A stretch of 51,726 bases of DNA, from assembly GCA_018064525.1 (NCBI GenBank), contig JAGHVB010000021.1:1-51726 (forward strand), read 5' to 3'. The notes under the pieces were generated by a model that saw nothing but the letters and a program-made list of their open reading frames with translations, made no database searches and was not told the DNA's origin. How positions within the stretch are numbered: the first letter of the stretch is position 1; every line of letters starts with the position of its first letter. The position numbers were made by a program, and so were the translations under genes. Source of the DNA: Candidatus Treponema merdequi (GTDB taxonomy: Bacteria > Spirochaetota > Spirochaetia > Treponematales > Treponemataceae). Positions 1 through 51,726 of this stretch are shown here, piece by piece.

Positions 1-2
1 AT

Positions 3-524
3 TTATTAGAGTTTTTAAGTAAATCTGATGATAAGGATTTAATAGCTGAAGCAATAATGATATTAAGTGGGTATCCTTACCAATGTAAAGAAGTTTTACC
101 ATATATTCATAAATATATTACTGATGAAAATGATGATCTTAGATATAGATGTATTATTTCTTTAGGTTGGATAGGAGATAAAAATGCTTTTCCATTGCTT
201 TATAAATGTTTTCAAACTGAAAATAATATGACAAATAAAGGATATACTTTGAGTTCAATGCGTCAATTGTATTTTAGAATTCCGGAATTAAAGTCAAATA
301 TTTTAGAAGTTTATAAAGAAGTAATGAGAAGTAATCCTAGCCAAGATATAATTCTAATTATTGGTTTATGTTTGCAAACTTTATTGAGAATGAAAATTGG
401 AATAGTAGAAGATGAAAAAGGTATACATTCAACTGATTCAATAGAAAATATAAAAGAAAAAATAAAAAAGAATCTTTTTTTTAATGATATGGATTTATTA
501 CGAAGTAAGAAAATGGACGAATAA
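3..524 (+). CDS. HEAT-repeat-like protein, 5'-truncated by window edge, probably frameshifted at 3' end
   Basis: The reading frame is open from the first bases of the window, so the true start lies upstream; an internal ATG at 57 is not convincing as the start. The visible 173 residues are helical with the spacing of HEAT/armadillo repeats (for example DLRYRCIISLGWIGDKNAFPLL). Such proteins often serve as immunity or scaffolding proteins next to polymorphic toxins. That role is inferred here from the AT-rich composition and the TPR-like gene that follows. The frame ends at 522-524 shortly after a run of eight T. Removing one T would extend the protein by a natural-looking tail to a stop at 610-612, four bases before the next gene. 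The function is not known from sequence alone. Confidence 0.7.
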   Translation, partial: LLEFLSKSDDKDLIAEAIMILSGYPYQCKEVLPYIHKYITDENDDLRYRCIISLGWIGDKNAFPLLYKCFQTENNMTNKGYTLSSMRQLYFRIPELKSNILEVYKEVMRSNPSQDIILIIGLCLQTLLRMKIGIVEDEKGIHSTDSIENIKEKIKKNLFFNDMDLLRSKKMDE

Positions 525-612
525 TTATTATCCTGAGTATTATGGATATAATAGAAGTGAAGGAGCGAAGATGACAGAAAAATATCTTCCTTCAGTATTA
601 AAAGGAGAATAA
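475..612 (+). other. Out-of-frame C-terminal tail of the HEAT-like gene after a T8 tract
   Basis: The run of eight T at 475-482 separates two good reading frames. Downstream, the frame ending at 610-612 reads as protein-like sequence containing NNYYPEYYGYNRSEGAKM and ending TEKYLPSVLKGE. The annotated frame stops after KKMDE. One T fewer would join the two into a single product ending just before the 617 gene, whose ribosome binding site (AAAGGAG) overlaps this tail. The cause could be a real mutation, homopolymer slippage giving phase variation, or a sequencing error. Confidence 0.6.
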
Positions 613-616
613 AAAA

Positions 617-1000
617 ATGGATGTTGCTGAAGATTTTTTTAATATGAAAATAGGTCATTGTAGTAAAAATGAGGCAATTAATATGTTAATTAATTATTAT
701 GAAGATCTACCAGAACCAAGAATAAAAATTAAAAACTCATATTTATTTGTCCGTAAGATTTGTGAACTTGCATTAGAAGAAAAAGATTTTGATTTAGCAG
801 AAAAATGGGGTGTCATAGGATTGCAATATGATGGGATTCATGGATTATTGGGAGAGCAAAATTTCTTTTTAGGAAAAGTATATTTTGCTAAAGGTGATTT
901 TGAAAAAGCAAAAGAATATTTTACTAAAGTTTATAAAAATTCTAAATTACGTCTTTTTAAAGATAAAAATCCCGAATATCGGAAATTGATAAATAAATAA
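617..1000 (+). CDS. Small TPR-like protein, putative immunity-type
   Basis: This is a 127-residue acidic, helical protein. Its central and C-terminal part (about residues 50-115) has TPR-like spacing: ICELALEEKDFDLAEKWG, then FFLGKVYFAKGDFEKAKEYF. There is no signal peptide or membrane segment. The ATG at 617 has an AAAGGAG ribosome binding site about nine bases upstream. It follows the HEAT-like gene closely, probably in the same transcript, and shares its very low GC content. Short soluble TPR/HEAT genes in tandem are typical of immunity-gene arrays after polymorphic toxins. No toxin is visible in the window, so this remains inference. Confidence 0.7.
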   Translation: MDVAEDFFNMKIGHCSKNEAINMLINYYEDLPEPRIKIKNSYLFVRKICELALEEKDFDLAEKWGVIGLQYDGIHGLLGEQNFFLGKVYFAKGDFEKAKEYFTKVYKNSKLRLFKDKNPEYRKLINK

Positions 1001-1034
1001 TAATATAAAAACTCCTATGAAAAATGTTATTTTA

Positions 1035-1064
1035 TTTACAAAAGTCCTATGACTATTGTATAAA
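1035..1064 (+). promoter_or_regulatory. Promoter of the DUF4143 ATPase gene, leaderless geometry
   Basis: A -35 box TTTACA (1035-1040), an 18-base spacer and a -10 box TATAAA (1059-1064) lie directly ahead of the ATG at 1072, with seven bases between the -10 box and the start codon. No Shine-Dalgarno precedes that ATG. A start at 1072 on a leaderless mRNA fits better than the upstream in-frame ATG at 1024, which lies ahead of the -35 box. Confidence 0.45.
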
Positions 1065-1071
1065 ATTTCTC

Positions 1072-2385
1072 ATGCAAAGAGATTTCATTAATAATTTAAT
1101 TGAATGGAAAGACAGCAAAAGAAGAAAGCCTCTTCTCCTTACAGGTGTCCGTCAGTGTGGAAAAACTTATCTTCTTAAAGAATTTGGCTCAAAGTATTTT
1201 GACAATTTTTGTTACATAAACTTTGAATCTGCAGGGAAATATTCTGCAATTTTTGAATATGACTTTGATGTAAAACGAATCTTGCGTGAAATAGAACTTG
1301 AAGAAAATGTAAAAATTACTGAAGGCAAAACTCTTTTAATTTTTGATGAAATTCAGGAGTGTCCAAAAGCAATTACTTCCCTCAAATATTTTTGTGAAAA
1401 TCTTTCAGAACTTCATCTTGTTTGTGCAGGCTCTTTGCTTGGTGTTGCCTTAAAAAAAGAAAACATTTCATTTCCTGTTGGAAAAGTTAACCGTATGCAG
1501 CTTTACCCGATGAGCTTTAAAGAATATTTGCAGGCTGTGGGTGAAGAAAAATATATTGAATTATTTAATAAGTGGAATGTAAATCGCGAAATTCCAGAAC
1601 TTTATTCAGTTCCACTCGAACGTCATTTAAAAAATTATTATATTGTTGGGGGAATGCCAGAAGCGGTAAAACAATTTGCAGAATCAGGTGATTACGAAGA
1701 AGTTGCAAAAATTCAGGATGAAATTCTTTCTGATTATGCAGATGATTTTTCTAAGCATGCTCCTGTTTCTGAAATTGAAAAAATCCGTATGATCTGGAAT
1801 TCAATTCCAAATCAGCTGGCAAAAGAAAATAATAAATTTGTTTTTTCTCATGTAAAAGAAGGTAAGCGTGCCCACGAACTTGAAGCAGCACTTCAATGGT
1901 TAAAAAATGCAGGACTTGTTCATCTTGTTGAATTGGTTTCGAATGCAGAAGTTCCATTATCTTCAAATGCTGATGCAACTTATTTTAAAGTTTACATGGC
2001 AGACAGCGGACTTTTATGCAGACGGCTTGGGCTTTCTTATAAAAATATCCTGGAAGAAAATACTGCTCTTTCAACATTTAAAGGTGCAATTACAGAAAAT
2101 TATGTTTTACAGGAACTTATAACTCAAAGCAAAACACCATATTTCTGGCGATCAGGAAACACAGCTGAGTTAGACTTTTTATATGAAGCTGAAGGTGAAA
2201 TTATTCCTGTAGAAGTAAAAGCTGCAGCAAATACACAGGCAAAAAGTTTTAAGCAGTTCTGTAAAAAATATCAGAATAAGAAAGGTTTTAAATTATCTTT
2301 GAAAAATATTGCAGAAAATGATTGCGAAGGAACTAATGCAGTCAGTCTTCCGCTTTACTTAGTATGGAATATAGATTTTTATTAA
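1072..2385 (+). CDS. AAA ATPase with C-terminal DUF4143 domain
   Basis: This 437-residue protein has the usual two-part layout of the family. The N-terminal AAA_14 ATPase has Walker A GVRQCGKT (about 25-32) and Walker B LLIFDEIQEC (about 88-97). The C-terminal DUF4143 region contains FWRSGNTAELDFLY and PVEVKA, which resembles a PD-(D/E)xK nuclease fold. Proteins of this type are common, scattered by transfer and of uncertain function; roles in DNA handling or mobile-element biology have been suggested. I chose ATG 1072 because family members start close to MQRDFINNLIEW and because of the promoter placement. An in-frame ATG at 1024 would add 16 residues. Confidence 0.88.
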   Translation: MQRDFINNLIEWKDSKRRKPLLLTGVRQCGKTYLLKEFGSKYFDNFCYINFESAGKYSAIFEYDFDVKRILREIELEENVKITEGKTLLIFDEIQECPKAITSLKYFCENLSELHLVCAGSLLGVALKKENISFPVGKVNRMQLYPMSFKEYLQAVGEEKYIELFNKWNVNREIPELYSVPLERHLKNYYIVGGMPEAVKQFAESGDYEEVAKIQDEILSDYADDFSKHAPVSEIEKIRMIWNSIPNQLAKENNKFVFSHVKEGKRAHELEAALQWLKNAGLVHLVELVSNAEVPLSSNADATYFKVYMADSGLLCRRLGLSYKNILEENTALSTFKGAITENYVLQELITQSKTPYFWRSGNTAELDFLYEAEGEIIPVEVKAAANTQAKSFKQFCKKYQNKKGFKLSLKNIAENDCEGTNAVSLPLYLVWNIDFY

Positions 2386-2429
2386 TCACAGGGGAAATAA
2401 ATAGTTCTATAAAAAGGTAAGAAAAATTA

Positions 2430-2495
2430 ATGACCAAAATAACCGAAACCAATACATATGGAGAATACCTTGATATTCCCCGGATTCAATATTAA
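2430..2495 (+). CDS. Possible 21-residue small ORF
   Basis: A short frame starting MTKITETNTYGEYL lies after an AAAAAGG-like ribosome binding site (about 2411-2417). It ends ten bases before the next gene's preferred start. Its composition is protein-like, but no family is recognised. It could be a leader peptide, a gene remnant or chance. Confidence 0.2.
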   Translation: MTKITETNTYGEYLDIPRIQY

Positions 2496-2498
2496 CAT
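2470..2498 (+). promoter_or_regulatory. Promoter of the small exported protein, leaderless geometry
   Basis: TTGATA (2470-2475), a 17-base spacer and TAACAT (2493-2498) are followed after seven bases by the ATG at 2506. No ribosome binding site is visible before that ATG. Confidence 0.35.
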
Positions 2499-2505
2499 AT
2501 CAATT

Positions 2506-2994
2506 ATGAAAAAATTTTTAACTTTAATTTTATTTATTCTATTCACATCATCAATTTTTGCAGAAGGCTCAAAATCGTTTGTCGTTGCTCGAAGCGCAGA
2601 CGGAGTAACTGTTAATGATGAAGCAATTTTAAAAACATCAGATGACTTAAAAGATCCGTTTACCGTTCTTGTAAAATTTTTCAAAAATTATTTGGAAAAT
2701 AATGAAAAGTGGAAAGATTATGTTTATGATAATCCTGCATCTCCTTCGAAAAAAGATTTTCTGATAAGTGCAATGCTTGAAGCATATGAAGATTTGTACG
2801 GTTCGGTCGATAGCATTACGATTACGATTAACGAAGGTGATTACAAAGATTCTCGTTACGGAAATGGAACAATTTATTATTCCATCAGTCTGGAACTTTC
2901 ATTTGAAGGCGAAACAGAATCAGGAACAGATGAAGTTACAATGGTCAGAGATGATGAAACTGGCTTCTGGTATGTTACCGAAATACCGCAATAA
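2506..2994 (+). CDS. Small exported protein of unknown function
   Basis: This 162-residue protein has a clear signal peptide (MKKFLTLILFILFTSSIFAE, cleavage after FA), which is why the start is placed at 2506 and not at the upstream ATG 2458. The mature part has alternating beta-like stretches (SITITINEGDY, IYYSISLELSFEGE) and no cysteine. It may be a small periplasmic lipocalin-like or NTF2-like protein, but I do not recognise the family. It stands alone between the ATPase and the acyl-CoA synthetase. Confidence 0.75.
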   Translation: MKKFLTLILFILFTSSIFAEGSKSFVVARSADGVTVNDEAILKTSDDLKDPFTVLVKFFKNYLENNEKWKDYVYDNPASPSKKDFLISAMLEAYEDLYGSVDSITITINEGDYKDSRYGNGTIYYSISLELSFEGETESGTDEVTMVRDDETGFWYVTEIPQ

Positions 2995-3045
2995 AAAATA
3001 ATTTTTTCTTGCAACCTTTCCGCCATTTTTCTGTCTAATATTATG

Positions 3046-3073
3046 TTGACAAAAACAAATAATATGTCATACT
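3046..3073 (+). promoter_or_regulatory. Sigma70-like promoter of the acyl-CoA synthetase gene
   Basis: A consensus -35 box TTGACA (3046-3051), a 16-base spacer and CATACT (3068-3073) are followed by a GGAAAGAG ribosome binding site and the ATG at 3093. Confidence 0.6.
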
Positions 3074-3092
3074 GAAAAAGGACGGAAAGAGA

Positions 3093-4820
3093 ATGAACTA
3101 TTTAAAAAAATTATTTCAAAATCAAAACTCAAATTCTGCAGATAATTACTCTGACATTGCAGATACATTTTCAAACTGCGAATCACTTCAAGACAATTTT
3201 GAAATTCCAATTCCAGAAAATTTTAACTTCGCACGCGATGTCGTTGATTATTATGCGCAGGTGGAACCTCAAAAACGCGCGCTCGTATGGTGCAACGATG
3301 ACGGTGAAGAAAAAATATTTTCATTTGAAAATATTTCGCGCGAATCAAAAAAGACTGCACAGTTTTTAATCGACAGTGGAATTTCAAAAGGCGATGTCGT
3401 TATGTTAATGCTTCGTCGGCGCTATGAGTTCTGGTATTTTATTTTAGCGTGTCATAGAATTGGTGCGATTGCGGTTCCGGCGACAGTGCAGCTAACTTCG
3501 AAAGACATTGAGTATCGCGTAAAGACAAGCGGCGCAAAAATGATTGTCACTATCGATGACGAAAATGTAAATAAAGAAATCGACGCTGCGCTTGAGAATC
3601 TCGCTCGCGGGGGCATTGCAAGTGATGTCAGTAAAGAAGCTCGTGCGGGCATTAAAAAATATTTCAGTTCTGAAAATTCCATCTGCAGAAAAATAACTCT
3701 CTCGCAATTCCATAAAACTTTCGATAACACAAATCTTGCGCTTTACGAAATTCCACCTGAAACAAAAAACTCTGATACGATGGTTGTCTTTTTCACAAGC
3801 GGAACATCGGGAGAGCCGAAAATGGTTTCTCATAATTTTTTGTATCCGCTCGGACATATTGTAACAGCTCTTTTCTGGCAGCGTGTTTCTGATGGCGGAC
3901 TTCATCTGACGCTTGCAGAAACAGGTTGGGCAAAAGCACTCTGGGGAAAATTGTACGGGCAGTGGATCTGCGGGTCTGCAGTTTTTGTTTATGACTTTAT
4001 AACTTTTAAACCTGACAATGTTTTAGAAAAAATTGAAAAATATAAAGTGACGACATTCTGTGCGCCGCCGACAATTTACAGATATCTTATCCGCACAGAT
4101 TTTTCAAAACACGATATTACTTCACTTACGCATTGCACGACAGCAGGCGAATCTCTCAGCGAAGAAGTTTCAGAAACATTTTTCAAAAAAACAAATTTGA
4201 AAATCCATGAAGCATACGGACAGACAGAAGCAACTGTCATCATCGGAAACTTTTTTGATTCAGAAACAAAACCTGGCTCAATGGGAAAAGCATCTCCGTG
4301 CTACGATGTCATAATCGAAAATGAAAATGGAGATGAATGCGCTCCAAATGAAAAAGGTCAGGTTGTAGTAAAGCTTGATAAGAAAATTCCACTTGGGCTT
4401 TTTTCTGGATATTACAATGATGAAGAAAAAACTCGCGCTGTATTTTCTGATAAAAGATATTACACGGGTGACACTGCTTATCGCGATGAAGACGGCTACT
4501 TTTTTTACTGCGGCCGCGGAGATGATGTCATAAAAAGTGCGGGCTTTAGAATAAGTCCGTACGAAGTTGAAAAAGTTCTCGCAAGTCATCCGGCTGTAAT
4601 GGAATGTCTTGTTTACGGAATTCCTGATGAAAAACGCGGTCAGGTTGTAAAAGCGATGATCGTTCTGAATGACGGTTTTGAACCAGGCGAAACTCTTGCC
4701 CGCGAGATTCAGGAATATGTTTTCAAGCGCATTGCCCTTTATAAGCGTCCTCGCGTAGTGGAATTTGTAAAATCGCTTCCAAAAACAGTTTCTGACAAGA
4801 TCGTGAGAAAGAAAGTGTAG
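3093..4820 (+). CDS. AMP-forming acyl-CoA synthetase (medium-chain/acetyl-CoA synthetase-like)
   Basis: This 575-residue member of the ANL superfamily activates a carboxylic acid to acyl-AMP and then to acyl-CoA in the cytoplasm. Visible motifs are the P-loop TSGTSGEPK (about 235-243), AYGQTE (374-379), the hinge-region YTGDTAYRDEDGYFFYCGR, and the catalytic C-terminal lysine in SDKIVRKK (about K569), where the usual SGKI is SDKI. The overall form is closest to medium-chain acyl-CoA synthetases. The exact substrate cannot be read from sequence. The gene has its own promoter and lies about 1.1 kb upstream of fabF/ter, so a fatty-acid salvage role is plausible. Confidence 0.88.
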   Translation: MNYLKKLFQNQNSNSADNYSDIADTFSNCESLQDNFEIPIPENFNFARDVVDYYAQVEPQKRALVWCNDDGEEKIFSFENISRESKKTAQFLIDSGISKGDVVMLMLRRRYEFWYFILACHRIGAIAVPATVQLTSKDIEYRVKTSGAKMIVTIDDENVNKEIDAALENLARGGIASDVSKEARAGIKKYFSSENSICRKITLSQFHKTFDNTNLALYEIPPETKNSDTMVVFFTSGTSGEPKMVSHNFLYPLGHIVTALFWQRVSDGGLHLTLAETGWAKALWGKLYGQWICGSAVFVYDFITFKPDNVLEKIEKYKVTTFCAPPTIYRYLIRTDFSKHDITSLTHCTTAGESLSEEVSETFFKKTNLKIHEAYGQTEATVIIGNFFDSETKPGSMGKASPCYDVIIENENGDECAPNEKGQVVVKLDKKIPLGLFSGYYNDEEKTRAVFSDKRYYTGDTAYRDEDGYFFYCGRGDDVIKSAGFRISPYEVEKVLASHPAVMECLVYGIPDEKRGQVVKAMIVLNDGFEPGETLAREIQEYVFKRIALYKRPRVVEFVKSLPKTVSDKIVRKKV

Positions 4821-4873
4821 TGTAAAAATAAAATTATTACAGTAATTTATCTTTACAAAATATGTAATATTTC

Positions 4874-4902
4874 TTGACTTACTCTGAAAATGATGTTAAC
4901 TT
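4874..4902 (+). promoter_or_regulatory. Candidate promoter of the toxin-antitoxin operon, leaderless geometry
   Basis: TTGACT (4874-4879), a 17-base spacer and a weak -10 TAACTT (4897-4902) end six bases before the ATG at 4909. There is no Shine-Dalgarno. The palindrome GTTAAC overlaps the -10 and is a possible autoregulatory site. Confidence 0.35.
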
Positions 4903-4908
4903 AAAATC

Positions 4909-5412
4909 ATGAAAGATATTTTGATTTCTCTTCGTACAGAAAACCGATATTCTCAAAACGCTCTTGCAAAAGAGCTCGGCATTTCGCGCCAGGCTTATAT
5001 TAAATATGAAACAGGCGAAGTTGAACCTTCTGTAGAAATAATCCGCAAATTAAGTAAGATTTTCAATGTTTCGTATGCGTATTTGATTGATAATGGAAAA
5101 TGTAAAACCGGACATTCTGATAATTTGTATGAATTTTCAGAAGAAAAAAGTTCATCTGTCGCTGATGCCCGCCCTTTGTATAAGAGCCAGTCTCTTAATT
5201 ATGAAAATGTTTTATACGGTATACAGTCTATGCTTAAGACTTTTTCACAGGAACAGCTCCAGTCTGTTTATTCGATTGTTCAATCTGTAAATAGCCTTAA
5301 TTCCAGTTCTCAAAAACCGTGTTCTAAACGCACTCCTGGCGGTCTTTCAGGTGATTTGTGGATCTCAGAAGATTTTGATGCTCCGATTGATGAGTTCAAG
5401 GAGTATATGTAA
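4909..5412 (+). CDS. XRE-family HTH antitoxin with VapB-like C-terminal tail
   Basis: This 167-residue protein has an N-terminal Cro/CI helix-turn-helix (about residues 3-60: NRYSQNALAKELGISRQAYI, then PSVEIIRKLSKIFNVSYAYL). A variable linker leads to a C-terminal tail DLWISEDFDAPIDEFKEYM, the toxin-wrapping segment seen in VapB/Phd-type antitoxins. Its stop codon overlaps the start of the PIN toxin gene by one base (TAATG), so the two are translationally coupled. It is expected to bind its own promoter and neutralise the toxin. The XRE head on a VapB-like tail is a less common arrangement than AbrB or RHH heads. Confidence 0.85.
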   Translation: MKDILISLRTENRYSQNALAKELGISRQAYIKYETGEVEPSVEIIRKLSKIFNVSYAYLIDNGKCKTGHSDNLYEFSEEKSSSVADARPLYKSQSLNYENVLYGIQSMLKTFSQEQLQSVYSIVQSVNSLNSSSQKPCSKRTPGGLSGDLWISEDFDAPIDEFKEYM

Positions 5413-5792
5413 TGTTAATTCTTGATACTCATGCACTTCTCTGGTATTTATCTGATTCAAAAGAAATGGGCGATGATTTAAAACAGCAGATTTCAGACAG
5501 TGATTTAGTTGCCGTAAGTATCGCTTCATTTTGGGAAATTGCGATTAAACAGAGTATTGGAAAATTAAAGCTGGAAGAATCAGTTTCTGAAATAGAACAT
5601 ATTTGCTATCTAAAAGATATTATGATTTTACCAATAAAACCATCAGAACTTGATGTCATTAAAACTCTTCCAAATATACACGCAGATCCTTTTGACCGTC
5701 TGATTATTTCTCAGACAATTTCTGAATCAGCAATTCTTGTGACCAAAGATTCAAATATTCATAAATATCCTGTCAGGACTATCTGGAAATAA
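5412..5792 (+). CDS. vapC: VapC-like PIN-domain toxin ribonuclease
   Basis: This 126-residue PIN protein carries the expected metal-binding acidic residues: D5 in LILDTHALLW, E42 in SFWEIAIK, D94 in ADPFDRLI and D112 in VTKDSNI. It resembles the COG3744 type. The predicted activity is Mg-dependent cleavage of tRNA or rRNA, restrained by the upstream XRE/VapB-like antitoxin with which it overlaps by one base. The length and all key residues look intact, so the module is probably functional. Confidence 0.88.
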   Translation: MLILDTHALLWYLSDSKEMGDDLKQQISDSDLVAVSIASFWEIAIKQSIGKLKLEESVSEIEHICYLKDIMILPIKPSELDVIKTLPNIHADPFDRLIISQTISESAILVTKDSNIHKYPVRTIWK

Positions 5793-5819
5793 ATCTCTCG
5801 AAAATTCCACTCTGACATA

Positions 5820-5849
5820 TTGACAATTAATGTCATTTTACTTTATTAT
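5820..5849 (+). promoter_or_regulatory. fabF promoter with operator-like palindrome
   Basis: TTGACA (5820-5825), an 18-base spacer and TATTAT (5844-5849) form a near-consensus promoter. The -35 box is part of an inverted repeat TGACA-N5-TGTCA (5821-5835). Further TGACAT words lie at 5813-5818 and 5849-5854. The arrangement suggests repression by a dimeric regulator, perhaps a fatty-acid-responsive one. The regulator is unidentified. Confidence 0.55.
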
Positions 5850-5873
5850 GACATTATTCAAAAAAGTGTAAAA

Positions 5874-5926
5874 CTGGTGCCGGAAGTTCAGCTTAAAAAA
5901 TGTGCAGCATGGCACCGGATTTTTTT
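5874..5926 (+). promoter_or_regulatory. fabF leader hairpin with T7 run (possible attenuator)
   Basis: GGTGCC (5876-5881) pairs with GGCACC (5911-5916), extended by an outer C-G and T-G. It is followed at once by seven T (5920-5926) and then by the fabF ribosome binding site CAGGAGA. A terminator-like hairpin between promoter and ribosome binding site suggests transcription attenuation. The loop contains the word GCTTAAAAAAT, also found in the decarboxylase leader at 34170-34229. Confidence 0.4.
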
Positions 5927-5940
5927 GTCAGGAGAATTTT

Positions 5941-7197
5941 ATGAGACGCGTTGTTGTAACTGGACTTGGAGCTGTGACTCCGATTGGAAATAATGTTGAA
6001 GAAACTTGGAATGCAATCAAGGCTGGAAAAATCGGAATTGATAAGATAACGCTGTTTGATGCTTCGGATTACAAAGTTCAGATTGCGGCTGAGGTTAAGG
6101 ATTTTGATCTTGTTAACTGGGGAATCGATTCTAAGGACAGCCGAAAGATGGCGCGCTTTACTCAGTTTCTTGTTGCGTCTTCAACAGAGGCTCTCAAAGA
6201 TGCCGGCTTTACAAAAGAAAATCTTGCGAATGAAAAATGTGGAATCATGGTCGGAAACGGAATCGGTGGTTTTGACATCATCGAACAGGGCTTTAAAAAA
6301 TATCTTGATCCGAAAGCAGGTCCAAATCGACTTCCGCCTTTGACAGCTCCTGAAATGATTCCGAATGAGGCTGCGGCAAATGTCAGCATGCTTTATGGAA
6401 TCGACGGTCCGTCGTGGACTTTGGCAACTGCATGTTCAAGTGGAACTGATGCGATGGGAACTGCACTCGATATGGTAAGAAGCGGTCGTGTTGATATCTG
6501 TATTACTGGTGGAACAGAAGCTGACATCAACGGTTTTGGAATAAGCTGTTTTACTGTTTTGAAAGCACTCGCTTCAAAATATAATGATGACCCGAAACAC
6601 GCAAGCCGTCCTTTTGATAAAGACCGTGACGGATTTGTAATGGGCGAAGGAAGCGCAGTTTTAATTCTAGAAGAACTTGAACACGCAAAAGCACGCGGTG
6701 CAAAAATCTACGCTGAGTTTGCAGGATACGGCGCATCAAGCGATGCCTATCACATCACAGCACCGCTCCCCGACGGAACAGGCGGCGCAAAAGCAATTAC
6801 CCGCGCACTCAAAGACGCAAACTTAAAACCAGAAGACATTCAATATTACAACGCCCACGGAACATCAACACACGCAAACGACTCGGGCGAAACAAACATG
6901 GTAAAAATCGCATTTGGCGATCATGCTAAAAAATTAAAAATATCATCAACAAAATCTATGACAGGACACATGATCGGTGCAGCCGGCGCCGTCGAAGCCC
7001 TTTTCTGCATCAAAGCGATCAACGACAGTTACTATCCTGCCACAATGAACCTTGAACACCAGGATACCGAGGGTGGCTGTGATCTGTACTACGTTCCGAA
7101 CAAAGGTGAAAGTGGAACTATTAATGCCACAGCCTCTGTATCGCTCGGCTTCGGCGGTCACAATGGCTGCGTAATTTTCAAAAAGTATGTGAGCTGA
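5941..7197 (+). CDS. fabF: 3-oxoacyl-[acyl-carrier-protein] synthase II
   Basis: This 418-residue beta-ketoacyl-ACP synthase of the KAS II type condenses malonyl-ACP with acyl-ACP in fatty-acid elongation. The catalytic triad is visible: C165 in TACSSGTDA, H306 in NAHGTSTHAND and H343 in SMTGHMIGAAGA, with K338 before it. I place the start at ATG 5941 (MRRVVVTGLGAVTPIG) because a strong AGGAGA site precedes it; an upstream in-frame ATG at 5902 lies inside the leader hairpin. The gene is followed after 47 bases by ter, so elongation and enoyl reduction are probably co-transcribed. Confidence 0.95.
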   Translation: MRRVVVTGLGAVTPIGNNVEETWNAIKAGKIGIDKITLFDASDYKVQIAAEVKDFDLVNWGIDSKDSRKMARFTQFLVASSTEALKDAGFTKENLANEKCGIMVGNGIGGFDIIEQGFKKYLDPKAGPNRLPPLTAPEMIPNEAAANVSMLYGIDGPSWTLATACSSGTDAMGTALDMVRSGRVDICITGGTEADINGFGISCFTVLKALASKYNDDPKHASRPFDKDRDGFVMGEGSAVLILEELEHAKARGAKIYAEFAGYGASSDAYHITAPLPDGTGGAKAITRALKDANLKPEDIQYYNAHGTSTHANDSGETNMVKIAFGDHAKKLKISSTKSMTGHMIGAAGAVEALFCIKAINDSYYPATMNLEHQDTEGGCDLYYVPNKGESGTINATASVSLGFGGHNGCVIFKKYVS

Positions 7198-7244
7198 GCC
7201 GCGCGGGCTTTTGAAGAGAGTGGAATTTGTAAAAAGGAGTTTCC

Positions 7245-8465
7245 ATGTTAGTTACACCAAAGATTCGAAGTAATATCTGTCTCAATGCTCATCCGGCCGG
7301 ATGTGCTCAGGAAGTTCGCCGTCAGATTGAATATGTTAAGGCAAAGAAAGCAGCTCGCGCGGGTATTACAAGTGACGCGGAGTTGAGAAGTGATGATGGT
7401 CCTCGCTTTGTTCTCGTTCTCGGATGTTCAACAGGTTACGGACTTGCTTCTCGAATTGCTGCTGCGTTCGAATACGGTGCTGATACAATCGGCGTGTCTT
7501 TTGAAAAGGAAGGAACAGAGACACGCGGTGGAACTCCTGGTTTTTACAACAACATGGCGTTTGACAAAGAAGCGAAAGCGGCTGGCGTAAATTCCATCAC
7601 AATAAACGGAGATGCATACAGCCACGAAATCAAAAAACGCGTCATCGAAGAAATCAAAAAGCTCGGTAAAAAAGTCGACCTCGTTGTTTACAGCCTTGCA
7701 AGCCCTGTCAGAACTGACCCTGACACACAGGTAATGTATAAATCAGTCATCAAACCGATCGGCGGAACTTACGAAGGAAAATGTCTCGATATCATCGCTG
7801 AAAAACTCACCGAAGCAAAAGCAGAACCTGCATCAGAAGAAGAAATTGCAACTACAGTAAAAGTAATGGGAGGCGCCGACTGGAAGCTCTGGATTGACGC
7901 ACTTACAGATTCCGACTGCCTTGCAACTGGATGCACAACTTTAGCCTATTCTTACATCGGCCCAGAATTGAGCCACGCAATTTACCGCGACGGAACTATC
8001 GGCGAAGCAAAAAAAGATCTTGAAAAAACTGCACGCGAGCTTGATTCTGAACTTCAGAATAAAATCTCAGGGCACGCGTATGTTTCTGTAAACAAAGGAC
8101 TTGTAACAAGAAGTTCTGCTGTAATTCCGGTGATTTCGCTTTATCTTGCGTGCCTTTTCAAAGTGATGAAGGCAAATGGAACTCACGAGGGATGCATCGA
8201 GCAGATGGAACGTCTTTTTGCTGAGAAACTGTTTGCGGGCAAAGAAGTTCCACTTGACGATAAAAAACGCATCAGAATGGATGATCTCGAGCTTACAGAA
8301 GAAGTTCAGAAAGCGGTTGTTTTTAATATGAATGCCGTAACAGAGGAAAATCTTTCAGAATACTGCGATCTTGCCGGTTATAAGCATGATTTTTTAGTTG
8401 CAAACGGATTTGACGCAGAAGGCGTTGATTACAGTTTAGAGGTTGAACGCTTTGACACGGTTTAG
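7245..8465 (+). CDS. fabV: Trans-2-enoyl-CoA/ACP reductase (Ter/FabV)
   Basis: This 406-residue NADH-dependent enoyl reductase belongs to the FabV/Ter branch of the SDR superfamily. It has the unusually long family form, close to the 397-residue T. denticola Ter. The catalytic Y-x8-K signature is present (Y247 in IYRDG, K256 in GEAKK), as is the nucleotide-binding segment LVLGCSTGYGLASRIA (about 57-72). Family members reduce crotonyl-CoA to butyryl-CoA or trans-2-enoyl-ACP. FabV enzymes are naturally triclosan-insensitive. The site AAAGGAG precedes the ATG. Placement directly after fabF favours a role in type II fatty-acid synthesis, though a fermentative role cannot be excluded. Confidence 0.95.
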   Translation: MLVTPKIRSNICLNAHPAGCAQEVRRQIEYVKAKKAARAGITSDAELRSDDGPRFVLVLGCSTGYGLASRIAAAFEYGADTIGVSFEKEGTETRGGTPGFYNNMAFDKEAKAAGVNSITINGDAYSHEIKKRVIEEIKKLGKKVDLVVYSLASPVRTDPDTQVMYKSVIKPIGGTYEGKCLDIIAEKLTEAKAEPASEEEIATTVKVMGGADWKLWIDALTDSDCLATGCTTLAYSYIGPELSHAIYRDGTIGEAKKDLEKTARELDSELQNKISGHAYVSVNKGLVTRSSAVIPVISLYLACLFKVMKANGTHEGCIEQMERLFAEKLFAGKEVPLDDKKRIRMDDLELTEEVQKAVVFNMNAVTEENLSEYCDLAGYKHDFLVANGFDAEGVDYSLEVERFDTV

Positions 8466-8471
8466 TATAAT
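8443..8471 (+). promoter_or_regulatory. PilZ gene promoter inside ter 3' end, leaderless geometry
   Basis: TTGAAC (8443-8448), a 17-base spacer and a perfect TATAAT (8466-8471) end six bases before the ATG at 8478. No ribosome binding site is present. The predicted transcription start coincides with the A of the start codon. Confidence 0.5.
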
Positions 8472-8477
8472 ATAAAC

Positions 8478-8864
8478 ATGTGCGCTAAAACACGAAAATT
8501 TGAAAGATATGACGTTTTGGGTCGGATTGAGTCAGAAGAACTTTCAAGCTTTCCGGGAACACTCCTTGATATAAGCTTGAACGGCTGTAAGATTCATTAT
8601 TCAAATCCGGTTGCAGTTTCTCTTGAAGAAGAATATACAATCAGAATAAAATTTACAGACCAGTCATTGAATAAACCGATTACATTGATCTGCCAGCCGA
8701 TGTGGGCAAAAGAAGACAGCGGTTCAACAGATATCGGTATGAAGTTTCTTCACTCTCCGGACACAGACACCCTTCAGGAATACATCAAGTATCTTTACAA
8801 GGACTCTCAGAATCTCGGAGACATCGCTCATCAGATAATGGACAGTGAATGTCAGTTCATATAG
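8478..8864 (+). CDS. PilZ-domain c-di-GMP-binding protein
   Basis: This 128-residue protein is a stand-alone PilZ domain. The N-terminal KFERYDVLGRIE region and the LLDISLNGCKIHY motif (D/N-x-S-x-x-G, about residues 31-43) are the c-di-GMP contact segments. The beta-barrel end is DIGMKFLHSPDT. Basic residues at the N-terminus (AKTRKFER) stand in for the usual RxxxR. Such proteins act as c-di-GMP effectors on motility or envelope processes. Its 3' end overlaps the rRNA methyltransferase gene by 16 bases, so the two are coupled. It appears to be transcribed from its own leaderless promoter within ter. Confidence 0.82.
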   Translation: MCAKTRKFERYDVLGRIESEELSSFPGTLLDISLNGCKIHYSNPVAVSLEEEYTIRIKFTDQSLNKPITLICQPMWAKEDSGSTDIGMKFLHSPDTDTLQEYIKYLYKDSQNLGDIAHQIMDSECQFI

Positions 8865-9928
8865 AAAACCTTTCGGCAATCGGATTTTTAGCTTTTCCCG
8901 ATTGCCTCGCATTTCTCAAATCAGAATTAATCAAACGCTTTGGCCTCTCAGAATCGACACATTTTAAGTGCTACGGTGATATCGTGCTGCTTGAGGGCGA
9001 AGATTTAAGCGCTTTTTTAAGTGGAATTTCGTCAAACGGCGAATCAGTTTCAGAAAAAGTCATCACAGCAGAATCTCTTTCTGAAACTCCCGGAGAAAAA
9101 CTTCTCGAAGTCATTCCACCAGAAAAACTCCCTTACTGGGCAAGAACAACACTCTTAAAGCCGTTCCTCCTAAACTTTGAATCAATCGGCGACGCTTCAC
9201 GCACTTTAAAAGAACTTCAGAGAAACTGGGCTCCGTATCAGTACCAGAGTTTTCGTCGTGCAACTTTAATTCAGGAAAAATTGCCTTATATAAATCTCAA
9301 GGCTAAGAAATTTCCTTTTTCGATTCCTAAAAGTCCGATCGGAGTTTACACTCTCATCGAAGACAAAAAGATTCTCGCATCACAGTTTACTTCGTCTTAT
9401 CTTCCTGCCGGCAGAATCGAGTTTATAGAAGATCACGAAAATCCGCCGAGCCGTGCATATTTAAAAATTTCAGAAAGTCTTACTCTTGCAAACCTCTTTT
9501 TTGATGTGGAACTTCCGGGGCCTGAGTCGCGTTGTTTTGAAGCAGGTGCGTGTCCCGGCGGCTGGACATGGGTTTTAGTAAACCTCGGTTCAAAAGTTTA
9601 TGCCGTTGACCGTGCAGAACTTGCGCCTTCTCTTATGACAAATCCTCTTGTTACATTTCAGGCTCATGATGCGTTTACATTAAAGCCAGAAGATATCGGA
9701 AAATGCGACTGGGTTTTCAGTGATGTCATCTGTTATCCTGAAAGGCTTCTGGAATGGATCAAAGTCTGGCTCGATTCTGGCTTAACAAAGAACATGATCT
9801 GTACAATAAAGATGCAGGGCGAAATTGACTGGAATATCGTACAGCAGTTTGCAGACATTCCGTCGAGCCGGGTTGTTCATTTAAATTACAACAAGCATGA
9901 ATTAACATGGATTCACTGCGAGAAGTAA
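8849..9928 (+). CDS. rlmM: 23S rRNA 2'-O-ribose methyltransferase, RlmM-like (FtsJ fold)
   Basis: This 359-residue SAM-dependent methyltransferase has an N-terminal THUMP-like region and a C-terminal RrmJ/FtsJ-fold domain. The SAM-binding motif FEAGACPGGWTWVLV lies at about 230-244, the acidic motif in CDWVFSDVICYP, a lysine in CTIKMQGE and a glutamate in KHELTWIH, matching the K-D-K-E tetrad of 2'-O-methyltransferases. E. coli RlmM, of similar length, modifies C2498 of 23S rRNA. The start lies inside the PilZ gene (16-base overlap). Confidence 0.85.
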   Translation: MSVHIENLSAIGFLAFPDCLAFLKSELIKRFGLSESTHFKCYGDIVLLEGEDLSAFLSGISSNGESVSEKVITAESLSETPGEKLLEVIPPEKLPYWARTTLLKPFLLNFESIGDASRTLKELQRNWAPYQYQSFRRATLIQEKLPYINLKAKKFPFSIPKSPIGVYTLIEDKKILASQFTSSYLPAGRIEFIEDHENPPSRAYLKISESLTLANLFFDVELPGPESRCFEAGACPGGWTWVLVNLGSKVYAVDRAELAPSLMTNPLVTFQAHDAFTLKPEDIGKCDWVFSDVICYPERLLEWIKVWLDSGLTKNMICTIKMQGEIDWNIVQQFADIPSSRVVHLNYNKHELTWIHCEK

Positions 9929-9963
9929 TTTAAGAATTAGTAAAAAAATAAAAAGAGGTTTTT

Positions 9964-11733
9964 ATGAAAAAAATCATATCAGTATTTCTGACAATATGTT
10001 TGACCATTAACTTCGTTTCCTGCAGCAAGATAAATGCCGTCTCTTCTGAAGATGAATATATCGATTTTCCTGACGGCTTTAACGCAATGTTCATGAATAC
10101 TTACAAGTCAACTTATTTTTATATTGACGCACCGGTTTTTAAAAACGAAGACAAAAAAAATGGTTCCTATCAGGCAATTATGTCATCAGGTTCTTCTTTT
10201 ATAAGTGGAACTGCTCATTTTACAGCAAAAGGAATTGTCCTCGATTATCCTGATAAAATTGATTTTACAAAGTGCGGTGGAACTGACGAAGACAAGCAGA
10301 CATTTATAGATTTTTATTTTCCCGGTAAGTCAAAATCATTCTGGAAAGCAGAACCGGAATTGAGAATTGGTAGTGTAAAAGGTTTCTATACTTATAAAGA
10401 CAGACTTTTTGAGCATAAAAGCATTTCGACAAAACTGAGTATCGGAGATGAAACATATATCGATGGTGAGCATGTTCTTCTTGCAGATGAACTTTATACT
10501 GCAAAAGATTCTGTGCAGATATACGAAAAACCTGATTTCAAGAGTACAAAGATTTTTGTTACAAGACTCAACTGGAATTATTACAATACTGATGAATATA
10601 AAAAAATCGATGTCCTGAAAAAATATGAAGTCCCTGCCTGGAAAGGAATTGCACTTGAAGCTGATGCGAAGACCGTAAAAGAAACAGAAAAAGATAAACA
10701 GAGTTTTAACTGGTATCGCGTTTCAATAAGGGATTTCTGTGGCGAAAAATACGGCTGGGTTTACGGCGGAGACTTAGTTTCTGCAAGCTACGAAGAACTT
10801 CGTGGCTATAAAACAGAAATAATTGCCCGTGGTGTTGCTGAAGGAATCATCAAAGTAGAAGAGATAGATAAAAAAGAAATTCCACAAAACCTGAAATATT
10901 TCAGTTTGGAAGATGAAGTAACAAAAGAAATATATTTTAATGATGATGTTCTTTATCTTGTCGGCGAAAGCGGATATGCAAAACTTTCGAGAGAAAAACT
11001 TTTTGTCGATTCAGATGGATTTTTAAAGCTTGATCTCGGTTCAAAAGAATATCTTTTCATCGACGGTAAAAGAATTTCACAGAACTTTAAAAGCTTTCAT
11101 TTTGACAGTAGAACTGCCCGCGAAGAAGAGAATGACCGTCCGTTCGGATATGATTTTAAATCAATCTCGGCAAGTTCATCTTTTTCGGAAACTGTAAACG
11201 GCAAGAAAATTAATTACACTCCTGATAACCTTTATAAATGTTTTTATGCAGGCGGATGTGTCTGTCATCCTTACAGCTGGAATTACAGTCATATTCCATG
11301 GGTAGAAGGCGCATCAGACAGTGGAATCGGTGAATCGATTTTAGTGGAATTTACTCAGGATATGTATGGAATTTCGATATTGAACGGATATGCTGACATT
11401 AACAGAATGAAGTTCTATAAAGAAAATTCCAGAGTAAAGACACTTCTTGTTGAAGATTTGCAGAATGGAACTTCTCAGACTGTTAATTTTGAAGACTGTG
11501 TTTATTTTAATTATATCAACTTTTCAAAACCGACATCAAAAATAAAGCTTACGATAAAAGATGTCTATTCTGGTTCAAAGTATAGCGATACCTGTATTTC
11601 TGCAATTATTCCGGATATAAAACCGTTCTCTGAAGAAGAAAAATCGCAAAACATAAAAAACAATTTTCTGCGAAACTACATCCGTTATGAAGAAAAGCAG
11701 CCTGAAATTTTAATCAAAGAATTTACGAATTAG
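9964..11733 (+). CDS. Lipoprotein with SH3-like and NADase-type glycan-binding regions
   Basis: This 589-residue protein begins with a lipoprotein signal peptide ending in a spirochaete-style lipobox (NFVSC, cysteine about residue 20). About residues 240-275 (WYRVSIRDFCGEKYGWVYGG) resemble a bacterial SH3 domain. The C-terminal part (about 435-560) has the signature of the NADase-type glycan-binding domain: WVEGASDSGIGESILVEF, ISILNGYADI and KLTIKDVYSGSKYSDTCIS. Such proteins are probably envelope-anchored and bind glycans. An AAAAAGAGG site precedes the ATG. No enzymatic domain is recognised. Confidence 0.78.
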   Translation: MKKIISVFLTICLTINFVSCSKINAVSSEDEYIDFPDGFNAMFMNTYKSTYFYIDAPVFKNEDKKNGSYQAIMSSGSSFISGTAHFTAKGIVLDYPDKIDFTKCGGTDEDKQTFIDFYFPGKSKSFWKAEPELRIGSVKGFYTYKDRLFEHKSISTKLSIGDETYIDGEHVLLADELYTAKDSVQIYEKPDFKSTKIFVTRLNWNYYNTDEYKKIDVLKKYEVPAWKGIALEADAKTVKETEKDKQSFNWYRVSIRDFCGEKYGWVYGGDLVSASYEELRGYKTEIIARGVAEGIIKVEEIDKKEIPQNLKYFSLEDEVTKEIYFNDDVLYLVGESGYAKLSREKLFVDSDGFLKLDLGSKEYLFIDGKRISQNFKSFHFDSRTAREEENDRPFGYDFKSISASSSFSETVNGKKINYTPDNLYKCFYAGGCVCHPYSWNYSHIPWVEGASDSGIGESILVEFTQDMYGISILNGYADINRMKFYKENSRVKTLLVEDLQNGTSQTVNFEDCVYFNYINFSKPTSKIKLTIKDVYSGSKYSDTCISAIIPDIKPFSEEEKSQNIKNNFLRNYIRYEEKQPEILIKEFTN

Positions 11734-11751
11734 GGTTTGCTGTAAAGAGAA

Positions 11752-11786
11752 GCCACAGATTGGCACAGATTAGCACAGATTTTTCT
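11752..11786. repeat. Intergenic CACAGATT-type repeat, copy 1
   Basis: Three near-identical words CCACAGATTG, GCACAGATTA and GCACAGATTT stand in tandem after the lipoprotein gene. The same word family recurs at 34032-34061. I recall this motif as a dispersed intergenic repeat in several phyla, but I cannot verify that here. Confidence 0.5.
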
Positions 11787-11806
11787 GTTAATTGAAAGGA
11801 CAAAAA

Positions 11807-11834
11807 AAAGGTCACCGTTCGGTGACCTTTTATA
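11807..11834. terminator. Bidirectional terminator between the lipoprotein gene and pheS
   Basis: The perfect stem AAAGGTCACC (11807-11816) / GGTGACCTTT (11821-11830) with a GTTC loop has an A-tract on its left and a T-rich flank on its right. It can therefore terminate the plus-strand lipoprotein gene and the minus-strand pheS. Confidence 0.85.
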
Positions 11835-11839
11835 TTAGT

Positions 11840-13390
11840 CTAGAACTTAGCTTTTCTAAGTCTTACTTTTTCAATATCCTCACAAAAGAGTTCGCGGAGG
11901 TCATTCAAACCGAGTGCCATCAAAGCCATGCGGTCGATACCGATTCCCCATGCGAGAACTGGAACATCGATGCCCATTGCTTTTGTTACTTCTGGGCGGA
12001 AGATTCCTGAACCACCGAGTTCGAACCAGCCGAGTTTCGGGTGTTTGATATGAACTTCGATTGAAGGTTCTGTGAACGGAAAGTAACCCGGAACGTATTT
12101 AACTTCTTCTGCTCCTGCAATTTCTTTTGCGAACATTTCAAGGAAGCCTAAGAGTGTCTTAAGGTTTACATCTTTTCCAAGAACAATACCTTCTGTCTGA
12201 TAGAAGTCAGAAAGGTGAGTTGCGTCTACTTTATCGTAGCGGAAACAGCGGGCAATACCGAAGTATTTTCCAGGAATTTCTGCTTTGTGAAGCTGGTGTG
12301 CAGAAAGAACTGTGCCCTGGCTTCTTAAGAGAAGGCGTTTTGTAAAGTCTCTGTCAAATGAGTAGTTCCATCCGCGGCTTCCAGAATTTCCGCCGTTTTC
12401 GTGAACTGCTGCAACATTTGAGAGATATGGTTCTTCGATTGATTTTGCATGTGTTGGATTTTTAATTCGGTAAACATCGTGAATGTCGCGTGCTGCGTGG
12501 AACTGTGGCATAAAGAGTGCGTCGCCGTTCCAGAATTCTGTTTCTACGAGTGGTCCGTCAAATTCCTGGAATCCGAGTGAACAGAGTTTATCTTTTACTG
12601 ATTCGAGGAATGAAACGTATGGATTGATGCGTCCCGGAATGTTTCTTGCAGGTGGAATTGAAATGTTGTAACCACGGAAAGTTCCGTTTTTCCATTCACC
12701 TGATTCGAGCATCTTTGTTGTGATTTCACCGATTTCGTTTCCAGTAACTCCGACTTTTTTGAGTTCGGCAGCAATTGTGTCGCTTTCGCCGCAGAGTCTG
12801 TAAACTACAGTTTCGCGTGTATATGTTTTAAATGGAGCGTCTGCAGCTCCACGTTTTTTTGCAAGTCCTGAGAGAACGCTGATTTCTTCCTGAGAAAGAT
12901 CGTCCTGATTGAGTGTTGTGTCTGCAACTGCTTTTTTAAGAAGGGCAGCTGTCATTGTGATGCGTGACGGAAGTTCTTTTCCAGTGTATTCAGCTTTTTT
13001 CTCTTCATTCATTTTGAGAATGCCTTCTTTTGAAAGCTGTCCGAATGCACTACCGATGTCTTTCTGTTCTACACCGATTCCTGCTGCAATCTCAGGTAAA
13101 GTCTTAGCACCATTTTCTTTTAAGAAGTTTACAGCGCGTTCTTCGATAAGTCCTTTTTCTGAAAGTTCTTTTCCAAGATCTGTGATTTCAAAGAATGTGT
13201 GTGGTGTACGGCTTACTTCCTGTACAAGGCCCTTTAATCCGAGCCAGCTGAATGCCTGGTTTGCGTGACCTTCTTTGTAATCTAATTCTTTCTGTAAACG
13301 GCTTGATGTAAGTTCGTCTTTCTGTGTGTACTTGAGAAGTACTTTGATTTCAAGTGGGTGTAAGTTTTTAATTGTTCCTGAGATATCCAT
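11840..13390 (-). CDS. pheS: Phenylalanyl-tRNA synthetase alpha subunit, archaeal/spirochaete type
   Basis: This 516-residue class II synthetase charges tRNA-Phe. It has the long archaeal/eukaryotic-like form with N-terminal winged-helix-type tRNA-binding modules (about residues 1-170). In contrast, the usual bacterial alpha subunit has about 340 residues. The catalytic core shows motif 2 (YFGIARCFRYDKVDATHLSD) and motif 3 (LAWGIGIDRMALMALGL). The archaeal origin of spirochaetal PheRS is established. The partner pheT is not adjacent: the gene is followed by a terminator and preceded by an unrelated exported protein. No Shine-Dalgarno is evident before the ATG. Confidence 0.95.
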   Translation of the reverse strand: MDISGTIKNLHPLEIKVLLKYTQKDELTSSRLQKELDYKEGHANQAFSWLGLKGLVQEVSRTPHTFFEITDLGKELSEKGLIEERAVNFLKENGAKTLPEIAAGIGVEQKDIGSAFGQLSKEGILKMNEEKKAEYTGKELPSRITMTAALLKKAVADTTLNQDDLSQEEISVLSGLAKKRGAADAPFKTYTRETVVYRLCGESDTIAAELKKVGVTGNEIGEITTKMLESGEWKNGTFRGYNISIPPARNIPGRINPYVSFLESVKDKLCSLGFQEFDGPLVETEFWNGDALFMPQFHAARDIHDVYRIKNPTHAKSIEEPYLSNVAAVHENGGNSGSRGWNYSFDRDFTKRLLLRSQGTVLSAHQLHKAEIPGKYFGIARCFRYDKVDATHLSDFYQTEGIVLGKDVNLKTLLGFLEMFAKEIAGAEEVKYVPGYFPFTEPSIEVHIKHPKLGWFELGGSGIFRPEVTKAMGIDVPVLAWGIGIDRMALMALGLNDLRELFCEDIEKVRLRKAKF

Positions 13391-13403
13391 TTTAAAATAT
13401 ATT

Positions 13404-13447
13404 GGTGGAACTTCACAATCCGGAAATCCGTATTATAAAGTTCCACC
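13404..13447. repeat. Perfect 10-bp inverted repeat around a TATAAT in the pheS upstream region
   Basis: GGTGGAACTT (13404-13413) and AAGTTCCACC (13438-13447) are exact inverted repeats. On the minus strand a TATAAT box (13437-13432) lies against the distal arm. The repeat may be an operator pair, a leader hairpin for pheS, or a weak terminator of the preceding gene. Confidence 0.5.
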
Positions 13448-13463
13448 CCTCCAAAAAAAATAA

Positions 13464-13889
13464 TTAGCGAGAGAATTTTACGATGCAGAGCATTTCGCCC
13501 ATTTTTACACCGCGTTCATCTTTGTAATGTCTTGTTTTGTCGCGTTTTGCATAAGTGTACTTGTAGTATCCGTGTTCTTTTGTAAAATCTTCGAGAACAT
13601 CAGCGATAGTAATCATAGCATCACTTTTGTCAAAAGCAACGTCCATACATGTGTAATAAATGTGTGCTTCGTCGTAGTTTTCAATGTATTCAATTCTAAC
13701 AGAAGCTGGTTTGAGTTTTCCAGTTTCCGGGTTAGTTGTGATACGCTGATTTTCCGGAACTATTACCTGAACAGTTCTGTCCATAGGATTTTTAGGGTTA
13801 ACAAGTTCGTCAACTTCTTTATCCTGATCCTGAGCATAAAAGCAAGAAACAGCAGCCATACAAGCTAAGATAGCAAGTAATTTTTTCAT
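13464..13889 (-). CDS. Small exported protein of unknown function
   Basis: This 141-residue protein has a signal peptide (MKKLLAILACMAAVSCFYAQ). It may be cleaved after FYA, or lipidated at C16 (AVSC) under the relaxed spirochaete lipobox. The mature part begins with an acidic segment, followed by alternating beta-like stretches (SVRIEYIENYDEAHIYYT) and a basic C-terminus. A strong GGAGGAG ribosome binding site precedes the ATG. I do not recognise the family. Confidence 0.75.
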   Translation of the reverse strand: MKKLLAILACMAAVSCFYAQDQDKEVDELVNPKNPMDRTVQVIVPENQRITTNPETGKLKPASVRIEYIENYDEAHIYYTCMDVAFDKSDAMITIADVLEDFTKEHGYYKYTYAKRDKTRHYKDERGVKMGEMLCIVKFSR

Positions 13890-13932
13890 AATTTCTCCTC
13901 CAGAGTTTTAGCAAGAATTTTTCAATATGACG

Positions 13933-14601
13933 CTAAAATTGACTATATTCCTTTATTTTACTTGTTTCCAGGAAAAAATCAAGTTGAACGACATAAGAAC
14001 CGGCTTCTATATAAATTGCGCGAACGCTTCTGATTAGAAGTTTTCCTGTAATTTGTTTTGGTTTGTTTTTGATGATTTTTCTATAATATTCACGAATTCC
14101 GTCTTTTGCAGCATTTTGAACTGCTTCCTGAAGGCCTGCAAAACCTTTGTTCAGTTTTCCTTTGCCACGGCCGACTGCGTGTGGATTTTTGATTGAACTG
14201 AACTGTTTATAGTAGCGTTTCATCTGTTCTGTACGGTTAAAATTTACCCATAGGAAAATTTTATCTTCACGGAAATAGGTTTTATCCCATTCGATATTTT
14301 TTTTATCTTTTGAAAAGTCGTTACATGGAACAAGTTCGAAATATTCTTCAACTTTGCGTAGTTTGTCTGACGGTGTGTAATCAAAGTCAAATCCGTAAGT
14401 CATTCCTTCGAGAAGATATTCTGAAAGCTGTGTAAGGTCTTTTCTGGCAATTTCGTGAGGTTTTGTTTCTGTAAATTCCGGATATGCATCCTGAAGAGCC
14501 CAGATATAGAGTCTTATTTTTTCAATGCTGTCATTTTCAGAAAATGCTGGTGCAAGGGAAATTAAAAATAATAAAATTAATGTTTTAATGCGTTTTTCCA
14601 T
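13933..14601 (-). CDS. Exported protein of unknown function
   Basis: This is a 222-residue protein with a signal peptide (MEKRIKTLILLFLISLAPAF). I place the start at 14601, where the signal peptide begins. An upstream in-frame ATG at 14646 would add 15 residues before it. The gene overlaps the rhomboid gene by 25 bases, so it belongs to the same coupled run. The mature protein is mixed alpha/beta and basic toward the C-terminus (KIIKNKPKQITGKLLIRSVR), with no recognised domain. Confidence 0.72.
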   Translation of the reverse strand: MEKRIKTLILLFLISLAPAFSENDSIEKIRLYIWALQDAYPEFTETKPHEIARKDLTQLSEYLLEGMTYGFDFDYTPSDKLRKVEEYFELVPCNDFSKDKKNIEWDKTYFREDKIFLWVNFNRTEQMKRYYKQFSSIKNPHAVGRGKGKLNKGFAGLQEAVQNAAKDGIREYYRKIIKNKPKQITGKLLIRSVRAIYIEAGSYVVQLDFFLETSKIKEYSQF

Positions 14602-15215
14602 ATTTTGACCGGGTTGATTCCAAATCTTATTACAAAATAAAGCCATGCTGAAAGAAAACCAAAAAGGTGAGTCATGTGAGCAACATTGCTGTTAATTCCA
14701 AAAACCTGGCTGAAAATTTCTATGACTGTGTAAAGTAAAACCAGAACTGGAGCCGGAATTGGAATTATTCCAAATAGAAAAACTTTTACAGTCGGAAAGA
14801 TTACAGCAAAAGCGAAAAGAATTGAAAATACAATTCCGCTTGCTCCCATTAAAAAAACATTCCAGTAACCTGTCAGAACATAAACTAAAAGTGAAAGTGC
14901 GTTCGAGAAAATTCCGCAGATAAAAAAATAGAGAAGAAATTCTTTTGAACCGATTGATTTTTCAACATACATTCCAAACATCAGAAAACCAAACATATTG
15001 AAAAAAAGATGCTTGATATTGTGATGAATGAAAGTGCAGGTAAAAAGCTGCCAGTACATGTGAAGGTCAATGACTGCACTCGGGTTTAATGCAAAGTAAA
15101 ATGTATACGCTTTGTTGATTGAGGTTAAGATGTAAACTAAAATGTTAATTACAGTGATAATTGCAGTTGCGTGAAAATATGTATATCGGAATTTCTTCTG
15201 TAAAAAATTTGTCAT
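14577..15215 (-). CDS. Rhomboid-family intramembrane serine protease
   Basis: This 212-residue protein has six hydrophobic segments and the rhomboid signatures. HHNIKHLFFNM (about 64-74) contains the conserved His/Asn of helix 2. GASG (about 124-127, catalytic S126) and AHMTHLFGF (catalytic H183) complete the dyad. It would cleave membrane proteins within the bilayer. Its start overlaps the end of the diguanylate cyclase gene by four bases, and its end overlaps the next exported-protein gene by 25 bases. Confidence 0.9.
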   Translation of the reverse strand: MTNFLQKKFRYTYFHATAIITVINILVYILTSINKAYTFYFALNPSAVIDLHMYWQLFTCTFIHHNIKHLFFNMFGFLMFGMYVEKSIGSKEFLLYFFICGIFSNALSLLVYVLTGYWNVFLMGASGIVFSILFAFAVIFPTVKVFLFGIIPIPAPVLVLLYTVIEIFSQVFGINSNVAHMTHLFGFLSAWLYFVIRFGINPVKIWKNALKH

Positions 15216-16378
15216 TCGCTTGCTTCTGTGCTGTTGATTATTTCTTCTGTTGCAAATGTGACTTTGTTTCTTCCTGTTCTTTTTGAAACATAAAGCGCTT
15301 TGTCTGCCTGTTCTACGAGAACTTTTGGACTTTCTACAGGATTGACTGCTGAATCATATACGGAACATCCGATTGAAATTGTAACTTTCATATGCTGGCC
15401 TTCGTATTCGAAATCGTTCTGTTCAATCTGTTTTCTTATTCTTTCTGCGACAGCTACTGCATCATCTTTTGAAGCATTGGCAAGCATTACTGTAAATTCT
15501 TCTCCGCCGTAACGGCTTGCAATGTCAGGTTCACGCGTATTCTGTTTAATGATTTTGGCAACTGATTTTAATACATAGTCACCGCATGCATGTCCCCAGG
15601 TGTCGTTGAATTTTTTAAAGAAGTCAATATCAAACATTAGAACTGCGAGTGGAACTTTCTGAGAGATTGCCATGTCGAGTTTGTCTGTAAGCATATTGAA
15701 GAAATAATATTTGAGTTTTAAATGTGTCATCATATCTGTACTTGATTTTTCAAGTAAGGCTGCATTGTTGATTGCAACTGCAGCAAGTGATGCAATGGAA
15801 ATAATCTGTTCTTTGTCGTAAGACGTATACTCAGAGCCGTCACCGATATCGAGTCTTTCTCCAAGGATTAAAAATCCGTTCATTCTGTTTTTGTGGAACA
15901 ATGGAATAATCAGTGTCGGATTGAGAGAAGAAATTTCTTTTATGTCAGCATCTTCAGAAAGCAGTTCTTTAAGAGAATTTACTGTAAATGTTCTGTTGTT
16001 TTTACAGATTGCTTTGATTATTGGTGAATCTGTCGGAATGGAATATTTAATTGAAGGATCAAGGTCGATTCCTGTATGATTTGATGAAAGATTAAAGGAA
16101 TTTAAATCGATTTCATCGAGTACGAAAATTCCAGCTCCTGTAACATGCATCTGACACATACAGGTGTAAAGAATTGATTCAATGAGGGTGCTGTATTCCA
16201 GTGTAGAACAGAGGGATCTTGATATTTCGAGCAGCTGCTGAAGGTCGTAAATTCTTTTTTCATACTGATCGACAGCATCCTGCACATACGAATTGTCCTG
16301 TTCAACAAGTGAACTTAATTCGATGTTTTCGTCATTGAGTTTAGCTTCTTTGATGGTTTTATTTTCTTCTTCTGCCAT
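15212..16378 (-). CDS. GAF-GGDEF diguanylate cyclase
   Basis: This 388-residue cytoplasmic protein has an N-terminal GAF-type sensor domain (about 45-205) and a C-terminal GGDEF domain. The active site is intact (RYGGEEF, about 289-295). An inhibitory I-site RxxD (REPD, 282-285) lies the usual five residues upstream, so the enzyme should make c-di-GMP from two GTP and be product-inhibited. The gene starts one base after the DUF5312-like gene ends and overlaps the rhomboid gene by four bases. Confidence 0.93.
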   Translation of the reverse strand: MAEEENKTIKEAKLNDENIELSSLVEQDNSYVQDAVDQYEKRIYDLQQLLEISRSLCSTLEYSTLIESILYTCMCQMHVTGAGIFVLDEIDLNSFNLSSNHTGIDLDPSIKYSIPTDSPIIKAICKNNRTFTVNSLKELLSEDADIKEISSLNPTLIIPLFHKNRMNGFLILGERLDIGDGSEYTSYDKEQIISIASLAAVAINNAALLEKSSTDMMTHLKLKYYFFNMLTDKLDMAISQKVPLAVLMFDIDFFKKFNDTWGHACGDYVLKSVAKIIKQNTREPDIASRYGGEEFTVMLANASKDDAVAVAERIRKQIEQNDFEYEGQHMKVTISIGCSVYDSAVNPVESPKVLVEQADKALYVSKRTGRNKVTFATEEIINSTEASE

Positions 16379-16379
16379 A

Positions 16380-17975
16380 TTAGTTCTTTTTATCTGCGCT
16401 GGAAATTATAGCGTAGTTCCTCATAATATCAAAGAATACTTTCCAGTTTGTATAGTTGTTTTCCAAAAAGTCTGTGTTATCACGGTTGCGTGATGACATC
16501 ATCAAGACTTTTAAGTTTGAAACTATCTCGCATGAAGGTTTCTTTGAGTCCTGTAATAAGTCTCCGAGTTCTGCATATAGTGAGAACAGTGCCGAAACCT
16601 GTTCCTGAATTATGTGCTTAGCTTCCGCATTTATATTATCGACCTGATTTATTAATTTTTTAGAGAAATCTGAGTCTTTGTGACTGTCTCTGATATAGCC
16701 TTTTAATACAGCCGAACTGTTCGGTGCATTGTTTTCAAATGATTTTTCAAAGGCCTCGATTTTTTCAAGAACTTCATTTGCTGCAAATACTGTCTGAGAA
16801 AACTGAGTTTTGAAATTCGGGTTATTGAAAAATCCTTCGATTACGATATCGTTTAAAAGTGCTTTTATCGAATCAGGATAATAATGTGCTGTAAAAGTTT
16901 TTAGAATCTTTAACGGTGTAATCCATGAAAAACTTACAGATGAATTCTGAAGAAGAATTTCGTTTAATTCATCGTTATAACCGTTAAGCTCTGTAAGATG
17001 TCCGTCTGGAAAGAGAGTTTCGATATCAACTTTGATTTTTTCGTCTTTGATTTCGCGTTTGATTCTCGCTTCATCTGCGTTGTACTGCTCCTGAATATGT
17101 GTTGAAAATTTCTGTCTTGAGTCTGCAGTGTAAGAAGCAGATGTCGGTTCAAAGTCAGGATTTTGTTTTGCAACCTGAATGAGGCTTTTTAAGACATTCT
17201 TATTTAAAATCTTATGACATGCGTATTCAATTTTTTTGAGATTGTCGATGATTTTTTTCTGATTTGCTGCTGTCATTGATTCAGGATCAAGAATCTGAGC
17301 CAGAGCGATGATGGCATACGCAACAGGCATTGTCATCTGAAATTCTGCGATAATGTAGTACAGGTCGAGAAAAACATTTTCGAGAGATACCGGTGGAACT
17401 GCTGAAAATGAAGGTACTAAATTTGGCTGGGCAGGATCAAATCTTGTATCGAAAGTTTTTAACGGAGTAACAAAGTTGAATTTGCAGAGTTCTGTGAGCT
17501 GCTTGATTTTAACGAATATCTCGTCCATTTTGATAAATTCTTTTGAATTGAGTTCGTGAACTAATTTTTCAAGACGGCGATGCTGTTCATCAAAAACTTT
17601 TGAAATCTGGTTTCCCTGAAGTTCGGTAAGTGAAACTTCATTTTTGCGTTCTGCATATTCGAGGCTTCTAAGTTTCTGCTGATTTTCTTCTGAATAGCCG
17701 GAAACAAGAAGCTGGTATTCAAACCTTGTATTTCTTTTGATGTCTGTGCCGGCAATTGTGTTTTCAAGAATTTTGAGAATTGGTCTTGTGTTGATGTAAA
17801 GTATGCGGAGAATTTCTGCAAAGTTCGGCTGGATTAAACCGCTGCGGTAAATTCCATTTGGGAGAGTTCTTAATTCTGTGTCAATTTTTTTTAACTTCTG
17901 TCTTTTTTGAACCTCAGGAGATGAGCTTCTAAAGATGTTGTCAAAAAGTTCTGTAATTGCCTGCAAAAATGACAT
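16380..17975 (-). CDS. Treponema-type conserved protein, DUF5312-like
   Basis: This 531-residue soluble, helical protein has no signal peptide. It resembles a treponemal family of unknown function that I recall as DUF5312; that assignment is tentative. The N-terminal region is charged, the centre has long helices (LDLYYIIAEFQMTMPVAYAI), and no catalytic motif stands out. It heads the run with the diguanylate cyclase, rhomboid and exported protein, and its transcript appears leaderless. The neighbourhood suggests a link to c-di-GMP signalling at the membrane. Confidence 0.7.
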   Translation of the reverse strand: MSFLQAITELFDNIFRSSSPEVQKRQKLKKIDTELRTLPNGIYRSGLIQPNFAEILRILYINTRPILKILENTIAGTDIKRNTRFEYQLLVSGYSEENQQKLRSLEYAERKNEVSLTELQGNQISKVFDEQHRRLEKLVHELNSKEFIKMDEIFVKIKQLTELCKFNFVTPLKTFDTRFDPAQPNLVPSFSAVPPVSLENVFLDLYYIIAEFQMTMPVAYAIIALAQILDPESMTAANQKKIIDNLKKIEYACHKILNKNVLKSLIQVAKQNPDFEPTSASYTADSRQKFSTHIQEQYNADEARIKREIKDEKIKVDIETLFPDGHLTELNGYNDELNEILLQNSSVSFSWITPLKILKTFTAHYYPDSIKALLNDIVIEGFFNNPNFKTQFSQTVFAANEVLEKIEAFEKSFENNAPNSSAVLKGYIRDSHKDSDFSKKLINQVDNINAEAKHIIQEQVSALFSLYAELGDLLQDSKKPSCEIVSNLKVLMMSSRNRDNTDFLENNYTNWKVFFDIMRNYAIISSADKKN

Positions 17976-17981
17976 AATACT

Positions 17982-18010
17982 ATTTTATGGTAGAAAACCT
18001 CTATTGTAAA
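17982..18010 (-). promoter_or_regulatory. Promoter of the DUF5312-cyclase-rhomboid run, leaderless geometry
   Basis: Reading the minus strand, TTTACA (18010-18005), a 17-base spacer and TAAAAT (17987-17982) end six bases before the ATG at 17975. No ribosome binding site is visible. Confidence 0.5.
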
Positions 18011-18040
18011 GTGCAAGGTCTGAAATGATTGCAGACAATT

Positions 18041-21000
18041 TTATTTTACAATCATTACTTTTCTTGTTTCTTCAATTTCCGGACCGACAACGCGGATGAA
18101 ATAAATTCCCCTTGCAACTGTACTTCCCGAATTGTTTGTACCGTTCCAGTAGTAGTAGTGAAGTCCGGGTGACTGGCGGCCGTTTTCAAGATATTTAACG
18201 ATATTGCCGTCGGCTGTCATGATGATTACGCGAAGATTTCCTTCTTTCGGCATATTGACTTCAAGAGTACAGAATTCTTTATTTGCGGCATTTACAACAT
18301 TTGAATAAATTGAAACTCCGCCACGCTGACGCTGTGGTTCTGAAATTATGAATGACCACAGATCGATTGAAGTATAATCTGCAGGGTTTGAAGTCCTGAA
18401 TGTGTAAAGCGGAGTCATTCTTGTTCCTGTTGAAATTGTTGTGCCGTCATAAAGATGGTTGATTTCGATAGTTCCATTCTGATCCTGAACTTCAAAGAAG
18501 AATCTTACATCACTTCCAGACTGCCAGTTAAGGCATGGAGTCTGTTCTGAAAAGTTGTGGAAGAGGAATGTTGTTGTCAAAGATGCGGCGTTGAAATTTC
18601 TTTCAATATAAACATCGTGAGATGTCTGAATGTTTTTTGAACTGTTGAGAACAGGTGCAAACCCTTCTAAAGGAGTTGATCCGAGCGCTGTTACAGGGAA
18701 CCATGCGCGTGTTTTTATTCCTGAATAAGCTGAAAAGTTTTCGCCGTCTGAATGAAGTGTCGGTGTGATGTCGGCAACTGCATGATATGTGAAAACATGA
18801 TTTCCAAAGCTGTCGAGGTTTTGAGAAATATCTTTTGTTACAAGAGTAATATCTTTATCAGCAAATACTTTGTTGTGTTTTGTTTTTCCTGCAAAGTCTC
18901 GTATTGCAATTGAATCTGCCGGTGCAATTCCATCTGTTGAATCAATGTAAGCATCATTTCTGTTGTCGTATGCATATTCAACTTCAACACAGTTCATGAT
19001 TGCATCAGAAATACAATGTGATTCACCTGAGATTACGACTTTGTTGTCAGGCGAGTGAATTTTATTTACAAAGAGGAATGAAGCTCCGTATTCGATTTTA
19101 ATTCCGTACTGGAGTTTTGCTCTTGTGTAATCGAGGTTTTTGTTGAGGTTAAGTATAACTCCGTTTGCATGATCTCCGTGTGGTTCTACAGAAATAACCT
19201 GATAAGAAGTGTCCTGTGTATCTATATCTGAATAGAAATGGATTGTGTCTTTTGTAATTGTGTTCCATGTGATGTCATCTGCGAGCGGATGATCAAAATA
19301 GAGATAAACTTTATTTGAAGTAAAGTCTGCAATTGAGAATGCAATGTGCATCTGCTGGATTGCACAGCGTGTTGCAGTTGCAGTAAATCTGAAACCTTCT
19401 GATGAACTTTTTCCTGCAGGAGTTCCTTTGAAAGAACCGATACGGTTTTTATGATCATCTGTGAGCGAATAGAATACTGTTGTAAGTGCACGTGTGATTT
19501 CGATATCGCTGTATCTTGTCTGATGAATTCCGTTTGAATCTGTATCAGTTCCGTATTCTGTTCCGGTTGCGGAATAGTTCCATCTTGAAGAGTCAGGTGC
19601 TTTGAGATAGATTACGGCGATATCTCCTTTGCCGTCAGTTGTATCTGTACATTCTGCATCGATGAAAACATCTTCAAAGAAAATACTTGTTGCGCTGTCG
19701 CCGTTGTATTTTATCATTTTAAGAGAACGGACTGCTTTTCTGATTTCATTGTTTGAGTTTTCAATGAGGCAGAGTCTGGAAGAGTTGTCGCTTCGTACAA
19801 ATTCCACACGAATAACATTGTCACGAACAGTGTATGTACCAGAGAAGTTTGGAACTTCAGGATTTACAGGTCGTCCTTCTGATGCAGAAATTGATGCTGA
19901 ACTTGTAAGAATGACCGGGTGTTTGAATGCTATTCCTGTTAACTGTCTTGTGTATGAACCGTCTGCATTGTATGTAAGGGAATTGTTTACATCTGTGCTG
20001 TTAAAACCGTTGTCAGTACAATCTTCTGATGCAGAAAGCCATGCAAAGTCTCCGGTTGTTGTACATTCAACGAGAATATTTTTTATTGAAGCGTGATAAC
20101 ATTCTGCAAAAGAATTTTCAGCAGAATCATTTTTCTTTATTTTAAGAGTCCATTGAGAAGAGGCTTCAAGGTTGACGCCGTTGTCGTAAAAGTTCTGGTT
20201 TGCAGTAATTGTCTTTGATGCAAAACCTGAAAGAGAAGAACTGTAGGCAGTTGTGTGGTTTATGAGAGTTCCGTCCGGCATTGATTCCGGATATTTTGAT
20301 GATGTCGGAATAAGTGATCCCGGATTTAAAGGGTCTTCTGTTTTGAAAACGAGTGATGGTTCACATAAATTATTGGCAGCTGTTCTGAGCGGGTTGTGAT
20401 AATCAAAAAGATTTGTGACTCCTGATTTTGAAGAATCGCCCGTGTCATCGTACATTGCTGAAACATTGCCATTCAGAAGAACGATGTCTTTTGATGCTGT
20501 AAGGTTTGCATTTAATGTGATGTTGCCGTTAAAAAGTGCAAAGTTGTTTTTAACATCGATTGTTCCTGCTGTAAGTAAAATGTTTTTTGCGCCTGATGCA
20601 TCGACAGCATTTATAAATAAGTCAGAAGCGTTTGAAGCGTTTCCGATTGTAATATCTTCTGTGCCTGAAGAAATTTCTGTATCTGAATAAGCATCTCCGG
20701 AAATGTAAACTGTATCTGTAAAGTTAATTGGATGACTGTCAGTTTTAAGTGAAGCTGAAATCTGAGTAATTCCTGTTATATTTACGGTTCCGAGTGGAAT
20801 TGTTTTTCCGATTGAATTGTTGATGAATATTCTGCCTTTTCCGGAAATGAGTGTAAGGTTCTGTGCTCCGGCGGCTTTGGAATCGATGCTCTGATTTAAT
20901 GTGATGTCTCCGTCTGCAGTTCCGGTTGAAATTCTGACAGGAGAATTTAAAGTGATTTTTGCATTTGTTCTGTCGCCGTCAAAGAGAATGTTTTTATTTA

Positions 21001-24000
21001 TCGTTGAGATTACAAGTTCTGAAGCAGAGTTTTCTGTTCCGAAAATTATTTTTCCATTGCCGGTAATTGTAATTTCATTTGTTGAACTGACAGCGGCTGC
21101 TGATTCAATTGAAAGAGTTTCAGGGTTTTGAATTGTAAGGCGCTCTACAGTTACTGGTTTTTCAAAATTAATTGTTCCAGAAACTGTTCCGGTTGTGATA
21201 TTAAGTTCGCTTTGAGAAACGCCTTTGCTTACGGTATTTCCAAATAAAACAGGTGAACCGTTTGTAATTATTTTTGTATCTGTCGTAAGTTGTAAAGGAA
21301 CTTTTACAGTAAGAGGTGCTTTGACAGATGAAGTTGCGGCAAAAGTTGATTGTAAAGTTCCGCCGAGTGAAATTTTCTGTGCGGATGTTATTTCGACACC
21401 TTTTGTAAATTCTGTTGTGACAGGATGAGCTGCAGAGTCTGCAGCAGCAAATGTAATGGTGGCCTTTGTTGAGACAGGCGCAAAGTTTTCTACAGTGAGA
21501 TTTTCATTAAATGTGATTGAACCGTTTTCAGAACCTGCAGAAACATCGTCAGCGGTTAACGTTGTGATGTGTGCAGGAATTTCAAATGTCTTTGAAGTAT
21601 TCTGACCACGGATAAAAGTGTTTCCAAAATTTATTACAGAGGATGAAGCCGGCGCGTTTGATCTTGTAATTGTTCCGTTTTCGCTTGTAAATGAAGTTCC
21701 ATTAAGATTGTAAAATCCGAGATGAAGCTGGCAGTTATTATGTTTGTAAGAACCTGTTCCATCAACGGTAAAATTTCTTCTTACGACTACGGCAAGGTTG
21801 TTTGTAAATTCAATACCATTTGGAATTGTGAGATCGTAGAAAATTCCTGAAGCAGAAACCGGAGATGCTGCAAAGATTACATTTTTTTTGTTGAAGACCG
21901 CGAGATGCGTGATGTCAGATTGTGAAATTCCACCTGCACCGACAGAAAGTGTTCCGCCGAGTGAAGTAGAGTCCCATGTCATTGTGCCGTTGTTTATTAT
22001 TTTTGCAACGGACTGTGTGTTTGATGAGTTGTCGCCTGTCTGCGTAAAAATTGTTCCGGCGGATGTTGTAATTATGTTTGCATTAAATGCATTTGCTCCG
22101 ATTGCAAACTGTGAAGTTCCGTTTTGAGTAAGGTTGTTTACAGAGACTGCAGCTGTTGTGTTTGTATATGAACCTGCATTGTTAAGTGTAAAATCGCCTG
22201 CTGTAAGAGAACCTGTATGTAAAAGTTTTCCATTTGTAAGAGTGAGATTTTTATTTGCACCTGTCGCAGTAAGAGATGAATTAAAATTTATCTGAGCAGC
22301 AGCTGAAGTTTCGAGTGTAAGATTATCTGCAAAAGTTACAGCGTCTGCGTAGATCTGGTTTGAAGTTGTTGTGATTGCACTGCATCCGGAACCTGTTGCG
22401 GTTGTTCCGGAAATTGAAAGTGAAGAAAGTGAAACTGAATTATTAAAAATAACATTTGTTGCAGAAGTAGACTGACCGAATGTTATGTCTGCTGCAGTTG
22501 AATTATAGTTTGTAACAGTAGAATTGAAAGTCGCGTTCTTTACGTTGATGAAAATTGTTCCTGAGAGTTTTGCGGCTGCTGTAACTGTAAGATTGTTTGC
22601 ATAAGGTGTTTTACAGCTGAGAGAACCTTTAAGAATAAAATCTGCTGCTGTAAAAATAATGTCATCTGCAAGTGTTACAGTGCTGCTGTAAGTCTGATTT
22701 GCTGTTGTTGTAATTGAACCGCCTGCTGTCACAGCTCCTGTTACTTCAAGTGATGTTCCTGAAGTGATTGCCTGTGTATTTGAAAAAGTTCCATTGACTT
22801 TGATGTCGCCGGCAAGAGTTGCAGCTGTGTTGACAATAAGGTTGTTGTAATCGTTTCCTGTTGTGATGTCGTCAATTATTGCTGCAAGAGAGTTGAATTC
22901 TATTGTTCCCTTTGTGGCATCTGTAATCGGAAGCGGAGTTGCGCTGTTGTTTGTGATGCGGCCTGTGTTTGTATAGAAAATTTTTCCGGCGTTTGAAATC
23001 GGGTTTGCAGAAGAAGCGGCTGTAAGCTGTAAGTTTTTTGTACCGGACAAAGTTAATTCTGCAGCGGCACCTGTTGTAATTTTGTTGAGGATGAGTGAAC
23101 TTGCTGTTTCTGTGAACTGCGGCCAGAAATCTGTCTGCTGTGTTGTATTGATTTCTGCGTCGTCGTAAATTCCATTTCCACCGAAATAACCCGGATATTC
23201 GTAAGTTTTGTATACTGTCGAATCTGCAAAGATTTCCCAGTTGTCAGAAGTTTTCCAGTTTTTGTCAGAACCTTTTCCTGTCCAGCGGAATAAAGAAGCG
23301 ATTCCCCAATTGATGTTGTTTCCATGTGAAATTGAATTTGAAGTTAAAATTGTGTCAGCTGAATTTGAATTCTGTACAATTACATATTGAACGCTTTTAG
23401 ATGCGCCAGTTGCGTTGATGTTCCACTGGTCTGCAGCTGTGGCAGCTGTTGCAGAAGAACTTTGTAATGAAATTTTATTTGTGCTGTTTCCGGTCAGAGT
23501 TAATGCTGAAGTTACTGTCTGTGTTGTTCCTGCTGTAAAGATAATCTGTTTTCCAGGAACTTCGCAGACAAGAGTCCCGATTGTATTTGATGCATTGATT
23601 TCTGTTTGAAAAGCGGAATCAGTGATTGTAAGTTTTGTAATTGAAGTTGCACCTGAGTGACTTTCTGTTAAATTTTTGTGAAGTTTAAGTTCATTAAAAC
23701 TGTTTGTTCCGGAAACATTTCCGAAAACTTCAACGGTAGAAGAAGAAATAAAAGTTCCGGCTGTATGAGTCCAGTCATTCGTTATTGAAATATTATTAGT
23801 CTGAGAATTTAATGTACCTGAAGTGAGATAAAGATTTTTTGCAGTAAAAGAATTTGATAAAGTTGTTCCTGTTCCGGAAAAATATATGCTGGAAAGAGTC
23901 TGGTTGTTCGGGTTGAATGTATTTGCAGCTGTGTTTGTAAATTTTACATTGTCATCGTTCGCATTGAAAATTCCAAAACTGACATTTCCACCTGAGAAAA

Positions 24001-27000
24001 CAATGTCTGGATCAGGTGTGAGTGTGGAAGCATTTGTTTTTGCACCGTTGATTGTTCCGGAAGTTCCTGACAAACCGCCTTTAAATTCTACAGCAGTTCC
24101 TGAAGCGAGTGACGGAACATTGATTGTTCCGCTGTTTGTAACAAGTCCCGTATAGATTTGAATATTGGAAGTATTAATTGTTCCGGAATTTGCTGTAGTT
24201 CCGTTTACAGTAAGAGTTGAAATTTTCTGAGTTGTTCCATTGAATGAAACATTATTCAAAGTAAGTGCTGTTGCATCTGTCGGATTTACAGAAAGACCTG
24301 TTACATTCGAATTGAAAACAGTTGCTGCGGTACCGGCATTTAAATTGACAGACGCTGATGAAAAAGTTACGGCATCATTAAAAGACTGGTTTCCGGAAGA
24401 TGTAATGTCTCCGCCGATTGATGAAGTTCCTGTTACAGAAAGTGTATTTAATCCTGTAAGTTCTGCAGTGGTTGTCAAAGTTCCATATGCAGAAAGAGAA
24501 TGTGAAGCTCCAAGAAGCTCTGAATTAATTTTAATGTCTGCCGCTGCAGTTATATCGTCAGAAAGTGTCGCAGCTGAGGAAGTTGTAATAGCAAGGTTGT
24601 AGTAGTCAGTTGCACCGATGTCATCGACAGTTGTCGCAGCGGAAGTAAATTCTACAGTTCCTTTCGTGATGTCAGAAACAGGCAAAGGAGTCGTATCATT
24701 GTTTTTGATTCTTGCAGTTGATGAATAGACAACTGTTCCGGAGTTTGAAAGTCCGGAAGCTGTTTTTATTTTCAGACTGTATGCTGAGTTAAGAGTAAGT
24801 TTGCTTTCAGAAGCACTGAGTGTAAGTTTTGAAATTGTTACATCGGAAAGAACAGCTCCTGCCCCTGAGAAAACAGGTTTATTTGCTGTATTCGGAATTG
24901 TTACAGTATCATCTTCTGAGTTTTCACCCGGGTAGTTTACGGCATTGTATTGTGTTCCGCTGATATTGATTTTCCAGTTTTCATTATTGTTCCAGCTTGT
25001 GCTGTCTGTCGCAGAACTGCCTGTCCAGATGTAGTCTTCTGAAAAAATCCATCGTGTATTTCCACCGAGATTTTTTGAAAGGTGAGTATGTATTTCTCCT
25101 GTTCCGCCCGGATTTGAAGTTGAGTTTTTAACATGAGTATATTTTACATCGGAATTCAGAGCAGTGATGTTCCAGGTTGGAGAGCCTGTTGTCGTATCAA
25201 GAATGATTGGAGTAGAAGCTGCTGTTCCGTCAAGTTTGAGTGTTGTAATCGTCTGAGTTGTTGCAGGAGTAAAATAAATTTTTTTGTCTGGAACTTCACA
25301 GATGAACGTTCCGATTGTGTTTGAATTTTTTATATTTGAAACAGTTCCGCTGTTTCCGGCAATTGTAAGTATATTTATCTGCAAAACTGACGGATGACTC
25401 GTTTCCAGATCACCATACAGCTTAAGTTTATAAAATGCGTTTGAATTTGTTCCTGTAACGTTTTTCTTTACTTCAACTTCTGATGAAGATGAAAAAGTTC
25501 CGCCGTTGCAGATCCAGTTGTTTGAAACTGTGATATTGTTTGAGCCGGATTCGAGAGTGCCGGATGTAAGTGTAATGTCAGTTACGGACAGGGCAGATGT
25601 TAAAGTTGTTGTTCCGTTTCCTGCAAATTCAATTTTTGGAATTTCAGTTCCCGGAGCTGTAAAGAAACATGCTGTATCAGGAGCAAATTTTAAATTGTCA
25701 TCATTGTCTGTGAAAGATGAAAGTGTAACATTTCCGCCTGAAAAAACGATGTCAGGATTTTCTGAAGAAGCTCCGTTCAGAGTTACACCGCTGAATCCGC
25801 CTTTAAATTCTACAGCTGTTCCTGATGCGATTTCTGGTACATAGATTGTGCCTGTTCCAGAAACGGCTCCGTTGTAAGTCTGGACGTCTGTAGTAATTAT
25901 GTCTCCGCTTAAAACAGAAGTTCCTGAAACAGAAATTTTTTCTGCTTTAATATTGTGAGCTTCTGTCAGATTTCCGCCAATGACTAAATTTTTAAGTGGA
26001 ATTGAATTTCCAATCTGTCCTTCAAAGGCAGCATTTGTACCGCTTGAAAATGTAAGTGATTTTGGAGAACCTGCGCTCGAATTGTGAGTGTTCAGATTTC
26101 CTGTAAAAGTGACGGTACCGCCACCGGTTGAGGTAAGCGTAAGGTCATTGTTCAGTTCGTAGTTTCCGGAATAAGTCTGATTTCCGGTTGTTGTAATTGA
26201 ATTTGTGCCGCTTAAAAATGAAGTTCCGGAAGTGAGATTTACTGTTGCTGCAGAAATATCTCCGCGAAGCCACGCATCTCCGGTAATTGTAAGGTCGCCT
26301 GTAATTGTTATCGGATGAACAGCACCTCCGGACGGTTCGTAATGGCCGTTGATTGTGAGATTTTTTAATGCTGATGTCTGTCCGATTGAGCCATTAAGAA
26401 AAAGTCCCTGCGGAGTAGTGACTGTTAAGGAACTTGTAGAATTATCTCCATCGATATTTCCGTTGACTGTAATTCTTCCTGTTGAAGAAATTGAAAGACT
26501 GCCGGTTGATGTAAGGTTTCCGATTGATGAATTTGCACTGAAAGAAACTGTTCCACCGGCAGCGAGACTTGTAATTGAAATTGTACTGTCTGCAGAAAAT
26601 TCTGCACCTGATTCTATTACGAGACTTGAAATTGAAGATGGAGTGTTTGATGAAGGATAATTTGCACAGCTGTCAGGAATTGTAATCGGATTGTCTGTTC
26701 CTGCCGGAGGAACTATTCCGTTCTGCCAGTTTGCAGTATTGTTCCAGTCATTGTCTGAGCTTCCGTTCCAGACATATTCCGTTGTGGAGTTTCGGGTTAC
26801 AGTCGGACTGATTGTTAAATTTGGGTCAGAAGTTCCATCCGGAAGATTTATTATTCCTGTACTGTCTCCGGAAATAGTGAGGCTTCCGGCACTTCCAGAA
26901 GCTGCAGGTTTAAAAGTTCCATTTACAGAAACAGTTGCCCCGCCTGTAATCTGAAGAGTATGGTCTTTACTGTCTGTATAATCAAAATCGTTTCTGACAG

Positions 27001-27442
27001 TAAGTCTGCCTTTTGTTCCTGCACTTGAATCTGTGATGATTACATTTGACGAGAGGTTATTGTTATTTAAATTGAGATTGTTGCAGGAAAGACTGTGTCC
27101 ATTTAAATCTATTGTTATAGTCTGGCTGCCGCTTGTTACGCTTGTTCCCTGATAGTTGAAAATTATATTTCCGACTTCTACATCGGAATTGAGTTTTATT
27201 GTTACAGGATTGTCTCCGCCAAAATAAACATTGTCACTTGTTTCGTCCGGATAATCACCGGCTGCCGGCCATCCTAAAAGTAAATAGTAATACCAGTTGC
27301 TTGTGCCTTCCCATTCATCAGTTGCAGCATCTGTCTGCCTCCACTGATAGTCGGTTGCCCACAGACTTCCAAATACTGTGCACAGGATCATTGCGAGGAT
27401 AAGTATCTTTTTTGAGAATCTGGTATTAAAAAATTCCATCAC
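18041..27442 (-). CDS. Giant exported repeat protein with FlgD-Ig/sorting-tail-like C-terminus
   Basis: This single gene encodes 3133 residues. It starts with a signal peptide (KKILILAMILCTVFGSLWA). Much of the protein is Thr/Ser/Asn/Gly-rich, built of short beta strands with repeated phrases such as SGTAVEFKGG and NPDIVFSGGNV, as in right-handed beta-helix surface proteins. A W-x-G...W...NW module occurs about four times (near residues 31, 222, 801 and 1381). From about 3040 the sequence resembles a FlgD-type Ig domain plus terminal GIYFIRVV...KVMIVK, as in secretion-sorting tails. Start candidates are GTG 27442 and ATG 27439. It is probably a surface adhesin or fibre; the function is not established. 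Confidence 0.85.
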   Translation of the reverse strand: MMEFFNTRFSKKILILAMILCTVFGSLWATDYQWRQTDAATDEWEGTSNWYYYLLLGWPAAGDYPDETSDNVYFGGDNPVTIKLNSDVEVGNIIFNYQGTSVTSGSQTITIDLNGHSLSCNNLNLNNNNLSSNVIITDSSAGTKGRLTVRNDFDYTDSKDHTLQITGGATVSVNGTFKPAASGSAGSLTISGDSTGIINLPDGTSDPNLTISPTVTRNSTTEYVWNGSSDNDWNNTANWQNGIVPPAGTDNPITIPDSCANYPSSNTPSSISSLVIESGAEFSADSTISITSLAAGGTVSFSANSSIGNLTSTGSLSISSTGRITVNGNIDGDNSTSSLTVTTPQGLFLNGSIGQTSALKNLTINGHYEPSGGAVHPITITGDLTITGDAWLRGDISAATVNLTSGTSFLSGTNSITTTGNQTYSGNYELNNDLTLTSTGGGTVTFTGNLNTHNSSAGSPKSLTFSSGTNAAFEGQIGNSIPLKNLVIGGNLTEAHNIKAEKISVSGTSVLSGDIITTDVQTYNGAVSGTGTIYVPEIASGTAVEFKGGFSGVTLNGASSENPDIVFSGGNVTLSSFTDNDDNLKFAPDTACFFTAPGTEIPKIEFAGNGTTTLTSALSVTDITLTSGTLESGSNNITVSNNWICNGGTFSSSSEVEVKKNVTGTNSNAFYKLKLYGDLETSHPSVLQINILTIAGNSGTVSNIKNSNTIGTFICEVPDKKIYFTPATTQTITTLKLDGTAASTPIILDTTTGSPTWNITALNSDVKYTHVKNSTSNPGGTGEIHTHLSKNLGGNTRWIFSEDYIWTGSSATDSTSWNNNENWKINISGTQYNAVNYPGENSEDDTVTIPNTANKPVFSGAGAVLSDVTISKLTLSASESKLTLNSAYSLKIKTASGLSNSGTVVYSSTARIKNNDTTPLPVSDITKGTVEFTSAATTVDDIGATDYYNLAITTSSAATLSDDITAAADIKINSELLGASHSLSAYGTLTTTAELTGLNTLSVTGTSSIGGDITSSGNQSFNDAVTFSSASVNLNAGTAATVFNSNVTGLSVNPTDATALTLNNVSFNGTTQKISTLTVNGTTANSGTINTSNIQIYTGLVTNSGTINVPSLASGTAVEFKGGLSGTSGTINGAKTNASTLTPDPDIVFSGGNVSFGIFNANDDNVKFTNTAANTFNPNNQTLSSIYFSGTGTTLSNSFTAKNLYLTSGTLNSQTNNISITNDWTHTAGTFISSSTVEVFGNVSGTNSFNELKLHKNLTESHSGATSITKLTITDSAFQTEINASNTIGTLVCEVPGKQIIFTAGTTQTVTSALTLTGNSTNKISLQSSSATAATAADQWNINATGASKSVQYVIVQNSNSADTILTSNSISHGNNINWGIASLFRWTGKGSDKNWKTSDNWEIFADSTVYKTYEYPGYFGGNGIYDDAEINTTQQTDFWPQFTETASSLILNKITTGAAAELTLSGTKNLQLTAASSANPISNAGKIFYTNTGRITNNSATPLPITDATKGTIEFNSLAAIIDDITTGNDYNNLIVNTAATLAGDIKVNGTFSNTQAITSGTSLEVTGAVTAGGSITTTANQTYSSTVTLADDIIFTAADFILKGSLSCKTPYANNLTVTAAAKLSGTIFINVKNATFNSTVTNYNSTAADITFGQSTSATNVIFNNSVSLSSLSISGTTATGSGCSAITTTSNQIYADAVTFADNLTLETSAAAQINFNSSLTATGANKNLTLTNGKLLHTGSLTAGDFTLNNAGSYTNTTAAVSVNNLTQNGTSQFAIGANAFNANIITTSAGTIFTQTGDNSSNTQSVAKIINNGTMTWDSTSLGGTLSVGAGGISQSDITHLAVFNKKNVIFAASPVSASGIFYDLTIPNGIEFTNNLAVVVRRNFTVDGTGSYKHNNCQLHLGFYNLNGTSFTSENGTITRSNAPASSSVINFGNTFIRGQNTSKTFEIPAHITTLTADDVSAGSENGSITFNENLTVENFAPVSTKATITFAAADSAAHPVTTEFTKGVEITSAQKISLGGTLQSTFAATSSVKAPLTVKVPLQLTTDTKIITNGSPVLFGNTVSKGVSQSELNITTGTVSGTINFEKPVTVERLTIQNPETLSIESAAAVSSTNEITITGNGKIIFGTENSASELVISTINKNILFDGDRTNAKITLNSPVRISTGTADGDITLNQSIDSKAAGAQNLTLISGKGRIFINNSIGKTIPLGTVNITGITQISASLKTDSHPINFTDTVYISGDAYSDTEISSGTEDITIGNASNASDLFINAVDASGAKNILLTAGTIDVKNNFALFNGNITLNANLTASKDIVLLNGNVSAMYDDTGDSSKSGVTNLFDYHNPLRTAANNLCEPSLVFKTEDPLNPGSLIPTSSKYPESMPDGTLINHTTAYSSSLSGFASKTITANQNFYDNGVNLEASSQWTLKIKKNDSAENSFAECYHASIKNILVECTTTGDFAWLSASEDCTDNGFNSTDVNNSLTYNADGSYTRQLTGIAFKHPVILTSSASISASEGRPVNPEVPNFSGTYTVRDNVIRVEFVRSDNSSRLCLIENSNNEIRKAVRSLKMIKYNGDSATSIFFEDVFIDAECTDTTDGKGDIAVIYLKAPDSSRWNYSATGTEYGTDTDSNGIHQTRYSDIEITRALTTVFYSLTDDHKNRIGSFKGTPAGKSSSEGFRFTATATRCAIQQMHIAFSIADFTSNKVYLYFDHPLADDITWNTITKDTIHFYSDIDTQDTSYQVISVEPHGDHANGVILNLNKNLDYTRAKLQYGIKIEYGASFLFVNKIHSPDNKVVISGESHCISDAIMNCVEVEYAYDNRNDAYIDSTDGIAPADSIAIRDFAGKTKHNKVFADKDITLVTKDISQNLDSFGNHVFTYHAVADITPTLHSDGENFSAYSGIKTRAWFPVTALGSTPLEGFAPVLNSSKNIQTSHDVYIERNFNAASLTTTFLFHNFSEQTPCLNWQSGSDVRFFFEVQDQNGTIEINHLYDGTTISTGTRMTPLYTFRTSNPADYTSIDLWSFIISEPQRQRGGVSIYSNVVNAANKEFCTLEVNMPKEGNLRVIIMTADGNIVKYLENGRQSPGLHYYYWNGTNNSGSTVARGIYFIRVVGPEIEETRKVMIVK

Positions 27443-27462
27443 TTTTCAATTATCGGAATTTC

Positions 27463-27475
27463 AGGTCTTTGACCT
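27463..27475. promoter_or_regulatory. Palindrome in the divergent giant-protein/EAL intergenic region
   Basis: AGGTC-TTT-GACCT is a perfect 5-bp inverted repeat in an 84-base divergent intergenic region. On the minus strand a GATAAT box (27454-27449) lies six bases before the GTG of the giant gene. On the plus strand CATAAT (27514-27519) lies seven bases before the EAL-gene ATG. A shared regulator could bind here. Confidence 0.35.
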
Positions 27476-27526
27476 TAGAAAATAAATTTGCCGATTTAAA
27501 AATCCTGTGTTATCATAATTCCTACA

Positions 27527-29800
27527 ATGGCAAGACTATACAATTACGGTCCACATCGAAAAACAATTTCCCGCCACATGGCAAAATATCTTTGCTTTTT
27601 TGTAAGTGGAATCATCATAATCAGCTTTCTCTCTGCGGTTGCAGTTTACAGTGTCAACTTTATAAAAAAGGCAGTTGAACACACAAGCAGAAATTCTTCA
27701 GAAATGCTTGTTCATGAGTACAGCCTTGTTTCAAAATATCTGTATGAAGAGACCTGTTCAGAATTGAAACAGTTTTCAAAAAGCCGTGAATTTTCTGCCT
27801 GTAAAACTCATAAGCAGCGTCTTGACTGGTTTACATCGCATTTAAATCAGAAACCTGATTTTTTTAATAACATCGGTTATGCGACTCTTGATGGAGATGC
27901 AATTACAGCAAATAATGTCAATTTAAATATCAGTGACCGCGATTATTTTAAAGAAATTGTTTCAGGTCAGAAAATTGAATCTATTCATGGTCCGTATGTG
28001 AGCCGGGCTACAGGTGAGACTGTAGTTATTGCTTCTCAGGGTGTTTTTAATCTGGATGGAACTTTACAGGGCGTGATGTTCTGTTCCATCAAGCTTTCGA
28101 CTCTGGCAATGCTTACAGAAAAACTTGATATTAAAAATGACGGCCGTTTTTTTATCGTAGGTGATGAAGGAAAATTTCTCTGCCATTATGATACAAGATA
28201 TCTTGGTGAAAAATATGTTCCGACAGATTCAAAATTCAGGGAATTTGATTCAGAGTTTTTCTTTAAATCAAGACGCGGAATATATGAAACGCTTTCATCA
28301 GAAAATCGTGAAATACAGGTTTATCTCGAAGCAATAGAAAAAACTCCTTTTACATGCGGTATTACAGTTGATAAAAAGCGGATGTATTTTTCTTATTCGC
28401 AGTTTAAGATTGTAATTATTATAGTTGTAATCATTACAGTCATGCTTATCTGTCTTTTAACTTACATTTCTACCCTGTTCCTTAATATGACGACCAGACA
28501 TGAGAGTTATTATGATTCTCTTACAAATCTCTGGACGAGACCTAAGTTTGAAAAAGAAGCGCAGACAATGCTTGATAAATATAGAGGCTCGAGATTTGTT
28601 CTTATCGAAATGGACTTCAGAGGTTTTAAGTTTATTAATCAGAGTTTCGGTGCAGAAGAAGCAAATAAAGTTCTTGTGGAATTTTCAAAAGTGCTTCTTG
28701 ATTATTGTAAAAAAACAAGTGCACTCTGCGGCCGCGGCTATGCAGATCATTTTTATATGATTTCAAAAATTGATTCAGTAAATGTATTCCTTGAAGATCT
28801 TGACGATGTAGTTCAGTCATTTGAAGAAGCTCTTGCCCCTCTTGAACTTCCTGCACATCCAAAGTATGGAATTACCTTTGTCCTTCCGGAAAGAAAATTC
28901 TATAACCAAAACAAAACTGTCATTGATCTTATCGGCGAAGCTTCTTACGCAAAGGGAACTATAAAAGAAAATATCCTTCAGACATACGCAATCTATTCAA
29001 GCTTGATGGCCGAGACAATTGAAAAAGAACAGCGCATTGAACGCCACATGGAAAAAGCTCTCGACCGTGGTGAGTTTTATGTAATGTATCAGCCGAAGAT
29101 AAGCCTTATAGATGATAAAATAAAAGGTGCAGAAGCACTTGTCCGCTGGAACAGTTCCAATCCGAAGCTTGGTGAATTAAGTCCAGGAGATTTTGTTCCT
29201 GTTTTTGAAAGGAATGGTTTTATCGTTCAGCTTGACTTTGAAGTTTATGAAATGGTTTTCAAATTCCTTCGGGAACAGATTAACCTTGGAAATCCTGTTG
29301 TTCCGATTTCTGTAAATATGTCGCGCAATCATTCAAATCCAGATAAGTTTGTTAAGGAATTTGTAAACAGATTCAGTAAATATGATTTACCGCCAGAACT
29401 GATTGAAATAGAAATTCTTGAGCGTGCTTCTGAAGGTGATGCGTATAATCTTATCCGTGTTACAGAAAAACTTCATCAGTATGGCTTTAGTGTTGCAATG
29501 GACGATTTTGGAAGCGGACAGTCTTCTCTTAATATGCTTAATGAAGTTCCGATTGACGTATTGAAATTTGACCAGAATTTTTTACGCAGACAGAGTGTAA
29601 AAACAGATCATCAGAAGATGATTACAACTTTAATTGAACTTGGAAAACAACTTAATAAAAAGACGCTTTTTGAAGGTGTAGAAACTGAAGAACAGCGTGA
29701 TATGCTAAAACAGCTTAACTGTGATCAGGTTCAGGGCTATTTCTATTCAAAGCCTCTTTACGAAAAAGATTTTATCCAGTTTGTAAAACAGCATTCATAA
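27527..29800 (+). CDS. Membrane c-di-GMP phosphodiesterase: Cache-like sensor, degenerate GGDEF, EAL
   Basis: This 757-residue protein has a membrane segment near residues 22-45, a periplasmic Cache-like sensor (about 50-285, with VSRATGETVVIASQGVF), and a second membrane segment (about 295-318). A GGDEF domain follows in which the active site reads GRGYADHF (about 402-409) and so is degenerate. The EAL domain (about 505-750) keeps EALVRW (E536), the Asn of SVNMSRN, IEIEILE, MDDFGSG, the Lys of LKFD, EGVE and QG. It should therefore hydrolyse c-di-GMP, with the GGDEF acting as a regulatory domain. The gene has no Shine-Dalgarno and a near-adjacent -10 box. Confidence 0.92.
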   Translation: MARLYNYGPHRKTISRHMAKYLCFFVSGIIIISFLSAVAVYSVNFIKKAVEHTSRNSSEMLVHEYSLVSKYLYEETCSELKQFSKSREFSACKTHKQRLDWFTSHLNQKPDFFNNIGYATLDGDAITANNVNLNISDRDYFKEIVSGQKIESIHGPYVSRATGETVVIASQGVFNLDGTLQGVMFCSIKLSTLAMLTEKLDIKNDGRFFIVGDEGKFLCHYDTRYLGEKYVPTDSKFREFDSEFFFKSRRGIYETLSSENREIQVYLEAIEKTPFTCGITVDKKRMYFSYSQFKIVIIIVVIITVMLICLLTYISTLFLNMTTRHESYYDSLTNLWTRPKFEKEAQTMLDKYRGSRFVLIEMDFRGFKFINQSFGAEEANKVLVEFSKVLLDYCKKTSALCGRGYADHFYMISKIDSVNVFLEDLDDVVQSFEEALAPLELPAHPKYGITFVLPERKFYNQNKTVIDLIGEASYAKGTIKENILQTYAIYSSLMAETIEKEQRIERHMEKALDRGEFYVMYQPKISLIDDKIKGAEALVRWNSSNPKLGELSPGDFVPVFERNGFIVQLDFEVYEMVFKFLREQINLGNPVVPISVNMSRNHSNPDKFVKEFVNRFSKYDLPPELIEIEILERASEGDAYNLIRVTEKLHQYGFSVAMDDFGSGQSSLNMLNEVPIDVLKFDQNFLRRQSVKTDHQKMITTLIELGKQLNKKTLFEGVETEEQRDMLKQLNCDQVQGYFYSKPLYEKDFIQFVKQHS

Positions 29801-29853
29801 AATCTTTTTAAAAACAGCATTTAAATCTTTTTCAACTTTCTCAAAAATGATAG

Positions 29854-29859
29854 TATAAT
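29854..29859 (+). promoter_or_regulatory. -10 box upstream of proC
   Basis: A perfect TATAAT lies 25 bases before the proC ATG, with a poor -35 (TTCAAC at 29831-29836, 17-base spacer). AGAGG precedes the start codon. Confidence 0.4.
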
Positions 29860-29884
29860 TCTATCTAAAATATCAGAGGTATAT

Positions 29885-30679
29885 ATGCAGAAAATTGGAT
29901 TTATCGGAATGGGAAATATGGCACAGGCTATGGCCCGCGGTTTTATAGATTCTGGAAAAGTAAAAAAGGAAAATATCTTTGCGTTTGCTCCTGACCAGGA
30001 TAAATTAAAACGTAATGCAGAAAAAATCGGTTTTACTCCGGCTGCTGATGTAAAGTCTCTGGTTAAAACATGCGACACTCTCGTGATGGCATGCAAGCCT
30101 TATCAGATTGAAAGTGTTTTTTCAGAAGTAAAAGATTTATTGAAAGGTAAAGCATTGATTTCAATTGCAGCGGGCTGGGTTTTTGAAACTTTTGAAAAGG
30201 TCTTGGACAACAGCGTACGCGTTCAGTGCATCATGCCAAACACTCCTGCAATGATTGGCGAAGGTGTAATGCTTTTTGAAAAGAAAAATTCTCTCGAAGA
30301 AAAAGAACATGAAGAAATAAAAGATCTTTTTACAAGTCTTGGAATTGTAGAAGAACTTGATTCTAAACTGATGGGAATAGGTGGCGCAATTTCCGGCTGC
30401 GGACCTGCTTTTATGGACGTAATTATGGAAGCTTATGCCGATGCTGCCGTAAAGTATGGAATTTCACGCGATACAGCATATCGACTTGTAAGTCAGACAA
30501 TGGCTGGAAGTGCAAGACTGCAGCAGAAGACACAGAGTCATCCTGGTGTACTCAAAGATGCAGTCTGCTCTCCAAACGGAACAACAATCCGCGGCGTTGA
30601 TTCACTTGAAAAAAACGGTGTCCGCGGTGCCTGCATTTCCAGCATTGATGCAATTATGGACTTTAAAAACAAAAAGTAG
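29885..30679 (+). CDS. proC: Pyrroline-5-carboxylate reductase
   Basis: This 264-residue NAD(P)H-dependent enzyme reduces pyrroline-5-carboxylate to proline. The N-terminal Rossmann motif IGFIGMGNMAQAMARGF, the central MPNTPAMIGEG and the C-terminal family signature (HPGVLKDAVCSPNGTTIRGV) are all present, and the length is normal. The gene is monocistronic, converging on the GH3 gene with only three bases between the stops; no terminator fits in that gap. Confidence 0.95.
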   Translation: MQKIGFIGMGNMAQAMARGFIDSGKVKKENIFAFAPDQDKLKRNAEKIGFTPAADVKSLVKTCDTLVMACKPYQIESVFSEVKDLLKGKALISIAAGWVFETFEKVLDNSVRVQCIMPNTPAMIGEGVMLFEKKNSLEEKEHEEIKDLFTSLGIVEELDSKLMGIGGAISGCGPAFMDVIMEAYADAAVKYGISRDTAYRLVSQTMAGSARLQQKTQSHPGVLKDAVCSPNGTTIRGVDSLEKNGVRGACISSIDAIMDFKNKK

Positions 30680-30682
30680 TAA

Positions 30683-33229
30683 TTAATATCTGCTTTTTGT
30701 CAAAAGACATTTAATTGCCTTTAAACCTTTTTTGTTAACTGCATTAACAATTGCATCTGCATGATTTCTCCGGAACTTTCCGCCTCCGAGAAGAATTGTT
30801 GCTTCAAGAGGATTTTCTGAAATTCCGCAGATGACAATTTTTACTGCAGGGTCGTTGTCTGATCTTCCCTTTTTTCTGTTGTCTTCGAGAATTCCTTCTG
30901 TAATGTTATCGAGAATCTTTTTGCAGATTTTGTTTAAGCGTGCAGCTTCTTCAAGGGAATTGTAAATTGTAAAGTTTCCGACTTCAGCAGGTCTGTCGTC
31001 TGGAAGTTCTGTTCCGTAAAGTGTAACAAAATCTTTGTGAGTAAAAAGTTTATCAAGTTTGATGACAGGATTTTTTCCTGCAGGCTTAAAGTATGACGGA
31101 AGTTTTGTTTTAGAGTTTTCTGTGTATTTTACGCCTTTAACTTTAATGTTCTTTTTAAGCTTGATGTCTTTTACAGATGCTCCGACTTCGATTTCGTAAG
31201 TTCCTGTTGGTGCAATCCACTGATGAGATGCTGTGTCATACATTGCGAATGCTTTTGCATCAAGTTCTACTGTAACGACTTTTGATTTTCCAGGTTCAAG
31301 ATAGACTTTTGCAAAACCACGGAGTTCTTTAACAGGTCGGAGGTAATCTGCTTCCGGATTTTTTACATAAACCTGAACAACTTCAGCGCCTGCAACTTTG
31401 CCTGTGTTTTTAACAGTAAATTTTACTTTCAAATTTTTCTTGCTCTTTGAAAGCATTTCTCCATAACCGCATTTGTCACCGATATTTCCGATTGCGTCAT
31501 CAGCATCTGTTGCGTCAAAAGTTGCAGCAGAAAGTTCCAGCTTGGAATAAGAAAATTTTGTATAAGAAAGTCCGTATCCAAATTCATATTGAACAGGGAT
31601 GTTGAACGTTTCGTAATATCTGTAACCTGTAAAAATACTTTCTCTGTATTCAATTGCAGGATCCTGTTTTCCCCATGTAGATTTTGAAGGAACATCATTT
31701 TCTGAGAATGGATATGTTTCAGAAAGTTTTCCGGAAGGGTTTACTTCTCCTGTAAGCAGAGATACACATGCTTCTCCGCACGCTTCGCCGGCAAGATACA
31801 TATGTAAAATTGCATTTACATCATCGGCAAATGGAATTGCAAACGGAGAACCTCCGAATAAAACAGCAACGACATCTTTATTCATGACAAGAACTTTTTT
31901 CAAAACAGAAACCTGTTCGTAAGGAAGATTCATATCATGTCTGTCAAAACCTTCGCCTTCAGTTCTGTTTGTAAGTCCTGTGAAAAATAAAACAGGAATT
32001 TTTCTGTCTGCAGCAAGTTTTGCTTCTGCTGCAGCTTCCTGTGTCATTTTCTGAATTTCTTCAGGTGGAATTTTTTCAAGTTCATCATCAGAAGGATATG
32101 CTTTTACATATTTGACATTGAAGCCCTTTGCTTTGAAAACTTCAATTACATTTGGTCCCATGTTTGAATTGATGTGACTTGACCCGCCACCCTGAATACG
32201 CATGTCTTCTGCCATCTGTCCGAGAATCAGAATGTCTTTCTGTTTTTTTGAAAGCGGAAGCATTCCGTCATTCTTAAGAAGAACGGCACATTGTTCGGCA
32301 AGTTTTTTTGCAGTGTCATGGGCTTTTTTGTAATCGACTGTAATTTTTGGATTGTCTGCAAGTTTTGTTACAAGTTCAATTACTTTAAGACACGAGCGGT
32401 TGATCTGTTCTTCTGTTAAAGATCCTTCCTTGAATGCATTCTGTAAAAGCATTGTCTGATAACCGCAGCTGTCAGGCATTGCAAGATCAAGTCCTGCTTT
32501 GATACATTCCGGAATATTTAAGGCAGCACCCCAGTCAGAAATGAGAGCCCCTTTGAATCCCCATTCATCGCGGAGAATGTTTTTAATGATTTTGGAATTT
32601 CTGCATGTGATAGTTCCATTTATTTTATTGTAAGAACCCATGAGAGTTGTAGGCTGTGCATTGCGGACTGCCATTTCGAAAGGACGAAGATAGATTTCGC
32701 GGAGAGCACGTTCATCGACGATACTGTCTGAGTTCTGTCTGCGTGTTTCCTGATTGTTGCAGGCAAAATGTTTGAGTGAAGTTCCGACATTTTTTGACTG
32801 CATTCCGTCTGTGTAAGCTGTTGCGAGTGAACCTGCAAGAAGAGGATCTTCTGAAAAATATTCGAAGTTTCGGCCGCACATTGGAGAACGCTTGATATTA
32901 GTTCCACATCCTAAAACCATTGCAACATTTTTTTCGAGAGCCTGATCGGCAATTGCACCTGACATCGTTTTTACAACATTGAGATCCCACGAGTTTGCAA
33001 TACAACTTGCTGTAGGAAAACAAGTTGCTTTATCTGAGTCATTAATATCTAACTGATTGTCTGCCTGTCGCCTGAGTCCGTGAGGACCGTCTGTCATCAT
33101 AATCTGTGGAAGTTTTTTATTGGCATCATAAGTGTACCAGCCGCCAACACCAGATAAAAGTCTGATTTTTTCGTCAATTGTTAAGTTTGCGAGAATTTCT
33201 TCTGCACTAGATTTTTTGTTATGTTTCAT
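30683..33229 (-). CDS. Glycoside hydrolase family 3 beta-glucosidase-like enzyme, cytoplasmic
   Basis: This 848-residue GH3 enzyme has the (alpha/beta)8 domain with the catalytic nucleophile D232 in GALISDWGAA. The second domain contains EGEGFDRHDMNLP, which carries the acid/base region. A fibronectin-III-like C-terminal domain follows (TVKNTGKVAGAEVVQVYV). KHFACNNQE (about 153-161) is the substrate-pocket signature. There is no signal peptide, so it acts on imported oligosaccharides, consistent with a plant-fibre niche; the linkage specificity is not readable. It diverges from an exported-protein gene with only 44 bases between the starts. Confidence 0.93.
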   Translation of the reverse strand: MKHNKKSSAEEILANLTIDEKIRLLSGVGGWYTYDANKKLPQIMMTDGPHGLRRQADNQLDINDSDKATCFPTASCIANSWDLNVVKTMSGAIADQALEKNVAMVLGCGTNIKRSPMCGRNFEYFSEDPLLAGSLATAYTDGMQSKNVGTSLKHFACNNQETRRQNSDSIVDERALREIYLRPFEMAVRNAQPTTLMGSYNKINGTITCRNSKIIKNILRDEWGFKGALISDWGAALNIPECIKAGLDLAMPDSCGYQTMLLQNAFKEGSLTEEQINRSCLKVIELVTKLADNPKITVDYKKAHDTAKKLAEQCAVLLKNDGMLPLSKKQKDILILGQMAEDMRIQGGGSSHINSNMGPNVIEVFKAKGFNVKYVKAYPSDDELEKIPPEEIQKMTQEAAAEAKLAADRKIPVLFFTGLTNRTEGEGFDRHDMNLPYEQVSVLKKVLVMNKDVVAVLFGGSPFAIPFADDVNAILHMYLAGEACGEACVSLLTGEVNPSGKLSETYPFSENDVPSKSTWGKQDPAIEYRESIFTGYRYYETFNIPVQYEFGYGLSYTKFSYSKLELSAATFDATDADDAIGNIGDKCGYGEMLSKSKKNLKVKFTVKNTGKVAGAEVVQVYVKNPEADYLRPVKELRGFAKVYLEPGKSKVVTVELDAKAFAMYDTASHQWIAPTGTYEIEVGASVKDIKLKKNIKVKGVKYTENSKTKLPSYFKPAGKNPVIKLDKLFTHKDFVTLYGTELPDDRPAEVGNFTIYNSLEEAARLNKICKKILDNITEGILEDNRKKGRSDNDPAVKIVICGISENPLEATILLGGGKFRRNHADAIVNAVNKKGLKAIKCLLTKSRY

Positions 33230-33235
33230 AGTAAA

Positions 33236-33263
33236 ATTATATTATGCATTAAAATAATTGCAA
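33236..33263 (-). promoter_or_regulatory. GH3 gene promoter, leaderless geometry
   Basis: On the minus strand TTGCAA (33263-33258), a 16-base spacer and a perfect TATAAT (33241-33236) end six bases before the ATG at 33229. No ribosome binding site is present. The -35 region overlaps the ribosome binding site of the divergent gene. Confidence 0.5.
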
Positions 33264-33273
33264 GGAGAAATGA

Positions 33274-34011
33274 ATGAAAAAAATTAAAATTATTCTTTTG
33301 GCTTTTGCGGCTTTTGTATCGTCAGCTGTTTTTGCTGCAGAAACAATTCCGGAATTTACAGATGCCCCTAACGCATTTGTCGTAAATGCAAAACCTGTAA
33401 AAGGACAGCATTCAGATTTTATCCAGGTTATCAATTTTACAGATGATGAAAATATTAAATTTTCAATTTATGGATGGAGAAAAAAGGATGGCTGGACAAA
33501 ACTTGCTTCTGATGTAACTTCAACATATGGTGATTCAAAAAAACTTGAAACAGAATATGACCATCAGTTTAACCGCTGGGAAGTTTTTGCATTTGTTCCA
33601 GAAAATGGAAAAACTTATAAAATTGAATATACAAAATTCAAGATTGAAATGTGGGTTGTAGAACATCACTTCGGTGCTTTCAGAATTATTCCTGATACAG
33701 CAGTTCCTGGAAAAAATGCTTATATTTTTGAAAATGCTTCTGTAAAGGGCAGCTTTAAGGATAATATCAAAGCCGGTGGAAAAAATGGTGTTTCTTTAAA
33801 AATTCTTGGAAGCAATGATAAAGAAAGCTGGGAAACAGTAGGCGGTGGAAAAATCAGTGTAGAAGAAGCCGATGATTACTGTTCTCTTGAAGCAGTAAAT
33901 GAAAAGAAAACAGCTTCATATAAATTCTATTCTGTAGAAACAGTAGACGGAAAAAAATGTGAATTTGATATTTTCAAATCTCACAATGACCTTTATTTCG
34001 TAGTTAAATAA
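33274..34011 (+). CDS. Exported beta-rich protein of unknown function
   Basis: This 245-residue protein has a clear signal peptide (KIILLAFAAFVSSAVFAAE). The mature part is rich in Lys, aromatic residues and beta-strand patterns (IKFSIYGWRKKDGW, RWEVFAFVPENGKTYKIEY). It looks like two small beta-sandwich units and has no catalytic motif that I recognise. The site AAGGAGA precedes the ATG. The repeat-containing hairpin downstream terminates it. Confidence 0.75.
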   Translation: MKKIKIILLAFAAFVSSAVFAAETIPEFTDAPNAFVVNAKPVKGQHSDFIQVINFTDDENIKFSIYGWRKKDGWTKLASDVTSTYGDSKKLETEYDHQFNRWEVFAFVPENGKTYKIEYTKFKIEMWVVEHHFGAFRIIPDTAVPGKNAYIFENASVKGSFKDNIKAGGKNGVSLKILGSNDKESWETVGGGKISVEEADDYCSLEAVNEKKTASYKFYSVETVDGKKCEFDIFKSHNDLYFVVK

Positions 34012-34029
34012 ATTACTTTAGACTGTAAA

Positions 34030-34116
34030 GTTTTAAGCCACGGATTTCACAGATTGCACGGATTTTGATAAAAAATCTGAGTTTTGTCTGGGAAAATCTG
34101 TGGCTTATTTTTTATA
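34030..34116 (+). terminator. CACAGATT-repeat hairpin terminator (repeat copy 2)
   Basis: AAGCCACGGATTT (about 34032-34044) can pair with AAATCTGTGGCTT (about 34094-34106) apart from one G-T pair, and a T-rich stretch follows. The 5' arm contains the same CACAGATT/CACGGATT words as the copy at 11752-11786. It sits directly after the exported-protein gene and probably terminates it. Confidence 0.6.
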
Positions 34117-34136
34117 AAAAAAAGTGAAAAATCTTA

Positions 34137-34165
34137 TTGCGTACTGAGTTGTGTTGTGCTAATAT
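34137..34165 (+). promoter_or_regulatory. Promoter of the decarboxylase gene
   Basis: TTGCGT (34137-34142), a 17-base spacer and TAATAT (34160-34165) preceded by an extended TGC. The resulting leader is about 85 bases. Confidence 0.5.
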
Positions 34166-34169
34166 CGAC

Positions 34170-34229
34170 CTTACCGAAGAAATAACAGCTGCGGCTTAAA
34201 AAATAGGGCGGAAGTTTTTTGACTTTCCG
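34170..34229 (+). promoter_or_regulatory. Decarboxylase leader with two competing pairings (candidate attenuator/riboswitch)
   Basis: CGGAAG (34209-34214) can pair with upstream CTTACCG (34170-34176, one bulged A), which gives a hairpin followed directly by six T (34215-34220). It can instead pair with downstream CTTTCCG (34223-34229). The two structures exclude one another, as in terminator/antiterminator switches. The loop contains GGCTTAAAAAAT, similar to the fabF leader. The ligand, if any, is unknown. Confidence 0.4.
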
Positions 34230-34255
34230 ATGCTTTGTTTGAAGGTGGTTTTACA

Positions 34256-35434
34256 ATGTTTAACCGCGAAGACTACGTATCTGATTCTGAATGGGAACGT
34301 TTTTTGGAATTTTCAAAAGATCTTGAAACTCCAAATATCGTTATTAACTTGAATACAATCAAGAAGAACTTCATTAAGCTGCGCGATTCATTTCCATACG
34401 CAAAAATTTATTACGCAATGAAAGCAAATCCGGGTGACCCGGTTCTTGAAATGCTTGCCGAACTCGGTTCTAACTTTGACATTGCTTCACGTTATGAGCT
34501 CGACAAAATTCTTTCGTTCGGTGTAGAACCTCACCGTCTTTCTTACGGAAACACAATTAAGAAACCACGCGACATAAAATACTTTTACGAAAAAGGCGTC
34601 CGGATGTTTGCAACAGATTCAAAGGACGACTTAAAGGCAATTGCAGAAAATGCTCCGGGCTCAAAAGTTTATGTCCGTGTTCTTGTAGAAACATCACAGA
34701 CAGCAGACTGGCCTCTTTCAAGAAAGTTCGGCTGTCATCCTGATATGGCTTATGACCTTGTTGTTCTTGCCCGCGATCTCGGACTTGTTCCATATGGAAT
34801 TTCATTTCACGTCGGATCACAGCAGCGCGATATCGGTCAGTGGAACGACGCAATCGCAAAAACAAAATATCTTTTTACATCTCTCGAAGAAGAAGAGGGA
34901 ATCAAACTTTCAATGATCAACATGGGCGGCGGTTTTCCTGCAAGTTACATTGATCCGACAAACGAACTTTCAATGTACGCTTCAGAAATTACACGCTATC
35001 TTTCAGATGACTTTGGTGATGAAATTCCAGAAATCATTCTTGAACCTGGACGCTCTTTAGTAGGTGACAGTGGAATTTTAACAAGCGAAGTTATTCTGAC
35101 ATCACGAAAAAATAATACAGCACTTGCCCGCTGGGTTTATGTCGATGCCGGAAAATTCAACGGCCTCATTGAAACTCTTGATGAAGCAATCAAATATCCT
35201 ATCATCACAAATAAAGATAAACCCGGTGCAAAAGAAAGCGAAGTGATCATTGCAGGTCCGACATGTGACTCAATGGACATCATGTACGAAAATGCAAAAT
35301 ATAAACTTCCGACAAATTTAAAGTCAGGTGACAAACTCTACTGGCTTTCGACAGGCGCATACACTTCAACTTACGCATCCGTAGAATTTAACGGATTCCC
35401 TCCGCTCAAAACATATTTCATGGGTAAAAAATAA
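34256..35434 (+). CDS. Ornithine/lysine decarboxylase-like, fold type III PLP enzyme
   Basis: This 392-residue enzyme has the alanine-racemase-like fold of eukaryotic-type ODC. Visible are PLP lysine K56 (YYAMKANPG), H185 in ISFHVGSQQ, the glycine loop NMGGGFP, EPGR (263-266), the catalytic cysteine C337 in GPTCDSMD, and Y369 in STGAYT. It should decarboxylate ornithine and/or lysine to putrescine or cadaverine; the specificity is uncertain. I place the start at ATG 34256, preceded by GAAGGTGG, and not at TTG 34235. A structured leader suggests regulation by premature termination. Confidence 0.9.
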   Translation: MFNREDYVSDSEWERFLEFSKDLETPNIVINLNTIKKNFIKLRDSFPYAKIYYAMKANPGDPVLEMLAELGSNFDIASRYELDKILSFGVEPHRLSYGNTIKKPRDIKYFYEKGVRMFATDSKDDLKAIAENAPGSKVYVRVLVETSQTADWPLSRKFGCHPDMAYDLVVLARDLGLVPYGISFHVGSQQRDIGQWNDAIAKTKYLFTSLEEEEGIKLSMINMGGGFPASYIDPTNELSMYASEITRYLSDDFGDEIPEIILEPGRSLVGDSGILTSEVILTSRKNNTALARWVYVDAGKFNGLIETLDEAIKYPIITNKDKPGAKESEVIIAGPTCDSMDIMYENAKYKLPTNLKSGDKLYWLSTGAYTSTYASVEFNGFPPLKTYFMGKK

Positions 35435-35446
35435 AAGTCCGTTCAA

Positions 35447-35512
35447 AAACCTCCGGGCGTGACTCCCATGAAAAAAGTGTCGGTCGGAGATGCTCAAACT
35501 GAACTTCTATGA
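35447..35512 (-). repeat. Degenerate half copy of the long hairpin element
   Basis: This stretch aligns with the reverse complement of the right arm of the element at 35539. A GC-rich start and CTCCCATGAAAAA come first, followed by a different core. GAGATGCTCAAACTGAAC and a related tail come next. The matching second arm is absent, so it cannot fold as the complete copies do. Confidence 0.6.
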
Positions 35513-35538
35513 TAAAAACAAATGTCTTAAAAAAGAGC

Positions 35539-35670
35539 CTGGGCGCGCCGTAATGAAAAATCAGTCTGGCTGAGATTCTCAAACACAACAAGTGATTAAA
35601 TCAAGTGGAGTTTAGTTTGAGCATCTCAGCCAGACTGATTTTTCATGAGAGGCGCGTCCAGAGTTTTTTT
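35539..35670. repeat. Long hairpin element, copy 1
   Basis: A 32-base inner arm (35553-35584) pairs with 35615-35646 with a single mismatch. An outer arm CTGGGCGCGCC (35539-35549) pairs with GGCGCGTCCAG (35651-35661) including one G-T. The loop is 30 bases. Seven T follow (35664-35670), and an A-run precedes it, so it could terminate transcription in either direction. The core TCAGTCTGGC differs from copy 2 but is matched in the opposite arm. It lies between the decarboxylase gene and dus. Confidence 0.85.
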
Positions 35671-35724
35671 GAGAGGCACTGGTTTTGTGGGCAGACAGGG
35701 GTTTTTAGCGGAAGTTATTTGTGT

Positions 35725-35730
35725 TATACT
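35725..35730 (+). promoter_or_regulatory. -10 box upstream of dus
   Basis: TATACT within GTTATACT lies 32 bases before the TTG start; the -35 region is weak. GGGGGC serves as the likely ribosome binding site. Confidence 0.35.
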
Positions 35731-35762
35731 GACGACACATTCGTATTGGCGCGGGGGCATAT

Positions 35763-36758
35763 TTGAATAATCTTTATCATTCTGTACAAATCGGAAAACT
35801 TTCTCTTGATGGAAATCTTTTTCTGGCGCCTGTTGCAGGTTATTCTGACAGGGCGTTCCGCTCACTCTGTATCCGGGGTGGAAGTAATTTTGAATATACT
35901 GAAATGGTCAGTGCAGAAGCCCTTACAAGACGAAATTCCAAAACACAGGAAATAATGAAAGCTGCTCCGAATGAAAAAAAATATGCAGTTCAGATTTTTG
36001 GTGGAACTCCACAGGTAATGTATGATGCAGCAGCTCTTGTTCTTGAACAGACTGAAGCAAGCTGTATTGATATCAACTGCGGATGTCCTGTTCCGAAAGT
36101 TGTAAAGACAGGAGCGGGATCAAGTCTGACCCGTGATGTTGACCGTCTTTATGATATCGTTTCGAGCGTTGTAAAAGCAGTTAAAGACAAGGGCAGTGAA
36201 ATTCCAGTTACAGTAAAAATCAGAAGCGGATGGGACCAGCTTCACATAACTTTTCGCGAGGCTGCAGAAAAAGCAATCGCTGCGGGAGCCAGTGCTATCA
36301 CGATGCATCCGAGAACTCGTGCTCAGGGTTATGAAGGCCGTTCAAACTGGGATTATTTAAAAGAGCTTGTGGAACTTGTAAATCACCGCGTTCCTGTTTT
36401 TGGATCAGGAGATATTTTCAAACCTGAAGATGCAAAAAAAATGATTGAGCAGACAGGAGTCGACGGAGTGATGTTTGCCCGTGGCGCAATGGGACAGCCT
36501 TTCATCTTTCGTCAGACCCGCGAACTTTTAGAAACCGGAACATATTCTGATATCGATCCGAAAGAAAGAATAACTGCAGCTTTTTCAGAACTCGATGTGT
36601 TAATCGAAGACCGTGGTGAAAGTGCCGCGTGCAAGGACATGCGAAAAAGATTCTGTGCATATTCAAAAGGTTTAAACGGCGGCGCCGCTATGCGTCTTGA
36701 TATTGTCCACAGCGAAACCCGCGCCGATTACGAAAAAATCTTCGAAGCGTATATCTGA
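35763..36758 (+). CDS. dus: tRNA-dihydrouridine synthase (DusB/NifR3-like)
   Basis: This 331-residue FMN enzyme reduces uridine to dihydrouridine in tRNA D-loops. Seen are LAPVAGYSDRAFR near the N-terminus, YAVQIFGG, the catalytic cysteine region DINCGCPVPKVVKTGAGSSL (second Cys of CGCP), TVKIRSGW, ITMHPRTRAQGYEGRSNW and VFGSGDI, then GVMFARGAMGQPFIF. The only start in register near the N-terminus is TTG 35763, following GCGGGGGC. The gene is flanked on both sides by copies of the long hairpin element. Confidence 0.93.
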   Translation: MNNLYHSVQIGKLSLDGNLFLAPVAGYSDRAFRSLCIRGGSNFEYTEMVSAEALTRRNSKTQEIMKAAPNEKKYAVQIFGGTPQVMYDAAALVLEQTEASCIDINCGCPVPKVVKTGAGSSLTRDVDRLYDIVSSVVKAVKDKGSEIPVTVKIRSGWDQLHITFREAAEKAIAAGASAITMHPRTRAQGYEGRSNWDYLKELVELVNHRVPVFGSGDIFKPEDAKKMIEQTGVDGVMFARGAMGQPFIFRQTRELLETGTYSDIDPKERITAAFSELDVLIEDRGESAACKDMRKRFCAYSKGLNGGAAMRLDIVHSETRADYEKIFEAYI

Positions 36759-36780
36759 AAAAAAGTTCCCTTAAAAGACC

Positions 36781-36910
36781 CGTCCGCGCCGTAATGAAAA
36801 ATCCCTTTTGCTGAGATTCTCAAACACAACAAGTTATTAACTCAAGTGAAATTTAGTTTGAGTATCGAAGCAAAAGGGATTTTTCATGGGAGGCGTGGAC
36901 GAGTTTTTTT
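36781..36910. repeat. Long hairpin element, copy 2
   Basis: The architecture matches copy 1: outer arms CGTCCGCGCC (36781-36790) / GGCGTGGACG (36892-36901), inner arms 36794-36825 / 36856-36887, a loop of nearly identical sequence, and T7 (36904-36910). The core here is TCCCTTTTGC paired with GCAAAAGGGA. The core differs from copy 1 on both arms, so pairing is preserved. It sits between the convergent dus and tatD genes and can serve as a bidirectional terminator. Confidence 0.85.
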
Positions 36911-36930
36911 GCTGAGATTTTTTTACAGGT

Positions 36931-37710
36931 CTACGCTTCTGGTAATTTGAATACTTTGCAGCTGTTTTTCCATAACTGGACGCTGAGTTCTTCTAAGTCC
37001 ATGTCCAGGAATTCGGCAAGGAACTTTGCTGTTGACGGTAAATATGCAGGCATTGTTCTTTTCTTTTCGCGGAATTCTGACGGAATCATGAACGGGCTTT
37101 CTGTTTCGATGAGGATTCGGTCGAGAGGAAGAACGCCGACAGTGTCATGAAGGTTTCTTGCGTTTCGGTATGTGAGGTTTCCGGCAAAAGAGAAGTAAAT
37201 GTTCATGTCGAGACATTTTTTTGCATATTCGGCATCTTCTGAGTAACAGTGCAGGATTGCGCCTGAATCTGGAATTCTCTGTGATAAAATGTCAAAAACG
37301 TCTTTTCCGGCATCACGATTGTGAATGATCACCGGAAGGTTATGCTTTTGGGCAAGTTCCAGCTGCCCGATAAAAAGTTCTATTTGTGAATTTTTATCGC
37401 CAAACTGCTTGTAATAATCGAGTCCGCATTCACCGACAGCAACGACATTCGGGAGTTTAAGGTTTTCTTCGATAGTTTTGAGGTATTGAGGCCCCGGATT
37501 TGTAACTTCAGAAGGAGCTACTCCGCATGCGTGGTATACTCCCGGAATGTTTTTAATTGCAGGATATACTTTTGCAAAATCGTGGAGACTGTTATTAATA
37601 CTGACAATTCGCTTTACTCCAGCCTGACGGGCCTGCTGAATAACGCGTAATTGCTCTATAGGATCATCGTAAATAAGTCCGATGTGGGCATGAGTATCAA
37701 AAAATTGCAT
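36931..37710 (-). CDS. tatD: TatD-family metal-dependent hydrolase (DNase)
   Basis: This 259-residue TIM-barrel protein has metal ligands H7 and H9 (DTHAHIG), E94 (VGECGLDYY), H130 (IIHNRD) and H154 (LHCYS). The usual final aspartate of the ETDSP motif is glutamate here (IETESPFM, E204). TatD enzymes are 3'-5' exonucleases or deoxyribonucleases linked to DNA repair and quality control. The gene is monocistronic, with a GAGAG ribosome binding site. Confidence 0.92.
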   Translation of the reverse strand: MQFFDTHAHIGLIYDDPIEQLRVIQQARQAGVKRIVSINNSLHDFAKVYPAIKNIPGVYHACGVAPSEVTNPGPQYLKTIEENLKLPNVVAVGECGLDYYKQFGDKNSQIELFIGQLELAQKHNLPVIIHNRDAGKDVFDILSQRIPDSGAILHCYSEDAEYAKKCLDMNIYFSFAGNLTYRNARNLHDTVGVLPLDRILIETESPFMIPSEFREKKRTMPAYLPSTAKFLAEFLDMDLEELSVQLWKNSCKVFKLPEA

Positions 37711-37859
37711 GGCTTTTCTCTCAAAAAATGATTAGAAACGATATAGTTTTTTAATAATTAAAAACTAAACTTTAACTACTATTAAAGATAACACGATAAA
37801 TTATAACCGTCAACAAAAAAATACACTTAACAACTTTTTTAAAGAAAGACTTGAATCAT
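37711..37859. other. AT-rich divergent intergenic region between tatD and the M23 operon
   Basis: Very AT-rich sequence with several A- and T-runs and no coding frame. It holds the start region of tatD on the left and leads into the strong M23 promoter on the right. No clear operator or RNA structure was seen. Confidence 0.5.
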
Positions 37860-37889
37860 TTGACACTATTTTATCATACATGCTATAAT
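37860..37889 (+). promoter_or_regulatory. Strong promoter of the M23-bactofilin operon
   Basis: Consensus TTGACA (37860-37865), an 18-base spacer and consensus TATAAT (37884-37889) with an extended TGC element. This is the best promoter in the window. Confidence 0.8.
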
Positions 37890-37911
37890 TTTTGCAAAAT
37901 GGAGAAAAAAA

Positions 37912-38928
37912 GTGGGCAGGCGAAGAAATATAATGAGAAACTCAGTTAATCATTTTTCAAGTTCTTCTAAAAATAATGTTCTCAAAAAAACCGGAAACTT
38001 CTTTAAGAATGTTTTCCATGTATTTGATAATAAACTTACAATCATGATCGTTCCTCATGAAAAGGGAAAGGTTGTAAATTTTCAGACTAATGTACTCGCG
38101 ATGTCTCTTGCTGTTATTGTAGCTGCAGGAATTTTATTTTCTTTCATTTTCTTTAACAAACATGCTATTGCATCGAGTGCAGAAATTGACAGACTGTATG
38201 CAGAAAACAGACAGACAATGGCAAGCCTTGATGAACTTCGTGATGAAAACAATAATCTTTTGCAGACAGCAAAAAGATTCCAGTCATCACTTTCTCAGAG
38301 CCTCAGACTTTTAGGAATTGAATCAGAAGCAAGTACTGCAAATTCCAATTTAAATAATTCAGACCTTAATTCTCTTTTTTCAACAGAAGAACTTGCTGCA
38401 GGTTCCATCAGAGAAACAGCAGACATCAGACAGCTTACTTCTTACCTCGAAGGAGCAGTCCAGCCGATTGAACAGATTGGAAAGATGCTCGAAACTCAGA
38501 ACTCTCTTTTTTCTGACATTCCGTCTATCTGGCCTGTCCGTTCACCACAGCTTCACGTATCAATGGCATTTGGTCCGACAATTCATCCTATTACAGGACA
38601 GTGGTATATTCACAAAGGAATCGATATGTCGACATGGCGTTCCGGTGACCCGATTTATGTAACAGCAAACGGTCAGGTTGTAAATGTCGGATATGACAGC
38701 GGTTACGGTAACAACGTTGTAGTAAAACACAAACATGGTATTTATACCCGTTATGCACATATGAATACAGTTCATGTTCAGAAAGGAGAATTTATTTCTC
38801 AGTATCAGCAGATTGGTACTATCGGTAACACTGGTGTTACAACTGGACCTCACCTGCATTACGAAGTTCACATTGGTTCTGATGTTGTTGATCCAATGAA
38901 ATATCTTAATATCAAGGTTTCAAAATAA
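37912..38928 (+). CDS. M23 (LytM-type) peptidoglycan peptidase, membrane-anchored
   Basis: This 338-residue protein has a basic N-terminus, one membrane segment (about 60-82), a coiled-coil stalk (about 90-130) and a C-terminal M23 domain. Zinc and catalytic residues are H234 and D238 (IHKGIDMS), H283 (RYAHM) and H314/H316 (GPHLHYE), all intact, so it should cut peptide cross-links in peptidoglycan. I use GTG 37912, preceded by GGAG at eight bases; ATG 37933 is an alternative. Its stop overlaps the bactofilin start by one base. M23-bactofilin pairs control cell shape in other bacteria. Confidence 0.92.
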   Translation: MGRRRNIMRNSVNHFSSSSKNNVLKKTGNFFKNVFHVFDNKLTIMIVPHEKGKVVNFQTNVLAMSLAVIVAAGILFSFIFFNKHAIASSAEIDRLYAENRQTMASLDELRDENNNLLQTAKRFQSSLSQSLRLLGIESEASTANSNLNNSDLNSLFSTEELAAGSIRETADIRQLTSYLEGAVQPIEQIGKMLETQNSLFSDIPSIWPVRSPQLHVSMAFGPTIHPITGQWYIHKGIDMSTWRSGDPIYVTANGQVVNVGYDSGYGNNVVVKHKHGIYTRYAHMNTVHVQKGEFISQYQQIGTIGNTGVTTGPHLHYEVHIGSDVVDPMKYLNIKVSK

Positions 38929-39341
38929 TGGCTTCAAACGTAGATGATTTTTCGATGAACACAATGATCAGTATGGGTTCTGCTTTTTCGGGAGATCTTC
39001 GTGTTTCTGGTGGAATGATTGTAGAAGGCGATATTGACGGTAATATCGAAACAAGCGGAAATATAATCATCGGAGATAAAGCCAGAGTAAGAGGAAATAT
39101 TGCAGCACGCGCTGCGACTGTCCGCGGAATTGTTATCGGTGATATTGTCGCACCAGAAAGCATAAAATTAAATTCCACTTCAACAGTAATTGGAGATGTT
39201 GCAACACACAGACTTCAGGTAGAAGACAAAGTTGTTCTTCACGGAAACTGTATTTCAATTCCAGATGAAGAGCGTTATGAAAAAGAAACCCTCGCACAGA
39301 GTCAGTCAAAAGGAATAAGGAATAAGGCTATAATAAAATGA
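38928..39341 (+). CDS. Bactofilin
   Basis: This 137-residue protein contains the bactofilin beta-helix core (about 18-115) with the regular six-residue turns (GDLRVSGGMIVEGDIDGNIE). Short disordered ends flank it. Bactofilins polymerise without nucleotide and localise envelope enzymes. Overlap with the M23 gene (TAATG) and with the downstream YaaR-like gene (four bases) indicates tight co-translation, so the scaffold and the hydrolase probably work together on cell shape or envelope structure. Confidence 0.93.
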   Translation: MASNVDDFSMNTMISMGSAFSGDLRVSGGMIVEGDIDGNIETSGNIIIGDKARVRGNIAARAATVRGIVIGDIVAPESIKLNSTSTVIGDVATHRLQVEDKVVLHGNCISIPDEERYEKETLAQSQSKGIRNKAIIK

Positions 39342-39874
39342 ATTCCGTAGATGCGACTTCCGGATCACTTTATTTTGCAGCTGCAGCAAGTGCTGCTCAG
39401 AATCAGGCTGCACGCGAGACTCAGAAACAGAACGAACAGAAAAAAATTTCAAAAGGGTTTTCATCCCTTGTTAAAGATAAACAGAAAGAACAGGAACTTG
39501 TATCGCAGGGACTTCCTCCTGAGATTTCGGGAATGTCGATGGACGATGCAGTTGATTTCTTAAAGGATGAACTCGATATGGCCGGGGACGATTTAGGTTT
39601 GAACGCAACTCCCCAGGCTTTTGACAGGTACAAGAAGGCCGTTGGCCAGTTTATTAAATTCTTTGCGCTTAATAACTATACGATTGAGATACACAAGCGT
39701 TTTGGCCGTACAAGAAATGGAAAGCCTGTAAAGCCGGCTATTCAGGTTACTGCAATTAATAAGCAGCTTGAACAGCTTGAACACGACCTGTGGTATAATC
39801 ATCTTGATAAGCTTAAGCTTCTTGATAAGGTTCATGAAATTACCGGACTTGTTATTGATTTGCTTGCAGCTTAA
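39338..39874 (+). CDS. YaaR-family protein (DUF327)
   Basis: This 178-residue protein has a low-complexity Ala/Gln/Lys-rich N-terminus and a conserved helical C-terminal domain (about 60-178, e.g. VGQFIKFFALNNYTIEIHKRF). This matches the YaaR family, whose genes sit with ricT/yaaT in Firmicutes as well. Its biochemical role is unknown. The start overlaps the bactofilin gene by four bases, and the ricT-like gene follows after 26 bases. Confidence 0.82.
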   Translation: MNSVDATSGSLYFAAAASAAQNQAARETQKQNEQKKISKGFSSLVKDKQKEQELVSQGLPPEISGMSMDDAVDFLKDELDMAGDDLGLNATPQAFDRYKKAVGQFIKFFALNNYTIEIHKRFGRTRNGKPVKPAIQVTAINKQLEQLEHDLWYNHLDKLKLLDKVHEITGLVIDLLAA

Positions 39875-39900
39875 AAGTATAGTTTATATGGAACTTATAA

Positions 39901-40830
39901 ATGAGTGATATTTTTGAAAACGATATAGACTCAGAAAATGATCTTTCTAGTCTTGAAGATAACGAAAGAAGTGACTTTGCAGAAGAAAGTCAGAATTATG
40001 TCTACAAACAGCCTCTCTACAGATTAAAGCTTGAATATTCATGCGAAGGGCTTTATGCAAATGTCGATGATGATTCTTCTCTGGAATTGAATGCCGGCGA
40101 CTTTGTAATTGTTCCGACAAGATACGGAAAAGATCTTGCACTTGTTTTAGGCCGTGCAACAACTCCTGTCGGAATTAAACCGGACGATGTAGTAATCATT
40201 GACCGAAAGGCAACAAAAGAAGATTTAAAAAAAGCAGAAGACATGAAACAGAAAGAAGCTGATGCTTTTAAGATTTTCAAAGAAAAAGTTGCATATCATA
40301 AACTTGAAATGAAGCTTATTTCTACTCACTTTCTTGTTGATGAACAGAAAGCTCTTTTCTTTTTCTCTGCAGAAAACCGCGTTGACTTTCGCGAACTTGT
40401 AAAAGATTTAGTAAGCGTTTTTAAGATGCGAATTGAACTTCGTCAGGTTGGTGTAAGAGATGAATCCAGAATTACAGGCGGACTTGGGGTGTGCGGCCGT
40501 CCATACTGCTGCCACGCTGTATCAGATAAGCTCAGACCGGTTTCAATCCGAATGGCAAAAGACCAGAATCTTTCCCTTAATTCCATGAAAATTTCCGGCC
40601 AGTGTGGAAGACTTTTGTGCTGCCTTTCTTACGAATTTGATTTTTATTCAGAAGCCCGTAAAAAACTTCCTTCTGAAGGTCTTCACATTTTTTACGACGG
40701 AACAAATTTCAGAATTACCGAAATTAATCCTCTCACTTCGATGATAAAGATGATGGGAGACGACGGAAGACTTATCGAAGTAAATTCCAGCCGTTTTGTA
40801 AAAGAAAACGGAAGATGGCGGATTAACTGA
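39901..40830 (+). CDS. ricT: PSP1-domain protein, RicT/YaaT-like
   Basis: This 309-residue cytoplasmic protein contains the PSP1 domain with two conserved cysteine clusters: C198, C203, C204 (CGRPYCC) and C235, C240, C241 (CGRLLCC). In B. subtilis RicT belongs to the Fe-S-containing RicAFT (Y-complex) that stimulates RNase Y-dependent RNA maturation. The extra acidic N-terminus (about 1-35) is unusual. It is the last gene of the M23-bactofilin-YaaR run and is followed by a strong terminator. Confidence 0.9.
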   Translation: MSDIFENDIDSENDLSSLEDNERSDFAEESQNYVYKQPLYRLKLEYSCEGLYANVDDDSSLELNAGDFVIVPTRYGKDLALVLGRATTPVGIKPDDVVIIDRKATKEDLKKAEDMKQKEADAFKIFKEKVAYHKLEMKLISTHFLVDEQKALFFFSAENRVDFRELVKDLVSVFKMRIELRQVGVRDESRITGGLGVCGRPYCCHAVSDKLRPVSIRMAKDQNLSLNSMKISGQCGRLLCCLSYEFDFYSEARKKLPSEGLHIFYDGTNFRITEINPLTSMIKMMGDDGRLIEVNSSRFVKENGRWRIN

Positions 40831-40873
40831 GTTTTACCTTTAATCAGTCAGAATATATTTAATATTTTTGCAG

Positions 40874-40910
40874 ATGCGGAATGGTTTTTAAGCTGTTCCG
40901 CATTTTTTTT
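40874..40910 (+). terminator. Rho-independent terminator after ricT
   Basis: ATGCGGAA (40874-40881) pairs with TTCCGCAT (40896-40903), followed by eight T (40903-40910). Confidence 0.9.
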
Positions 40911-40920
40911 GCGAATTTCT

Positions 40921-40949
40921 TTGCTTTTTGGGGATTTCAATAGTATACT
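40921..40949 (+). promoter_or_regulatory. Candidate promoter of the Ig-like lipoprotein pair
   Basis: TTGCTT (40921-40926), a 17-base spacer and TATACT (40944-40949). The implied leader of about 210 bases is unusually long for this window. Confidence 0.45.
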
Positions 40950-40955
40950 TTTAAA

Positions 40956-41167
40956 TGATATCTCTATTTTCTCTACACAGTTCTGCTTAAGAGATGATTT
41001 AATCAAGTGGGTTTTTCAGTTTATTTCTTCAAAATCGTTTAAAATTGGATATTTTAAACATATTTTTCTATTTTAAATTAAATAAATTAGAGAATTTTTC
41101 CGAGAATCAACGCGGAGAAATGTTTGTTTTTTTTATTTTGAAAGTTTTTATGAAGAGGTAACGGCGT
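40956..41167 (+). other. Long AT-rich leader of the first Ig-like lipoprotein gene
   Basis: There is no gene in this stretch. A segment at 40994-41022 (GATTTAATCAAGTGGG then CAGTTT) resembles the loop of the long hairpin element and may be a remnant. The rest shows no clear structure except the ribosome binding site GAAGAGG ahead of the ATG. Confidence 0.35.
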
Positions 41168-44100
41168 ATGAAAAAGTTTTTTCTGTCATTTTTCGTATTA
41201 ATCTCTGTTTTTATTTTTGTTGCATGTGAAGTCGGAATGGGTTCTGCATTAGACCTTGAGGCTCCAGAGATTACGATTACTTCGCCTCTTGATGGAGATA
41301 ACGTTCATAAAACCATAACTCTGGAAGGAACCTGCAGAGATAATCTTCGTGTTACAGAAATCGATGTTTCAGAACGCGCTCAGGATGGAACTATGATATG
41401 CCGCGGTAAGGGTGTTATTCATGGGGAAAGATGGTCCTGTGATATTTCACTTGAAGAAGGTGACAGATTTATTATTTGTACTGTAAAGGATGCTGCCGGA
41501 AACTCTTCTCCAAGATCTAAAGCCGTTTTAACTTTAATTGTTGATGAAACTTCTCCAACTGATAAAGGCTGGTACATTATCAGGGGAAAAAATATTTCAG
41601 TTAACTTTATGTCACGAAGTAAACTTGAAAGTGTTGATTGCGATCTTGCGACAAATAAATACATTCCACAGAATGAAGGTTTTTCAATTAACGGTCACTT
41701 TGAAGATGCAATAAGCGTTGCCAGTGCTACAGTCAATCTTTATGAAGATGATTTTTCAACTCCGTTTATTTCAAAAACTGTTACAGCAGCTTCCATTACA
41801 AGCGGTTCCATTTATGCTCCGCAATGGGATTTTACACATGATGAACTTGTTTCAAAAAAGAGTTCTCTCAACAGTGGAAAACATTATATTAAGGTTGCTT
41901 ACGAAGTAGCTGATGAAGCTGGTAATAAATCAAGAAGTGATGTCGGTTATCTTCTCTGGTATCCGGAAAGTGATATTCCTGGTATTCAGCAGAGTGCAAC
42001 AGAAAATGAAAAACTTCTTGTTAATGCCGGCAGTGCTATTCCAGTTCATTTCTTTGATGATGATGAACTTAAAGAAGTTGCGTATGCATTTATTTCTGAA
42101 GAAGAAAAAATAAATAACAATCTTTCATACGAAAATATGAACACATATCTCCTTGATGGAACTCATAATGTGACAATTGCCCAGGGAGAATCCGAATATC
42201 CGTTACAGATTTCTACAACAAAAGATGATGGAAAAGCTTTCTCGTCTGGTATTTATTTTATTCTTGCCTATGTAAAAGATATTAATGAAAATGAAAAACG
42301 CCGTTTTATCGAAGTGAACCTGATGGACGCTTCAAAGCCGATGCTTATCATTACATCGCCTCTTGAAAATGAGCGTCCTTCTGTAGTTGCAGGAGCAGGT
42401 GGTGTTGCTTCTGTATTTAAGTTTATTGGTAACAGTTATGATACAAGCGGAAGTAAATGTGTAAAGATTGCATATATTCCGGAATATGGAACTTATAAAA
42501 CTGCAGCTGATAAACAGAAACGTGCAAAAGATATTTTTGAGAATGAATCTCTGGCAGCAAACGGAGAAATTGTTAAAACATATACTTTCCCTTCTGATAA
42601 ACCGCGACCGGATCCGGAAAATAATATGATTATGGAACCGTTCGAATTCTCTTTTGATCTGCTTACAGACTTCCCGACAGAAATGAATAAATCAAAGTTC
42701 TTTTTAATAAGACTTGAAGATATTGATAAAAATATTGTAGACAAGCAGATGATTGTCAGTGCTGATGATGATAAGCCTGAAATTGAAATCGCAAGTCCAA
42801 AGAATGATATGATGGTTGTTGATTATTCCAGCCAGAGTCTGCTGTTAAAATTCAAGGCAGTAAAAGCATCGGGACTTGGCATTAAGCCGGAATCTTATTG
42901 CGTAAAAAGAATTCCTTCTGGCAATAATCAGAACGATAAAGACTTTGAATGTACTTTTGCAAATGGAAAACTTTCCTGGGATGATCCTGTAAAAAAAGAA
43001 TATGTTACGGTTTCAATTGACAAATCTACGTTAACAAAATGGGCGTGCGGATTTGAAGGTTATTCTGTAGATCCTCAGCCGATATTTGAATTCATTGCAG
43101 CTGATATTCTCGGTAATGAAGGAATGAATCGCAGAACTGTTGTATTAAGTCCGCTTCCTGTTCTTGAATCAGTTTCGATTGATCAGGCTGGCAATAAGAC
43201 ATATCCGTTGGGAACTGTAATTTCGTTCCAGGCAAAATTTTCTGATACTGTAAAAGTAACAGGTACTCCAAAATTAAAGCTTTCCGGTCTTTCAAAAGAT
43301 GGAAGCAGTTATACAACTTATGCAGATTATGTAAGGGAAGAAAATAATTCAGATACAATCAAGTTTACATATACAGTTGAGAGCGGAGTAACTGCTTCAG
43401 AAATTTCCTGCAGCGGAGACAGCATTGTTCTTGAACCTGGAACGAAAATTGTTACAGGAACACAGGGTACAGGTGATGCAATAATTAAATTTGTTGATGG
43501 AAACAACTTCTGGGATTCTGCAGATCCTGATGTAAGACGAAAAGTTGGTCTTGATGGAATTCTTCCTGTAATAAACAGTATTAAATTAAACAGCATATCA
43601 GGCGTTAGTCCAAAGACAGATGGAAAATATTATGCAAGTGCAAACCGTGATGTTTTAATTGATGTTGAATTTTCAGAACCTGTCGTAATCAGTGGTAATG
43701 TATATTTAAAGACTACTGCTGCCGGTGTTGTAAACTTTAAACAGTATTCGATGAGTACTGATAAAAAAACTATTACTTATTCTTATAAAGTTGCATTAAA
43801 AGATCAGGATATAGGAAATCTTATCGAGACATTTAACAATGTTGAACTGACTTGTGATACAACAGGATGTTTTGAACTTGATTCAACAAAATCAATCAAG
43901 GACGAAGCCGGAAATAACCTGAACTTAAGTAATACAGTCAGCAATAATTTAAAGACTGTTTTTGATACGATAAAACCAAATAAACCGATTGTTCCTGTCA
44001 TTGAAATTGAAAATGAAACCAGTCATCAGTTTGTAAATAAAGGAACTTGCAATAAACCTCCGCGATATGAAGTTAATATCAATTCTGATACAGATATTGA

Positions 44101-46456
44101 AAAACTTGAAATATCAATTGATAACGGACAGTCTTGGATTGATTATACAAAAAAAACAGCTCCTTCTGCATCTGATTCATGGGTTTGGGGAACAGATTCT
44201 TATGATTCTGGAAAACTCAAGATTAAAGATGGTGGAACTTATCATGTAATTGCACGTGCTACAGATAAAGCAGGAAATGTTTCTGATAACACAGATGCGA
44301 TTGATGTTCAGTATAATGACCAGTTCCCGGAAATTCTTGATATAAAAATTGCAAATGAAAATGGAAGTTACAGCAAGGGTAAAACATTAAAATTCCAGAT
44401 TTTCCTTGCAGATACAGTTAAAGAATTTACAGAAGACAGTGCAAGCATAACATTTGAAACAATTAATTCTGTAACAGGATCTGTTGGTAAACGAACAGTT
44501 AAAGTTCGTGCTCCGGTTTTAAAAGATGGAAAATATGTTGATCCTGAAGATGATACAAAGGAATTTAATTTTGCAATTCTTGAATTTGATCATACGATTT
44601 CTGATGAAAAATCGGGTACACAGAAGATAGACGTGTATAAAGGTATCCGTATTTCAGCTGTAGATTTAAACGGATTACAGGATAAATATGATAACAAGCA
44701 GACAGCAGTAACTACTGCAAAAATCAACAGTCTGACAGCAGTTCCATCAGATGCAAGTAAGGAAACCGGCTGTTACAGACCAAGTATTAACGCAGATGGA
44801 TTTGTTCCTGAGATTTCTGCAAAAATACCTGTTGATAATGGAATTTGTACTGGAAAAGATTCTGAAGGTAATTTTATGATTACTTTGACTTTTGATGAAG
44901 AAGTTTCAAAAGAGTCTGGTAATATTATCCTTCAGCGTAAAGGTGCCTGGGGTATTCCTGCTGTGATGACAGTTACCGATTTTAACAGAGTTTATAACAG
45001 TTCTTCTTTAACAAGTGCTGATAAAGAAAAACTGATGGTAACCCAAAACGGAAATGGAACCGGAAATGAAGAACTTGATTCAAGAACTGGTATCGCAATT
45101 GGTCCGTATAAAAAAATTACCCATGGTTTAAAATTTGCAGACATTCATGGTTATGAAAAAGAAATTTCGTCTAAGAATGTTTATCTGCCGGATACAGATA
45201 CAAAATATGTTCTTGATTTTAACCTTGGTTTATTTAGCGGAGAAACAAAACTTGATCCTCATGGAAAAAATGTAACAGCAAAAGTTTCTGATATCAGGGC
45301 TGTGTTTGAAAAAGCAGGATATCATAGACATACTTTACAGATGAATTCATCTTATATCAAACAGGATTCTTCGAACAAGAAAGTTTGGTATGTCTCATTC
45401 CCGAAGAATGAATTTTACAATGCAGATTATGACTCTAACGGAGACAGTATTCCTGATGGAATTGAATGGGAACTGATAATTGAACCTGGAACATTCCGTG
45501 ACTCAGTAGGTAATCTGTATGGAGGAATAAGTTCTGGAGAATATACTTTGTGGAGTGATAAAGCTGCAGCACCTGTTGTGCGTGTAGACAGATATTCTCA
45601 TGGCTGGGGTGCAATTGAACCAAAAAGCTCAGCAACAGTATATAGTGATGCAACTAAAACTAACTTCCAGGAAATTACAGAAAATACAATACGAGGAGGG
45701 ACTGTTGCCGGTAATTCTGGTGGAAAACTTGAACCAACTGGATATGCCCGCGTAAGAATTGATTCTCAGACACCAGGGGCTGTAATTGACTATACTGTAA
45801 TTAATAAAGGTGCTTTTGATGCAACTACAGGTAAAGTTGCAACAGGCAGCTCAGCAGCAAATATCAGCTGGATGAAATATACACTATCTTCTGGAATAAA
45901 TGTAAAAGACGGTAATACAGGTACAAGTACTTCATCTTCTGCAGGTAATTATAAAACAGGTTTGTCAAATCAGAATTGTTCGCTTTCTTACATTGAAGAT
46001 CTTGATTCTCTTCCTTCATCAATAACTCAGACAAACAGCAGCAACGGCATAATTTTTGTTGTAGGAGACGGTGACTATAAGACAGCCCGAAAGGACTATG
46101 TAGTTGCAGTTGCAAGAAAAACTCCTTTGACTACTTCTGGAATGGGTTATGAAGGGGTATTTAAGACTGTAATCTATTCAGAAAACTTCAATAATTCTAA
46201 CTCACAGCTTTGTATTGAGGGCGGAACATTTATGGGTGGAGAACCAAGTGTTTCAGGATTCCCTGTAAGAGACGTTGCATTGCCAAGTTTTTCTAAAAAC
46301 TGTTACAAATCAGGTGACAAGCAGTTTATCTGGAATTCATATGAAATTGTAAGTACAAAATGGTCAATTCTGTTATACGGTGGAACGAACAGTCAAAACT
46401 ATCCATATTCAAGTTATGGACAGGCAACCTATGTAAATGATTACTTCCATTATTAA
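41168..46456 (+). CDS. Giant Ig-like repeat lipoprotein, paralogue 1
   Basis: This 1762-residue protein has a lipoprotein signal peptide with lipobox FVAC (cysteine about residue 20), directly followed by EVGMGSALDLEAPEITITSP. It then runs through many bacterial Ig-like (Big/fibronectin-like) modules with the recurring turns DAAGN, DEAGN and DKAGN, including LEISIDNGQSWIDYTKK. The C-terminal 150 residues are distinct, rich in Ser, Asn, Tyr and Trp. It is anchored in the outer or inner membrane and probably displayed on the surface as an adhesin-like stalk; no enzyme motif was seen. It is followed after 15 bases by a paralogue. Confidence 0.85.
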   Translation: MKKFFLSFFVLISVFIFVACEVGMGSALDLEAPEITITSPLDGDNVHKTITLEGTCRDNLRVTEIDVSERAQDGTMICRGKGVIHGERWSCDISLEEGDRFIICTVKDAAGNSSPRSKAVLTLIVDETSPTDKGWYIIRGKNISVNFMSRSKLESVDCDLATNKYIPQNEGFSINGHFEDAISVASATVNLYEDDFSTPFISKTVTAASITSGSIYAPQWDFTHDELVSKKSSLNSGKHYIKVAYEVADEAGNKSRSDVGYLLWYPESDIPGIQQSATENEKLLVNAGSAIPVHFFDDDELKEVAYAFISEEEKINNNLSYENMNTYLLDGTHNVTIAQGESEYPLQISTTKDDGKAFSSGIYFILAYVKDINENEKRRFIEVNLMDASKPMLIITSPLENERPSVVAGAGGVASVFKFIGNSYDTSGSKCVKIAYIPEYGTYKTAADKQKRAKDIFENESLAANGEIVKTYTFPSDKPRPDPENNMIMEPFEFSFDLLTDFPTEMNKSKFFLIRLEDIDKNIVDKQMIVSADDDKPEIEIASPKNDMMVVDYSSQSLLLKFKAVKASGLGIKPESYCVKRIPSGNNQNDKDFECTFANGKLSWDDPVKKEYVTVSIDKSTLTKWACGFEGYSVDPQPIFEFIAADILGNEGMNRRTVVLSPLPVLESVSIDQAGNKTYPLGTVISFQAKFSDTVKVTGTPKLKLSGLSKDGSSYTTYADYVREENNSDTIKFTYTVESGVTASEISCSGDSIVLEPGTKIVTGTQGTGDAIIKFVDGNNFWDSADPDVRRKVGLDGILPVINSIKLNSISGVSPKTDGKYYASANRDVLIDVEFSEPVVISGNVYLKTTAAGVVNFKQYSMSTDKKTITYSYKVALKDQDIGNLIETFNNVELTCDTTGCFELDSTKSIKDEAGNNLNLSNTVSNNLKTVFDTIKPNKPIVPVIEIENETSHQFVNKGTCNKPPRYEVNINSDTDIEKLEISIDNGQSWIDYTKKTAPSASDSWVWGTDSYDSGKLKIKDGGTYHVIARATDKAGNVSDNTDAIDVQYNDQFPEILDIKIANENGSYSKGKTLKFQIFLADTVKEFTEDSASITFETINSVTGSVGKRTVKVRAPVLKDGKYVDPEDDTKEFNFAILEFDHTISDEKSGTQKIDVYKGIRISAVDLNGLQDKYDNKQTAVTTAKINSLTAVPSDASKETGCYRPSINADGFVPEISAKIPVDNGICTGKDSEGNFMITLTFDEEVSKESGNIILQRKGAWGIPAVMTVTDFNRVYNSSSLTSADKEKLMVTQNGNGTGNEELDSRTGIAIGPYKKITHGLKFADIHGYEKEISSKNVYLPDTDTKYVLDFNLGLFSGETKLDPHGKNVTAKVSDIRAVFEKAGYHRHTLQMNSSYIKQDSSNKKVWYVSFPKNEFYNADYDSNGDSIPDGIEWELIIEPGTFRDSVGNLYGGISSGEYTLWSDKAAAPVVRVDRYSHGWGAIEPKSSATVYSDATKTNFQEITENTIRGGTVAGNSGGKLEPTGYARVRIDSQTPGAVIDYTVINKGAFDATTGKVATGSSAANISWMKYTLSSGINVKDGNTGTSTSSSAGNYKTGLSNQNCSLSYIEDLDSLPSSITQTNSSNGIIFVVGDGDYKTARKDYVVAVARKTPLTTSGMGYEGVFKTVIYSENFNNSNSQLCIEGGTFMGGEPSVSGFPVRDVALPSFSKNCYKSGDKQFIWNSYEIVSTKWSILLYGGTNSQNYPYSSYGQATYVNDYFHY

Positions 46457-46471
46457 TAAGGAGAATGCGAT

Positions 46472-49400
46472 ATGAAATTAATTAAAGATTTATTAAAAAC
46501 AATTTTAGTAGTATTTACTTCTCTTTTGTTAGTAACCTCGTGCGAAGTAGGATTGGGAGAAGCTGTAGATCTTGAGGCACCGTCAATAAATATTGAAACT
46601 CCGGCGCCTACTGCAATAGTTCAAAAAGACTTGCAGATAAAGGGAACTGTTTCTGATAATGTCGGTGTAACAGAAATGACTGTTTCACTTGCGGCAGAAA
46701 ATTTTTCAACAATTGAATACAGATGGAGCAATGGCTGGACAGTATTTGAAAACGGTATCTGGAAAGAATATAAAGGTGCAACCTGTGAAGGAAAACCGAC
46801 AAATTTATTTTGGACAATTAATGTAAATATTCCGGAAAATTTTGAAAAGAAAGATTTTATTCTGACAACAATTGCAAAAGATGAATTTGGAAATCAGAGC
46901 AAAAATTCAAAAGATGAACGCTTGATTACAGTTGATGGTGTAGAACCTAGTGCAGAAGTAACAATTGAAAAAGCGTTGTTTAAAAAATATTCAGATGCTG
47001 AAAGTGTTTATTCATCATGTACATTACGTGATAATTCAATTCTCGATAAACTTGTAAATGGAAATTTTGCTGTTAAAATAAATCAGAAAGAAAATGCAAG
47101 ACTTGGACAATTTAAAATAATTTTTGATACAGTTACAGATTCTTCAATTCCATCTGTTGCAGAACAGGGTGATCTGTTTGCAATGCCGAATGTTTATCAG
47201 GCATTAATTCCAAGTTCTACGAGAAGTTTTGAAATTAATGTAGAAAGAAGTCAGCTTAAAAATGAAATTCAAAACGGTAAACATCTTCTTCGCGTTGTGA
47301 CAGAAAGTTTTGATGAAGCCGGTAATATCGAAAGAAAGGTTCAGGGATTTTTTATTTATTATCATGAAGCAGATGCTCCGTGGACACAGATGAGTCTTGG
47401 CGACAATGTTTTTGATGACAGCAAGAATCAGAAAGAGGTTTATCCAAGCTGTATGCTTCAGGGAAATGCTTATGATGATGACGGATTAAAATCTGTTGAT
47501 ATTGAATTGTGGATTTACAAAAACTTTGTATGGATGCGTGATGAAAGCCGTACACAGCATATTGATCTTGAGGCAGATGATTATCCAAAAAACAACGTCT
47601 GGACAATTTATGCAATCTCTGATTCAAATCACTTTAAAGTTGTTTCTAAATGTACAGATATAAATGGTGCTGTAAGTATTCCTCTTGAAAAATTCTTTAG
47701 AATCTCTGATGTCAATCCGCCACAGATGGAAATTACAGAACCTAAATCAGGTGATGTTGTTTTAGGAAATTCAAACGGCAAATTTACATTAAAGGGACAG
47801 GTAAAAGATGATGGTCCGGTTAAGTCTCTTAAGATGGTACGCATTGCAAACAAGAATAAGGGAAGTGATAACTTCTTGAAATATTTCTCCGGTTCATATC
47901 AGGGCTGGACATCTGAACTTGACGGAAACAAAGTATTCGAAATTAATCTTATTGGTTCCGGAGTGCCGGAAGGCGGCTATTGTACTTATGAAATAAATCA
48001 GGAATTTAATCTTTTTGGAACCGAAAGTAATTCTTTTGGAATCAATGGTACAGGTACAAATGTAAAAGAAATTGAGGCTGGAGAAGGAAAAAAAGATGTT
48101 ATCGTAGAAACAGTTTATTCTACAGAAAATTTAAAGAATCAGACTCTGCTTTTCAGAGTAGAAGATACAAGTGGTTCTGTAGCTATTGAGACATTCTCAT
48201 TCCAGGGAGATGTAGAACCTCCTGTTTTGACAATTGATAATATTAATGTTGTTTCTCAGGAAAGTGGCTATGATAAGTCTAAGGCAGAATCTTATCCTCT
48301 TAATTCCGACAACGCAATAAAAACTTATAAGCGTAATGAAAGCAATATAATAACAGATAAAATATATTTTACCGGAACATGGAGTGATAATGCTGCTGCA
48401 CATTGGGGTGATAATTCAAAAATCGGTGAAATCTATTTATATAACAGTTACGGATTAATGGCCCCTGTAGTTAAAAATAGTAACGGTACATGGGAATCTT
48501 ATTTAATAACTCCTGAAGATACAACAACTTCAAGTGTACAGGCACTGATTACTGACTGGGGTGGAAATACTACAAAAGCAAGCGGAAGTTATTTTGTAAG
48601 CAGCAGTAAACCTGTGTTGCTCAGAGTAAACTCTTCTAAACAGGATGGAACTTATAAAGATGGTGACGAGATTATGATCGTCATGGAATATAATAAAAAA
48701 GTTACATTCGAAGGCGGATCTTCTGCACCTGAATTGATTTTGAATAATAATGGAAAAGCAACTTATTCATCTGGAAATGGTGAATCAAAGCATTACTATT
48801 ATTATAAAGTTGGTTCTGGAAGTGAAACTTCTTTGTCTGGAAAATTAAAGGTAAGCAGTTTAAATACAAATGGAAATACATGGAAAGACAATAACAAAGA
48901 AGAAGTTAAAGTTTTAACAATAAGTGATGGTATAAATCTTGATAAAATCAGATCAATTTATATTGATAACAATTCTCCTCGTATAGTAAAGATATCACCG
49001 GTTACCGGAGGATATTTTAACAAAGACAAGGAAATCTGGGTTCAGGCAGATTTTAATAAAGAGATTACTGTTAAAGATTTTTCAAAAACGAAACTTGTTT
49101 TGAATATTTCTGGTACGGGCAAGACAGAAACTTCTCTTGATGCTTTCTCTCAGTCAAGTTCTAAATCAGTTTTGTTTAAATATAAAATACTGGAAAGTGA
49201 TAATACTCTTGATACTGAAAATAAGATGTGTAAATTAAGATACACTCAGTTTATTCCTGGAGAAAATAATATTGTTGATATTGCAGGCAATGCAGTAACA
49301 GATGTGACACCGACAGATACAACTGATTATTTTAATTCTAATGCAGTTTATGTTGATACAAAAAAACCTCTTAAACCTTCAGTAACTGGCGTTGAAGATT

Positions 49401-51574
49401 TTGATTCAAAACATAAAATTTATTATACCTCAGTAAACAGCATACGTTTCGATAACTTTGAACCGGCTTCTGATGCCACAAGATACTACAGTCTTGATGG
49501 AGGAAATTCATGGATCAATTATTTATCAAATCCGGTCATCAGTCAGAATGGAACATATAAAGTCTGTGCAAAACAGATTGATAAGGCTGGAAACGAATCT
49601 GACATGTCTGATGTAGTAACTGTAAAAATTGATGCAGGAAATCTTTATACATCAATTTCCGCAGAGCAGCCTGACGGAACTTATAAAAACGGAAATGATA
49701 ATATTGTTGTAGTGTTATCGTTCAGAAATAAGATTTCTGCACAGAATGTAAAATTAAAATTAAACATTACAGATAAAGATAGAAATGCAAAAACTGTTTA
49801 TGCAAATTTAATATCACAGACTGATGATAAAAAATTAAGATTCAGTTATGAAATATCAGAAAGTGATTTCTGTTTTGATGCATTGAATGTAATGGAAATT
49901 GATTATGGTTCAAACGGATGGATTAAAGATGAATATGGAAATGTTGTTGCCGGAAAAGATGCTTCTACAGGAAGCTCTGTAACTGGAAATGTCGAGTATT
50001 CAAGTAATCCGGGTCTTGTAAAAAGCCGTACAATTAAAATTGTAAATGGTAGGCCGGTTGTAGAATCTATTACACTTACAAAACCATCTGGTGCTGTAAA
50101 TGTAAAACAAAGACAGCTCAGGATTAAATTCAATTCAGAAATTACAAAACAAAGCGGCAATTCACTTTACATTACACTTAAACAGGAAACTAGTTTTGAA
50201 GCGCCTGCAATGCTGTCAAAAACTCAGTGGGAACAGTGGCCTTCTGATATAACAAAATTTTATAAAGAAACAACAAATGGCTGGAATGCAAATACAGGTT
50301 CTCCGGATTTAGCTTCAAAGTATGTTTTGAAATATGAATTTGATACAGACAATACAGAGCTGGTTGGAAATATTAAAGCACTTGATGATGCAGATGCTGT
50401 ATCTATAACTGCAGACAGAGTTGTCGTTGATATGGGTTCAAATTACATTTATGTAGATGAAAATGACAGAACAGTTCTTGTTGTAGAGTTAAAAGATGAT
50501 TTTATTTTACCTGTACAAGGTGCTGATTATACTGTAACAATTCCTGCAGGCGTTGTAGAAAATTACATTAAAAACAAAAATGAAGAAGTGTTTGAAAATG
50601 CTAGTACAAAATATATAAGATCAAATCCGGGAGTTGAAACACCGGTAATTCGTATCAATAAAGTCAGTGAAACAATCAGTGGTACTTCAGTTACACAGAA
50701 TCCTACAACTACATTTAAGATTGACTGTCAGACTCCATTGGGTACAGATGATAAAATTTATTATAAGATTACTACTCAGGAAGATACTTATATTAAATTG
50801 ATTAATAACGGTGGTAATGATGTTACTATGGCATGGGAAGGAAGTACATCAAAAAAAATTACTGCTGCACCTAAGTTTACAAACTCAATACCTTCTAAGT
50901 CTGACATGCAGAATACAAGTCTTTCATCATTGGCAAAAAAAGCAACAGGCTCTTTAGGATCTGCTATTAATGGTTCTGATATGACAAAGAATAAGGGATA
51001 TATGGCTTTAATTTCTGCAACAGCTAAGAAAGGCTCTTCTTATTCTGATGAAATTGGAATGGAATTTGCCATGAGAACTATCATATTCTTAAAAGAAATG
51101 GAACAGTCATCTTGGGGAGGAGCTGCTACAGGTAAGGTTAAAAACCGATGTACACCTCCTGATGGTGATGAATGGGAGAATTGTAAGGCTAACAGATGGC
51201 TTCGCGGTGGAGATAATATTTCTGGTGGTGTCAGTACTGCAGACTTTCCGTTAACATGGGATGGTGATGACTGGAATGAAAATCCTAGAACCGTAAGGGC
51301 AATGACACCTTACAATAATACAGATGGTTTGTGGTATTGGATCAGCTGGAATGTTTCAACTACAGCTTATGTTCACTTTGTTGCTGGCAATATTCCAAGT
51401 GATGCAGATACAAATGGACCAGATCACTGGTGGTGGAGTTGTTGTGGTTGGGTTGGAAAGAAAGAACAGACTCCGGTTTATGCTGGTGAATGTACTGTAT
51501 TCCAGACTGATGCAAGTACAAATAATAACGGTTATTCTTTCTTAAATGAAGGAAAGCATAAAGTAAAAAGATAA
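46472..51574 (+). CDS. Giant Ig-like repeat lipoprotein, paralogue 2
   Basis: This 1700-residue protein has a lipobox VTSC (cysteine about residue 24) followed by EVGLGEAVDLEAPSINIETP, nearly the same mature N-terminus as the upstream protein. Ig-like modules follow in similar order, including RYYSLDGGNSWINYL and DKAGNESD. The C-terminal portion carries a Trp-rich, Cys-containing segment (NRWLRGGDN, DHWWWSCCGWVG) absent from the first paralogue and suggestive of ligand binding. The ribosome binding site AAGGAG lies within the 15-base gap, so the two are co-transcribed. The pair most likely arose by tandem duplication. Confidence 0.85.
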   Translation: MKLIKDLLKTILVVFTSLLLVTSCEVGLGEAVDLEAPSINIETPAPTAIVQKDLQIKGTVSDNVGVTEMTVSLAAENFSTIEYRWSNGWTVFENGIWKEYKGATCEGKPTNLFWTINVNIPENFEKKDFILTTIAKDEFGNQSKNSKDERLITVDGVEPSAEVTIEKALFKKYSDAESVYSSCTLRDNSILDKLVNGNFAVKINQKENARLGQFKIIFDTVTDSSIPSVAEQGDLFAMPNVYQALIPSSTRSFEINVERSQLKNEIQNGKHLLRVVTESFDEAGNIERKVQGFFIYYHEADAPWTQMSLGDNVFDDSKNQKEVYPSCMLQGNAYDDDGLKSVDIELWIYKNFVWMRDESRTQHIDLEADDYPKNNVWTIYAISDSNHFKVVSKCTDINGAVSIPLEKFFRISDVNPPQMEITEPKSGDVVLGNSNGKFTLKGQVKDDGPVKSLKMVRIANKNKGSDNFLKYFSGSYQGWTSELDGNKVFEINLIGSGVPEGGYCTYEINQEFNLFGTESNSFGINGTGTNVKEIEAGEGKKDVIVETVYSTENLKNQTLLFRVEDTSGSVAIETFSFQGDVEPPVLTIDNINVVSQESGYDKSKAESYPLNSDNAIKTYKRNESNIITDKIYFTGTWSDNAAAHWGDNSKIGEIYLYNSYGLMAPVVKNSNGTWESYLITPEDTTTSSVQALITDWGGNTTKASGSYFVSSSKPVLLRVNSSKQDGTYKDGDEIMIVMEYNKKVTFEGGSSAPELILNNNGKATYSSGNGESKHYYYYKVGSGSETSLSGKLKVSSLNTNGNTWKDNNKEEVKVLTISDGINLDKIRSIYIDNNSPRIVKISPVTGGYFNKDKEIWVQADFNKEITVKDFSKTKLVLNISGTGKTETSLDAFSQSSSKSVLFKYKILESDNTLDTENKMCKLRYTQFIPGENNIVDIAGNAVTDVTPTDTTDYFNSNAVYVDTKKPLKPSVTGVEDFDSKHKIYYTSVNSIRFDNFEPASDATRYYSLDGGNSWINYLSNPVISQNGTYKVCAKQIDKAGNESDMSDVVTVKIDAGNLYTSISAEQPDGTYKNGNDNIVVVLSFRNKISAQNVKLKLNITDKDRNAKTVYANLISQTDDKKLRFSYEISESDFCFDALNVMEIDYGSNGWIKDEYGNVVAGKDASTGSSVTGNVEYSSNPGLVKSRTIKIVNGRPVVESITLTKPSGAVNVKQRQLRIKFNSEITKQSGNSLYITLKQETSFEAPAMLSKTQWEQWPSDITKFYKETTNGWNANTGSPDLASKYVLKYEFDTDNTELVGNIKALDDADAVSITADRVVVDMGSNYIYVDENDRTVLVVELKDDFILPVQGADYTVTIPAGVVENYIKNKNEEVFENASTKYIRSNPGVETPVIRINKVSETISGTSVTQNPTTTFKIDCQTPLGTDDKIYYKITTQEDTYIKLINNGGNDVTMAWEGSTSKKITAAPKFTNSIPSKSDMQNTSLSSLAKKATGSLGSAINGSDMTKNKGYMALISATAKKGSSYSDEIGMEFAMRTIIFLKEMEQSSWGGAATGKVKNRCTPPDGDEWENCKANRWLRGGDNISGGVSTADFPLTWDGDDWNENPRTVRAMTPYNNTDGLWYWISWNVSTTAYVHFVAGNIPSDADTNGPDHWWWSCCGWVGKKEQTPVYAGECTVFQTDASTNNNGYSFLNEGKHKVKR

Positions 51575-51631
51575 AAAAAGTCGTGACATAATGTAAGTAT
51601 ACATAAAAACCCCTTTTACGGAATATGATAT

Positions 51632-51726
51632 GTACCCATAATTCTGGACACATATTATGAACTAGGCGGAACGAATGGATGCTTCCCTGTATTTTACAGG
51701 AGGCATCCATTTTGTTTTAACCTGAA
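51632..51726. mobile_element. Possible left end of an insertion sequence (window edge)
   Basis: TGTACCCATAATTCTGGACA at 51632 resembles IS3-family terminal repeats (TGTA...GGACA), followed by a non-coding stretch with a hairpin. No transposase frame is visible before the window ends, so the call rests on the terminus alone. Confidence 0.25.
51674..51718 (+). terminator. Hairpin with T-rich tail near the right edge
   Basis: AATGGATGC (51674-51682) pairs with GCATCCATT (51703-51711), with an inner CCTGT/ACAGG stem, then TTTTGTTTT. It may terminate the lipoprotein operon or belong to the putative mobile element. Confidence 0.6.

What the first reader, a model, noticed from the sequence alone, without database searches (positions are those of the whole stretch)
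41168..51574. Tandem giant lipoproteins sharing a CEVGxGxAxDLEAP mature N-terminus
Both proteins begin after the lipid cysteine with an almost identical segment, carry Ig-like modules in parallel order and then diverge at the C-terminus, the second ending in a Trp/Cys-rich region (HWWWSCCGW). This looks like a stalk-plus-variable-tip surface family, with the N-terminal tag possibly a localisation signal.
Basis: partly seen in the sequence, partly recalled or inferred. Interest (0 to 1): 0.5.

Follow-up and report, generated by a model that had tools for sequence, protein, structure and literature searches.

The report
Paired giant tagged spirochaete surface lipoproteins
Two neighbouring genes of a gut Treponema make very large, probably surface-anchored rod proteins from a wider spirochaete family that carries the same short sequence next to the membrane anchor and tends to occur with the same outer-membrane partner protein.

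Summary
ORF1 (41168-46456, 1762 aa) and ORF2 (46472-51574, 1700 aa) are tandem lipoproteins starting CEVGMGSALDLEAP and CEVGLGEAVDLEAP. The tag is more than an Ig-domain edge: its GLG core lies upstream of every Pfam match, and 66 of 66 relatives examined keep C-x(2-5)-G-[LM]-G-x2-V-D-x3-P. It marks Ig-repeat lipoproteins (open frames about 1,250-6,080 aa) in Treponema and two further families of the class; this genome has a third, about 5,160 aa. The variable-tip reading fails: the C-terminal heads of ORF1 and ORF2 are homologous (hhalign 95-99.5%; eight controls under 1%), were seen only on this pair in 59 genomes, and between orthologs are more identical than the whole protein in 12 of 20 comparisons. 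Larger giants end in a different head. Within the genus, tagged proteins co-occur with an Ig-repeat, barrel-ending outer-membrane protein (27/30 against 0/6 genomes) and a membrane-anchored protein weakly like sugar-binding proteins (29/30 against 1/6), often as neighbours. Best explanation: surface Ig rods whose lipid-proximal motif is a sorting or assembly signal read by this envelope system. Surface exposure, motif function and ligand are inferred.

The parts
40872..40905 (+). terminator-like hairpin (15 pairs, T-run) after the preceding gene; the pair is probably its own transcription unit
   Evidence: consensus match only (11 found in the region, 4.9 expected)
41168..46456 (+). ORF1, 1762-aa Ig-repeat lipoprotein
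   Evidence: ortholog alignment A2
41225..41266 (+). ORF1 tag CEVGMGSALDLEAP, from Cys20
41264..41527 (+). ORF1 first Ig-like domain (Glucodextran_B 33-120, Big_7 33-68)
44006..44293 (+). ORF1 Big_13 Ig-like domain (residues 947-1042)
45464..46453 (+). ORF1 C-terminal head region (last 330 aa; terminal ~130 aa homologous to the ORF2 head)
   Evidence: fold prediction failed (pLDDT 41)
46460..46463 (+). GGAG ribosome-binding-like site 8 nt before the ORF2 start; 15 nt separate the genes
   Evidence: read by eye
46472..51574 (+). ORF2, 1700-aa Ig-repeat lipoprotein
   Evidence: ortholog alignment A1
46541..46582 (+). ORF2 tag CEVGLGEAVDLEAP, from Cys24
46559..46912 (+). ORF2 first Ig-like domain (DUF4625 30-147; Big_7 37-77)
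50630..51085 (+). ORF2 pre-head beta-sandwich, FN3-like / CHB_HEX_C-like (model residues 17-168)
   Evidence: FN3-type rows over this domain, Z about 8; CHB_HEX_C_1 in 2 of 15 rows, best E 0.0012
51179..51571 (+). ORF2 terminal head domain (RGGD..FPL.W...WYW.SW...NGP..W), includes HWWWSCCGW
   Evidence: alignment A6; no credible Pfam or PDB sequence relative

Best explanation
ORF1 and ORF2 are an anciently duplicated, probably co-transcribed pair in a Spirochaetia family of giant Ig-repeat lipoproteins. Shown by sequence: a lipobox-like cysteine starts a conserved 14-17-residue motif (C-x(2-5)-G-[LM]-G-x2-V-D-x3-P), followed by a long Ig-type stalk and a C-terminal head; the pair has its own head type, the larger giants another. 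Also shown: within the genus the family co-occurs with, and is often beside, a protein of Ig repeats with a barrel-like C-terminus and a membrane-anchored protein weakly resembling sugar-binding proteins (barrel and anchor are my reading of the sequences). Inferred: the lipoproteins are anchored in the outer membrane and face outward as rods; the motif next to the lipid is a sorting or assembly signal recognised by a partner in this envelope system, most likely the barrel protein; the conserved head, not a variable tip, binds a common ligand, perhaps a plant or mucus glycan in the herbivore gut.
For: Tag in 66 of 66 examined N-terminal tblastn hits (8 more of the 74 not examined); after correcting two matches that began at an upstream cysteine, the Cys-to-GLG gap is 2 (52), 3 (1), 4 (11) or 5 (2) residues. 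Over 59 relatives the full DNA pattern gave 61 matches against 3 for the reversed control. Of 61 distinct matches translated from the two pattern scans, 51 sit behind a signal peptide and continue into an Ig-like start, 10 are chance (by eye). Two giants found through the barrel gene, not the tag, in genomes without an ORF2 hit carry it: G042 CDVGLGSRVNTEQP, G044 CDLFTVGLGSKVDVTAP. Barrel protein in 27 of 30 tag-positive and 0 of 6 tag-negative same-genus genomes (Fisher 4e-5); p400 29 of 30 and 1 of 6 (9e-5). In family f6, of another order, three of three loci hold tagged giant, small membrane protein and barrel-type protein together. Heads homologous and pair-specific.
Against: No experiment on localisation, tag or binding. 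Outer-membrane anchoring and outward orientation are not shown. The first Ig domain is also conserved, so the tag may persist through common descent; hits found by tblastn or pattern depend partly on the tag. Of 20 barrel-gene neighbourhoods fetched, only G042 and G044 added a tagged giant (G038 was known); none was seen among the ORFs listed for the other 17 (one search lists at most six per locus). Three tag-positive same-genus genomes (G007, G031, G033) lack a barrel-covering match; nine genomes of other families have the barrel protein without a tagged protein in what was examined. By eye the pair itself adjoins the barrel gene only in G053. Fisher tests ignore shared ancestry. Head identity is below average in 7 of 20 comparisons. 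Glycan binding rests on one sub-threshold fold row (CBM20, Z 7.4).
Confidence: 0.45

Rival explanations
1. The tag is only the inherited linker of a common ancestor: the family is homologous, the linker and the first Ig domain stay alike by descent, and no partner reads it.
For: Tag and first Ig domain travel together; some Ig columns (G, D) are as invariant as the tag. No tag on a non-Ig lipoprotein was seen among the 61 translated matches.
Against: Stalks and heads have diverged to 25-36% identity within ORF2 orthologs or the head is of another type while GLG, D and P stay in 66 of 66; lipid-proximal linkers are usually free to vary (recalled); the gap between Cys and GLG varies but the core does not.
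Confidence: 0.3
2. Periplasmic scaffold: the lipoproteins face inward and the Ig rods bridge outer membrane and cell wall together with the barrel protein.
For: Inward-facing lipoproteins are common in diderms (recalled); barrel protein and lipoproteins share Ig-type modules; p400 has an N-terminal anchor by my reading and would sit in the periplasm.
Against: About 16 Ig-sized units (1,700 aa at ~100 aa each), and frames up to 6,080 aa in relatives, would make rods longer than a typical periplasm if extended (estimate); number and size vary per genome; distinct conserved heads.
Confidence: 0.2
3. Stalk with a hypervariable tip for adhesion or antigenic variation.
For: Tandem paralogs with different terminal residues; one ORF1 (L067) has a stalk nearer L058 and a head nearer L066, also at fourfold sites, as recombination would give; heads below average identity in 7 of 20 comparisons.
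Against: Heads homologous between paralogs, more identical than the whole protein in 12 of 20 comparisons and equal in 1; no RVT_1 match in the genome.
Confidence: 0.05

Closest known systems
Leptospira LigA/LigB
   Same: Spirochaete Ig-repeat lipoproteins, tandem genes on some chromosomes, elongated, with most host-protein binding in the C-terminal Ig domains (PMC7821625, passages read).
   Different: [quoted passage not shown] here Big_7/Big_13/DUF4625-type matches, 32% paralog identity over residues 13-340, no Big_2 match, a different head and a GLGxxVD tag.
Bacteroidetes lipoprotein export signal (LES)
   Same: Short motif at the N-terminus of surface lipoproteins; sufficient to send a reporter to the surface (PMC5080379, abstract and section list read).
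   Different: LES is K-(D/E)2 or Q-A-(D/E)2; the motif here is GLGxxVDxxxP, seen only on one Ig-repeat family, function untested.
OmpL47-type domain (NF047446)
   Same: Weak similarity of one stretch in each ORF (26.6 and 31.3 bits).
   Different: Both below the curated cut-off of 40 bits.
CHB_HEX_C / FN3-type sandwich domains
   Same: Pre-head domain has this fold in the model and weak Pfam hits in 2 of 15 rows.
   Different: The terminal head domain has no credible Pfam or PDB sequence match.

Membership tests
Leptospira Lig family | N-terminal lipoprotein signal with lipid cysteine | tested here: met
   hydrophobic signal and lipobox-like cysteine in both, by reading the sequence; no signal-peptide program was run
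Leptospira Lig family | tandem Big_2 domains | tested here: not met
   no Big_2 match at E up to 0.1; Big_7, Big_13, Glucodextran_B, DUF4625 instead
Leptospira Lig family | near-identical N-terminal domains shared by the tandem paralogs | tested here: not met
   32% identity over ORF2 residues 13-340
Leptospira Lig family | surface exposure and host-protein binding | not testable with these tools
   needs experiment
Bacteroidetes LES lipoproteins | K-(D/E)2 or Q-A-(D/E)2 after the cysteine | tested here: not met
   neither form in the two window tags; one search lists GLGxxVD cores in 66 of 66
Bacteroidetes LES lipoproteins | motif directs surface export | not testable with these tools
   needs a reporter assay
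Diversity-generating retroelement targets | reverse transcriptase in the genome | tested here: not met
   no RVT_1 match in this 99.8% complete genome; 3 of 14 control genomes ring
CBM20-like glycan-binding head | fold of the terminal domain | tested here: inconclusive
   one row (2z0b_F) Z 7.4, rmsd 2.7, 97 residues, model 163-318; below the level the tool calls meaningful

The most novel reading that the evidence does not exclude
Spirochaetes of this class have a dedicated envelope system for giant lipoproteins: an Ig-repeat, barrel-ending protein and a membrane-anchored SBP-like protein recognise the lipid-proximal GLGxxVDxxxP motif, send the lipoproteins to the outer surface and assemble them into long multi-Ig rods with interchangeable conserved heads. 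It would be a lipoprotein sorting signal of a new kind.
Probability: 0.25. Interest if true: 0.78.

Novelty: new variant of a known kind. Interest (0 to 1): 0.55.

Why it matters
How spirochaetes sort lipoproteins to the surface is, to my knowledge, poorly understood. A short, conserved lipid-proximal motif seen only on one giant family, with co-occurring candidate partner genes, makes a sorting hypothesis directly testable. The proteins are very large predicted surface proteins of herbivore-gut spirochaetes, with a head domain that the family libraries searched here do not describe.

Tried and rejected
Variable-tip and DGR reading: no RVT_1 in the genome; heads mostly conserved. FGE / C-type-lectin head, my first thought from the ORF1 C-terminus: no such Pfam family in any of 13 rows; dropped. 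ORF1 head fold: AlphaFold model failed (pLDDT 41) and was not searched. ORF2 model (pLDDT 69.9): the listed rows cover mainly residues 15-168; the terminal domain could not be predicted alone (both jobs used), so an unknown fold is not claimed; 2z0b_F is the one listed row lying mainly on it. Foldseek's top rows have TMq near 0.2 and I give them no weight. PDB sequence search with the head gives three antibody chains at E 0.16 or worse; Pfam gives Vault_2 in 2 of 19 rows at best 0.0098 and three single-row hits, taken as chance. Giant heads: two single-row hits near 0.01 in 11 rows, taken as chance; 'propeller-like' is my reading of a recurring HIAAYD-type motif in alignment A8. p400 against PDB: sugar-binding proteins at E 0.03-0.05 only. 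Column conservation forces C, G, L/M and G by the expression, so only the later columns count there. removes that in part, but its own expression decides what counts as a tag, it does not test for a signal peptide, and its hits come from tblastn with ORF2; 8 of 74 hits were not in the stretches given to it. The phylum scan has 64 listed matches against 15 reversed-control matches by my count, so single matches far from Treponema were not trusted without translation. Fourfold-site test for head exchange was mixed: identity rises toward the 3' end in L066-L067 (ORF1) and L060-L064 (both genes), weakly in L058-L062, not clearly in the other five pairs. Promoter-like sites are no more frequent than in shuffles (40 against 42.7). 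Naming the genomes with giants was not possible (the one scan of genome contigs was used for the pair). Papers: seven searches, seen as listings, show no title or abstract start describing this family; most listed papers were not opened, among them PMC8144416, which holds the words Treponema, Ig-like and giant; the library lacks most subscription journals.

Full report
What is there. The window is a whole contig (C7) of a 2.70-Mb, 99.8% complete assembly. ORF1 and ORF2 are as described: signal peptide and lipobox-like cysteine by reading, then CEVGMGSALDLEAP or CEVGLGEAVDLEAP. A 15-pair terminator-like hairpin precedes ORF1, and 15 nt with a GGAG site separate the genes, so they are probably co-transcribed. 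Pfam matches over the cut-off are Ig-type: Big_7, Big_13, Glucodextran_B, DUF4625. The contig stops 152 bases after ORF2.

The tag. In this genome a loose pattern for C-x-[VI]-G-x-G has 11 matches; 3 are in lipobox context: ORF1, ORF2 and a giant of about 5,160 aa on contig C38. ORF2 against 59 genomes (own included) hits 34. Of 74 hits starting in the first 20 residues, 66 were examined and all have C-x(1-6)-G-[LM]-G-x2-[VILP]-D-x3-P. Two of these matches began at a cysteine upstream of the true one; corrected by hand, the gap is 2 residues in 52, 3 in 1, 4 in 11 and 5 in 2. The stricter DNA pattern gives 61 matches in 29 of 59 genomes against 3 for the reversed control, and matches in 37 of 296 genomes of the phylum (64 listed matches, 15 control matches by my count). 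Of 61 distinct matches translated from both scans, 51 lie behind a signal peptide and run into an Ig-like start; 10 are chance frames (judged by eye). Big_7 begins at residues 33 and 37, on the tag's last residue, 13 after the cysteine; DUF4625 in ORF2 begins at residue 30, so the VD-x3-P half overlaps it while C-x2-GLG lies outside all matches. Both collections depend partly on the tag. Independent cases are two giants reached through the barrel gene in genomes without an ORF2 hit: G042, directly downstream of it, CDVGLGSRVNTEQP; and G044, about 5.7 kb downstream, CDLFTVGLGSKVDVTAP. The other 17 newly fetched neighbourhoods, G038 aside, showed no tagged giant among the ORFs listed (at most six per locus).

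The family. Tagged open frames run from about 1,250 to 6,080 aa and occur singly, in pairs, or in arrays of three or four (G001, G009). Pairs like the window's were found in eight other relatives (one with a broken ORF1), and ORF2 alone at a contig end in G007. Among 14 loci of named genomes, partly the same genomes, 12 have both genes, ORF1 before ORF2; the records are 13 Treponema and one Spirochaetales MAG, with titles naming water buffalo and yak stomachs and horse faeces among others. The place varies: in G015 the pair lies between mnmE-like and glmS-like genes, which adjoin in G003 (names from my reading). In G307, of another genus, a tagged 254-aa ORF followed by a 3,398-aa ORF sits next to PSP1-like, M23-like and TatD-like genes as in the window (names from my reading). 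Outside the order, tagged giants occur in family f6 (G064, G107, G197) and f12 (G300).

The heads. Ortholog profiles of ORF1 and ORF2 align end to end (E 4e-125). The last 130 aa of ORF1 against the ORF2 head give 95.1%, E 3.4e-8; against the giants' head, a reversed profile and four stalk segments 0.1-0.7%; two further controls of the ORF2 head against the giants' head 0.1%. The ORF2-head HMM hits 10 of 59 genomes, in each at this pair, including ORF1 heads in five. Over 20 ortholog comparisons the last 130 aa, gaps counted as mismatches, are more identical than the whole protein in 12 (for example ORF1 L058-L062 0.91 against 0.60), equal in 1 and less in 7 (for example L065-L070 0.31 against 0.43). 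One ORF1 (L067) looks mosaic. The ORF2 model (pLDDT 69.9) has an FN3-like sandwich before the terminal domain; the terminal domain has no credible sequence relative. Eleven giants share another C-terminal module.

The partners. On C38 the giant directly follows a protein of Ig repeats (open frame 1,744 aa) with a C-terminus that looks like an outer-membrane barrel (my reading, no Pfam barrel match). Its last 330 aa hit 44 of 59 genomes, some only over the Ig part. In the genus (36 genomes) barrel-covering matches occur in 27 of 30 tag-positive and 0 of 6 tag-negative genomes. By coordinates the barrel gene ends within 0.6 kb upstream of a tagged gene in 12 genomes; G042 adds one. Outside the genus (23 genomes): 6 with both, 9 with the barrel protein alone, 0 with the tag alone, 8 with neither. 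A third gene, p400, lies next to a tagged gene in G000, G001, G010, G177 and G299 and, by coordinates, G008, G014, G019, G026, G029 and G034. It occurs in 29 of 30 tag-positive and 1 of 6 tag-negative genomes of the genus; its best PDB matches are sugar-binding proteins at E 0.03-0.05. In family f6 three of three loci hold tagged giant, a 320-350-aa membrane protein and a barrel-type protein together; that small protein matches p400 only weakly (best E about 0.001).

Reading. Shown: a motif-marked family with co-occurring genes and conserved head types. Inferred: outer-membrane anchoring, outward orientation, that the motif is read by a partner, and ligand binding. LigA/LigB (PMC7821625, passages) is the nearest known working model and the Bacteroidetes LES (PMC5080379, abstract and section list) the nearest model for the motif; this is a member of neither. 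Seven paper searches, seen as listings, show no description of the motif or family.

Noticed in passing
window 18041-27442 (-): A 3133-aa ORF whose only Pfam match at E up to 1e-4 is a C-terminal FlgD_ig domain (residues 3065-3119); another giant, not studied.
   Followed up: no
L004:2705-7930 and L005:4096-5256 (contig C38 of the same genome): Ig-repeat barrel-type protein directly before the ~5,160-aa tagged giant, and a membrane-anchored SBP-like protein after it on the other strand.
   Followed up: partly
L067:7967-12943: ORF1 looks mosaic: stalk nearest L058, head nearest L066, also at fourfold-degenerate sites.
   Followed up: partly
L147:1530-4176, L148-L152: In six same-genus genomes whose barrel gene is not next to a giant it is followed by two conserved genes (about 374-385 and 490-525 aa; the second has an HD domain in L147) and in some then an mnmE-like gene.
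   Followed up: no
L069: An ORF2-like C-terminal ORF (40-4071) precedes the ORF1-ORF2 pair, so this genome may hold two copies of ORF2.
   Followed up: no
G007:C168 (L038) and G002:C100 (L046): Broken copies: ORF2 with an internal stop in G007, ORF1 split with undetermined bases in G002; assembly error or decay not told apart.
   Followed up: no
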